Shown: positions 1 through 36,260 of the stretch, piece after piece | Layout: each line of letters starts with the position of its first letter | Numbering within the stretch: the first letter of the stretch is position 1 | Virus record (IMG/VR): IMGVR_UViG_3300020119_000045 | Span: 1 to 36,260 of that record | Length of the DNA stretch: 36,260 nucleotides | DNA from: a virus | Strand: one strand, 5' to 3' | Translations under genes and position numbers: made by a program | Notes under the pieces: generated by a model | The model's database searches: none | Told to the model about the DNA's origin: nothing | Seen by the model: the letters and a program-made list of their open reading frames with translations, nothing else

Positions 1-284
1 CCCTGATTGCAGTGCATGAACCCAGAGTCAGGGTCGATGTTGGCACGAATGGCGGTGATGCCCGACGTGACATATGTCGAGCCATCGAAGTCCGATACGT
101 CACCGGAGCAATCGCCGTAAGGCAGCTTCGGACGCACCGGGCTTGCGGGCGTCACCGCTACGGCGGGCGCAACATGCGTCGCCGTGTAGGCCGCCACCGG
201 ACTCGTTCCCATGACGCTGAACGCCAGCGTGGCGGCGACGAAGAACGCGGCCCCAAGCCGAGCGCGAAGATGGTTCAATTTCAA
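1..284 (-). CDS. Partial secreted protein with signal peptide (C-terminus beyond window)
   Basis: This reading frame runs off the left edge, so only about 94 N-terminal residues are visible. It begins with a basic stretch (MKLNHLRAR), then a hydrophobic core (GAAFFVAATLAFSVMG) and a plausible signal peptidase site after PVAA, so the product is probably exported. The mature part contains at least two cysteines (YGDCSG, FMHCNQ). The start is TTG at 284-282, whose TGA overlaps the stop of the gene upstream; a second TTG at 278-276 has better spacing from the GGGA upstream. The ATTTCAAT motif lies across these starts. I do not recognise the family. The opposite-strand frame here is Arg-rich and looks like a shadow. 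A virion-surface or superinfection-exclusion role is possible but unsupported. Confidence 0.6.
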   Translation of the reverse strand, partial: MKLNHLRARLGAAFFVAATLAFSVMGTSPVAAYTATHVAPAVAVTPASPVRPKLPYGDCSGDVSDFDGSTYVTSGITAIRANIDPDSGFMHCNQ

Positions 285-568
285 TTCCCTTTCCGACGAA
301 CCCGCGTCTTGCGGGCCTGTCGAGTGATGGCCTTTGCCATGTCTGGCGCGGCCGAGCGAATGTCCTCGGGATGCGCCCGAGTCACGCGCGGAGGCTCGGA
401 TGCCCTCCGCTCCGACCACACCCGGAGGGCGGTGGTCATGGCTACGAACCCCGGATCGACAGGGCGGCGGCGGTGCGCCTCCATCTGGGCCTCGGTCATG
501 TGCTCATGCGGCCGCCCCGAGAACGGGGCGAATGGGTCGCACTGCGGGCCGTTGGCTACGGTGGTCAT
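281..568 (-). CDS. Hypothetical protein, 95 aa
   Basis: This is a short, basic, soluble-looking protein of 95 residues with no transmembrane segment and a strongly basic C-terminus (RQARKTRVRRKGN) that could touch nucleic acid. Residues about 20-35 (PHEHMTEAQMEAHRRR) are predicted helical by eye. The ATG at 568 overlaps the stop of the 27-aa membrane protein upstream (ATGA), and its own TGA overlaps the TTG of the secreted protein downstream (TTGA), so it is translated as part of a tightly coupled run. I do not recognise a family. Its length, codon bias and coupling support a real gene; function is unknown. Confidence 0.65.
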   Translation of the reverse strand: MTTVANGPQCDPFAPFSGRPHEHMTEAQMEAHRRRPVDPGFVAMTTALRVWSERRASEPPRVTRAHPEDIRSAAPDMAKAITRQARKTRVRRKGN

Positions 569-648
569 CGGGGCATGAGGATGATGATGGCCACGATGAC
601 CACCAGTAGGACCAGCGAAATGTCGGTCCAGTCGAACTTCTGCGGCAT
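565..648 (-). CDS. Single-pass membrane microprotein, 27 aa
   Basis: Translation from ATG 648-646 gives 27 residues: a short polar head (MPQKFDWTD) followed by one strongly hydrophobic helix (ISLVLLVVIVAIIILM) and a PR tail. The TGA stop overlaps the ATG of the next gene (ATGA) and the start follows the stop of the previous gene after three bases, so it sits exactly in the coupled gene run. The sequence shows an N-out or N-in single-span peptide. Phage peptides of this type include holin-like, antiholin and host membrane-modulating proteins; which applies here cannot be told. The sense motif ATGACAAT spans the upstream stop and reaches the start. Confidence 0.6.
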   Translation of the reverse strand: MPQKFDWTDISLVLLVVIVAIIILMPR

Positions 649-650
649 TG

Positions 651-944
651 TCATTCCTCGGTGATGTCGATGACGGGTCGGGAGACGCCCGACGACGTGA
701 GAATGGCGGCGGCCAGCATGACCGCGCGGTCGTTGGCGGCGATGACCCGGCGCAGACTCAGGCTGGTCTGCACGAGGTCGAGGTACTTCTGCCCGCCATC
801 AGGGAGGGCGGCCACCTCGGCCTGCATCTGGTCCATCTTCGCCATGACCTCGCGCATGACTGGCGGCGTCACCTCATCGCGGAGAAGGGAGAAGGCGGCC
901 ACTGCGTCGGCCGCCTTCTCCTGTGCGCTGCGCTGATTTGCCAT
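651..944 (-). CDS. Hypothetical helical protein, 97 aa, probably leaderless
   Basis: The protein is 97 residues from ATG 944-942 (MANQRSAQEK...). It looks mostly alpha-helical, with heptad-like Ala/Leu/Met spacing (residues about 10-75) and an acidic tail ending DITEE. A GTG nine bases upstream would add three residues, but a good -10 box overlaps that GTG, and the predicted start site falls on or next to the ATG at 944, so I prefer the leaderless ATG start. It is the first gene of a short leftward unit with the 27-aa membrane protein, the 95-aa protein and the secreted protein. No family recognised. Confidence 0.65.
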   Translation of the reverse strand: MANQRSAQEKAADAVAAFSLLRDEVTPPVMREVMAKMDQMQAEVAALPDGGQKYLDLVQTSLSLRRVIAANDRAVMLAAAILTSSGVSRPVIDITEE

Positions 945-951
945 GACCTTC

Positions 952-979
952 ACTGTACCACTTCCTACAACAGAGTCAA
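952..979 (-). promoter_or_regulatory. Sigma70-like promoter, leaderless start of the 651-944 gene
   Basis: On the minus strand TTGACT (979-974) and TACAGT (957-952) are separated by 16 bases. The ATG at 944 lies seven bases past the -10 box, where the transcript should begin, so the mRNA would have almost no leader. No Shine-Dalgarno sequence is needed or seen. Confidence 0.5.
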
Positions 980-1013
980 GACCCTGCTGCGATGTCGTAG
1001 TGTGTATTGAAAT

Positions 1014-1286
1014 TCAGCTATCCCGTCGATGCAGCGGGTAGAGCGGGCCGTCGAATTCGCGATTGACGCGGAGAGCAATCGAGACCGCTTCCGCAAGTTG
1101 GGCCAGTAGCTCGACGCCCTTGTCGGTGTCGATGGAGACAATGTCCATCTTGCCGGTCTTCAGGCCGCGGTCGATGGCGACCTCGATGTGTGACTGAGCA
1201 CCGTCCTCGCGGGTCGGCTGGCCCATGGTTGCGGCACTAGACCGACGAGCCGGGTGGACCGGCCGGATATTGACGATGCGGTTCAT
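1014..1286 (-). CDS. Hypothetical protein, 90 aa
   Basis: I start this gene at ATG 1286-1284 (MNRIVNIRPV), because a GGAG lies at good distance upstream and the ATG overlaps the stop of the preceding gene as ATGA. A longer frame exists but its added residues are Arg/Ser-rich and unlikely. The 90-residue protein has a basic N-terminus (PVHPARRSS) and a middle part with alternating beta and helix (HIEVAIDRG, MDIVSIDTDKGVELLAQLAEAVSIALRV). It is the last gene of the seven-gene leftward run that begins at 2792. No family recognised. An ATTGAAAT motif begins just beyond its stop codon. Confidence 0.6.
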   Translation of the reverse strand: MNRIVNIRPVHPARRSSAATMGQPTREDGAQSHIEVAIDRGLKTGKMDIVSIDTDKGVELLAQLAEAVSIALRVNREFDGPLYPLHRRDS

Positions 1287-1600
1287 GCTGCTGCTCCTTC
1301 TGCCCCGACCCACGAGGCGACTGCTGCCACCCGCAACGCGGACGGCGTGAACGGCTGGTTCCACGAGCGGCGGAGCATCGCAGTGACGACCTCGCCCTCG
1401 CGGATGATGACGACCACCGAGTCCCCGTTGGACTCATGGCGTTGGTCGCCGTGCCACATTGTCATTCGGCACACTTCGAGAGCGCAGCTCCCGGCGGGCG
1501 CCTCCATCTGGCGTAGTTGCGAGACGATCACGCTCGCGGGGACCGGCATCTTGCCAGTGAGCGCCACGAGCGTTACCTCGGCGTGTCGCGTGACCTTCAT
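1283..1600 (-). CDS. Hypothetical protein, 105 aa
   Basis: From ATG 1600-1598 (MKVTRHAEVT) the product has 105 residues. The sequence alternates short beta strands (VTLVALTG, SVVVIIREGEVVTAML) with polar turns and contains two cysteines (GSCALEVCRM) that are not arranged as a zinc finger. Upstream in-frame starts would intrude on the membrane microprotein gene, whose TGA overlaps this ATG (ATGA). Its own stop overlaps the ATG of the next gene in the same way. Family not recognised; a small beta-rich phage accessory protein is all the sequence supports. The motif ATTGTCAT at 1458-1465 lies inside the gene. Confidence 0.6.
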   Translation of the reverse strand: MKVTRHAEVTLVALTGKMPVPASVIVSQLRQMEAPAGSCALEVCRMTMWHGDQRHESNGDSVVVIIREGEVVTAMLRRSWNQPFTPSALRVAAVASWVGAEGAAA

Positions 1601-1710
1601 GGCTTCCACGCTCCGAACAGGTAGAGCAGGTACGCGACCCACGCTACCACAGCGATCACGACGGTGAACACCGTCACGATGGCCTCCGGCAGCGGCTCCA
1701 ACGGCTTCAT
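1597..1710 (-). CDS. Single-pass membrane microprotein, 37 aa
   Basis: ATG 1710-1708 opens a 37-codon frame: a polar N-terminus (MKPLEPLPEA), one long hydrophobic helix (IVTVFTVVIAVVAWVAYLLYLF) with aromatic belt residues, and a short GAWKP tail. Both ends are locked to neighbours by ATGA overlaps, with the zinc-ribbon gene upstream and the 105-aa gene downstream, which argues strongly for translation. It would sit in the inner membrane as a single-span protein. It is too short for an ordinary holin. It could modulate a host membrane complex, but nothing in the sequence says which. Confidence 0.65.
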   Translation of the reverse strand: MKPLEPLPEAIVTVFTVVIAVVAWVAYLLYLFGAWKP

Positions 1711-1979
1711 ATCGTCATCGTCCTCCATCCATCTTCCACCGGCTTGACGTACATCTTGCACTGGCGGCAGTAGTACGTCCCATCAGCCTTAGATACGACG
1801 AGGCGGTGTTGGCACTGGGCCGCATGGGCCGGAAACAGTTGCCACGGCGCGTACCCATCCTTGTAGGAGCGCTTGCTCACAGGATCGTACGCGCGTCCTC
1901 GCGCGACATACCGCACGTCGGTCACGCTGTCAAGCCCCAGCAGTTCGACCGCGGCGAGGAGGTCTTCGGGGTTCGGCAT
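1707..1979 (-). CDS. Small zinc-ribbon protein, 90 aa
   Basis: Start ATG 1979-1977 (MPNPEDLLAA) lies inside an ATTGCAAT motif (TTGCAATG) and five bases after the stop of the SWIM protein gene. The 90-residue product has an N-terminal helical half (DLLAAVELLGLDSVTDVRYV) and a C-terminal zinc-binding half with C-Q-H (AAQCQHRL) followed by CxxC (YYCRQCKMY), an arrangement like a zinc ribbon. Such small ribbons bind nucleic acid or partner proteins; the target is unknown. It is the third distinct zinc-binding design in this operon. Its TGA overlaps the start of the membrane microprotein. Confidence 0.7.
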   Translation of the reverse strand: MPNPEDLLAAVELLGLDSVTDVRYVARGRAYDPVSKRSYKDGYAPWQLFPAHAAQCQHRLVVSKADGTYYCRQCKMYVKPVEDGWRTMTI

Positions 1980-1985
1980 TGCAAT
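1978..1985. repeat. ATTGCAAT motif at a gene junction
   Basis: A perfect copy of the dispersed palindrome fills the gap between the SWIM gene stop and the zinc-ribbon gene start; on the minus strand it reads TGATTGCAATG, so stop, motif and start codon interlock. Confidence 0.85.
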
Positions 1986-2425
1986 CAGACGCCCAGCTCG
2001 GACTTCACCATCGGTGCGGCGGCGGCACGTTCGGCGTCCTGCTTGACCCACAGGCCGCGGGCCACCTTGACGTGGCGGCAGTCCTGCCCCCGGGCGAGTT
2101 GCCGCACCCAGCCGAGGCAGGTGCAGTGGTAGTAGCGGCCACCGTTGCGGGTGTCCGGCCGTTCCTCGACGTGGTATTGCCGCGTGCCGTCCGACGACAT
2201 GACCTCCATCATGCGGTAGGCATCGGTCCAGTCGGACTGCGGCTTCGGGTCAAGCAGCGCGGGCTTCGGCCCGTTGCAGCCCATCAGTTCCCACGCCGCG
2301 ATGCGGTCTTCGAGCGACGGCTCAATTGTCATTGCCATCGCACGCCAGCTGCGGGCGTCGCGGGCCTCCCGATCAAGGCGCTCCAGCAGTGCCATCCGCT
2401 GGGCTTCCAATTCGTCGGGACTCAT
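1985..2425 (-). CDS. SWIM-type zinc finger protein, 146 aa
   Basis: The 146-residue protein has an N-terminal helix rich in Glu, Leu and Arg (SPDELEAQRMALLERLDREARDAR in two blocks) and, at about residues 97-120, the pattern C-x-C, about 13 residues, C-x-H (HCTCLGWV...DCRHVKVA), which is the signature of the SWIM zinc finger. SWIM domains occur in nuclease/ATPase complexes and bind DNA or proteins. Upstream of it the chain RQYHVEERPDTRNGGRYY supplies the beta strands normally preceding a SWIM core. The ATG overlaps the upstream stop (ATGA). A role in recombination or host takeover is inference. The sense motif ATGACAAT lies at 2325-2332. Confidence 0.75.
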   Translation of the reverse strand: MSPDELEAQRMALLERLDREARDARSWRAMAMTIEPSLEDRIAAWELMGCNGPKPALLDPKPQSDWTDAYRMMEVMSSDGTRQYHVEERPDTRNGGRYYHCTCLGWVRQLARGQDCRHVKVARGLWVKQDAERAAAAPMVKSELGV

Positions 2426-2586
2426 TCTGCCGCACCCTCGTCATCGTCATCGTCAATCAATGCGAGCACCGCGTCGGCATCGGCGTCGATTTGCGGGCAT
2501 CGCTCGATGCCGTGGCCCATGGCCCCGCAGTATTCGCAGGGACCATCGTACGTCGGCTGGTTGGCCGCAATCACGTCCTCGTTCAT
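2422..2586 (-). CDS. CCHC zinc-knuckle protein, 54 aa
   Basis: From ATG 2586-2584 (MNEDVIAANQ) this 54-residue protein carries a perfect C-x2-C-x4-H-x4-C zinc knuckle (CEYCGAMGHGIERC), the fold known from retroviral nucleocapsid proteins and RNA or ssDNA binding factors. It ends in a long acidic run (five consecutive Asp, then EGAAE), unusual for a nucleic-acid binder and suggestive of DNA mimicry or protein contact. A longer frame upstream exists, but this ATG overlaps the previous stop (ATGA) like all its neighbours. Binding to single-stranded nucleic acid is the family expectation; the phage role is unknown. Confidence 0.7.
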   Translation of the reverse strand: MNEDVIAANQPTYDGPCEYCGAMGHGIERCPQIDADADAVLALIDDDDDEGAAE

Positions 2587-2792
2587 CGTCGCACCGTCTC
2601 GGCCCACTGTCGGCGGAGCCACGGGTCGGTGATCGCGGCCGGGATGGGCCGCCCGGGCCGCGGGGCCAGCGGGCCGCGCTCCGGGTCATGCACCGCACAG
2701 TAGGAATGCCGGTTGCCCGGCTCTCCGCGCTCGACCGTGGCGGGCTGGTCGCACATGCTGCACCAGACCTCGCCCATACGCTGATCGTCCAT
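2583..2792 (-). CDS. Small treble-clef-like zinc protein, 69 aa, first gene of leftward operon
   Basis: The product has 69 residues with four metal ligands in the pattern CxxC (VWCSMCDQ) and, about 18 residues on, C-x2-H (YCAVHDPE), then a Pro/Arg-rich linker and a C-terminal helix (LRRQWAETVRR). The spacing resembles small treble-clef or zinc-ribbon folds. ATG 2792-2790 is preceded by GGGAG at about seven bases, the only clear ribosome binding site in the run, and by a sigma70-type promoter at 2875-2847. It therefore leads a seven-gene transcript down to 1014. Function unknown. Confidence 0.7.
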   Translation of the reverse strand: MDDQRMGEVWCSMCDQPATVERGEPGNRHSYCAVHDPERGPLAPRPGRPIPAAITDPWLRRQWAETVRR

Positions 2793-2803
2793 TTGCAGAC
2801 TCC

Positions 2804-2950
2804 CTATCGGCCGGGCCTACCCAAGATGCCCGAGCGCCTATGCGCGACTCTACTCCACAATTTGCTACATGTCAACCCCCTAACAGCGACGACCTCGCGC
2901 GGACGAGCCAGCGACCCCAGAGCGTCCGCCATGTCGAGGGCATATTGCAA
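2804..2950 (-). CDS. Doubtful small frame, 48 codons, overlapping the promoter
   Basis: A frame opened by TTG 2950-2948 (inside an ATTGCAAT motif, with AGGAG about 12 bases upstream) reads MQYALDMADALGSLARPREVV, which looks coding in composition. The second half (SKLWSRVAHRRSGI) does not, and it crosses the promoter of the next operon. Extending it upstream meets an ATG followed at once by TGA. It may be the remnant of a gene, or chance. Confidence 0.2.
   Translation of the reverse strand: MQYALDMADALGSLARPREVVAVRGLTCSKLWSRVAHRRSGILGRPGR
2847..2875 (-). promoter_or_regulatory. Sigma70-like promoter of the zinc-finger operon
   Basis: TTGACA (2875-2870) and TAGAGT (2852-2847) are separated by 17 bases on the minus strand, the best -35/-10 pair in the window. 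The leader to ATG 2792 is about 50 bases. The spacer ends in ATTGTGGAG; the same nine bases recur in the promoter/operator at 10871-10879. Confidence 0.65.
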
Positions 2951-3017
2951 TTGGCCGCCGGGCTCCTGCTCCAGCTCTTCAGCTCACATTGCAATTGCCG
3001 ACGTGCCCAAGACATGG
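2876..3017. other. Intergenic stretch with two ATTGCAAT copies
   Basis: No convincing gene is seen between the VWA gene terminator and the promoter at 2875. It holds two perfect copies of the palindrome, at 2944-2951 and 2988-2995, 44 bases apart (about four helical turns). Both read CAATTGCAAT on the minus strand. Confidence 0.6.
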
Positions 3018-3052
3018 AACCGCCCCGGGGCCGGGTTGGCCTCGGGGCGGTT
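3018..3052 (-). terminator. Strong GC hairpin after the MoxR-VWA operon
   Basis: Arms 3018-3032 and 3038-3052 pair over 15 bases with one mismatch around a 5-base loop (GGGTT). It lies just beyond the stop of the minus-strand VWA gene. No T-run follows, so it may act with a factor or as an mRNA end stabiliser. Confidence 0.6.
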
Positions 3053-3090
3053 GGCTAGGTTCGGTCGGACGGCCCGTGGCCGCCGCGGTG

Positions 3091-4347
3091 TCAGCGGGCG
3101 CCCACCGCTACCACGGTCATCCATGATGGGATGCGGGCGAGGTATCGGCCCGCGTTCGGGTTGGCCCCGACGATGACCGCCACGCCGTCAGGCTCGACCC
3201 ATGGCCATGGCGTCTCACAGTCTGTGATGACCACGACCGTCCGAGCGCCGTCAGCGATGGCCCGGGCGATCCCGGCGCTCATATCGGTCCCGCCGCTGCC
3301 GCGGATGGTGTCCGGCAGGTGCCGCCCGATCAGGGTCGCCGCGTGGTTGCAAGCGTAGAATGTCGCGTTGGCCGCCCGGGCTAGGAACGTGCCAGCCGCC
3401 CGGGCCATCTCTAGGTCGAAATCGCTAATGCTGCCGGAGGTGTCAATCACCACGGCAACGTCCGGGCGCTCACCAGTCCACCGCGGGAGCACGGCCCCAC
3501 CCATATCGCGATAGTCGCGACGACCGGGCCATACCCAGCGGGTGGGCGCGGTGTGTGGCGCAACGCTCCGGCCGACGACCGACGCCAGCGCGGTGTACCA
3601 GCCCGCCCGGTCGATTTGCAATTCCGTCTCGGCCCACTCGCGCAGGTCATCCGAGACGCCAGTACCACGACCGGACCCGAGAACCGCCCGCGCGGCTTCG
3701 GCCCGGGTCGATGCACCATCGTCGGCGCCCTTGCCAGCGCCGGGATTGGCCGCGTCGCCAGCCTCGTGCGGTTGCGTCGGCCCACCGGCCGCACTGCCGC
3801 ACTGCGCGGTGCCAGCGCCGGGCTTGCCACCGCCGCCACCGCCTGATCCGTCACCCTCGCCCGATCCGCTGCCGTCACCCTCGGGCTTCGGCGCTTCGTT
3901 CGGCGCGGTGGCGGCGTAGTAGACCTCGGCCGTTCGACCGCGCGGCATCCCGATGGACTCGGGATAGACCGCACCGTCCGGCAGGTTGGCCAGCCGTTGA
4001 TTGATTTCGGCATCGCCCGCGATGTTGAACCGGCCCGGGTCGCGATCCTCGCACCGGTCGAAATGCCGCCGCAAGAGGTGTTCGACCTCGTGAACGAGCA
4101 CCGCTCCGGCCTGCTCGGCAGTCAACCCGGCAAGGAACGTCGGATTGTAATGCGTCACCCAGTCCTTGGACGTGGCCATGGTCGGTACGTTCGGGTCGGC
4201 CGTGATCCGCAATCCAGCGATGGCACTGCGGTAGTAGGGATGGCCGCGGAACGCCTCTTCCATCGCGGCCGACATGGCCGGGTCGGGATGGCGCACCACG
4301 TTGCCGTAGGTGTCCATGTAGGGATAACTGCGGTCGGTCGGTGCCAT
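3091..4347 (-). CDS. VWA-domain protein with N-terminal HExxH metallopeptidase-like domain
   Basis: The 418-residue protein belongs by layout to the DUF2201 class: a zincin-like N-terminal part with HEVEH at residues 86-90 and a downstream GDAEIN (about 111-116) that supplies the usual third ligand; a long Gly/Ser/Pro linker (about 155-215); and a C-terminal von Willebrand A-like domain with a complete MIDAS (DTSGS near 301, GGTD near 351, TDC near 374). Such proteins are partners of MoxR AAA+ ATPases, here encoded immediately upstream with a one-base TGATG overlap. Metal-dependent protein binding or cleavage is the family expectation. Whether the peptidase centre is active is unknown. The substrate is not visible. 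Confidence 0.85.
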   Translation of the reverse strand: MAPTDRSYPYMDTYGNVVRHPDPAMSAAMEEAFRGHPYYRSAIAGLRITADPNVPTMATSKDWVTHYNPTFLAGLTAEQAGAVLVHEVEHLLRRHFDRCEDRDPGRFNIAGDAEINQRLANLPDGAVYPESIGMPRGRTAEVYYAATAPNEAPKPEGDGSGSGEGDGSGGGGGGKPGAGTAQCGSAAGGPTQPHEAGDAANPGAGKGADDGASTRAEAARAVLGSGRGTGVSDDLREWAETELQIDRAGWYTALASVVGRSVAPHTAPTRWVWPGRRDYRDMGGAVLPRWTGERPDVAVVIDTSGSISDFDLEMARAAGTFLARAANATFYACNHAATLIGRHLPDTIRGSGGTDMSAGIARAIADGARTVVVITDCETPWPWVEPDGVAVIVGANPNAGRYLARIPSWMTVVAVGAR

Positions 4348-5438
4348 CAGCGGGCCGCCGTTCGGACGCCGATACCGGCATCGGCCAGTGCCTTGCGCAA
4401 CGGTGCAATGCCTTGAATGTGGCCGCGCTCGGCCAACCGGGTGGCCGCGTTCGCGACCAGTGCCGCGTCAACGGCCACCGCCCCGATCAGGAGAGCAATC
4501 GTCCGATCCCGGGTGGCCTCGGTGGCCGCCTCGACCAGTGCGGAGAGCGCCGTAGACATGGCATCGGGTCGGTCGGGGATGGCCGCCGTACCGTCCAGCA
4601 TCGCCTCGACGGTCGGCATATCCCGCTCCCGCGCCCACCGGGCGAACGACTCCGCCACGTTGGCCCCGACAGTCAGGGCGAGCACGGCCGGGTTGCCGCC
4701 CGCGGCATCCATCAGCGCGGCACCGTTCGACCATGACCGCGGAGACGGCCAAGCGGCGGATCGTGCTCGGGTGTCTCGCGGCACGCTGAGCAGGTCCTCC
4801 GGCACCGCCTCGATGTAGCCAGCGATCAATTTCAATGCTGGGGAGGACTGGCTCTTGGCCCATGCCAACCACTCGGCCGTAGGTGCGGGCCATTCGATAT
4901 GCGCCCATCGGTTGGCCATGGCCGGATCAAGCGCCCATCCGCCCACCGCGAGGTCCGGCGGGTTGGCCGCCGCGACGATGCGAGTCTCGGCCGGGAGAGT
5001 CCAGCCATCCGCGCGGCGTGACTGGACGACAGACAGCAGGGTCGCGACGACCGCGGGCGGCAGTGTCGTGACCTCATCCACGAATAGCCATGTCTGCTCC
5101 CCGCGGTCGTGCGCTTCATTGATCCGCCGCGCCCATCCCGGGATCGTCGGTTCGGTGCGCTTGCGATCCTCCGATGGCATCGGAATGCCGAGGATGGTCG
5201 TCGGGTCCTGCGCTGAAGCAATGAGCACTTCAAGCGTTGCGCCAGCCTCGGCCGCCATCGCCTCGATGATCGCGGTCTTGGCCGTGCCGGGCGCACCCAT
5301 CAAGAGCGCCGAGCGGTTGGCCGCCAGTGCCACCCGGAGGAGGTCGGTTGCGCTCATGGTCTGGTCATTCATTGCAATTGATCCTCCGCCCGTCGCCGGG
5401 CCGTATCCGTTGGGGTTGGCATTCAGGGCGGTGGTCAT
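4347..5438 (-). CDS. MoxR-family AAA+ ATPase
   Basis: The product (363 aa) shows Walker A GAPGTAKT at 48-55, Walker B LFVDE at 118-122, sensor-1 Asn in AAANPP near 159 and an NRW arginine-finger-type motif near 176-178, in the compact MoxR order. MoxR ATPases act as chaperones that insert or remodel metal- or VWA-containing partners, and the VWA gene follows directly. I start at ATG 5438-5436 because it overlaps the stop of the zinc-finger gene (ATGA). An internal ATG at 5372-5370, inside a perfect ATTGCAAT motif, is an alternative giving 341 residues. Function in the phage cycle is unknown. Confidence 0.85.
   Translation of the reverse strand: MTTALNANPNGYGPATGGGSIAMNDQTMSATDLLRVALAANRSALLMGAPGTAKTAIIEAMAAEAGATLEVLIASAQDPTTILGIPMPSEDRKRTEPTIPGWARRINEAHDRGEQTWLFVDEVTTLPPAVVATLLSVVQSRRADGWTLPAETRIVAAANPPDLAVGGWALDPAMANRWAHIEWPAPTAEWLAWAKSQSSPALKLIAGYIEAVPEDLLSVPRDTRARSAAWPSPRSWSNGAALMDAAGGNPAVLALTVGANVAESFARWARERDMPTVEAMLDGTAAIPDRPDAMSTALSALVEAATEATRDRTIALLIGAVAVDAALVANAATRLAERGHIQGIAPLRKALADAGIGVRTAAR
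5371..5378. repeat. ATTGCAAT motif at an internal ATG of the MoxR gene
   Basis: The minus strand reads CAATTGCAATG, so the motif ends in the ATG of MNDQTMSATD, an alternative start of the ATPase. Confidence 0.8.
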
Positions 5439-5824
5439 GCCGCCACTGCCGCCCGGCTGTACTTGCGCCGTGCCGCCGGAGCGAACGTGCCGCCATCGGC
5501 GCAGACCGGCAGACCGCTTCGGGCGATCCATCGGGCCGTGGTCCGAATGACCATGCCGCAGGTCGGGCAAGCCAATTTGACCTGCCGGTCGGGCTGGGAG
5601 TGCTCGGGATGACTGGCACCGTGGCGGCATCCCGGGATGCCACACATGTGGGCCGTGCTCGGCAGCGAAGCCGCCGCCGTAGTGCTCGGCACGTTCGCCG
5701 GGAGTGCATCGGTCATGTCGTCGGCCACGTCGGCCGCGGTCATCACCTCGGCATCCATTGCAATGGCGCCCATCTCCGCCGCCGCTACCAAATCGGCCAC
5801 CGTGGCCCGCTTGTGCTGTGGCAT
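5435..5824 (-). CDS. Zinc-finger protein heading the MoxR-VWA operon, 129 aa
   Basis: The 129-residue protein begins MPQHKRATVADL with a strong GGAGG seven bases before ATG 5824-5822. Its first half is helical and acidic. The second half contains two sets of metal ligands: C-x4-C with nearby histidines (HMCGIPGCRHGASHPEH) and CxxC with a later Cys (ACPTCGMVIR...LPVCADG), consistent with a two-zinc finger. It is the first gene after the leftward promoter at 5915 and overlaps the ATPase start (ATGA). It could be an adaptor that brings targets to the ATPase; this is inference from context. One perfect ATTGCAAT lies at 5755-5762. Confidence 0.75.
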   Translation of the reverse strand: MPQHKRATVADLVAAAEMGAIAMDAEVMTAADVADDMTDALPANVPSTTAAASLPSTAHMCGIPGCRHGASHPEHSQPDRQVKLACPTCGMVIRTTARWIARSGLPVCADGGTFAPAARRKYSRAAVAA

Positions 5825-5887
5825 CTCGCCACCTCCGAATGTCGGCCATCCTGCCGGGTTGCTCCCGGTGGCGCATGGCCTACGGCC

Positions 5888-5915
5888 ATGGTACCGCGGT
5901 GTAGTCGAATGTCAA
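5888..5915 (-). promoter_or_regulatory. Leftward promoter of the zinc finger-MoxR-VWA operon
   Basis: TTGACA (5915-5910) and TACCAT (5893-5888) are 16 bases apart on the minus strand; a CAATTG overlaps the -35 box. The leader to ATG 5824 is about 55-60 bases and carries the GGAGG site. Confidence 0.55.
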
Positions 5916-6068
5916 TTGCTGTCGTGCGATTGGGCTGTGTCCGACCGCATTCCAGCACGGCCGCAGGGCGCTCGGATCGGCCCGCGCGGCGGGTTGCGTC
6001 GATTGGCCCGCGGGCGGCAGGGTGGCGGGTCTTTCGGGTCGCGAGGCGTGCGGGCGGACAGTCCCCAC

Positions 6069-6118
6069 CCCATTTCGCCCCAAAAGGCCCGAAAAGGACC
6101 CATTTCGGCCCAAAAAGT
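6069..6118. repeat. Two direct repeats 30 bases apart
   Basis: CCCATTTCGSCCCMAAAAG occurs starting at 6069 and at 6099, exactly 30 bases apart (CATTTCG at 6071 and 6101). The A-rich ends fall on the same helical face, as in iterons. Confidence 0.7.
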
Positions 6119-6221
6119 GACGGGTATGACGGGTCTGACCCTTTTCCAGACAAAGTTCGAGCTGAAATTCTCTATGCGAGAAAAAGGTTGGAAAAGGGGT
6201 CAAACGTGTCATACCCGTCAC
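6117..6221. repeat. Long inverted repeat, about 31-bp arms, 42-base loop
   Basis: The left arm 6117-6147 starts GTGACGGGTATGAC and ends GACCCTTTTCC; the right arm 6190-6221 is its near-exact reverse complement, with a few mismatches in the middle. The loop 6148-6189 is relatively A/T-rich. The outer 14 bases recur at 6321-6334. Confidence 0.8.
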
Positions 6222-6286
6222 TGTTGCGTCTTCACGCAAATAGCACTGGTCGAGACCCTGTTGAAAGGTGTAGCGAAGAGGTGCCC

Positions 6287-6315
6287 TTGACACGAGTTGC
6301 ACGATGTCGCATAGT
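6287..6315 (+). promoter_or_regulatory. Rightward early promoter
   Basis: TTGACA (6287-6292) and CATAGT (6310-6315) are separated by 17 bases. Transcription should start near 6322, inside the third GTGACGGGTAYGAC copy, and reads into the replication/anti-defence operon at 6386. Confidence 0.55.
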
Positions 6316-6320
6316 TCAGG

Positions 6321-6334
6321 GTGACGGGTACGAC
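6321..6334 (+). promoter_or_regulatory. Candidate operator at the rightward start site
   Basis: GTGACGGGTACGAC differs in one base from the outer arms of the inverted repeat at 6117-6130 and 6208-6221. Its position, starting five bases after the -10 box, is that of a repressor operator. Confidence 0.45.
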
Positions 6335-6385
6335 CCCCGACGACTGGTCGAGAACGCATCTGGGGCCAAGGAGGCCCACACGACA

Positions 6386-6865
6386 ATGGGTTTCAACATC
6401 CCCGCTCCCGTGGCCGGAGGCGACATCCCCGAGATTGAGGATGGCCTCTACAAGGCGCGCTTCGATGACATCAACATGCGCGTGGTCGAGTCCTTCATCA
6501 CCGAGAAGGACAAGTTCGGCAAGCCGGACGACGGCACCCGGTTCGACTTCCTCGCAACCATCCTCGATGACGAGGGGGAGCCCGCGCTGAAGAACGCCGA
6601 GGACCCGGACTCGGGCGAGATGCAGCTCCGGCAGGCGAAGAGCGTCAAGTCGTTCAGCTCCGACGACCGGGCGAACAGCTACTTCTACCTGAAGGGCATC
6701 CTGACCCCGTCCGAGTTCGCCGCGTGGCTCGCGAGCACGGCCGAGAACCCGGTTGACCTGTCCGGTGTCGCGGGCCGCGTCGTCAACGTGCAGGTCTCGC
6801 ACAACGAGAAGGGCTGGCCGCAAATCGAGGCGTTCCTCGGGCCGGTCGGGAAGAAGGGCAAGTGA
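6386..6865 (+). CDS. Hypothetical early protein, 159 aa, OB-fold-like replication accessory candidate
   Basis: ATG 6386 (MGFNIPAPVAGGD) is preceded by AAGGAGG. The 159-residue product opens with IEDGLYKARFDDI, then RFDFLATILDDEG and ends with VNVQVSHNEKGWPQIEAFLGP, an alternating strand pattern like the small phage proteins annotated as single-stranded-DNA-binding or replication accessory factors. I see no catalytic motif. It is the first gene of the rightward operon and just precedes the Acb2-like gene with a one-base TGATG overlap. Calling it an OB-fold protein is inference from its strand pattern and place; an unrelated DUF is equally possible. Confidence 0.6.
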   Translation: MGFNIPAPVAGGDIPEIEDGLYKARFDDINMRVVESFITEKDKFGKPDDGTRFDFLATILDDEGEPALKNAEDPDSGEMQLRQAKSVKSFSSDDRANSYFYLKGILTPSEFAAWLASTAENPVDLSGVAGRVVNVQVSHNEKGWPQIEAFLGPVGKKGK

Positions 6866-7149
6866 TGTCCCCTCAGTCAATCTCGGTGCCCGAGGTCGAG
6901 CGCCGCTTCGACTACCACGCCCCGAGCGGCGTGGCCAAGGACATGCACGCGCAGGTCCGAGCCGAGGCCAAGCAGTTCGCCGGGACCGTCCTCTTCGGAC
7001 TGCCCGAGGGCCGCGAGAAATCGCTCGCCTTCACGGCATTCGAGGAGGCCACCTTCTGGGCGCACGCGGCCATCGCGCGTGAGCCGGACCTGCACGCTGC
7101 ACCCGAGGTCACGCACGTCCACACGGACGAGTGCGGGAAGCTGGAGTAG
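6865..7149 (+). CDS. Acb2/Tad1-type cyclic-nucleotide sponge (anti-CBASS/anti-Thoeris family)
   Basis: The 94-residue protein carries the hallmark helical hairpin of the Acb2/Tad1 family: RFDYHAPSG at about residues 11-19, then a helix, then the nearly invariant GREKSLAFTAFEEATFWAHA block followed by AIAR (about residues 46-69). Proteins of this family form oligomers that sequester cyclic oligonucleotide or cADPR-type signals and so silence CBASS and/or Thoeris immunity. After the hairpin comes an unusual His/Glu tail (EVTHVHTDECGKLE) that may bind metal. The ATG at 6865 shares a base with the upstream TGA; a GTG at 6862 is an alternative. Family membership is recognised from the motif; ligand preference cannot be told. 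Confidence 0.82.
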   Translation: MSPQSISVPEVERRFDYHAPSGVAKDMHAQVRAEAKQFAGTVLFGLPEGREKSLAFTAFEEATFWAHAAIAREPDLHAAPEVTHVHTDECGKLE

Positions 7150-7152
7150 CCG

Positions 7153-7347
7153 ATGCGAGTCAAGGTCACGGTTGTCTTCACCGAGACGGCCACCATCGAC
7201 ATCGGGGACCTGAAGCCGAACCTCATCAGGCAGTTGCTTGAAGAGAACGACGGCGCGCTGGCCAAGGACTGGGGGCTCTACGACGTAGCGACCGTGGAGC
7301 GCACCATCGAGTCCGTGGATGTGGCCGAGACGAAGGCCAAGGCGTAG
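7153..7347 (+). CDS. Hypothetical protein, 64 aa
   Basis: The 64-residue product starts MRVKVTVVFTETATIDI, a beta hairpin-like opening, and continues with a helix (LKPNLIRQLLEEN) and an acidic, Lys/Ala tail. It follows the Acb2-like gene by three bases (TAG-CCG-ATG) and precedes the HTH gene in the same way, so it is co-transcribed with them. Shape and length resemble small ferredoxin-like or antitoxin-like folds, but I recognise no family. Confidence 0.65.
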   Translation: MRVKVTVVFTETATIDIGDLKPNLIRQLLEENDGALAKDWGLYDVATVERTIESVDVAETKAKA

Positions 7348-7350
7348 CCC

Positions 7351-7539
7351 ATGGGACCCCAGCGCAAGCTGACCGTGGCAGAGGCAGCCGCGACCGCGAA
7401 GTGCCACCCGGAGACCGTCCGGCGGGCCGTTCGCGCGAAGGAGCTGCTGGCCACGCGTGAGCCCACGAAGCGAGGACGTGGTTTCGTCATCCTCGCGGCC
7501 GACCTCTCAGCTTGGCTGGAGAAACGTCGGCGCAACTAG
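7351..7539 (+). CDS. Excisionase/MerR-like helix-turn-helix protein, 62 aa
   Basis: The 62 residues form one winged-HTH unit of the excisionase (HTH_17) type: KLTVAEAAATAKCHPETVRRAVRAKEL gives the two helices of the HTH in two blocks, followed by the wing (PTKRGRGFVILAADL) and a last helix SAWLEKRRR. Such proteins are excisionases or small transcriptional regulators. No integrase is seen in this window, so an Xis role is uncertain; controlling the early operon or the repeat region upstream is equally likely. It is the last gene before a structured gap and the prim-pol gene. Confidence 0.75.
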   Translation: MGPQRKLTVAEAAATAKCHPETVRRAVRAKELLATREPTKRGRGFVILAADLSAWLEKRRRN

Positions 7540-7716
7540 ATGGCGCGGAGTGCGGCACGGGGGAGTGATCGCCCCTAGACCACGCTCCGCGACCTTGGCA
7601 GGTGTTCGGGTCTAGCCCCGGCGCATCCCTGCCGTCCCCGGACCCGGTCACTGGAATGTAGCGGCGGGAGCTTTGCGCCAGCCAATGCGCCAGCCTCGGG
7701 TCCGGGGCACGATCTG
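7540..7716 (+). other. Structured non-coding gap before the prim-pol gene
   Basis: No supported gene is seen. The stretch can form several hairpins: CGCGGAG with CTCCGCG, GGCAGG with CCTGCC, and CGGGTC with GACCCG. It ends with a direct repeat TGCGCCAGCC at 7674-7683 and 7686-7695 (12-base period). It may be an RNA leader of the prim-pol message or an initiator site. Confidence 0.4.
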
Positions 7717-8592
7717 ATGACAACCCCCCTTCAGGACGCCGCCGTCGAGTACGTCTCGGCCGGGCTGCGCATCCTCGCCCTCACCGGCAAGAAGCCCAAC
7801 GCCCGCGTCCATGGCGAGTCGTGGAGCTGGGAGGACTCGTTTTGGGCGGATGAGCCGCTGACAGCCGAGTCGATGACCGCCATCGAGCACGCCTTCAGCG
7901 CCGAGCGCGACACGACCGGCATTGCAATTCTGATCCCCGAGGACTTCCTCGTGGCGGACGTGGACACCGACGCGGCCGCGCAGCTCCTCCTCGACCTCGG
8001 CTTCGAGGCGCACCCGGAGAGCGTCGTGGCCAAGACGAAGAACGGCCTGCACATCTGGTTCTGGTGCCCCGGCGCCAACCGCAATCGCTGGCTGGGGGGA
8101 CGGACGCTGCTCTTCAAGGGGCTCGGCGGCTACGTCGTCGCACCGCCGTCCGTCCACCTCGATGAGCACGGCGTCATCGACGGCCACTACGAGTGGGTGA
8201 CGCCGCTGGTGCAGGACGGCGTCCGCTACATGCCGGACCCCATCCCGGCCGCGGCCATGGAGCGGTTCACGCTTGACGATCAGTTCGCGGAGCTGAAGCC
8301 CGACAAGGGCTCGATGACCACCTTTACCCTGACCCCGGCCGAGGGCGTGCCATGGTGGCAGTGGGAGAAGGTGTGGAATTACGGGCTGGAGGGACTGGAG
8401 CGGGCCATCGAGACGGCCGAGGACGGCAATCAGAACAACATCATCCACTGGGCCGCTTTGACGGCGAGGGAGGAGGGCGTACCATACGAGGTCGCAAAGG
8501 AGCTACTGCTGGCCGCCGCAATTCGAGGAAATCATCCCGCCAATCGAGCCCGCGACACGATCCGGGGCGCGTACAAGGCCAAGCGTGGGTAA
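7717..8592 (+). CDS. Bifunctional DNA primase/polymerase (prim-pol, AEP superfamily)
   Basis: The 291-residue protein matches the prim-pol N-terminal domain found in phages and plasmids: an opening helix and GLRILALTGKKP substrate strand (16-27), the catalytic DVD at 81-83 in FLVADVDTD, TKNGLH at 107-112 (the basic/His strand) and GYVVAPPSVH at 138-147. It should synthesise primers and possibly extend them at the phage fork. The C-terminal third (about 200-291) is helical and likely contacts the helicase. The SF3 helicase gene overlaps its 3' end by eight bases. The start ATGACAAC resembles the dispersed motif variant; one perfect ATTGCAAT lies at 7921-7928. Confidence 0.9.
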   Translation: MTTPLQDAAVEYVSAGLRILALTGKKPNARVHGESWSWEDSFWADEPLTAESMTAIEHAFSAERDTTGIAILIPEDFLVADVDTDAAAQLLLDLGFEAHPESVVAKTKNGLHIWFWCPGANRNRWLGGRTLLFKGLGGYVVAPPSVHLDEHGVIDGHYEWVTPLVQDGVRYMPDPIPAAAMERFTLDDQFAELKPDKGSMTTFTLTPAEGVPWWQWEKVWNYGLEGLERAIETAEDGNQNNIIHWAALTAREEGVPYEVAKELLLAAAIRGNHPANRARDTIRGAYKAKRG

Positions 8593-10024
8593 GCCCGCGA
8601 AGGTAGCCGAGTCGCCGGAGCCCGCCAAGATCGAGTTCGCGATGCACCCGAGCACGCGCGACGACTACTTCGCGTGGCTCCTGTCGCAACCCGAACCGCT
8701 CGGGCTGGGGGACCGGGTCCGGTTCGACCACTCGACCGGGCTCTGGCACGTCTGGGACGCCATCCGCTGGGCGCCCGACCGGACCACCAAGGTCTACGAC
8801 CTGATCCGCGACAAGATGATGCTGTGGCTCTCGGACACCGAGATGGTCAAGGACAAGGACGACCTGAAGCTGTACGGCGTGCTCTTCGACGCCGGGAAGA
8901 AGGCGTCGGTCCTGAAGATGCTCGCCTCGTTCCCGAAGATTGCAATGACCGGGGACGAGTGGGACAAGGACCCGGAGCTGATGGGCTTCGACAACGGCGT
9001 GCTGAACCTGCGGACGCTGGTGCTCGACACGCACCCGAGCCCCGATCTGCTCATCAGCCGGACGACGGGCGTGGACTGGGACCCGACCGCCGACGCCAGC
9101 GCGTTCATCAAGTTCGTGGACGACATCATGTCCAACGACGCCGACCTGCGGGACTACGTCCTGCGCGTCCTCGGGTACTCGATGCTCGGCACCAACCGCG
9201 AACAGAAGTTCTGGATGTGGGTCGGGTCCGGGCAGAACGGCAAGGGCGTCCTCGCCCGGGTCGTCGCGGAGGCGCTGGGCGATTACGCCGCGACGCCGCC
9301 GGACACGCTCTACATGCGGACCAAGTACGGCGCCGCCAGCAGCGACAAGCCCCGGCCGGAGCTATTGAAATTGGAGGGCTCGCGGTTCGCCTACATGTCG
9401 GAGCCGCAGGGCGGGCAGTTCAACGAAGAGATGCTGAAGGCCCACACCGGCAACGACTTCATCGAGGCCCGGACGCTCCACTCCAAGACCTTCAAGACCT
9501 TCCAGCCGACACACAAGATCGTCTTCCTCACCAACAACCCGCCCCGCACCGACGACGTGGGGCCGTCCATGCAGCGCCGTGTCCGCATCGTCTGGTTCGA
9601 GCAGGACTACCGGGCAGAGGACCGGAACGACCGGGGGCTGGAGGACCGACTGAAGGAGCCCGCCAACCTGCAGGGCGCGCTCCGGGTGATGGCGGTGGCC
9701 GCTCAGGAGTACCTGCTGCAGGGGATGACCGAGCCCCAGAAGGTGATCGACTGGTCGCAGGAGTACATCGAGGAAAACGACCCCATCTCGTCGTTCATCG
9801 CTGAGTCTTGCGTGCAGGACCCGCGGACGCAGGAGTCGGCCGGTCAGATGTGGAAGGCGTTTGAGGGGTGGGCCGAGCGGTCGGGGGTCGAGAAGATGAC
9901 GCAGACCGGCTTCGGGCTGGCCATGGGCCGGAAGTTCGAGCGCAAGCACCGCAGCACCGGCTGGTACTACCTCGGCGTCCGGCTGAAGAACTCGGCCGAC
10001 ATCCTGCTGGAGGGGACGGAGTAG
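8585..10024 (+). CDS. SF3 replicative helicase, phage/plasmid primase (P4/D5) C-terminal family
   Basis: The 479-residue protein has the D5/P4 layout: a helical N-terminal D5-type region (about 60-190, with FDNGVLNLRT at 135-144), Walker A GSGQNGKG at 214-221, Walker B-like FAYMSEP near 268-274, and the SF3 motif C FLTNNPP at 314-320 with the downstream arginines QRRVRIVWF. It should form a hexamer that unwinds DNA at the origin, working with the prim-pol. Start is GTG 8585 inside the end of the prim-pol frame. The C-terminal part (400-479) is a winged-helix-like DNA-binding tail (KMTQTGFGLAMGRKFERKH). Confidence 0.92.
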   Translation: MGKPAKVAESPEPAKIEFAMHPSTRDDYFAWLLSQPEPLGLGDRVRFDHSTGLWHVWDAIRWAPDRTTKVYDLIRDKMMLWLSDTEMVKDKDDLKLYGVLFDAGKKASVLKMLASFPKIAMTGDEWDKDPELMGFDNGVLNLRTLVLDTHPSPDLLISRTTGVDWDPTADASAFIKFVDDIMSNDADLRDYVLRVLGYSMLGTNREQKFWMWVGSGQNGKGVLARVVAEALGDYAATPPDTLYMRTKYGAASSDKPRPELLKLEGSRFAYMSEPQGGQFNEEMLKAHTGNDFIEARTLHSKTFKTFQPTHKIVFLTNNPPRTDDVGPSMQRRVRIVWFEQDYRAEDRNDRGLEDRLKEPANLQGALRVMAVAAQEYLLQGMTEPQKVIDWSQEYIEENDPISSFIAESCVQDPRTQESAGQMWKAFEGWAERSGVEKMTQTGFGLAMGRKFERKHRSTGWYYLGVRLKNSADILLEGTE

Positions 10025-10093
10025 TGGAGCGCCCGAGAGTCGAACTCGGTCGGGGAATGTCTAGCCATACCCGTGAGCGAACCTGCGCGCCCC
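10025..10093 (-). tRNA. tRNA-like element (degenerate tRNA or tRNA 3'-half)
   Basis: On the minus strand the 3' side is convincing: a T-arm with 5-bp stem CCGAG/CTCGG and seven-base loop TTCGACT, followed by GCGCTCC that pairs with GGGGCGC at the 5' end (7 bp, one G-U). The middle is only about 35 bases and forms a hairpin GGGTATG/CATTCCC around GCTAGA, with no U33 before a usable anticodon and no normal D-arm. It may be a decayed tRNA, a tRNA-derived attachment site, or a bidirectional terminator between the converging genes. Confidence 0.35.
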
Positions 10094-10098
10094 ACCAA

Positions 10099-10179
10099 TC
10101 ACGCGGGGGGCTCGTAGAGCCAGAGCCAGATCGCCGCGAGGACGATCAGCACCGACACCACGAGCCCCACGGCGTGCAT
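10099..10179 (-). CDS. Single-pass membrane microprotein, 26 aa
   Basis: ATG 10179-10177 opens 26 codons: a short head (MHAVG), a hydrophobic helix LVVSVLIVLAAIWLWLY and an EPPA tail. It begins three bases after the stop of the regulator gene on the same strand (TGA-ACC-ATG) and is thus likely translated from its mRNA. It resembles in design the microproteins at 565-648 and 1597-1710, though their sequences differ. Function unknown. Confidence 0.5.
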   Translation of the reverse strand: MHAVGLVVSVLIVLAAIWLWLYEPPA

Positions 10180-10182
10180 GGT

Positions 10183-10773
10183 TCAGGCGAACTTGGCCGT
10201 CAGGGCCTTGATGGCGGCCTTGACCTTCTGGCGCTCGCCCACCTTGGGCTTGCTCTCCAGCCACCGCTGGTAGCTGTTGCCGAGGCGGACCATCTCCGCC
10301 ATCAGGCGGTCGGTCGGGGTCTCGGGCACGCGGGTGAACGCGCTGCCCGCGTCGGGCGCGACCTCGTGGCGGACGCGACGGATGAGTGCGGCCGTGACCG
10401 GCTTGTCTCCGGCCGCCTCTTCGACGGCCTGCCAGACGACCTTGACCTGTTCGGGGTCATCGAGCACGGCCAGCTCTCGGGCCTGCGCCTCGTTGGTCAG
10501 GTCCTCGGGGTCCCCGAGGGTCGCGACCACCTTGGCCGAGTCCATGAGCTGGTACGCCCTCGACCGGGGCATCCCCCAGCGCTCGGCGCAGTACGCCTCG
10601 AACGTGGCGTGCGTGTCGCGGTAGAGCCGCGAGTCGCGGATTTCGAGGAGGGCGGTGCCGACCTCGCGGAAGGTCTGGAGCCCGGCCGCGATGCGCCTCT
10701 CCAGTTGGCCGAGCTTGCGCTGCTCGCCCTTGCTGAGGAGGTCGCTGGTCGGGATGGGAGTCGCCAGTGCCAT
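10183..10773 (-). CDS. DNA-binding-type phage regulator (DUF3102/ParB-like helical), 196 aa
   Basis: The 196-residue, all-helical protein contains the block RDSRLYRDTHATFEAYCAER, WGMPRSRAYQLMDSAKVV (about residues 46-82), typical of phage and plasmid proteins annotated as DUF3102 or ParB-like regulators, in which RSRAYQL is the recognition helix of an HTH. A second Arg/Lys-rich region closes the protein (ERQKVKAAIKALTAKF). AAAGGAG lies eight bases before ATG 10773-10771. It is transcribed leftward, against the flanking replication and structural genes, behind a palindromic operator (10860-10886), the usual setting of an autoregulated repressor or partition-type protein. The role is inference. 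Confidence 0.65.
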   Translation of the reverse strand: MALATPIPTSDLLSKGEQRKLGQLERRIAAGLQTFREVGTALLEIRDSRLYRDTHATFEAYCAERWGMPRSRAYQLMDSAKVVATLGDPEDLTNEAQARELAVLDDPEQVKVVWQAVEEAAGDKPVTAALIRRVRHEVAPDAGSAFTRVPETPTDRLMAEMVRLGNSYQRWLESKPKVGERQKVKAAIKALTAKFA

Positions 10774-10799
10774 GAACGGGTCTCCTTTCGGGAGCTAGA

Positions 10800-10842
10800 G
10801 CCCCGAGTTGGCGCCGAGAGGGGCACCTCCGGTACTCGGGGC
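10800..10842 (-). promoter_or_regulatory. Leader hairpin of the regulator mRNA
   Basis: GCCCCGAGT (10800-10808) and ACTCGGGGC (10834-10842) are perfect 9-base inverted arms with a 25-base loop, lying between the promoter and ATG 10773. It could attenuate or stabilise the regulator transcript. A 17-codon frame inside it is probably meaningless, since its ATG lies before the expected start site. Confidence 0.5.
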
Positions 10843-10849
10843 TGCCATT

Positions 10850-10886
10850 ACTCTACAAATGTTGACATTGCTCCACAATATCAACA
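10850..10886 (-). promoter_or_regulatory. Regulator promoter overlapped by a 27-bp palindromic operator
   Basis: An inverted repeat TGTTGACATTG (10860-10870), loop CTCCA, CAATATCAACA (10876-10886) matches in 10 of 11 positions per arm. On the minus strand TTGTGG (10878-10873) and TAGAGT (10855-10850) with a 17-base spacer form a promoter buried in it. Binding of a dimeric repressor here would block the promoter. Confidence 0.6.
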
Positions 10887-10943
10887 GGCCGCGGGCGCCT
10901 TGCAGGCGCCTAACAGTGGTTTGGACTACTGGAGTAGGCCAAG

Positions 10944-11432
10944 TTGAGCCTCGAATTTCCCCTCCGGCGGTCGGTTGCAATGCTCGCTGAGGACCCGGCG
11001 GCCGCTCGCGAGGCGTTCCATGCTGCCGCCGTGGCCGCCGCGCCGGTCTGCCCGTCCTGCCACAAGCCGGTGAAGCACCGGAAGGGGCTGGCGTGGTGCG
11101 AGGACCATCAGATGTCGGAAGCGACGCTGCAGGATCGGGTCGTCGGGCGCGCCAAGCGGCGTGGCTGGGACGTGAAGCACGTCGGCAAGGGCCTGACGGG
11201 CGCGGACGGGGTGTGGGTCTCGACCGCCAAGAACTTCCCCGACCTCTTCATGCTCCACGAGGGGCAGCGCCGGGTGCTCGCCATCGAGTTGAAGCGAGAA
11301 GAGGGCACCTTCGAGCCCGGGCAGCTCGAATATCTCCAGCTCCTCAACCTCTGCGGCATCCCGGCCGTCGTCATCCGGCCCTCGCAGTTGCGCGACGGCA
11401 CGGTGAATGCGATCCTTGGGGTTCAGCAATGA
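10944..11432 (+). CDS. VRR-NUC nuclease with N-terminal zinc finger
   Basis: The 162-residue protein carries an N-terminal CPSCHKP...WCEDHQ zinc-binding unit (about 36-55) and a PD-(D/E)xK nuclease core of the VRR-NUC type: FPDLFMLHEG near 94-103 with the catalytic Asp, then AIELKREEG near 113-121 with E-x-K, and QLEYLQLLNLCGIPAVVI, the helix-strand that closes the fold. Phage VRR-NUC proteins are Holliday-junction or flap nucleases and often lie near the terminase. The TTG at 10944 has GGAG nine bases upstream; the ATG at 10980, within GTTGCAAT, would give 150 residues. Its stop overlaps the next ATG (ATGA). Confidence 0.85.
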   Translation: MSLEFPLRRSVAMLAEDPAAAREAFHAAAVAAAPVCPSCHKPVKHRKGLAWCEDHQMSEATLQDRVVGRAKRRGWDVKHVGKGLTGADGVWVSTAKNFPDLFMLHEGQRRVLAIELKREEGTFEPGQLEYLQLLNLCGIPAVVIRPSQLRDGTVNAILGVQQ

Positions 11433-11989
11433 CAATTGACGCCAAGTGCCTCGTCTGCAAGAACGCCGACCGCCGCCGCCTCATTGAACTGGGGTGGAAC
11501 GGTGGCATGGCGGCCGCCACCATCGCCAACGTGCTCGACATCAAGGGGCTGGCGGCCACGACGATCATCCGCCACCTGAAGCAGCACGCGGATGGCGACG
11601 GCAACCGTCGCGCCGTGGAGGTCGAGCCCGAGCTGCCCGCCCGCGAGCGCGTGATCGCCCTCCAGAAGCTCCAGTTGGACGAGGTCGAGCGGCGGATCGG
11701 GCTCGCCCGGTCGCGTGCCGACCTGCTGAACAAGGAGCACGAGAACGACCCCGACTGGCATCCCGCCGACTGGTCGGACTTCTTCGATGTCCTCGGCAAG
11801 GACGGCCAGAGCGCCATCGGGTCGATCCTGAAGGCGCAGGGGCTCACCGACAAGCGCGACATGAAGCGCGACGACCTGAAGCTGGGCTTGTTCGAGGCCA
11901 TGGCCAAGAGCGGTCTCGCGCCCAAGTCCATCTCGGGCGGGGCGCCCGCGCTGCCGGACCCGGACGAGGAGCTGGATGTCGAAGATTGA
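11429..11989 (+). CDS. Putative terminase small subunit
   Basis: The 186-residue protein starts MTIDAKCLVCKNADRRRLIE with a CxxC pair, then GGMAAATIANVLDI and ATTIIRHLKQHA (about 24-52), the HTH arrangement seen in phage small-terminase-type proteins. A central coiled coil (ERVIALQKLQLDEVERRIGLA) would drive ring assembly, and the C-terminus is acidic (DPDEELDVED), suited to contact the large subunit. The large terminase frame overlaps its end by 14 bases. Family assignment rests on this order and on HTH-like features; it would select the packaging site. The start ATGACAAT is itself a copy of the motif variant. Confidence 0.7.
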   Translation: MTIDAKCLVCKNADRRRLIELGWNGGMAAATIANVLDIKGLAATTIIRHLKQHADGDGNRRAVEVEPELPARERVIALQKLQLDEVERRIGLARSRADLLNKEHENDPDWHPADWSDFFDVLGKDGQSAIGSILKAQGLTDKRDMKRDDLKLGLFEAMAKSGLAPKSISGGAPALPDPDEELDVED

Positions 11990-13622
11990 CTGGGTAGCCG
12001 AGTTCGAGCGCTGCCGCTGGGACCCCGTGCGCTGGGCGCGCGTCTTCCTCGGCATCTCCGTCCATCCGGGCCAGAAGCGGATGATGGAGGCGTACATCAA
12101 GCGCACCGACTCGCGCTGGCGCGCCCTGTACTACTGGGTCATGGTGGCCGCGGGCAACCGCGCCGGGAAGACGCTGGCCCTCGCCATCATCATCATGCAC
12201 TCGTGCGTCTACCGCATCGGTCTGGAGCCGCCGAAGTCGAACGACCCGGTGGCGCTGAAGCGGTTTGGCACATTGAAATATGACTGGTGGCACTTCGCCG
12301 TGGAGCAGGCGCCGTCCGAGCAGGTCTTCAGTGAGATTGTCAACATCCTCGGCGGCACGCACCCGGCCCAGAAGGCGGGCTGCCCGTGGGCGGACGCGGT
12401 CGGCGGGGCGCAGCGCCTCGCGAAGGCCACCGAGACGCCGGGTCAGGAGTGGACCAACGGCGGCCCGAAGGAGCGCGGCGAGTACGCGTGGATTGTCTTC
12501 GCGCCGGAGCTGGGCGGGGCGCAGGTGCACTTCCGCTCGACCAAGGCGAAGGCCCTGTCCGCTATCGGCATGAACATGCACGGCCTGAGCTTCGATGAGG
12601 CGGGCCTGCAGGAGAGCCCGACCCTCCGCTACCTGCTGGAGGAGGTCATGCACGCCCGGCGGCTCTCGACCGGTGGACAGTTCCTCATCATCTCGACCCC
12701 GAGCGCCGACACGAGCACCGAGTTCGAGGACCTGTGGTATACGGGCGACCCGGAAGACCCGTTCCGCGACCCGCGACGGTTCTCAATGCAGATGAGCACC
12801 CGCTACAACATCGGGTACGGCATCGACCGCGAGGCGTTCGACGCCCTGATCCTGCACCAGCCGCCCGACTGGATTAGGCAGAACATCGACGGCGAGTTCA
12901 TTCAGGCGTCGGGCGTCTGGTTCAACGCCAACTCCGTCCGAGACGCGTTCAAGGACGATCTGCCTGAGCAGGCCGAGCCCGGCGGGGCAGGGCACACCTA
13001 CGCCCACGCCCTCGACCCGGGCCTGAAGGACAAGTGCTGGTCGATGGTCTGCGAGATGGACGACAAGGGCATCCTCACGGGCGTGTCGCTCGACCGTCAG
13101 GAGGGCCAGCAGACCACCCGCGGCATCGTCGCCCTTGGCGCTCGGGACCACAAACGCTACGCGGCGGGCGGCGGCGAGGTGGAGACCGGCGTGGACCACA
13201 CCGCGCTGGGCGGGCAGATGTTCAAGGAGCTGCTGGAGGAGTCGATCCCGGCCGTCCGCACCATCGAGTTCGGTGGCGTCATCAAGACCAAGCGCCAGCT
13301 CCTCTCCGACCTGCGGACGGCGTTCGATGAGGGTCGCATCCGCCTCCCCGCGTCGGGCTACTGGCAGGAGGCGCTACGCCAGTGCCTCAATTACAAATTG
13401 GCCGACCGGAAGCTGGAGCAGGACCTCGTGATGTGCCTCGCGATCATCGTGAAGGTCGCTCGTGCCCTGCCGATGCCAGGCCAAGCGCAGGTCGCGCCCT
13501 TTGTCTACGGTGCGCCGGATCAGGGCCGCGCGATGACGGCGGCCGAGCGCGTGCTCGCCGGTATGGCCCTCGGGAACGGCCCGGGCGAGACCACTGTTGC
13601 ATCCTTCAAGCGGCCGACGTAG
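11976..13622 (+). CDS. Terminase large subunit
   Basis: The 548-residue protein has the two-domain layout of phage packaging motors: ATPase with Walker A GNRAGKT at 60-66, Walker B LSFDEA at 204-209 and a coupling motif IISTPS near 238-243; then an RNase-H-like nuclease with an Asp in AHALDPGLKD near 347 and further acidic residues downstream (DLRTAFDEGRI, LVMCLAIIVKVA). It translocates DNA into the procapsid through the portal encoded two genes on and cuts the concatemer. The start ATG overlaps the small-subunit gene. One ATTGAAAT copy lies at 12272-12279. Confidence 0.93.
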   Translation: MSKIDWVAEFERCRWDPVRWARVFLGISVHPGQKRMMEAYIKRTDSRWRALYYWVMVAAGNRAGKTLALAIIIMHSCVYRIGLEPPKSNDPVALKRFGTLKYDWWHFAVEQAPSEQVFSEIVNILGGTHPAQKAGCPWADAVGGAQRLAKATETPGQEWTNGGPKERGEYAWIVFAPELGGAQVHFRSTKAKALSAIGMNMHGLSFDEAGLQESPTLRYLLEEVMHARRLSTGGQFLIISTPSADTSTEFEDLWYTGDPEDPFRDPRRFSMQMSTRYNIGYGIDREAFDALILHQPPDWIRQNIDGEFIQASGVWFNANSVRDAFKDDLPEQAEPGGAGHTYAHALDPGLKDKCWSMVCEMDDKGILTGVSLDRQEGQQTTRGIVALGARDHKRYAAGGGEVETGVDHTALGGQMFKELLEESIPAVRTIEFGGVIKTKRQLLSDLRTAFDEGRIRLPASGYWQEALRQCLNYKLADRKLEQDLVMCLAIIVKVARALPMPGQAQVAPFVYGAPDQGRAMTAAERVLAGMALGNGPGETTVASFKRPT

Positions 13623-13625
13623 ACT
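13597..13625 (+). promoter_or_regulatory. Candidate promoter built on the terminase stop codon
   Basis: TTGCAT (13597-13602) and TAGACT (13620-13625) have a 17-base spacer; the TAG is the terminase stop. The GTG start of the next gene is nine bases past the -10 box, and no Shine-Dalgarno is visible, so the message would be nearly leaderless. Confidence 0.4.
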
Positions 13626-13634
13626 GGCGCTACC

Positions 13635-13820
13635 GTGAGCAGCACCAACAGGCGTGCCCGAGAGGCGCAGTACCGTCAGTCCGACGCCGGACGTATGGCT
13701 CGCAAGATGTATAACGCCCAGCCCGAGGTGCGCCAGCGCAAGGCCATCAAGCGCGCTATCAAGCACCATCAGACGCCACCGACCGTGACCTACGGGCCGG
13801 GGAAGGCGCTGGGAGGCTGA
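13635..13820 (+). CDS. Small basic protein, 61 aa
   Basis: GTG 13635 opens 61 codons for a very basic, mostly helical peptide (STNRRAREAQYRQSDAGRM, then EVRQRKAIKRAIKHHQ). Its TGA shares a base with the portal ATG at 13820. It sits between large terminase and portal, where some phages carry small DNA-binding or HNH-type proteins, but it has no HNH residues. It could bind the packaged DNA or the portal. No family recognised. Confidence 0.6.
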   Translation: MSSTNRRAREAQYRQSDAGRMARKMYNAQPEVRQRKAIKRAIKHHQTPPTVTYGPGKALGG

Positions 13821-15802
13821 TGGCGCAGGAACCCAAATACGGCAACCTGACCCTCGGTCTGGCCCTCGAACAAGGCGACCATTCGATGGAGCTACAGCGC
13901 CAGCTCCAGACGCGGATCATGGGCATCATGCCCGAGCACTCGCTCTTCCGAGACGAGGCGGAGCGCAACGACAAGCTGTTCTACGCGACCGGCTACAGCA
14001 CGTTCGGCGCCGACATCTGGCTGGACGACCCGAACCTCAACGTGGACGGGCGCTCGCACATCTCGCTGAACACGCCCGCGGTCTACGTGGAGGTCCCAGC
14101 CGCGCTGCAGGCGCTCGAACCCATCGAGAACATGGTGGCCATCGAGGACTCCGAGACCGCCCGCGACGACGCGAACGCCATGGAGCGCATCCGCGAGGCG
14201 TGGCGCGTGGAGGAGCTGTGGCAGTTGAAGCGCCACAAGGCCGCCACCGTCAAGGGGCTCTACGGCCGCACCGCGTCCTTCATCTACCCCGACATGGACG
14301 AGCAGCGGGTGTGCGCCGACGTGGTCATCAACCCGCGCAACCTCTACATGGGGTTCCAAGATGACAATTACGACGAGCTGGAGTGGGCCGCGCAGGTCAC
14401 GCTGGTCGATCCGATGACCGTGATGGAGCGCTACAGCGTCACCCTCGAAGTCAAGTCGCTGGAGGACGGCACCGTCGTGCCGTGGGTGGTCGCGATGGGC
14501 GACGGCGCCAGCGTGGACATCCCTCGGCCCGAGGTCAACTGGGGTCCGATGCGCGTGGAGGTCTGGGACTACTGGTATCGCAAGGTCGGGAAGCCCGGCA
14601 AGCGCGGCACCGAGGCCAAGATGGAGACGTGGAACGTCATCGTCGTGGGCAACGAGGTCGTCCGCAACGCCAAGTACGCCTACTACGACGGCGAAATCCC
14701 ATACGTTCCCCTGTTCAACACGTTCGTTCCGGGCGTGCCGACCGGCCGCAGCGACCTCCACGACATGGAGCAGCTCATCCGCGAGAAGATGACGCGCCTG
14801 ACGGCCGGGGCGCAGATGATCCAGAAGGCCACGGCGGGCGACTACTGGCAGCTCACGGGCGAGAACGCGCCCGCCCGCGGCACGGTCAACGCCAAGCCGA
14901 TGCTGAACCAGACGGTGAGCCCGGGCGCGGGCAACCGCTACGAGGCCATCGCCCCGTTCATCGCGGAATTCCAATTGGAGCAGTTCCTCGGCCGCCTCGA
15001 CCGCGAGATGGCGGTCATCTCGGGCCTCAACGACCTGCTGCTGGGGCTCGCCCCGAGCGCGGTCCTGAACAGCTCGAAGGCCATCAACGCGCTGGTCGCG
15101 AACTACGAGTCGCGGCTCTCGATGCGTCGCCTCATGTTCTACGAGTGGGATCGGAAGACGTGGGAGCTGACCTGCAAGGTCTGGGCCAACATGCGGAATG
15201 ACAATGGCCGGTTCATCAAGGGCATCGTGGCCCACGGCCTGCCGCGTCTCGACATCATCGACCCGTCCCTCAGCCCGCGGGATGAGATGGAGACGGCGAC
15301 GCGAGCCGCCAACCTCGTCAACGCCCGGCTCTGGTCACAGGCCCGAGGCATGGACGCGGTCGGCGTGGACGACCCCGAGCAGGAGCAGAACATCATCCGC
15401 CGCGAGAGCACGGACGCGACCCTGTGGCCCGACCGGGTGAACCTGATGGTCCAGCTCATGTCGGCCCTCAACGCCGCCGGGGCGCAGGCCCCGCAGGGCG
15501 TGCAGCAGCAGGTGGCCGGGCAGGAGCAGTCCGGCGCGGCCGCCCTCCAGTCCGCGCTGGGCGCTGGGACTCCGGCCGCTCTGCCGAACGGTGCTGGCGC
15601 GGCGGCGCTTGGCGGGCAGGGCGTGCAGCCGGACGTGACCGGCGGCCAGTCCTCGCCGTTCGCTCAGGGTCCGCAGGGCGCCTCGGCCCAGCCATTCGCC
15701 GCAGCGCAGAACGGGCCGCAGGCCACGCAGGTCCAGTCCATGATCCAAGGCGGACAGTTGAAGGGCCGCATCCTCAACAACGTGAAGTACGGGCGGAAGT
15801 AG
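13820..15802 (+). CDS. Portal protein
   Basis: At 660 residues and in the position after terminase, this is the dodecameric portal. The core (about 20-520) shows the mixed helix/strand pattern of phage portals, with a wing-type segment (VVINPRNLYMGFQDDNYDEL near 170-190), MTRLTAGAQMIQ, and the long stem helix region SGLNDLLLGLAPSAVLNSSKAINALVANYESR in two blocks (about 399-432). The C-terminal 110 residues are Gln/Gly/Ala-rich, low complexity, and could form a flexible barrel or crown extension. GGGAGG lies close upstream of the ATG. It bears motif copies at 14361, 14968 and 15198. Confidence 0.88.
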   Translation: MAQEPKYGNLTLGLALEQGDHSMELQRQLQTRIMGIMPEHSLFRDEAERNDKLFYATGYSTFGADIWLDDPNLNVDGRSHISLNTPAVYVEVPAALQALEPIENMVAIEDSETARDDANAMERIREAWRVEELWQLKRHKAATVKGLYGRTASFIYPDMDEQRVCADVVINPRNLYMGFQDDNYDELEWAAQVTLVDPMTVMERYSVTLEVKSLEDGTVVPWVVAMGDGASVDIPRPEVNWGPMRVEVWDYWYRKVGKPGKRGTEAKMETWNVIVVGNEVVRNAKYAYYDGEIPYVPLFNTFVPGVPTGRSDLHDMEQLIREKMTRLTAGAQMIQKATAGDYWQLTGENAPARGTVNAKPMLNQTVSPGAGNRYEAIAPFIAEFQLEQFLGRLDREMAVISGLNDLLLGLAPSAVLNSSKAINALVANYESRLSMRRLMFYEWDRKTWELTCKVWANMRNDNGRFIKGIVAHGLPRLDIIDPSLSPRDEMETATRAANLVNARLWSQARGMDAVGVDDPEQEQNIIRRESTDATLWPDRVNLMVQLMSALNAAGAQAPQGVQQQVAGQEQSGAAALQSALGAGTPAALPNGAGAAALGGQGVQPDVTGGQSSPFAQGPQGASAQPFAAAQNGPQATQVQSMIQGGQLKGRILNNVKYGRK

Positions 15803-15805
15803 CCG

Positions 15806-18226
15806 ATGGCACGCAGCCGACGCGGTAGCTTCGGGCTCCGTCCCCGCACCGCCCCCAGCCTGACCAACACCATCGTCGCCCTCTCGCGCGAGTACGTCGC
15901 GAAGCGCGATCAGCTCATCATGGACGCGTGGCGCAACGGCGGCACCTTCGAGGGCAAGCCGGTCACGGACGCCATGGTGCTTGCCTACTGGAAGGGCCGC
16001 GAGCAGGGGCTCGACCCCAGCGACCCGGTCACGGAGGGCATCAAGGACCAGATCATGCAGCTCCACTACGCCATCGAACAGTCGAAGGCCGACGTGCTCC
16101 ACGCGCAGGGCAAGCTGTCCGACATGGCGTACGCGCAGTTCTTCCTCCGCTGGGCGAAGAAGATACCCGCCAGCAGCGAGTTCTACCGGACCCTCCAGAA
16201 GGACGCCGCGCAGCTCATCGAGTCCGCCAAGGCCAAGGGTCGGGCGGGCGCCGAGGCCGCGAAGGTCAAGGCGTTCAACGAGTTCGTGCAGACGACGCAG
16301 GCACAGCACATTGCAATTGGGGACGCCATGACGGCGGCCCTGTCCTACCTGTCCAAGGCCACGGGCATGAGCTACACCGCGAACGGCGACGAGCTGCTGC
16401 AGCTCCTCACGCAGAACGTCAAGGCGAACCCGGGCGAGTACCGGCAACTGCTGGACGCCATCAAGGCGGGCGACCCGAGCTGGGATGGCCAGCTCACCGA
16501 GAGCTACTTCAGCCACCACATCAACGACGCCGCGCAGGGCTACTCCGCCATCGCGGACAAGGCCAAGGCGGACGGCTACGTCTCGGCGTACGCGAGCGCG
16601 ACGAAGGGCATGTCCTCCATGTCCGAGTGGGCGCAGAACATCCGCGTGTGGCCGGTCGCGCAGTCCTACTCGCAGGCCGAGACCGCGTGGCTGAAGGTCA
16701 TGCAGGACCCGAACTCGTCCGAGATGGACAAGTTGGCCGCCTCACGCTCCTACAGCGAGACGCTGTCCCGACTGGCCGGGACGCCGGGGATCGACCCCGC
16801 CTCGAAGACGATGCTGACGGCTGACTCGTTGCGCCTCCTCGGGGAGGATGGCGGCGATGCGCCGTCGTTCGGCACCTCGATGCTCGGACGCCCGGGCGTG
16901 GACCCGCAGACGACCATGCAGATCGCCGCGTTTGCCCAGTTGAAGGCCGAGCGGGACGCGAACCCGCTGGCCTACGCCTACGCGCCCGTGGACAAGAACG
17001 GGCAGTTCGACGTGACCGGGCAGGGCGCGCTGGGCATCGTCCCGCTGGGGCAGGTGCCGTCCGGCGCGCAGGCCGTGATGGTCCCGGGCATCGACGGTCA
17101 CGCCGTGATGGCCATGGTGCCCATGCACAACATCTACGCGGTGAACCCCAGCGATCCGAACGGGCCGCGTCAGCCTGCCGGGTTCGTCATCAACTACAAC
17201 GTCGGCGGCCGCCAGATCACCATGTGGGGCTACGTTGACGCCAACAAGCAGCCGCACTGGTCGCTGACCTCGCCGCTGGTGGACGGCGCCACGACGACGA
17301 CCGACAGCAAGGGCGACATCACCGTGACGCCGCCCGCCCGCGTGGACCCGACCGCCCTTGCGCAGGCCATGGACCCGACCGGGAAGCTCAACATCGCGGC
17401 CGAAATCCAGCAGGGCGTCACGTCCGGCGAGACCGTTGACCGGAGCACCACCGGGACCGTCAAGACCATCAAGTGGACCTTCGCCAACGGCGCGCTCTCC
17501 GCGACGCAGACGGTCGAGACCGTGGACCCGATCACCCATCAAATCACTGGCTCCACGACGCAGCCCTTCTCCGTTAGCGGCTTTGGCGCATCGAGCGCCT
17601 TCAGCCAGTCTCGTCTGGCCGCGGGCGACGTGCCGGGTTCGACCTTCACCTCGCCGCTTCAGGCGTCCGTCAACGCGGCCGGGTACGCCCAGAGCCGCGA
17701 TCAGGTCGCGGTCTACGCGTCCGACCCGCAGTTCCAGCAGCAGTTCCTCGTGCAGACCATGAGCACGCTCGGGACGAGCAACCCGTACGACCCGCGGATC
17801 GCCTCGGCATGGAAGGCCGCGACGACCTCGAACATCGAGCCCGACGTGAAGACGCTCGCTGCGCAGCGCGCTGACCTCACGTTCCCCGGTGGCCACCCCG
17901 GCGAGGGCCGCCTGCAGGTCCCGTCGCTCACCTTCGGCTCGCCGGAGCTGCGCATCCCCGAGGCGCCGAACTCGGCCAATACGCGCGATTACAATGTCAA
18001 CGGGCAGTTCTCCGGCGTCGCTCCGCAGCTTACCCCGGCGCAGCCCGCACCGACCGCCCCGGCTCCGAGCGCGACCCCGGCCCCGGCGGTCACGCCGACG
18101 CCGACCGCCATCACGCCGACCGCCACGCCCGTCACGACGGTCACGCCCACGCCGGTCGTGGCGCCCATCAGCGTCGCGCCCGCGCCCGTCCCGGCGTACT
18201 CGAAGACAGGGCCGATCAAGCTGTGA
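15806..18226 (+). CDS. Large virion protein, 806 aa, unknown family
   Basis: The 806-residue product follows the portal by three bases with GGAAG upstream. The first 300 residues are helical (VALSREYVAKRDQLIMDAW; EQSKADVLHAQGKLSDMAY), the middle is beta-rich (QAVMVPGIDGHAVMAMVPM; NVGGRQITMWGYVD), and residues about 735-800 form a Pro/Thr/Ala/Val repeat tail (PTPTAITPTATPVTTVTPTP). I recognise no family. Its place before the scaffold and its partner of 1849 residues suggest an internal or ejected virion protein or a portal-associated factor, rather than a tape measure. One perfect ATTGCAAT lies at 16310-16317 and an ATTACAAT at 17988-17995. Confidence 0.75.
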   Translation: MARSRRGSFGLRPRTAPSLTNTIVALSREYVAKRDQLIMDAWRNGGTFEGKPVTDAMVLAYWKGREQGLDPSDPVTEGIKDQIMQLHYAIEQSKADVLHAQGKLSDMAYAQFFLRWAKKIPASSEFYRTLQKDAAQLIESAKAKGRAGAEAAKVKAFNEFVQTTQAQHIAIGDAMTAALSYLSKATGMSYTANGDELLQLLTQNVKANPGEYRQLLDAIKAGDPSWDGQLTESYFSHHINDAAQGYSAIADKAKADGYVSAYASATKGMSSMSEWAQNIRVWPVAQSYSQAETAWLKVMQDPNSSEMDKLAASRSYSETLSRLAGTPGIDPASKTMLTADSLRLLGEDGGDAPSFGTSMLGRPGVDPQTTMQIAAFAQLKAERDANPLAYAYAPVDKNGQFDVTGQGALGIVPLGQVPSGAQAVMVPGIDGHAVMAMVPMHNIYAVNPSDPNGPRQPAGFVINYNVGGRQITMWGYVDANKQPHWSLTSPLVDGATTTTDSKGDITVTPPARVDPTALAQAMDPTGKLNIAAEIQQGVTSGETVDRSTTGTVKTIKWTFANGALSATQTVETVDPITHQITGSTTQPFSVSGFGASSAFSQSRLAAGDVPGSTFTSPLQASVNAAGYAQSRDQVAVYASDPQFQQQFLVQTMSTLGTSNPYDPRIASAWKAATTSNIEPDVKTLAAQRADLTFPGGHPGEGRLQVPSLTFGSPELRIPEAPNSANTRDYNVNGQFSGVAPQLTPAQPAPTAPAPSATPAPAVTPTPTAITPTATPVTTVTPTPVVAPISVAPAPVPAYSKTGPIKL

Positions 18227-21200
18227 TCGACTGGAGCAAGCTCACCTCGGGTGGCAGCACGCCAGCGGTCGGCCCTGACTCTGCCGCAGCCCCGGTGGCC
18301 CCGGCCGTGCCGGGCGGCATCCCGCAGGCTCCGCAGGTAGCGCCCGAGCAGCAGAAGTTCGCCACCGGCCAGTTCACGCCCGGCGAGGAGGGCATGACGC
18401 AGGAGCAGGTGGACAAGCTGAGCGCCTTCGACCGGATCGGGCGCGGCTGGGACGAGGTCGGCAACTTCCTCTTCGGGGACAAGTCGATCCTGCACGACAC
18501 CCCGGTGGCCTCGGCCGCGGGGCTGGTCGGCAAGGCCGTGGGCAGCACGGTGGACGCCACCGTCATCAAGCCCTTCCAAGGAGCGGGCATGTTGGCCAGC
18601 GGCATCCCGCTGGGCTGGCTGCCGGGCGGCGCCGACGACACATTCAAGCAGCTCGGGGACTGGGCCAAGGCCAACGACCCGAAGCTCTACGCGCAGTGGC
18701 AGGCCGTGGACGCGGCCGCCGCGGGCAACTGGGACGCGGGCAACCTCCACGCCCAGTTCAACACGGAGACATTGCAATATCTGGATGACCAGCAGAAGGA
18801 CAGCTTCCTCGGCGTCAATCCGGCCGCGCACTTCGGCCGCGCCGGGTCGGGCTCGCTGGGCGGTGCGCTGTCCAATGCCCTGTCGTGGCTGACGGGCGGC
18901 GCGAGCAACATCTCACAGCAGGCCCTCGGCGGCGCGGGACTCTTCAACCCGGAGGGCTCGACCGCGTCGTTCGAGCAGATGCTCGCGTACCACAAGAACC
19001 CGGGAGCCTACACGCCCGCCGCGAAGCCCACCGAGTCGGCGGAGTACGCCTTCAAGCAGATGGACGCGGGCAAGTTCACCGAGCAGCAGGCCCGGGACTA
19101 CATCGCCCAGTCCGAGCGGCCCATGTCGCGCGTGGAGGAGTCCGCCATGCGGCTCGACCGCGGCGGCGAGGTCTCCGACGTGGAGAAGAACGCCATCGAG
19201 GCGTGGCGCTCGGGCGCGTGGACGCTCGACCACGCCAACACCTACATCGAGACTCACGGGCAGGGCATCACGCGGAACCCGGCGGGCCAGATCGCGGGCA
19301 CCGTCCTGACCGACCCGCTGACCTACGCCACCATCGGCGCCGGGTCGATTGCCAAGACCGGGGAGGTCGGCGCGCAGATCGCGGAGGCGGCCGGGCTGGG
19401 CAAGACGGCCACCATGGCGGATCGGCTCGCGCTCGCGGGCCAGCAGGCGTCGGCGTACGAGAAGCTCGCCACCACCGTGCACGCCGTGCAGGCCGACCCG
19501 GTGATGGGTCCGGTCTTCCGGCTGGCGCGCGGCATGATCGACCCGCTGGGCACGTTCAAGCCCGGGTCGGTTGCGAGCGCCGTCACCAATCTGGAGGGAG
19601 CCACGGCCGTGAGCGCCTTCAGCCGATGGGTCAAGCCCACCAACTTCAAGGACATGCGCGGGCTCGCCCGCGAACTCGGCAAGACGCCCGAGGTGGACAG
19701 CGCGATCATGTCGTACTCGCTCGACAAGGCGCACGAGATGCAGGCGGTCTACGCCCAGCAACAGCTCCTCCGCGAGGGGCTGGGCGAGCAACTGATCCGC
19801 CCGGACGCTCCGAGCGTTGACAGCCTTGCTGGGCCGATGGCGCGCAACGCCGGAGTGGACGCCGAGACCGAACTCGTGGACCACATGCAGGCCGTAGGCA
19901 AGACGACGCTGACCTCGCAGGAAGAGCGTGACACGGCCGCGCGGCTGGCCGTTACCCTCGGGCAGGACGTGCCCTTCTGGGAGGCGAAGCTCGCGAAGAT
20001 GCCGTTCGACATGAAGGCCGCTTGGCACGCGGTCGCGTACAAGCTGGCCGAGAAGGACTCCGTGGAGGCGCTGGCCAAGATCGACCAGCTCGCGTACAAG
20101 GGCGACCTGCCCCTGAAGAACGCTGTCCTGATGAATACCGACTCGCTCGACAACGAGATTGCCACCGGCCTCGCGCAGAACATCAAGGACATTCTGGCGG
20201 CGCCCGGCACGGGCAACCGGATCGAGGCGGCGACGGCCGAGTGGAACGCCGCGGCCCAGCACTACCCGGCCATTGCCAGCATCGGTCTCGCGCCCGGCGG
20301 CCAGACGCAGTTGGAAGCGCTCGTCAAGGAGCTGGAGCGTCAATTGAAATCGGGCGGGATCACCAAGCGGTGGACTGAAGCGGAGCTGCAGGATGCCAGC
20401 GTCAAGCCTGTGTCCGACTTCCTCGCCCGGCACAGCTTCGAGGGCAAGCCACTGTGGAAGATGGGTTTCCGCCCGGACGAGGAGGTCGCGTGGGGCCTGA
20501 AGCGCGACCTCAACACCGGCAAGGTGATGGTGGACCGCACGCCTACCATCAGCCACGTCATCGACGCCGTCCCGGGCCGTCAGCCGTTCAGCGACACCAT
20601 CCGTGACTCGCTCGGGCGGATCATCGGCAAGAGCACCGCCGGTCGGCTAGCCGCCCCGGTGGACTCGCTCTCGGCCTTCATCGACACGATGCGCGACGGG
20701 ATCACGGGCCAGCGCCTCGTGCGCAACATCGAGCAGCGCTTCGAGCGCAGCACGTTCGAGGCGGGCATCCCGAAGCCCGTGTCGAAGGCCATCATGGAGC
20801 AGGCCAAGGAAATTGCCGGGCTGAACCGGACGACGCTGCGCGGGCTCGGAGTGGACGAGGGTGGCAATCTGTGGAATGCCGTGCATGACGCCATCCCGCG
20901 CGACCTCGTGCTGAAGGACGGATCGTCGCTCAACGTCCACATCGTCATGGACCACTTGCTGCAGGCGGCCGAGGGCGACCTGCGGATCATGGGCGCCACG
21001 TCGGTGCTGTCGCAGCGTATGCGTAACGCGATCCGCCACGGCATCGGCCCCATTCCGGGCGACCCGAGCAACTGGCTGGGCCGGACCACCGTGACCGGCT
21101 ACAACCGTATCCGGTACTCGCAGCCGATGTTCCTCATCCAGCGCATCACAGACGGGCCATACTACTCGATCCTGTACGGCGTCACGCCTGTGGGCAAGGG

Positions 21201-23772
21201 CGCGCTCACTGGCGGCGCGGCCGATCTGGAGAAGATCGTGGAGAACATCGGTCGCACGTCCTTCGGGCGCGACTTCAGCATGGACATGCCCGAGTTCGCG
21301 ACCCGCACCAACTTCCTGCAGGGCATCAAGTCGGCGTTTCAGGAGGCAGGCATCACGAGCAACAAGATGCAGGCCATCATCGACGCCCCTGACGCCATCA
21401 TCGCCCACAACATGACCAACATGCTCCACGCAAAGCTGGGCGACATCGTCCGCGGGTCGCTCGACAACCTCGCAACGCTGGCCAAGGACGCCGAGCCCGA
21501 GCTGCAGGCCGACATGCTGGCCGCCGGGGAGCAGTTCAAGAACACCTTTGCCGACTGGCGGCAGGTCTACTCCGACGCGGCCGGTCGGGTGCTCAATGAC
21601 AATGAGGTCGCATTGCAATATATCAAGGAGCAGCTCAACGCGTGGAACCGGGTCGTCACGCCGGAAGGGCTGCAGGACTTCGAGCGCATCCTCGCGGACG
21701 GCGAGCGCTCCATGCCCGCCAGCATCGGGGAGCTGGGCACCATCAAGCCCGACCTGCTGGCCCAGAAGCTCGGGTACGAGGACGCGGCTGCACTGCGGCG
21801 CGACGTAACCGGGCGCGTCGAGAAGATCAACGGCACCTTCCAAGTGGTGAACGGCGAGCACGACATCTCGCGGCTGGAAGAGGACTTGCGCGACAAGCTG
21901 ATGGCCCACCCGGACTACGTGAAGCGCGCCATCGCCTACTTCAGCGGGACGTGGGATGACTTCTGGCACCAGCTCGCGCGCCCGGTGGGCGAGGGCGGGC
22001 TGGACATCAGCGCGCACTACGCCAAGGAGGCGCAGAACCTCATCGCCGGGATCGCCAAGGATCGCGGCATGGACCCGTGGGAGTACCTGTCTGGCGTCAT
22101 GGCCATGAACCTCGGGCCGAACGACCTCAACACCGCCATGGGGCGGCTAGCCGCCTTCCTGAAGCAGGGCGACATGGCCCCGGGCGACTGGGCGCAGTTC
22201 TTCCGCGCGCACCTCGACCCCTCGGCGCAGGAGACGCTGATGGATGCGGCTGCTGGGCGCACGGGCCTCGCCGGGAGCATCGAGACCAAGCTGGCCGCCG
22301 GGGACGTGGCCGGGTCGCAGGCCGACAACGTGGCGCAGGGCGCCTCGAAGGGCGGCACGCTGGAGTCCGGCGGCGCCACCATCCAGACCGGCAGCGACAT
22401 CCTGTCGCAGGCCGAAGAGGACGCCAACGCGCTCCGCGACAAGATCGCCCAGAAGTGGCAGGACACGGAGCAGCGCAACAGCCTGCGCATGGAGAAGGAC
22501 CTGCACGCGCTGGAGCAGCAGGGCTTCGACATCCACGACGCCGAGGATGCCCTCGGGGATTACAATGGCATCGAGCGCAGCGAGTTCACGGCCGAGGAGT
22601 ACGGCTCGCGCGAGGACGCCGCCGACGCCTACCGTCAGGAGCGCGAGGACAAGCGGCAGGAAATCCTCGACGCCATTGACGCGGCCGAGCACAACCACAC
22701 CGACGCCACGCAGGCCGCCGCTGACGCCGCGGATGCGGCCGCCGCGCAGGCGCCGAGCCGCCGGATCGACCTGTCGCAGATGCAGTTCGAGCAGCCTAAG
22801 ACCACCGTGCCCGGTCGCACCGCCGAGGCGGACGCGTTCTTCTCGGGCGCTGACGACTCCGGGCTCGTGAAGCTGCTGAAGGACCGCGTCGCCTCGGGCA
22901 AGCCGCACGAGAACGCCGACGTGGAGGCTGCCCTGCAGGAGGTCTCGCGCCTGTCGAAGAAGGTGCTGGCGGGCTCCGCGGACGCGGGCAACACCCGGCA
23001 CAACCTGCGGCAGCTCGTGGAGGACGTGGCGGCCACCGTGCCGACGACCTCCGCCGCGCCGTTCAACCGCACACACGCCCTGATCGTGTCGCTGCTGCGC
23101 AGCAAGATCATGGACGCCCAGAAGGACATCTTCCGGCTGGCCGAGATGCAGACCAAGCGGAACGTGATCGAGCGCAGCCTGAACCACCCGCTCTTCGGGC
23201 TCTACCCGGCGAGCTACATGTGGGGCAAGGTCCTGCCGGAGACCGTCAAGTTCTTCGCCAAGAACCCGTACGCCGCGACCTATACCATCGCGGACGTGGA
23301 GCGGGCAATTGCAATTCAGCGGGAGTACGACCGGAACACCGAGGACCTCATCAACAAGGTGGACAGGTCGTCGGCCGCCTTCCTGCTCGACTACCTCACG
23401 CCCAGCCTGCCGTGGTCCGATCACTCGGCGCGCATGTCGCCCATGGTTCGCGACCTGTTCAAGGGCCAGCCGCAGAACATCTGGTTGGACGAGCTGGCCA
23501 CCGTGAGCCCGGAGCGCTGGGTCAAGCAGTTCGCCCAGACCGGCGTGGAGGCGCTCAACTTCGTGAAGTCGCAGCAGCACCCGCAGGAGGGCACGCCCAT
23601 CCAGCTCGGCGGGCTGCAGTCCATCGAGAACGCCAACCCGCCGACCGGCGGCACTGGCCCCGTACCGCAGATCACCGGACCCGTCTCGGCGTCTGGGCTG
23701 GCCCCGATCCTCTCTGAGGACCTGAGCCGGTTGCAAGACATCCTGCTCCACGGACAGCCCGCAGGGCAGTAG
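18223..23772 (+). CDS. Giant virion protein, 1849 aa, probable internal/ejection protein
   Basis: This is the largest gene in the window. GTG 18223 overlaps the end of the 806-aa gene. The protein is soluble-looking and mostly helical, with early amphipathic segments (GLVGKAVGSTVDATVIKPFQ near 100-120), long Ala/Glu/Asp-rich helices in the middle and a highly charged coiled-coil region near 1400-1510. The C-terminal part has a tidy globular block (LNHPLFGLYPASYMWGKVLP, residues about 1650-1670) seen by me as the best-conserved-looking segment. Its size and place between portal and scaffold recall the very large ejection proteins of short-tailed phages. No enzyme motif is evident. Motif copies lie at 18771, 20343, 21596, 21612, 22559 and 23308. 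Confidence 0.75.
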   Translation: MIDWSKLTSGGSTPAVGPDSAAAPVAPAVPGGIPQAPQVAPEQQKFATGQFTPGEEGMTQEQVDKLSAFDRIGRGWDEVGNFLFGDKSILHDTPVASAAGLVGKAVGSTVDATVIKPFQGAGMLASGIPLGWLPGGADDTFKQLGDWAKANDPKLYAQWQAVDAAAAGNWDAGNLHAQFNTETLQYLDDQQKDSFLGVNPAAHFGRAGSGSLGGALSNALSWLTGGASNISQQALGGAGLFNPEGSTASFEQMLAYHKNPGAYTPAAKPTESAEYAFKQMDAGKFTEQQARDYIAQSERPMSRVEESAMRLDRGGEVSDVEKNAIEAWRSGAWTLDHANTYIETHGQGITRNPAGQIAGTVLTDPLTYATIGAGSIAKTGEVGAQIAEAAGLGKTATMADRLALAGQQASAYEKLATTVHAVQADPVMGPVFRLARGMIDPLGTFKPGSVASAVTNLEGATAVSAFSRWVKPTNFKDMRGLARELGKTPEVDSAIMSYSLDKAHEMQAVYAQQQLLREGLGEQLIRPDAPSVDSLAGPMARNAGVDAETELVDHMQAVGKTTLTSQEERDTAARLAVTLGQDVPFWEAKLAKMPFDMKAAWHAVAYKLAEKDSVEALAKIDQLAYKGDLPLKNAVLMNTDSLDNEIATGLAQNIKDILAAPGTGNRIEAATAEWNAAAQHYPAIASIGLAPGGQTQLEALVKELERQLKSGGITKRWTEAELQDASVKPVSDFLARHSFEGKPLWKMGFRPDEEVAWGLKRDLNTGKVMVDRTPTISHVIDAVPGRQPFSDTIRDSLGRIIGKSTAGRLAAPVDSLSAFIDTMRDGITGQRLVRNIEQRFERSTFEAGIPKPVSKAIMEQAKEIAGLNRTTLRGLGVDEGGNLWNAVHDAIPRDLVLKDGSSLNVHIVMDHLLQAAEGDLRIMGATSVLSQRMRNAIRHGIGPIPGDPSNWLGRTTVTGYNRIRYSQPMFLIQRITDGPYYSILYGVTPVGKGALTGGAADLEKIVENIGRTSFGRDFSMDMPEFATRTNFLQGIKSAFQEAGITSNKMQAIIDAPDAIIAHNMTNMLHAKLGDIVRGSLDNLATLAKDAEPELQADMLAAGEQFKNTFADWRQVYSDAAGRVLNDNEVALQYIKEQLNAWNRVVTPEGLQDFERILADGERSMPASIGELGTIKPDLLAQKLGYEDAAALRRDVTGRVEKINGTFQVVNGEHDISRLEEDLRDKLMAHPDYVKRAIAYFSGTWDDFWHQLARPVGEGGLDISAHYAKEAQNLIAGIAKDRGMDPWEYLSGVMAMNLGPNDLNTAMGRLAAFLKQGDMAPGDWAQFFRAHLDPSAQETLMDAAAGRTGLAGSIETKLAAGDVAGSQADNVAQGASKGGTLESGGATIQTGSDILSQAEEDANALRDKIAQKWQDTEQRNSLRMEKDLHALEQQGFDIHDAEDALGDYNGIERSEFTAEEYGSREDAADAYRQEREDKRQEILDAIDAAEHNHTDATQAAADAADAAAAQAPSRRIDLSQMQFEQPKTTVPGRTAEADAFFSGADDSGLVKLLKDRVASGKPHENADVEAALQEVSRLSKKVLAGSADAGNTRHNLRQLVEDVAATVPTTSAAPFNRTHALIVSLLRSKIMDAQKDIFRLAEMQTKRNVIERSLNHPLFGLYPASYMWGKVLPETVKFFAKNPYAATYTIADVERAIAIQREYDRNTEDLINKVDRSSAAFLLDYLTPSLPWSDHSARMSPMVRDLFKGQPQNIWLDELATVSPERWVKQFAQTGVEALNFVKSQQHPQEGTPIQLGGLQSIENANPPTGGTGPVPQITGPVSASGLAPILSEDLSRLQDILLHGQPAGQ

Positions 23773-23785
23773 CAGCGGCAGGGTA

Positions 23786-23814
23786 TTGCAATGCCCGCCA
23801 GAAAGGACTAGAGT
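23786..23814 (+). promoter_or_regulatory. Candidate promoter of the scaffold-capsid genes, -35 in an ATTGCAAT motif
   Basis: TTGCAA (23786-23791, the core of a perfect motif) and TAGAGT (23809-23814) are 17 bases apart; ATG 23824 follows after nine bases. No good Shine-Dalgarno lies within range of the ATG, which fits a nearly leaderless message. Confidence 0.4.
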
Positions 23815-23823
23815 TCCCACGCA

Positions 23824-24381
23824 ATGACAACCGAAATCGACGGCACGACCACACTGGAGTCGCCAGACGCCGAGGGCACCGAAGGGTCCCCAGAGCAGCA
23901 GGCCACCACCCAGCAGGACCCGATTGCCCTCGCCCGGAAGCGTCAGGCAGGAGCCGAGGCAGCTCGTCAGGAAGCCGCTCGTCAGCTCGCAGAGGCACAG
24001 GCCAAACTCGCCAAGTACGAGGAAGCCGACCGAAGCACTGAGCAGCAGAAGGCAGCCGACATCGCCACCCTTCAGGCAAAGCTGGAGGCCGCCGAGAAGA
24101 AGGCAGCCGAGGCAGATGCCAAGGCCGAGGCCCGTATCCTCGACATCAAGTACCCGAACGCGCGGGCGAAGCTGCCGGAAATCACTGATGAGGTGCGACT
24201 GGCGGAGTTCGAGGCGCTGTTTGCGGAGCCTGAGTCGGACGCGACGCCCCCGCCGCCCCAGAACCCCAATCAAAGCAATCGAGTCGCCAGCGGCGACGCC
24301 ACTGCAGGCAGCCCCAAGGAGAAGTCCAGCAAGGACATCCTCGCGGAGATGAAGCAGCGCGGCATCCCCGACTGGTTCTAA
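23824..24381 (+). CDS. Capsid scaffolding protein
   Basis: The 185-residue protein lies directly before the major capsid gene. It has the typical scaffold make-up: an acidic disordered N-terminus (about 1-35), a long coiled coil of Ala, Glu, Gln and Lys (about 38-105: RQLAEAQAKLAKYEEADR, LQAKLEAAEKKAAEADAKAE), and a short C-terminal helix after a Pro/Asn-rich linker (SSKDILAEMKQRGIPDWF, about 168-185) that would bind the capsid shell. The start ATGACAAC is close to the motif variant. It directs procapsid assembly and is then removed; the call rests on composition and place. Confidence 0.82.
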   Translation: MTTEIDGTTTLESPDAEGTEGSPEQQATTQQDPIALARKRQAGAEAARQEAARQLAEAQAKLAKYEEADRSTEQQKAADIATLQAKLEAAEKKAAEADAKAEARILDIKYPNARAKLPEITDEVRLAEFEALFAEPESDATPPPPQNPNQSNRVASGDATAGSPKEKSSKDILAEMKQRGIPDWF

Positions 24382-24423
24382 GCCAACCGGAAGCCCCGGA
24401 GAAAGAACACCTAGCACACCACA

Positions 24424-25656
24424 ATGGGTACCGTCATTTCGACCGCGACGACGAACTTCAATCAGCAAGTCGTCACGCTGGTCAACAAGCGCCTCGAAGA
24501 GCTGCTGCGAGCCCCGCTCCCGCACCTCATTCCCGGCAATTTCCGTGAGGCCGGTTTCGTCAAGGGGACGAACTCGACCATGCGGTTCATCAACATCCCT
24601 GACATGTCGGTTGTCGCCGGTACGGTCTCGGCGGGTACTCCCCCGTGGCTGACTGAAGGCACGCCCCCGACCTCTGAGGACCTGAACCTCGGCTACGAGG
24701 AGTTCACCGCTTCGCAGGCCGGTCGAGTCATCAAGCTCACCGACGTGGCGATGATGGAGAGCCCCTTCGACCTCCTCGCGGAGGCGGCCGACCGTGTTGC
24801 GCGCAATGCCCTTGCGACCGCTGACAAGCGCGTCGCTGAGGTCCTGAGCGCGGGCACGCAGGTCATGTACGCGGGTGGCGCCTCTTCGCGAGCCACCATC
24901 CCGTCGAACTCCGCCCTCACGGGCGCGCTGGTCAAGCTGGCCGTCGCGCGACTGAAGGCGGCTGCTGTCCCCACGTTCCCTGACGGGACGTACCGCGCCA
25001 TCGTGCACCCGGGTTCGACCTACGACCTCGAAAGCGACACGGCGGTCGGCGGATGGATTGACGCACAGCGGTACGCTGGAGCCGAAGCCCTGATGACGGG
25101 CGAGGTCGGCCGGTACGCGGGCGTTCGGTTCATCGAGTCGGCTGCGGCCGTGAGCTTCGCGGCCGTCAACGGCCCGGCGCTCGCGAACGCGGGCAACGCG
25201 GCCATCGCGGCCACGGACCTCATCACCACGTCCTCGGCGCACGGTCTCGTTGCGGGCAACCGCATCAAGATTACCGCCCTGACGGGTGGTGCTGGCCTGA
25301 CGCAGGGCAACACGTACTTCGTGGTCGCCCCGGTCACGTCCACCACGTTCAAGGTGTCGGCCACGCTCAACGGTGCGGCCATCGACATCACGTCGGACAG
25401 CTCGGCGTTCACTGCGAACGTCGTGAACGACATCCTCAACACCGTCATCTTCGGCCCGGAGGCGTACGCCTTCGGTGACTGGGGCAGCATCCAGACGTAC
25501 TTCACCCAGCCGGGTGGCACGACTGACCCGCTGCACCAGCTCGCGCAGGTCGGTTGGAAGGGCATGTTCGGAGCGGTCATCATTGGTGAGGGCGCGAATG
25601 CGTCCAACGCCAGCGCGGCCCGCTACCGGCGCATCGAGCACACCTCTCAGCTCTAG
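24424..25656 (+). CDS. Major capsid protein (N4-gp56-like) with an inserted FCCH-like domain
   Basis: The 410-residue protein begins MGTVISTATTNFNQQVVTLV and shows the capsid pattern of the N4-gp56 group within the HK97 fold: FTASQAGRVIKLTDVAMMES, then the long helix region with RNALATADKRVAEVLSAGTQ (about 128-147), TYRAIVHPGSTYDL, GGWIDAQRYAGAEALMTGEV and RYAGVRFIES (about 230-240). Residues about 258-335 are an insertion: HGLVAGNRIKITALTGGAGL through FKVSATLNGAAIDITSDSS. The same domain occurs in the Dit-like and baseplate proteins here. In the capsid it should protrude as a surface decoration. The fold then closes with VIFGPEAYAFGDW and a C-terminal strand. Scaffold lies upstream and a terminator follows. 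Confidence 0.88.
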   Translation: MGTVISTATTNFNQQVVTLVNKRLEELLRAPLPHLIPGNFREAGFVKGTNSTMRFINIPDMSVVAGTVSAGTPPWLTEGTPPTSEDLNLGYEEFTASQAGRVIKLTDVAMMESPFDLLAEAADRVARNALATADKRVAEVLSAGTQVMYAGGASSRATIPSNSALTGALVKLAVARLKAAAVPTFPDGTYRAIVHPGSTYDLESDTAVGGWIDAQRYAGAEALMTGEVGRYAGVRFIESAAAVSFAAVNGPALANAGNAAIAATDLITTSSAHGLVAGNRIKITALTGGAGLTQGNTYFVVAPVTSTTFKVSATLNGAAIDITSDSSAFTANVVNDILNTVIFGPEAYAFGDWGSIQTYFTQPGGTTDPLHQLAQVGWKGMFGAVIIGEGANASNASAARYRRIEHTSQL

Positions 25657-25691
25657 TAGCTGGGGAGTGACGCTCCTCCTCTCGTAACCCT

Positions 25692-25722
25692 GAAGCCCCT
25701 CGGCATTGCGCCGGGGGGCTTC
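25692..25722 (+). terminator. Hairpin terminator after the capsid gene
   Basis: GAAGCCCCTCGGC (25692-25704) pairs with GCCGGGGGGCTTC (25710-25722), 13 bp with one G-U, around ATTGC. A short T-containing tail (TTGCAAT) follows. It would lower expression of the tail genes relative to capsid. Confidence 0.7.
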
Positions 25723-25746
25723 TTGCAATACCATGAATGACAATCC

Positions 25747-26907
25747 ATGGACCTCACGAGAGACATCATCTACCGGAACTTCAAGCTGAACGACTCCACC
25801 GTGGCGGCGCAAGTTGTCGGGGATGGCCTCGGGCAGGGGATGTCCGGCTGCGTTCTGGACACCTTCGACCCGGATGACACTGACGTGGTGCAGTTCAGCG
25901 AGAAGCGGGCCGAGGCTGACGGCATGGACGTGGGCAGCCCGTTCTTCGGCGCTCGCCGCATCCGCCTGTCGGGCACGGTGTACGGCCAGACGCGCGCCCT
26001 GTGCTACGACACGATGCGCCAGCTCCGGGCGGTGCTCGATCCTGTCCTCGCCTCGCGCGAGAGCCCGGCTGACAAGGGCTACCTGCCGCTCTACTTCACC
26101 GAGCCGACCAACGACATCGCGGACTTCGCCACCGGCACCATCGACCAGCGGGCGCTGGTCATGCCCAAGGTCTTCCGCGCCCCGTCCGACCGTGACATGG
26201 TGGGCGGCGTTGACGGCGACGCGCTGGCGTGGCCATGGTCGGCCGTGCTCGTGATGAAGGACCCGAAGTTTGAGGGCATCGTGCCGCAGGACGTGGCCTT
26301 CTCGCAGACGACCCTCGTGACTGGCGCGACCGCCACCGCTTCCACGGACCTCATCAACAAGGCGTCGCACGGCCTCTCGGCCGGTGCCCGCATCTACATC
26401 ACGGCCCTGACCGGCGGCGCCGGGCTGGCGCTCAACACGAGCTACTACGTCCTCGCCTCGGGCCTGACCTCCAGCGCCTTCAAGGTGAGCCTGACGCCGG
26501 GCGGCTCCGCCATCGACATCACGTCGGACGCGACCGTCCTGACGTACGTGGTCTACGGCTCGGTGGCCGGGAACTTCCTCAACCGCGGCACGTACAACTC
26601 GCCACTCAACATGCTCTTCTCGGTCGGCCCGCTGGCGGGCACGATCACCGTCGTGGCCGGGCAGTCCAACTTCACGATCACGGTGCCCGCGTCGTCCAAC
26701 AACCGGATCATCCGGGTCAAGCGGGAGAAGCTCATCACCGCCGAGGAGCTGGGCGTGGAGACCCTGCGCCGTAGCTGGCTGACCTTCACCGGCTCGAACA
26801 CTTGGCCGTTGGTCTCGGCGGGCGTGAGCGCCTACACCGTCACCATCAACGGGCTGACCCTCATCGACGCGGCCAGCCACATGTGGTTCTGGGAGCAGTA
26901 CGCATGA
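25747..26907 (+). CDS. Distal tail (Dit-like) protein with an inserted FCCH-like domain
   Basis: The 386-residue protein matches Dit/siphovirus tail component proteins by its N-terminal barrel (ARRIRLSGTVYGQTRALCYD near 75-94, then MRQLRAVLDPVL), which forms the hub ring between tail and baseplate, and a C-terminal galectin-like beta domain (TWPLV... TINGLTLIDAA). Between them, residues about 190-272 are the same domain found in the capsid (ASHGLSAGARIYITALTGG through GGSAIDITSDA). The ATG lies near an ATGACAAT copy (25737-25744). A weak promoter (TTGCGC, 17 bases, TACCAT) may overlap the terminator. The Dit call is from domain order; a podoviral nozzle protein is possible. Confidence 0.72.
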   Translation: MDLTRDIIYRNFKLNDSTVAAQVVGDGLGQGMSGCVLDTFDPDDTDVVQFSEKRAEADGMDVGSPFFGARRIRLSGTVYGQTRALCYDTMRQLRAVLDPVLASRESPADKGYLPLYFTEPTNDIADFATGTIDQRALVMPKVFRAPSDRDMVGGVDGDALAWPWSAVLVMKDPKFEGIVPQDVAFSQTTLVTGATATASTDLINKASHGLSAGARIYITALTGGAGLALNTSYYVLASGLTSSAFKVSLTPGGSAIDITSDATVLTYVVYGSVAGNFLNRGTYNSPLNMLFSVGPLAGTITVVAGQSNFTITVPASSNNRIIRVKREKLITAEELGVETLRRSWLTFTGSNTWPLVSAGVSAYTVTINGLTLIDAASHMWFWEQYA

Positions 26908-27071
26908 ACTTTCGGCGCCCGCACCCGGACCCAAAGCGGGACTCGTACAAGGTCAAGGACACCTGCTATAAGGCGGGCCGCGCGGCCGTCATGGAGCTGA
27001 AGCGGCGCGTGCCGCTTGACACTCGGGTGGCGTGGGGCGATGATGCGGTTGACACGCATCCGCAACACTGA
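26904..27071 (+). CDS. Hypothetical protein, 55 aa
   Basis: ATG 26904 overlaps the Dit stop (ATGA) and gives a 55-residue basic protein (MNFRRPHPDPKRDSYKVKDT, then MELKRRVPLDTRVAW). The single Cys makes zinc binding unlikely. It is probably real because of the coupling. Within it, TTGACA (27016-27021) and GATGAT (27039-27044) with a 17-base spacer could start the next genes. No family recognised. Confidence 0.5.
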   Translation: MNFRRPHPDPKRDSYKVKDTCYKAGRAAVMELKRRVPLDTRVAWGDDAVDTHPQH

Positions 27072-27084
27072 AGGGGAACCTGCA

Positions 27085-27273
27085 ATGCCGCGAAACATCG
27101 AGACCGCTCCCGAAGCTGACTGCGATTGCAACGCCTGCCGGGCGATGCGTCGGGCCTTCGACCGCAAGCTGGGCTACCGCTCGGACGGCAGCGTCGCGCT
27201 TGACGCCGACCTCGAAGCGAACTACCTCGACTATCTCTCGGGGGCACTTGTGCCCAGCGGCGAGAGGGATTAG
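27085..27273 (+). CDS. Hypothetical protein, 62 aa
   Basis: ATG 27085 has AAGGGG eight bases upstream. The 62-residue product has a C-x-C-x2-C cluster near the N-terminus (DCDCNACRAM) and an acidic helical remainder (LDADLEANYLDYLSGALVP). One metal ion could be held by the cluster with a further ligand. Its TAG stop forms the start of the -10 box for the next gene. Function unknown. Confidence 0.6.
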   Translation: MPRNIETAPEADCDCNACRAMRRAFDRKLGYRSDGSVALDADLEANYLDYLSGALVPSGERD

Positions 27274-27276
27274 AAT
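27248..27276 (+). promoter_or_regulatory. Candidate leaderless promoter on a TAG stop codon
   Basis: TTGTGC (27248-27253) and TAGAAT (27271-27276, five of six bases of the consensus) are 17 bases apart. ATG 27283 begins six bases beyond the -10 box, where transcription should start. Confidence 0.45.
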
Positions 27277-27282
27277 TCGGAC

Positions 27283-27471
27283 ATGTCGAGCCCCTCTGCC
27301 AAGAAGAACCGGGTCGCCCTTCTGACGAGCGATCCCTGCCCACGCGCCTGCAACAGCGGGCCGAACACGGCCACCCACCTCGTCTCCGATCACGTCGAAG
27401 AGAAGGTTCGGCAGTGCAACAAGTGCTCGTGCGTCATGCAGGACGTGAACGACCCGCGGGTGAGCGCGTAA
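27283..27471 (+). CDS. Small cysteine-rich protein, 62 aa, probably leaderless
   Basis: The 62-residue protein starts MSSPSAKKNRVALLTSDPC and has five cysteines, PCPRACNS near 19-23 and CNKCSCV near 45-50, in a spacing that could bind one zinc. No good ribosome binding site precedes ATG 27283; a -10 box six bases upstream suggests a leaderless mRNA. The next gene follows after one base. The family is not recognised. Confidence 0.6.
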   Translation: MSSPSAKKNRVALLTSDPCPRACNSGPNTATHLVSDHVEEKVRQCNKCSCVMQDVNDPRVSA

Positions 27472-27472
27472 C

Positions 27473-27907
27473 GTGGCCATCTTTCAGGACGAGAACGGCA
27501 ACCCGGTCCAGTCGGTTCGCATCGTCCCTGCCGGGGCGCTGTCTGCGTCAGCGGACATCGAGCTGGCGGTTGCGGCACAGGTCTCCGCTGCGGCCAACAA
27601 TCAGACCCTCGCTGCCGCCGCAGGACGGCTCAACTACCTCGCCGGGTTCACCGTTGACGGGCTTGGCGCCACTGGCGCATCCGTCATCAACGTGACCATC
27701 ACCGGCCTGCTCGGTGGCACCATCACCTACCCCGTGCCGATCCCGGCCGGTGCCGGTGTGCAGCTTGCCTCGCCGCTGCGGGTCGAGTTCGCGCGGCCCA
27801 TCCCGGCGATTGCGCCTGCCACGGCCATCGTTGTGAACGTGCCGTCCTACGGGGCGGGTAACACGCAGGCCAACGCGTCCGCACACGGGTTCAGCCGAGC
27901 GGTCTGA
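27473..27907 (+). CDS. Beta-rich virion-associated protein, 144 aa
   Basis: GTG 27473 opens 144 codons. After a short N-terminal part (MAIFQDENGNPVQ) the chain is a beta sandwich-like sequence (LNYLAGFTVDGLGATGASV, VNVTITGLLGGTITYPVPI, PLRVEFARPIPAIAP, TAIVVNVPSYGAGNTQANA) rich in Gly, Ala and Val, a composition typical of head-decoration or fibre-head proteins of phages. It sits between Dit and the connector. I believe it is on the virion surface; the precise role is unknown. Confidence 0.65.
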   Translation: MAIFQDENGNPVQSVRIVPAGALSASADIELAVAAQVSAAANNQTLAAAAGRLNYLAGFTVDGLGATGASVINVTITGLLGGTITYPVPIPAGAGVQLASPLRVEFARPIPAIAPATAIVVNVPSYGAGNTQANASAHGFSRAV

Positions 27908-27916
27908 GGGTAGGCC

Positions 27917-28591
27917 GTGACGACCTACCTCACCCTCCAGCAGGAAGTCTCCCGAGACCTAGCCGATCCGTCGAACCAGACGTTCGACGTGAACGCGGTC
28001 AAGGACTTCATCCAGCAGGGCCTCGCGGAGGTCCAGCGGTTCGCGCCGGACATGTTCCAAGAGGACCTTGACCCGACGCCGAACACGCTGGTCTACCCGC
28101 TGCGCTCCGCCTACTTCCCGGGCAACCCCCAGCCCGAGGTTCGCCTCGTCCGGGTGGAGGTCTGGTCGGGCAGCCCGTCGCGGTTCAAGCTGAAGATCAA
28201 GTCCAAGTCCGGCCAGCCGACGCGCGACAGCGTCGCGGGCTGGGAGGTCTGGGACGGCCAGCTCGAACTGCCCTCGCCCATCGTGGACAACTACATCGAC
28301 GCGACCAACGACACCATCCGGGTCTGGGGATACAGCCCGTACGCGCCCATCAGCGCGGACGCCGATGTCGTGCCCGTCAGCGCCGAATTGGAATTGGCCG
28401 TCCGCCACTTCTGCCGGGTCGAGGCCATGCGGAAGCTCATCGGCTCGCGCGTCCTCTTCAAGCAGTGGCAGGCGAAGTCGAACAACACCGACGTGACGTT
28501 GGGCCAGCTCAATAGCGACCTGCAGGTTGCCGAAGAGACTTGGCGCCGGATGAAGCGCGAGCTGAAGGTCACAGAGCAGAGCCCGGACTGA
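27917..28591 (+). CDS. Head-tail connector/adaptor-like protein, 224 aa
   Basis: The 224-residue protein starts at GTG 27917 with the helical pattern typical of phage adaptor proteins: MTTYLTLQQEVSRDLADPS, FDVNAVKDFIQQGLAEVQRF (about residues 23-42). A beta-rich middle (VRLVRVEVWSGSPSRFKLKI; IRVWGYSPYAP) and a C-terminal helical bundle (LELAVRHFCRVEAMRKLIGS; SDLQVAEETWRRMKREL) follow. Such proteins form the ring that attaches to the portal. It would be far from the portal gene but next to tail genes, as in short-tailed phages. An ATTGGAAT copy lies at 28387-28394. Confidence 0.6.
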   Translation: MTTYLTLQQEVSRDLADPSNQTFDVNAVKDFIQQGLAEVQRFAPDMFQEDLDPTPNTLVYPLRSAYFPGNPQPEVRLVRVEVWSGSPSRFKLKIKSKSGQPTRDSVAGWEVWDGQLELPSPIVDNYIDATNDTIRVWGYSPYAPISADADVVPVSAELELAVRHFCRVEAMRKLIGSRVLFKQWQAKSNNTDVTLGQLNSDLQVAEETWRRMKRELKVTEQSPD

Positions 28592-28595
28592 GCCC

Positions 28596-31500
28596 ATGAG
28601 CCAGTCCAGAACGCTCTCGGTCTCCATCGACACCGTCCGTCGCATCAAGACGGACGGCACCGAGCACACCGGGTCCGGCAAGTCCAAGCACTACTACGTC
28701 GGGCGCAACGGCAGCTACGACTACTCGTCCTTCATCAAGTTCGCGCTCGACTGGACGAACGTGGGGTCCATCGTCAGTGCGACGCTGAACCTCTACACGG
28801 ACGAGTACGACACCTTCGGCTCGGCGGGCGAGCCCGGGATCATGGCGGCCCCGAAGACCACCGACATCCCGACCATCGCCACCATCCGCCGGTTGACCGC
28901 GGCCTTCACCGAGGGCTCCACGGCGGACGGCCAGTTCGCCTCGGCTGACTACGTCGCGCCTACGTACACGAGCACGGGCGCGGTCTCGGGCGCCCTCATG
29001 GCGAAGGGCGCCGACCTGCTGAAGTCCATCGACATCACGGCCATCGTCCGCGCGTGGGCGCCGTCCACCGTGGCGGGCGGCGGGCTCGCCACCAACCACG
29101 GCATCGGCCTGTACGGGTCCACCGACGCAACGAAGAACTGGTCGGGCTGGGCTCGCGAGCACGCGGGCGGTGGCGGGGCGGCCGAGCGGGCCACGATCAC
29201 GCTGGTCTACGAGTTCGGGCCGACCGTGCCGAACACGCCCACCAACCTCACGCCCGCGGGCAACGTCTCCACGCTGACCTCGTTCCAAGGCGACTTCAGC
29301 GATGTCCGCACGACCGACAAATTGCAATCGGTCTCCATTGAAATCTACGACGCGGGCCACTCGGCCACGGCCACGGCCTCCACCGACAAGATCACGCAGA
29401 GCGCAGCCCACGGCCTCGTGGTCGGCAACTCGGTCTACTTCACCGCGGTCGGCACGAGCGGGCTGTTGGCCATGCAGCGGTACTACGTCCAAGCCGTCGT
29501 CAACTCCACCACCTTCGCGGTCAGCGCGACCAGTGGCGGGGCGGCCGTGGACATCACCGCCGACAGCGCCGTGACGTGGTCGCTGCTGGTGGGCTCGCTG
29601 GCGCACACGGCCTCGCAGACGGAGCAGTCGGGCGCCCACTTCATCGTCCCGAAGCCGTTGACGCTGGCCATCTTCGCCACGCGCACGTACCGCTGGCGCG
29701 CCCGGTACACCGACAACGAGGGCCAGACCTCGGCGTGGACGAGCCTGACCTCCTTCGTCCTGACCGACACCGCCCCGAACGACCCGGTGCTCAGCCCGGT
29801 CAACGCATCGAGCTACGCCAGCCTGAACCTCGTCAAGTTCACGGGCGGCACCTTCAGCGACGCCGACTCGGGCGACGTGCTGGGCTCGCATCAGGTCCAG
29901 CTCAGCCCGTACCCGAGCGGTGACGCGCGCTGGACGGAGGCGGACGGCATCCTGTGGGACACCGGGCAGGTGTACGAGGCGGTCGGCGCTACGAGCTGGG
30001 TGGAATACTACGGCGGCCGCGCCCTGACGGCGGGCACGTACTACTGGCGCGCTCGGCAGTGGGACCAGAAGGGCGGCGTCTCGAACTGGGTCTACGCCCA
30101 GATCATCCTCACCGCGGACTTCAGCCCGGACCCGGCGAACTACTCCAACGTGCAGGTCAACACGCACGCCCCGTGGCGCATTATCATTCGCGACCTGTTC
30201 CAGTCCAACGGCACCACGCCTACGGTCGGCCGCGCCCCGGGCAACATCGTCGCGGTCATGGAGGAGGCCAAGAACGTCGGGGCCAGCGTGGTCTACAACA
30301 GCCCCGGCGAGCTGCACTTCACCCTGCTGAAGGATGACCCGCAGATCGCGGTGATCGAGCCCAAGCAGGTGCACTACGCGCTGGAGTTCTACTCCGGTGA
30401 CGGCTGGCAGGAGAAGTACGCGGGCGTCATCTGGGACATCGACGCCACCGAGGTCGATGTGGTCTTCAAGGGCCTCGACTACCTCGCCCTGTACGACACC
30501 AACGTGGACGAGCGGTATGACCCGCTGAACCCCGACAAGAGCTACGCCTCGGGCGGCTCGAAGTACAGCAACGTCACGATCCGCAACGTCGTGCTCGACC
30601 AGCTCAACTACGCCAAGGGCCGGACGGACTCGTGGGTCGGCCACATTTCAATCGGGACCGTTGATGCCATGGACGAGCTGGTGACGGTGTACTCCACGAT
30701 GGCACCGACCCTGCAGTTCGTCTCGGGCCTGCTCGACAGCCACCGGCAGGGCACCGGCAAGCGCACGCGCATGAAGGTCAGCAAGACGACGGGCGGCACG
30801 TACCAGCTCACCATCACCGACAACCCGGGCACGCTCCGCAGCGACCTCGCCATGTACTACGGCGAGCTGGTGCAGGGCTACCGGATCATCGCCTTCGGAG
30901 ATGGCTGGGGCAACGTCCAGCACGTCATCGGCCGGAACCGGGACGGCCTGAAGGTGGTCTACAACACCATCAGCGGACAGGCGTTCCAGCCCTCCACCTC
31001 CACCTACGGCCGCATCGCCAACGTGGTCGTCTTCGACGGCGTCAATGACCAGAACGACCTGAACCGGCGCGGCCTGCAGGCAGCCATCCAGTCTGCGAAG
31101 CTGGGGAAGAACATTGCAATTGGCATCCGCACCGAGTTCCTGAAGCCGCTGCAGGGCTGGGACATCACGGACACCTTCCCGCTCACCATCAAGGACGGGG
31201 CCATCGACACGACGCAGTTCGGCTCGGGCATTTGGGCGGCCTACGCGGCCGCGTGGGAGGCCACCGACATCGGGGAGCAGAGCCTCGTCATCACCTTCCT
31301 GCCGCGCGAGGACTCGTCTGCGCCGAACGCCAACCTGCTGCAGTCGAGCCCCATCTCGCCGCAGGCGGAGTGGCAGCTCGGCTGGGTTCCGCCGGACCCG
31401 CTCGTCACGTCATCCAAGTATTACCTCGACCAGTCGTCGGGCATCGTCTATGCTCGGCAGAGTGACGGTACCTACGTGCGCACCGATGGCGACCCGCGCA

Positions 31501-31658
31501 ACAACAACGGGCTGGTCAACTCGGGCTTCGAGATGAACCCCATCGCGACCGTCCTCACCAAGGTCTGGACGGCGGCGGCCGACTGGGCCACCGCCACGAG
31601 CACGGTCAACCTCGCGACTGGCGGCACCGAGCTGACCATGACGACGAGCACCTACTGA
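28596..31658 (+). CDS. Modular baseplate/tail protein with Gp37-like domain, 1020 aa
   Basis: Domains in order: a DNRLRE/carbohydrate-binding-like beta domain (about 1-205; DYSSFIKFALDWTNVGSIVS then ATLNLYTDEYD), a short Fn3-like strand set, an FCCH-like domain (about 255-335; AAHGLVVGNSVYFTAVG, GGAAVDITADS), an Fn3-like domain (about 393-505; with AGTYYWRARQWDQKGG), and a long C-terminal part like the siphovirus ReqiPepy6 Gp37 family (about 525-900; GELHFTLLKDDPQIAVI, YAGVIWDIDATEVDVVFKGL). The last part is a hub that binds Dit; the N-terminal modules probably contact the host surface. It is unusual to find adhesin modules in front of the hub. Motif copies lie at 29321, 29337, 30645 and 31113. 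Confidence 0.78.
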   Translation: MSQSRTLSVSIDTVRRIKTDGTEHTGSGKSKHYYVGRNGSYDYSSFIKFALDWTNVGSIVSATLNLYTDEYDTFGSAGEPGIMAAPKTTDIPTIATIRRLTAAFTEGSTADGQFASADYVAPTYTSTGAVSGALMAKGADLLKSIDITAIVRAWAPSTVAGGGLATNHGIGLYGSTDATKNWSGWAREHAGGGGAAERATITLVYEFGPTVPNTPTNLTPAGNVSTLTSFQGDFSDVRTTDKLQSVSIEIYDAGHSATATASTDKITQSAAHGLVVGNSVYFTAVGTSGLLAMQRYYVQAVVNSTTFAVSATSGGAAVDITADSAVTWSLLVGSLAHTASQTEQSGAHFIVPKPLTLAIFATRTYRWRARYTDNEGQTSAWTSLTSFVLTDTAPNDPVLSPVNASSYASLNLVKFTGGTFSDADSGDVLGSHQVQLSPYPSGDARWTEADGILWDTGQVYEAVGATSWVEYYGGRALTAGTYYWRARQWDQKGGVSNWVYAQIILTADFSPDPANYSNVQVNTHAPWRIIIRDLFQSNGTTPTVGRAPGNIVAVMEEAKNVGASVVYNSPGELHFTLLKDDPQIAVIEPKQVHYALEFYSGDGWQEKYAGVIWDIDATEVDVVFKGLDYLALYDTNVDERYDPLNPDKSYASGGSKYSNVTIRNVVLDQLNYAKGRTDSWVGHISIGTVDAMDELVTVYSTMAPTLQFVSGLLDSHRQGTGKRTRMKVSKTTGGTYQLTITDNPGTLRSDLAMYYGELVQGYRIIAFGDGWGNVQHVIGRNRDGLKVVYNTISGQAFQPSTSTYGRIANVVVFDGVNDQNDLNRRGLQAAIQSAKLGKNIAIGIRTEFLKPLQGWDITDTFPLTIKDGAIDTTQFGSGIWAAYAAAWEATDIGEQSLVITFLPREDSSAPNANLLQSSPISPQAEWQLGWVPPDPLVTSSKYYLDQSSGIVYARQSDGTYVRTDGDPRNNNGLVNSGFEMNPIATVLTKVWTAAADWATATSTVNLATGGTELTMTTSTY

Positions 31659-31659
31659 G

Positions 31660-33144
31660 ATGAGCACCAAACTCGGCACCAGCACCAAGCCCACCTCCTC
31701 GCAGGAGTGGTCGGGCGTCAATGCCCTGAACCAGCAGGCGACGGCTCTGACGCTGCCCGCGGGCGGCCCATGGGTCATCTCCAAGCTGGGCGCGTGGATG
31801 GCGGGCAAGGACGCCGCGGTCAACACCAAGCTGGTCCTGTGGAACTCGACCCGCAACAGCGTGCTCGGGCAGTCGGCGCAGTTCAGCGCAACCGGCCACG
31901 CCTTCGGCTCCGGCAACAGCGACAACTACGAGAAGACGCTCGTGACCCCGGTGACGGTCAACGGTGGCACGACGGTCTACGTCGGCTGGTCGCGCGATCC
32001 GGCTGGCGCTGCGCAGTTCGGCCGGTACGCCACGGGCACGCACTACGACGACACGCAGACCGGCTCGTGGCCTGCCGCGATGTCGGGCGAGGTGAGCGAC
32101 ACCCCGGACATCAGCGCGTACCTCTACTACGACGCGGCCAACAGCGCGCCGAACGCGCCGACCCTGTCGAGCCCTATCAACACCGCCATCATCACGACCG
32201 CCACTCCGGCATTGCAATTCACCGGCAGCGACCCGGACGTGGGCGACACGCAGCAGTCCTACGATCTGCAGGTCTCGACCGACATCACCTTCGCCTCGGT
32301 GACGCATTGGAATATCTCGGCCCAGACGACCGGGCAGACCGGCTTCAGCGTCAACCGGACGTACGCGGGCACGGCCCTCGTGCGCGGCACCACCTACTAC
32401 TGGCGAGCGCGGACGACCGACAACAACGGCGCCACGGGCGCGTGGTCGAGCGCTGGCCGCTTCCGGTATAACGCCTTGCCGACCGTGTCCGCCCGAACGC
32501 CGGGCTCAGCGGCGCTGGGCTTCATCCACAACCTCGCCGCACTGGCGACGTGGACGAGCGGCGGCACCGACGCGCAGTGCCAGTTCAAGTTCACCTACAA
32601 CGACACCGACAGCGACGCGATGACCAAGTACCAGCTCCGCGTCTACAATGACAATGCGGGCGTGGCGGGCACCCTCCTCTACGACTCCGGGCAGGTGGCC
32701 CTCGCGGCGAACAATGGCAACGTCGTCACCATCAACTTCACGGGTGGCGGCTTCGTCAACGGCACGCAGTATTGGTGGTCCATCGACGTGTTCGACGGCA
32801 CCGAGTGGGCCGGGGAGTCAGCCAAGACCGCCTTCAAGGTGCGCTGGGCGCAGGGCATCTTCGAGAACAACTCGGGCGCCACCTCGACCAACTGGCAGAT
32901 GGCCACCGGCACCATCCTGAAGTACGCCCAGCTCCTCTTCCGCAGCGCCACGTCCTCGGGCGGCGAGGCAGCCACCGGCAAGACGGCGTGGAATACCAAC
33001 ATCGCGGCCGTCACCGTGCAGGCGTGGACGCAGGTGCTCGTGCGCCTCTCGACCGACACGGCCGGTTCAACTGGTAGCCTTGCAGACATGACGCTCTCGT
33101 ACTACGGCACGCCCTCGCTGCCTGACGGCTGGACGGCCTCCTGA
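31660..33144 (+). CDS. Fibronectin-type tail/adhesin protein, 494 aa
   Basis: The 494-residue protein begins with a jelly-roll-like domain (SSQEWSGVNALNQQATALTL; LGAWMAGKDAAVNTKLVLW, about 1-150), then two Fn3-like repeats: PNAPTLSSPINTAIITTATP to GTTYYWRARTTDNNGATGAW (about 165-265) and a second with QCQFKFTYNDTDSDAMTKYQ to GTQYWWSIDVFDGTEW (about 300-390), then another beta domain. Such chains form side fibres or baseplate arms that bind cell-wall polymers. ATG 31660 follows the previous stop after one base. The Fn3 repeats resemble the one in the preceding gene, so duplication is likely. Motif copies at 32211, 32306 and 32648. Confidence 0.72.
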   Translation: MSTKLGTSTKPTSSQEWSGVNALNQQATALTLPAGGPWVISKLGAWMAGKDAAVNTKLVLWNSTRNSVLGQSAQFSATGHAFGSGNSDNYEKTLVTPVTVNGGTTVYVGWSRDPAGAAQFGRYATGTHYDDTQTGSWPAAMSGEVSDTPDISAYLYYDAANSAPNAPTLSSPINTAIITTATPALQFTGSDPDVGDTQQSYDLQVSTDITFASVTHWNISAQTTGQTGFSVNRTYAGTALVRGTTYYWRARTTDNNGATGAWSSAGRFRYNALPTVSARTPGSAALGFIHNLAALATWTSGGTDAQCQFKFTYNDTDSDAMTKYQLRVYNDNAGVAGTLLYDSGQVALAANNGNVVTINFTGGGFVNGTQYWWSIDVFDGTEWAGESAKTAFKVRWAQGIFENNSGATSTNWQMATGTILKYAQLLFRSATSSGGEAATGKTAWNTNIAAVTVQAWTQVLVRLSTDTAGSTGSLADMTLSYYGTPSLPDGWTAS

Positions 33145-34496
33145 TGGCGGTCATCAGCGTCCAGACGGACAAAAACGTCTTCAAGTTCGGGACTCAATCC
33201 CTGAAGGTCACGGCCGGGGCCACGGGCAACAACGCCATCTTCCCGAGCACCGACATCAACGTGAGCCCGGGCGAGACCCGGACCTTCTCGTGCTACGTCA
33301 AGACCAACGGCACGCTCACCGGAAACGTCTCGCTGTGCTTCGCGCAGGGCGGGCTCCTGACGCCGATCCTCGCGCAGAGCGCGCTCGTCACCAACAGCGC
33401 CAGCATGACGGGCGCCGACGCGAGCGGCTGGGTCCGGGTCATCGTCTCGCTGGTCGTGCCCACGGGCGTCTTCACCCTGCGGCCGTTCATCCTCTACACC
33501 CTCGGCACGGCGGGCGAGGTCTTCTGGGTGGACGGCGTCAAGTTCGAGCTGGGCGCGGTGGCCTCGGAGTGGATGCAGAACATCGTGAGCCAGCGGGCCG
33601 TGGTCGATCAGTCGGGCGCGCAGGTTGACTCGTCCCTCGGCGGCATCTTCCGGCTCCGCGCCTCGACCGGCGGCGCTCGCGACACGGTGGCCCTCGGCAC
33701 GCACGGGCTGACGCTGGGCGGCGACACGGAGGTCTACAGCCCGGCCGCGGGCGACGTGCGGCAGGACGGCCCGCCAGCCGCGGACGCCCGCCACCTCATC
33801 AACGCCGTCACCGGCCAGATCAGCCGCCTCCTGTTCGGCGTGAACTCGGTCTTCGACGCGCGCCTGTCGCGCTCGGCCGCCAAGACGATCACCCTCGATG
33901 ACGGCGCGGGCGGTGCCCTGACCGCCGTTGACTTCCTCGGGTCCCTCGCCCGAGGCAACTCCGGCACGTCCTTCCCGGCATCGCCCGCCACCAACGACCG
34001 CTTCCGCCGCACCGACGTGCGCGGTGGCATGTGGTTCTTCTGGGACGGCACGCGCTGGCTGAGCGAAGAGGTCTTCGTCTACATCGGCGGCGCGTGGGTC
34101 AACTCGGGCACGTACGCCCTGAACATGACGGCCACCTCGGCGGCCGCCCAGCGCGCCAACACCGTCATCGGCTTCGGCACGGACATCTGGCTGCTCGACG
34201 CGATCACCACCAACATCGTGAACTCGGGCGGCACGGCCCTCGGCGCGAGCCACAACTGGGTCGGCACCCTGAACAAGGTGGACACCACCAACGCGGCCAC
34301 CTCAATTGCAACTCTGACCATCAACTCGGGCCTGTCGGCTCCGACGTGGCACACGGTGACGACGGCCATCAACGCCCTGCTGGGCACGTCGGCCACCTTC
34401 CCGACGCTTCGGCTCGACTGGGCGAAGACGGGCACGCCGGGCGACCTAAGCGTCCAGCCGGGCTTCGTCTGCACCTATCGGATCGTCCAGACGTGA
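33144..34496 (+). CDS. Tail fibre/receptor-binding protein with carbohydrate-binding-like domain, 450 aa
   Basis: The first 160 residues form a CBM-like jelly roll (NVFKFGTQSLKVTAGATGNN; PGETRTFSCYVKTNG; GEVFWVDGVKFELG), a design common in phage adhesins that bind sugars. The middle (about 165-320) is beta/turn rich with FRRTDVRGGMWFFWDGTRWL, the type of sequence found in trimeric fibre tips. The C-terminus (about 330-450) is another beta domain (ANTVIGFGTDIWLLDAIT). It would recognise the host surface. The ATG shares a base with the previous stop and the GTG of the next gene overlaps its end. A near-copy ATTGCAAC lies at 34305-34312. Confidence 0.7.
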   Translation: MAVISVQTDKNVFKFGTQSLKVTAGATGNNAIFPSTDINVSPGETRTFSCYVKTNGTLTGNVSLCFAQGGLLTPILAQSALVTNSASMTGADASGWVRVIVSLVVPTGVFTLRPFILYTLGTAGEVFWVDGVKFELGAVASEWMQNIVSQRAVVDQSGAQVDSSLGGIFRLRASTGGARDTVALGTHGLTLGGDTEVYSPAAGDVRQDGPPAADARHLINAVTGQISRLLFGVNSVFDARLSRSAAKTITLDDGAGGALTAVDFLGSLARGNSGTSFPASPATNDRFRRTDVRGGMWFFWDGTRWLSEEVFVYIGGAWVNSGTYALNMTATSAAAQRANTVIGFGTDIWLLDAITTNIVNSGGTALGASHNWVGTLNKVDTTNAATSIATLTINSGLSAPTWHTVTTAINALLGTSATFPTLRLDWAKTGTPGDLSVQPGFVCTYRIVQT

Positions 34497-35167
34497 GCCT
34501 GACGCTCTCGTACGCCGAGACGACGGCCATCGAGGCGTTCCTCGGGTACCTGCACGGGCACTACTCGACCGCGATCAACTCGCGCGACACGTACCTGATC
34601 GCCGCGGTCGGCGCGTGGTTCCGGCAGGAGTCGGGCAGCCTGTCCCGGGTGATCGGCAACAACCCCTTCAACATCCGGTCGAGCCCATTGCAATCGGGCA
34701 CGCGGACGACGCTGCACAACGGCCACTTCGCCGTGTTCTCCTCCCTGTCCAAGGGCTTCGAGGCGGCGGCCTACCTGCTCATCCACGGCAGCGCGAGCTA
34801 CGGGTACCAGCTCGCCCTCAACGCCATGAAGAAGGGCGGCAACCAAGCCGCCGTGGACTTCCTCGCGGCAATTGCAATGTCGAGCTGGGACGCCGCGCAC
34901 TACGGGGCGGCCAACTGGGCCGAGGCGTTCGACCCCAAGCAGAACCACATCCTCGGGCTCTACCTCACCATCGGCGGCATCCAGTTGCAGGACCCGCACC
35001 CGCGCGTCAAGCCGCGCAAGCGGCCACCCGTCCTGCCGCGACCGCACTTCGCCCTGCCCGAGCAGCACGCATACGTGGACCCGTGGGTCTCGGCCCAGTT
35101 CTACCGCTCGCGCCGGAGGCACGCTGATTTGCAACGCAAAGTAGACACGGCGAGCCGCCGGGGTTAG
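34493..35167 (+). CDS. Glucosaminidase/lysozyme-like cell-wall hydrolase, 224 aa
   Basis: From GTG 34493 (MSLTLSYAETTAIEAFLGYL) the 224-residue protein shows the lysozyme-superfamily pattern of phage glucosaminidases: AAVGAWFRQESGSL with the likely catalytic Glu at residue 46, then GNNPFNIR at 55-62 and HNGHFAVFSSLSKGFEAAAY, followed by helical segments that build the substrate groove (AAVDFLAAIAMSSWDAAHYG). The C-terminal 70 residues are Pro/Arg/His-rich and may anchor it. Lying among fibre genes and before the lysis genes, it may be virion-borne for local wall digestion on entry, or act in lysis. Perfect ATTGCAAT copies at 34687 and 34871. Confidence 0.65.
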   Translation: MSLTLSYAETTAIEAFLGYLHGHYSTAINSRDTYLIAAVGAWFRQESGSLSRVIGNNPFNIRSSPLQSGTRTTLHNGHFAVFSSLSKGFEAAAYLLIHGSASYGYQLALNAMKKGGNQAAVDFLAAIAMSSWDAAHYGAANWAEAFDPKQNHILGLYLTIGGIQLQDPHPRVKPRKRPPVLPRPHFALPEQHAYVDPWVSAQFYRSRRRHADLQRKVDTASRRG

Positions 35168-35170
35168 ACT
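35142..35170 (+). promoter_or_regulatory. Candidate leaderless promoter of the lysis genes on a TAG stop codon
   Basis: TAGACA (35142-35147) and TAGACT (35165-35170) are 17 bases apart; TAG 35165-35167 is the stop of the hydrolase gene. ATG 35177 lies six bases beyond the -10 box, with no Shine-Dalgarno. Confidence 0.45.
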
Positions 35171-35176
35171 TCCGGT

Positions 35177-35527
35177 ATGTCTGAGGACACACCTACGAAC
35201 GGCGCCGCCCTGTCGTGGCGCGACGTATACAAGGCAGTCGGTGAGAGCGAGGGCCGCGTAGTCGCGGCGATCAACGACCTCGGGTCCCGGCTCGGCGCTT
35301 CAGTCAGCGACCACGAGGCCCGCATCCGTGCGGTGGAGGCGCAGACGGCGCTTGTTGGCCCGCTGAAGGTCGAAGAGACGGCGCTCTCGCTCCGCGTCAC
35401 GGCGCTGGAGACCCACAACTCCCGTGAGTCCGGCGTCTTCGCGACGTTCAGCGGAGGCCAGAAGGCCATCGTGACCCTCATCGTCGTGGCGTCTTTCCTC
35501 ATTACAATCTCGGGGCACATCCATTGA
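35177..35527 (+). CDS. Holin-like protein with coiled coil and C-terminal membrane helix, 116 aa
   Basis: The 116-residue protein has a soluble coiled-coil part (WRDVYKAVGESEGRVVAAIN near 14-33; SDHEARIRAVEAQTALVG; LSLRVTALETHNSRE) and a single C-terminal transmembrane helix (KAIVTLIVVASFLITISG, about 96-113). This design is that of XhlA-type haemolysin/holin accessory proteins of Gram-positive phages, and it lies just before the GH25 endolysin. It probably helps make the membrane hole that releases the lysin. The next small gene overlaps its stop (TTGA). An ATTACAAT copy (35501-35508) encodes part of the membrane helix. Confidence 0.65.
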   Translation: MSEDTPTNGAALSWRDVYKAVGESEGRVVAAINDLGSRLGASVSDHEARIRAVEAQTALVGPLKVEETALSLRVTALETHNSRESGVFATFSGGQKAIVTLIVVASFLITISGHIH

Positions 35528-35697
35528 CGCCGGACCTCGCTGACCGCCTCGCCGCCCTGCTGGAGCGAGCCCGCATCGCCGCCGCGGCCGGGGACGACGC
35601 TCAGGCCCACGCCCTATACGACCAGCTCCACGCGCTCGAAGACGAGCACGACGACGCCTGCGAGGACTGCAAGGTGCTGCCGCGGGAGGCGCTGTGA
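35524..35697 (+). CDS. Small acidic protein between holin and lysin, 57 aa
   Basis: TTG 35524 overlaps the holin-like stop (TTGA) and the frame ends in a TGA that overlaps the GTG of the lysozyme (GTGA). The 57-residue product is a helical hairpin-like peptide (MTPDLADRLAALLERARI; AQAHALYDQLHALEDEHDD) ending with CEDCK, a CxxC. Overlaps on both sides argue for real translation. It could be a lysis regulator or antiholin, but nothing proves this. Confidence 0.6.
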   Translation: MTPDLADRLAALLERARIAAAAGDDAQAHALYDQLHALEDEHDDACEDCKVLPREAL

Positions 35698-36260
35698 GCG
35701 ACCTGAAGGGCATTGATGTCTCCGGCTGGCAGACCACCACGCCGTCCCTGACTGGCCTCGGCTTCCTAATCGCCCGCGCCACGTACGCTGGCAAGCAGGA
35801 CGCGATGTACGCCACGCACAAGGCGAACACCCGGGCCGCGGGCAAGGTCTTCGGGGCCTACCACTTCTGGTACGACGAGGCCAACTCGGTCTCCATCGAG
35901 ACGCAGGTGGCCGCCTTCCTGAAGGTCTCCGAGGGCGCCGACCTGCTCGTGCTCGACCTCGAAGGCACCAACGCTGGCACGGTCGGCCCGGCGCAGGCCA
36001 AGCATTTCATCGACCTCGTGCACGCGGCCGGTCTGCGGATCGGCCTGTACCACTCGCTCTCAGGCTACCCCGACTGCGGGCAGGATTTCAATTGGATCGC
36101 CCTCTGGGGGCCGACCGAGCCGACCAAGGCGCACGCCTTCTGGCAGTACGGCTCGACCACCATCGGCGGCAAGAGCATCGACGGCGACACGTTCAACGGT
36201 GACGCCACAGCGCTCGATGCTTTCGTGGGCTCCACAACGGCCGGGGGAAGTGGTAACATC
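35694..36260 (+). CDS. GH25 muramidase (endolysin), 3' end beyond the window
   Basis: GTG 35694 opens a frame that is still open at the window edge (189 codons). It matches glycoside hydrolase family 25: GIDVSGWQ with Asp at residue 8, YHFWYDE near 62-68, the catalytic LDLEG with Asp 88 and Glu 90, GLRIGLYHSLSGY and AFWQYGS near 160. It should cleave the glycan of host peptidoglycan at lysis, released through the holin-like protein. The catalytic domain appears complete, and the last residues (STTAGGSGN) look like a linker or a short tail. An ATTTCAAT copy is at 36085-36092. Confidence 0.9.
   Translation, partial: MSDLKGIDVSGWQTTTPSLTGLGFLIARATYAGKQDAMYATHKANTRAAGKVFGAYHFWYDEANSVSIETQVAAFLKVSEGADLLVLDLEGTNAGTVGPAQAKHFIDLVHAAGLRIGLYHSLSGYPDCGQDFNWIALWGPTEPTKAHAFWQYGSTTIGGKSIDGDTFNGDATALDAFVGSTTAGGSGNI

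Follow-up and report, generated by a model that had tools for sequence, protein, structure and literature searches.

Acb2/Tad1 hairpin proteins are phage sponges for the cyclic nucleotides that serve bacterial immunity as alarm signals, and in the known Acb2 proteins the C-terminal tail adjoins the ligand pocket. Acb2 consists of a short helix and the hairpin only, whereas Tad1 carries an N-terminal four-stranded antiparallel beta domain ahead of the hairpin (PMC12043709). The cyclic-dinucleotide site of T4 Acb2 includes Tyr8 and Phe82; a Y8A substitution disrupts binding, and Phe82 stacks on the ligand, with the escaper mutation F82C abolishing activity (PMC12657218). Acb2 activity in turn triggers Panoptes (OptSE), which punishes phages that carry the sponge, a pressure that opposes the one exerted by CBASS (PMC12657218).

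The window analysed here, 36,260 bases in length, is the whole of an IMG/VR record and comes from an uncultivated tailed phage with genes for a terminase and a major head protein. No near DNA relative of positions 6000-16000 was found among 50,697 phage records, and none was found for the terminase protein. A genome scan with the hairpin protein described below likewise found no relative, and one with the D5 primase of the same phage recovered only 28% identical copies, in one Acidiferrales and one Chloroflexi MAG, which are too distant for a host to be called.

The acb2-like gene lies at 6865-7149 on the plus strand and encodes 94 amino acids followed by a stop codon, with its ATG overlapping the stop of the upstream gene as TGATG. 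Its third-position GC (0.90) is like that of the adjoining genes, and comparison with each of its two closest relatives gives a dN/dS below 1 (0.22/0.72 for L001; 0.34/0.99 for L002). On these two grounds the open reading frame is a real coding gene under purifying selection. The sequence features on which the earlier note had drawn, namely GREKSLAF, EEATFWAHAAIAR and the C-terminal end THVHTDECGKLE, are all present in the protein.

Assignment of the protein to the Acb2/Tad1 hairpin family is confirmed. Residues 16-72 match the Pfam model Acb2_Tad1_hairpin (PF24729) with an E-value of 2.3e-15; the score of 57 bits exceeds the cut-off of 27, and the match, which is far beyond chance, covers model positions 1-58 of 58. 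The same model recognises T4 Vs.4 (E 7.1e-20), and the 94-residue protein also matches phrog_1454 (E 1.7e-21). The nearest solved structure by sequence is 9ptq, deposited as 'Acb2 homolog 43', which is found with the single sequence at E 1.8e-4 and with a 13-member profile at E 9.3e-9; the weaker matches in the PDB that follow are to Tad1 (with the profile, 8kbb and 7uav). All 13 members of that alignment match PF24729 and no other Pfam family. Neither the hairpin protein nor either of the two small genes beside it had a match in PADLOC, and an NCBIfam search gave none. The family placement made in the earlier note is borne out by sequence profiles, by sequence matches to solved structures, by the predicted fold and by conserved binding-site residues. 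The family is already known, and the protein stands as a sound but unremarkable example of its kind.

The AlphaFold model of the protein (mean pLDDT 86.7) has helices at residues 8-15, 22-45, 50-71 and 74-77 and no strands. It is predicted to form a short helix and, after it, a hairpin of two antiparallel helices (residues 22-45 and 50-71), a block in which the pLDDT is about 95-97. In BFVD the leading named structure matches are all Acb2/Tad1 hairpin proteins. Comparison of the model with solved structures is supportive but not decisive, since a Foldseek search of the PDB returned no match with E below 1 and the VIA-align scores for Acb2 (7uq2, Z 5.4; 8h2x, Z 5.2; 8h2j, Z 5.1) are tied with those of unrelated helical hairpins, although 8h2x and 8h2j align at 20-21% identity, the highest among the PDB matches listed. 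It is thus the sequence profiles that carry the case for family membership.

The model also bears on which branch of the family the protein belongs to. The earlier note had paired CBASS and Thoeris as the defences to be countered; the link to Thoeris is weakened by the lack of the Tad1 beta domain: the model is all-helical, with only some 15 residues ahead of the hairpin domain, and so depicts a hairpin-only, Acb2-like rather than Tad1-like protein. A Tad1-type sponge for gcADPR, directed against Thoeris, could be argued from the hairpin and RE motif that the protein has in common with Tad1 (the profile matches to 8kbb and 7uav), but in a 94-residue protein of this build such a function is highly improbable. 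By analogy with relatives of the Acb2 plan, the likely ligands would be cyclic di- and trinucleotides of the CBASS type, and binding of gcADPR would be unlikely.

Alignment with the characterised proteins identifies candidate residues of the nucleotide site. Tyr8 of T4 Acb2 corresponds to Tyr11 of Acb2 from Pseudomonas phage p26, and T4 Lys23 to p26 Lys26, which presumably has a role in ligand binding; each pair is 15 residues apart. The counterparts in the window protein are Tyr17 (codon 6913-6915, plus strand), at the position of the cyclic-dinucleotide pocket tyrosine, and Arg32 (codon 6958-6960, plus strand), with identical spacing. Arg32 does not vary among the 68 distinct sequences compared, and 60 of these have Tyr or Phe at residue 17. 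The second pocket residue is conservatively basic, arginine here as against lysine in T4 and p26. Arg50, Leu54 and Thr57 are also invariant in the 68, Thr57 being the equivalent of T4 Thr68, while Arg50, Glu51 and Lys52 are invariant or nearly so in the subfamily marked by the motif GREKSLAFT and are absent from T4 Acb2. The position of T4 Phe82 is occupied by Ala71, and none of the 68 sequences has any residue other than Ala, Ser or Val there. Because of this replacement the predicted pocket is not identical to that of T4 Acb2, although p26 Acb2, a proven member, also has no Phe at the aligned position, and the aromatic is a detail of T4 Acb2 that is not shown to define the family. Loss of the Phe82 counterpart, together with the distinct and highly conserved GREKSLAFT motif, is one reason to consider that the hairpin has been turned to some other ligand or role, for instance a housekeeping nucleotide, or a protein or nucleic acid with which it would act in the replication module. 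This seems unlikely: 9ptq, deposited as an Acb2 homologue, has the same PEGREKS motif.

The acb2-like gene sits near the start of a DNA-replication operon, directly after and overlapping the first gene, at 6386-6865 (plus strand; 159 amino acids) whose product is probably an OB-fold single-stranded DNA-binding protein of the DUF669 type. The upstream protein is modelled at moderate confidence (mean pLDDT 69.6) with the order beta-beta-beta-alpha-alpha-beta-beta; its BFVD matches are to DUF669 and ssDNA-binding phage proteins, and its list of PDB matches is headed by PrgE, a plasmid protein solved with DNA, at a middling Z of 6.8 (rmsd 3.6 over 104 residues). This is most likely a replication protein. 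It is followed, beyond the acb2-like gene, by a 64-residue orphan open reading frame (7153-7347, plus strand; third-position GC 0.91), by an HTH_17/excisionase-like DNA-binding protein (7351-7539, plus strand; PF12728, E 1.3e-9), by a Prim-Pol primase (7717-8592, plus strand; PF09250, E 3e-14) and by a D5-type primase/helicase (8585-10024, plus strand; PF08706, E 1.7e-19; phrog_1156, E 5.9e-79). The orphan has no match in Pfam, PHROG or PADLOC and no relative in viral contigs. The earlier note had suggested that the two small neighbours be tested as anti-defence partners. For the upstream gene we rejected this role: it is conserved with the cassette, is OB-fold-like, resembles the DUF669 and ssDNA-binding proteins of phages, and is also present where acb2 is missing.

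Some 70 bp ahead of the first gene of the operon there is a sigma-70-like promoter site (6287-6315, plus strand), TTGACA-17-CATAGT, which agrees with the consensus at 10 of 12 positions; two such sites were observed in the scanned region against 0.2 expected. The acb2-like gene is therefore indeed the second after a rightward promoter, as had been described, the promoter itself being a consensus match only. The same region contains an imperfect inverted repeat of 33 nt (6113-6145/6193-6225), whose arms are 85% complementary and separated by 47 nt, as well as GTGACGGGTAYGAC in three exact copies, of which one, at 6321-6334, is just downstream of the -10 element of the operon promoter. With up to two mismatches GTGACGGGTAYGAC has six matches in the window against 0.65 expected. 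These elements could be repressor operators or an origin; the upstream region of L001 was found to have no such repeat. Facing the operon is a leftward gene pair (3091-5450, minus strand) that encodes a MoxR-like phage ATPase (phrog_1297) and a phrog_1314 protein, the latter labelled as an HNH endonuclease in PHROGs.

Related phages show that the acb2-like gene occupies a variable slot, bounded on the left by the ssDNA-binding-like gene (identity to the window copy 79% in L091, 60% in L092, 58% in L095, 58% in L001 and 30% in L002) and on the right by the HTH gene (67-78% identical in L001, L091, L092, L094, L095 and L096). In the window the slot holds acb2 and the orphan open reading frame, and in L001 acb2 alone. 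L095 has in its place (1016-1228) a divergent 70-residue hairpin protein whose match to PF24729 (E 2.2e-5) falls slightly short of the cut-off and in which the counterpart of Arg32 is retained. In L091, L092, L094 and L096 the slot is empty, with the HTH gene directly after the ssDNA-binding-like gene; these records are fragments, so that a sponge may lie elsewhere in those phages. L091 has the closest ssDNA-binding-like gene that was found, yet its slot is without acb2. Although the overlap with a probable ssDNA-binding gene inside a replication operon would suit a partner of the replication module, the same cassette exists without the gene in these four relatives, and it follows that replication does not need it. 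Since the slot is filled, empty or replaced among related phages, acb2 looks like an exchangeable accessory gene, acquired, lost or replaced under defence pressure. The slot might even be a dedicated swap site in this phage group for different hairpin sponges matched to the nucleotide signals of the host, perhaps with helpers such as the orphan at 7153 and with the tail retuning specificity, a proposal that we regard as speculative and unlikely. In any case, a slot that is empty in some of these phages, filled in others and differently occupied in L095 provides a natural comparison for the gain and loss of sponges in phages, one that could address the opposing pressures of CBASS and Panoptes on sponge carriage.

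Elsewhere in the family the surroundings of the gene are diverse. About 10 of 20 singly annotated flanking genes of relatives encode portal, terminase or head proteins, a share that is not unbiased because size partly guided the choice of genes, to the advantage of portal and terminase; others encode an exonuclease, primase/helicase, helicase and endolysin. Many GREKSLAFT members directly adjoin portal or terminase genes instead of lying in early modules (L009, L025, L028, L029, L044, L046, L048, L049, L061 and L078). In Mimi the family gene adjoins RecA, in LadyBird it adjoins ThyX and an HTH gene, in Bob it lies by a sigma factor and HicAB, and in Daredevil it is one in a row of small genes close to WhiB. 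The structural neighbours might be taken to indicate an accessory protein of virion assembly or packaging; however, the enzymes just listed, RecA, ThyX and the ssDNA-binding-like protein are neighbours too, and some 5 kb separate the window gene from the terminase, which belongs to a different module. Varied neighbourhoods argue against any fixed structural role, which we consider most improbable. They also mean that there is no single defining neighbour and that the early position, which the earlier note had presented as expected of such a protein, applies to the window gene but is no rule for the family. In one relative (L045:4001-4948) an Acb2-type hairpin is contained within a 315-residue open reading frame, the C-terminal 245 or so residues of which have no Pfam or PHROG match.

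The His/Cys-containing tail of the window protein (residues 81-94; 7105-7146, plus strand) is predicted to be disordered, with the pLDDT of this block falling to 66-54. In its two nearest relatives, L001 (75% identity) and L002 (64%), the protein stops shortly beyond the hairpin, and the tail is for this reason seen as a small, lineage-specific extension. The idea that it adds metal binding gains no support from these comparisons, and a conserved metal site was rejected as a family feature. A different Cys/His-rich tail (CNVPTGAPTGHRCQHIAGHGGLHRDG), which might bind metal, follows an Acb2-type hairpin in L081 (3995-4330).

Collectively, these results and the mechanism of well-studied relatives make it probable that the 94-residue protein is an Acb2-type sponge. 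The short N-terminal helix and two long antiparallel helices would assemble as a homohexamer, in which pockets between head-to-head protomers would bind cyclic dinucleotides via Tyr17 and Arg32. Cyclic trinucleotides would bind at the trimer interface, at either end of the central channel. Produced shortly after infection and in stoichiometric amounts, the protein would keep CBASS signals (or type III CRISPR cA3) away from their effectors without degrading them, and abortive infection would be prevented. The window phage thereby adds a divergent member from an uncultivated phage to the Acb2/Tad1 family, and the combination of a Tyr/basic pair with the GREKSLAFT motif marks a large subfamily for which we found little direct testing.

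Among the described systems, T4 Vs.4/Acb2 (7uq2, a structure with cGAMP) is recognised by the same Pfam hairpin model, and both it and p26 Acb2 (8h2j, 8h2x) resemble the window protein in size, in having a short N-terminal helix and two long helices, and in the identically spaced tyrosine and basic residue. Overall identity is nevertheless low (10-21% in structural alignment), T4 Phe82 is replaced by Ala71, and the window protein has in addition the GREKSLAFT motif and an extra C-terminal tail. The protein in 9ptq has in common with it an F-D-x-H motif, the basic residue and the PEGREKS motif, but has Thr at the position of Tyr17 and is without the tail. Tad1 (7uav, 8smd, 8kbb-8kbh) has a similar C-terminal hairpin with the motif RE..A.T..EE.MW and differs in the N-terminal beta-sheet domain that the window protein lacks. 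Finally, putative Acb2 proteins have been annotated in high-GC siphophages of Actinobacteria, such as gp57 of Microbacterium phage Statler (PMC13348362); compared with these annotated carriers, the window phage stands without a close relative in the phage collection.

Follow-up and report, generated by a model that had tools for sequence, protein, structure and literature searches.

The question raised by this locus is how one small domain came to lie within several unrelated proteins of a single virion and what it may do there. The virus record analyzed, 36,260 bases long and referred to here as the window, has its late genes in the order terminase, putative portal, putative scaffold, capsid, and tail genes. 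The terminase gene (11976-13622) matches phrog_2, while the genes at 13820 and 23824, the former without a family match, are those that we take to be the portal and scaffold genes, respectively. Between these two lie genes for two long proteins of 806 residues (15806-18226) and 1849 residues (18223-23772), neither with a PHROG or NCBIfam match and the longer one common to relatives. The genes that follow, all on the plus strand where stated, code for the capsid protein (24424-25656, plus strand, 410 residues), a Dit-like protein (25747-26907, plus strand, 386 residues), a small protein (27473), an SU10-adaptor-like head-tail adaptor (27917-28591, plus strand; PF24175, 28.5 bits with a cut-off of 27), and a large tail or hub protein (28596-31658, plus strand, 1020 residues), with further tail proteins downstream. 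No tape-measure gene was recognized in the window despite the Dit-like protein, and no tRNA was found in it. HNH endonuclease-like and ATPase-like genes lie at 3091-5876 on the minus strand, opposite to the late genes.

According to the initial annotation, one FCCH-like domain recurs in the major capsid protein, in the Dit-like protein, and in a third one, the large tail protein that it named Gp37-like. The capsid protein belongs to the N4-gp56 family, as its score of 117.4 bits with TIGR04387 is above the curated cut-off of 60 and it matches phrog_1357 at 2e-36. The Dit-like identity is supported by fold, namely a belt and a galectin domain, in a model with a mean pLDDT of 58.0 that matched with VIA the Dit proteins of p2 (Z 8.8) and SPP1 (Z 8.3), the galectin matches covering residues 271-382. 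The name Gp37-like could not be upheld for the window protein because PF14594 did not match it at E ≤ 1, although this model does match another carrier of the domain, L030; the only Pfam signal in the large tail protein was Ig_Rha78A_N, just below its cut-off.

The presence of one domain in these three proteins was confirmed by tblastn, by a profile, and by protein and DNA alignment. When the Dit copy was used in tblastn against its own record it found itself (26332-26550, 100%), the capsid copy (25201-25413, 60%, E 1.7e-18), and the large-tail copy (29370-29573, 52%, E 9.5e-13), and no fourth copy in the whole record. The copies, all on the plus strand, were placed at 25198-25428 (copy 1, capsid), 26326-26556 (copy 2, between the Dit belt and galectin), and 29364-29588 (copy 3, large tail protein), with 104.9, 107.4, and 83.2 bits from the A5 profile. 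The A6 profile, built from six copies that all come from unrelated viruses, gave 55.9, 69.7, and 60.2 bits, respectively (E 7e-17 to 3e-21). Since the best score in a shuffle control was 5.9 bits (20 shuffles, all 466 six-frame stretches), chance is excluded. Global protein identities among the three copies are 59, 55, and 50%, and DNA identities within the domain are 69.8, 58.2, and 65.1% compared with about 36-49% in the flanks. The residues conserved across the domain are HGL, G, YYV, F, GG, and DIT, with HGL missing from several capsid copies, and the spacing of 47-49 residues that the initial annotation gave between the HGL His and the DIT Asp was found as 48 in the capsid protein, 49 in Dit, and 47 in the large tail protein.

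Whether the domain is rightly called FCCH-like depends on the evidence used. The capsid model has a mean pLDDT of 41.8, and it is usable in the insert only because the blocks of the insert (residues 251-340) have values of 56-84 and other blocks of 23-52. With Foldseek the FCCH domains of Uba1/Uba6 came first for the capsid insert (best E 9.5e-4), followed by phage endosialidases and tailspikes. With VIA the insert matched the FCCH domain of Uba6 (7sol; Z 9.5, 4.4 Å over 94), the FCCH domain in 5knl (Z 9.1, 2.3 Å over 78), phi92 endosialidase (Z 8.8), and residues 424-508 of EndoNF (Z 7.2), all within residues 241-344 of the capsid model, where Z values within 1 of each other count as tied and values near 7-8 may represent common arrangements. 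No Ig-like entries were among the 50 matches listed for the capsid model, a list that does not exclude an Ig fold. The structural comparison also returned, for residues 249-336 of the capsid model, residues 15-97 of 9jlf_E from the FCWL1 head-to-tail interface (Z 8.6, 1.9 Å over 76), and the T1 tail tube chain 9l0f_G matched the capsid insert as well (Z 8.5); by this likeness the barrel could also be a core tail part. As to the expectation that the same fold would be predicted at all three places, of the two inserts modelled that of the capsid protein has an FCCH-like predicted fold and that of Dit has low confidence (blocks 43-64).

In sequence, PF16190 (E1_FCCH, cut-off 29.5 bits), the model of the domain that the capsid insert resembles most in fold, had no match in the window at E ≤ 1. 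It gave weak matches in 5/49 copies (best 0.016), and phage members above the cut-off do exist, in 4/46 related viral records and in 0/14 of another set. In a 426-residue frame starting at 2258 of L173, the PF16190 match (2444-2623) overlaps a partial match to the domain profile (about 2432-2590). The endosialidase barrel model, PF12195, matched in the window only copy 3, with 17.4 bits and below its cut-off of 35, and weakly 9/49 copies (best 0.0023). PDB sequence searches with the domain returned nothing significant, and the HGL..GD..V.F stretch aligned weakly (E 0.26) with ubiquitin E1. The term FCCH-like holds by predicted fold, in the capsid copy, and not by Pfam membership.

That the domain was inserted into its host proteins was borne out by empty sites in relatives, which were sampled as the best 80 of 90. 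The capsid comparison covered 60 distinct proteins of at least 300 residues, that of the window included, and 12 of 72 distinct frames that were shorter than this (2 with the insert and 10 without) were left out. The insert is present in 17 of the 60 (381-428 residues) and absent from 43 (307-361 residues). When it was removed and a tree made from the capsid core, one change sufficed to explain its distribution (support 100/99), and it is kept in frame throughout its clade of 17 rows. The nearest empty capsid proteins are those of L059, L061, L060, and L020. After the capsid gene of L060, at 4591-6542 where others carry tail genes, there are long frames that by eye look asparagine synthase-like and glycosyltransferase-like. 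Among relatives the insert is less conserved than its host in both proteins compared, 66.8% identity vs 84.2% for the capsid protein and 62.5% vs 74.5% for Dit.

The position of the capsid insert bears on its exposure. The capsid alignment stops at profile position 251, which corresponds to N4 residue 306 (9E99), and the insert starts just after it. According to the structural report, loops 300-328 and 184-203 of the N4 head jointly protrude from its outer face (PMC11768535). Because the insert starts just past residue 306 and within the first of these loops, surface display is suggested, and the insert would sit on an outward-protruding loop as in N4.

The other sites gave a similar picture. 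The window Dit consists, by fold, of a belt and galectin core plus the domain that is missing from the Dit of L061. The A4 alignment revealed a second Dit site inside the galectin domain (26689-26694, plus strand) that is empty in the window and filled in L005, L010, L012, and L014, and a site in the adaptor (about 28106-28135, plus strand) is likewise empty in the window and filled in L058 and L059. L061/L062 has the genes for the capsid protein, the adaptor, Dit, and the large tail protein in order, all four without the domain, and its capsid, Dit, and large tail proteins match those of the window on both sides of the missing insert; a profile search found no copy in the full 46,926-base record. 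Thus the domain entered these loops as insertions, and there are natural empty sites for each. L059 carries the domain in its adaptor and in one further protein of 244 residues (4565-5296) and unnamed kind while the capsid protein is empty, which means that a genome can hold the domain without having it in the capsid. In a profile search of 19 records, 10 had matches (7, 6, 5, 5, and 3 copies and five times 2 copies) and 9 had none, the seven copies being in the 48.8-kb relative L058 (L126, record G003). A search for bacterial and archaeal relatives of the Dit alignment gave 493 pattern matches of which 0 were confirmed, and therefore no host was found.

The initial annotation further proposed that the domain spread by copying within the genome. 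In a tree of 49 copies the 14 capsid copies form one clade (100/100). In a tree of 67 copies, whose bootstrap had not settled, the capsid copy of L058 stands apart and one outside copy falls inside the capsid group, and a single capsid clade is not rejected (p 0.41). Copies from different genomes thus fall together mostly according to the protein that holds them, which marks the insertions as old and speaks against strong ongoing homogenization. Recent copying is ruled out by this grouping and by the DNA identity of 58-70%. Cross-site identity is 44.4% within the same genome (58 pairs) vs 42.9% between different genomes (699 pairs; permutation p 0.011), a weak signal that shared descent of the sites can also yield. 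A candidate for within-genome copying is L058, in which three copies (capsid, adaptor, and second Gp37-like) cluster weakly (93/70). Any copying was thus old, and its source may plausibly have been the same genome. The alternative for the origin, although not for the role, of the domain is that this lineage made several independent acquisitions from other phages instead of copying it internally. The bootstrap trees need two to four changes for the lineage copies and, measured by path, copy 3 has its nearest row outside the lineage, in L038, as this explanation would have it; however, the AU test leaves room for a single clade of the 44 lineage copies apart from the 23 outside copies (p 0.378), and the weak cluster in L058 also argues against it. 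We regard independent acquisition as a serious possibility that falls somewhat short of probable.

Beyond this lineage the domain occurs widely, as a single pattern of eight residues led to 361 relatives among viral contigs. Host proteins were surveyed in 76 of 79 distinct frames obtained with one pattern, and the survey is biased by that pattern; L160 (too long), L163 (short), and L209 (a near-duplicate of L208) were omitted. By Pfam, the hosts were Phage_connect_1 connectors (14), head fibre Gp80 (13), and tail completion gp17 (6), together with SU10-type capsid proteins (2), one SU10 adaptor, Baseplate_J, and others. Ten proteins gathered earlier had included SU10_MCP (L036 and L038), a phrog_283 capsid protein (L031), Baseplate_J (L032), and Sipho_Gp37 (L030), so that capsid proteins of three family models, the window included, carry the domain. 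In Microbacterium phages it is in tail or hypothetical proteins, and the cultured laboratory phage Franklin22 has it in gp18, at residues about 466-537 of the frame. A virion protein (12922-18129) of Podoviridae sp. ctQRb9 from spring water (L044) has six tandem matches with E from 1.4e-11 to 0.012, two of them strong.

We propose that this FCCH-like beta-barrel, some 75 residues long, is a mobile module that enters virion proteins in frame. In this lineage it was inserted on different occasions into loops of four or more unrelated proteins, namely, the capsid protein, Dit, and the large tail protein, as well as the adaptor of sister phages. Its copies would be displayed on the exterior of the virion and may have an auxiliary role in which they weakly bind glycans of the host cell surface. 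The head, the neck, and the tail tip would then have one kind of sticky patch in common, which would help to keep the particle on the cell until it engages its true receptor. That the domain is a mobile FCCH-like insert we hold to be nearly certain. The glycan-binding role, which is argued by analogy, is tentative and in our estimate has slightly less than an even chance, and the statement as a whole, with mobility, outward display, and glycan binding together, is about evenly balanced. A polysaccharide ligand, as the initial annotation had suggested, is plausible by the same analogies, while no support was found for mucus.

Surface adhesion is proposed because of three analogies, the N4-loop site in the capsid, a Dit site like that of OE33PA, and the ligand of the K1F barrel. 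The barrel of K1F endosialidase binds polysialic acid at a site to which S460, S468, and G504 belong (PMC12632334), and the evolved Dit of OE33PA has a carbohydrate-binding module (CBM) between belt and galectin (PMC8540738). Likewise, two CBMs of 936-group phages, one from the tail and one from the neck, are described as binding host cells when fused to GFP (PMC6669499), and evolved Dits of skunaviruses are reported to give full infectivity on hosts with exopolysaccharide (PMC10688798). Adhesion is also favored by the faster divergence of the inserts than of their host proteins in capsid and Dit and by the fact that outside this lineage, too, the domain is carried by virion proteins (connectors, head fibres, tail completion proteins, SU10-type capsids, and baseplates). 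Against it, no sugar-binding family model reaches its cut-off on the window copies, the conserved residues resemble fold signatures in that the HGL..GD..V.F stretch aligns weakly with ubiquitin E1 as well, several capsid copies have lost HGL, the FCCH domain is a better fold match than endosialidase, surface display is deduced from an alignment that ends at the insert, and the faster divergence also fits relaxed constraint. The FCCH domain of ubiquitin E1, a eukaryotic enzyme, is not known to bind glycans.

The E1 FCCH fold serves as an architectural domain, and its match to the insert with Foldseek and VIA, together with conserved residues that look like fold signatures, would suit a barrel that stabilizes capsid, neck, and tail tip as a spacer or clamp without any ligand. 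The similar barrel in the T1-like tail tube and head-tail interface chains (9l0f_G and 9jlf_E) is in keeping with such a role, as is the judgment, in the N4 report, that the Ig-like decorations of N4 strengthen the capsid (PMC11768535). However, relatives lack the domain in the same genes and its number varies from 0 to 7 per record, which is odd for a needed clamp, and we consider a purely structural role rather unlikely. Patchy presence at many sites, divergence faster than that of the hosts, and tolerance even in connectors and tail completion proteins could instead mean that chance recombination placed the domain in tolerant loops where it was kept as nearly harmless, selfish or neutral DNA. 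This appears very unlikely to us, because the capsid insert, once gained, was retained in frame through the clade of 17 rows. A stronger form of the adhesion proposal, which we consider quite unlikely, is a virion-wide adhesive coat in which one glycan-binding barrel on hundreds of capsid subunits, the neck, the Dit ring, and the large tail protein would diverge separately at each site and so widen the range of sugars bound. If this were true, the FCCH-like barrel, a subfamily that so far has no Pfam model of its own, would be a general phage adhesin module alongside Ig-like domains and CBMs.

Some phage proteins bear the name of the E1 FCCH domain in public databases, and no paper dealing with FCCH domains in phages was found in open-access PMC. 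What is already known is that small beta domains are re-used across virion proteins and that the E1_FCCH Pfam model reaches some phage proteins. Domain shuffling is known in general (PMC10684548), and Ig-like domains are likewise small beta domains re-used across capsid, tail, and decoration proteins (PMC11768535), whereas here the best fold matches are of the FCCH type and the copies lie inside loops of structural proteins. The endosialidase barrel of phi92 and K1F EndoNF resembles the window domain in fold and weakly in sequence and likewise lies on the phage surface, where it offers a glycan site (PMC12632334), but it belongs to a tailspike enzyme whereas the window domain is inserted in capsid and Dit proteins. 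The closest parallel in position is the extra beta domain of the OE33PA Dit, which lies between belt and galectin as in the window (PMC8540738). Phages of lactic acid bacteria have CBMs in the neck, tail tube, and Dit within one phage group, but these are of different kinds and are described for places other than the capsid (PMC6669499), whereas one homologous domain is used everywhere in the present lineage, including the capsid. What is new, as far as our literature search goes, is the presence of one homologous domain in the capsid, neck, Dit, and large tail proteins of a single lineage with natural empty sites for each. Because one domain has moved into unrelated folds of one virion, the gain, the order, and the effect of such decoration are open to study. 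The spread across virion parts suggests a re-usable surface patch, perhaps for cell-surface sugars, and if the domain does bind glycans this would account for a recurrent feature of capsid, connector, head-fibre, and baseplate proteins that now goes unnamed in annotation.
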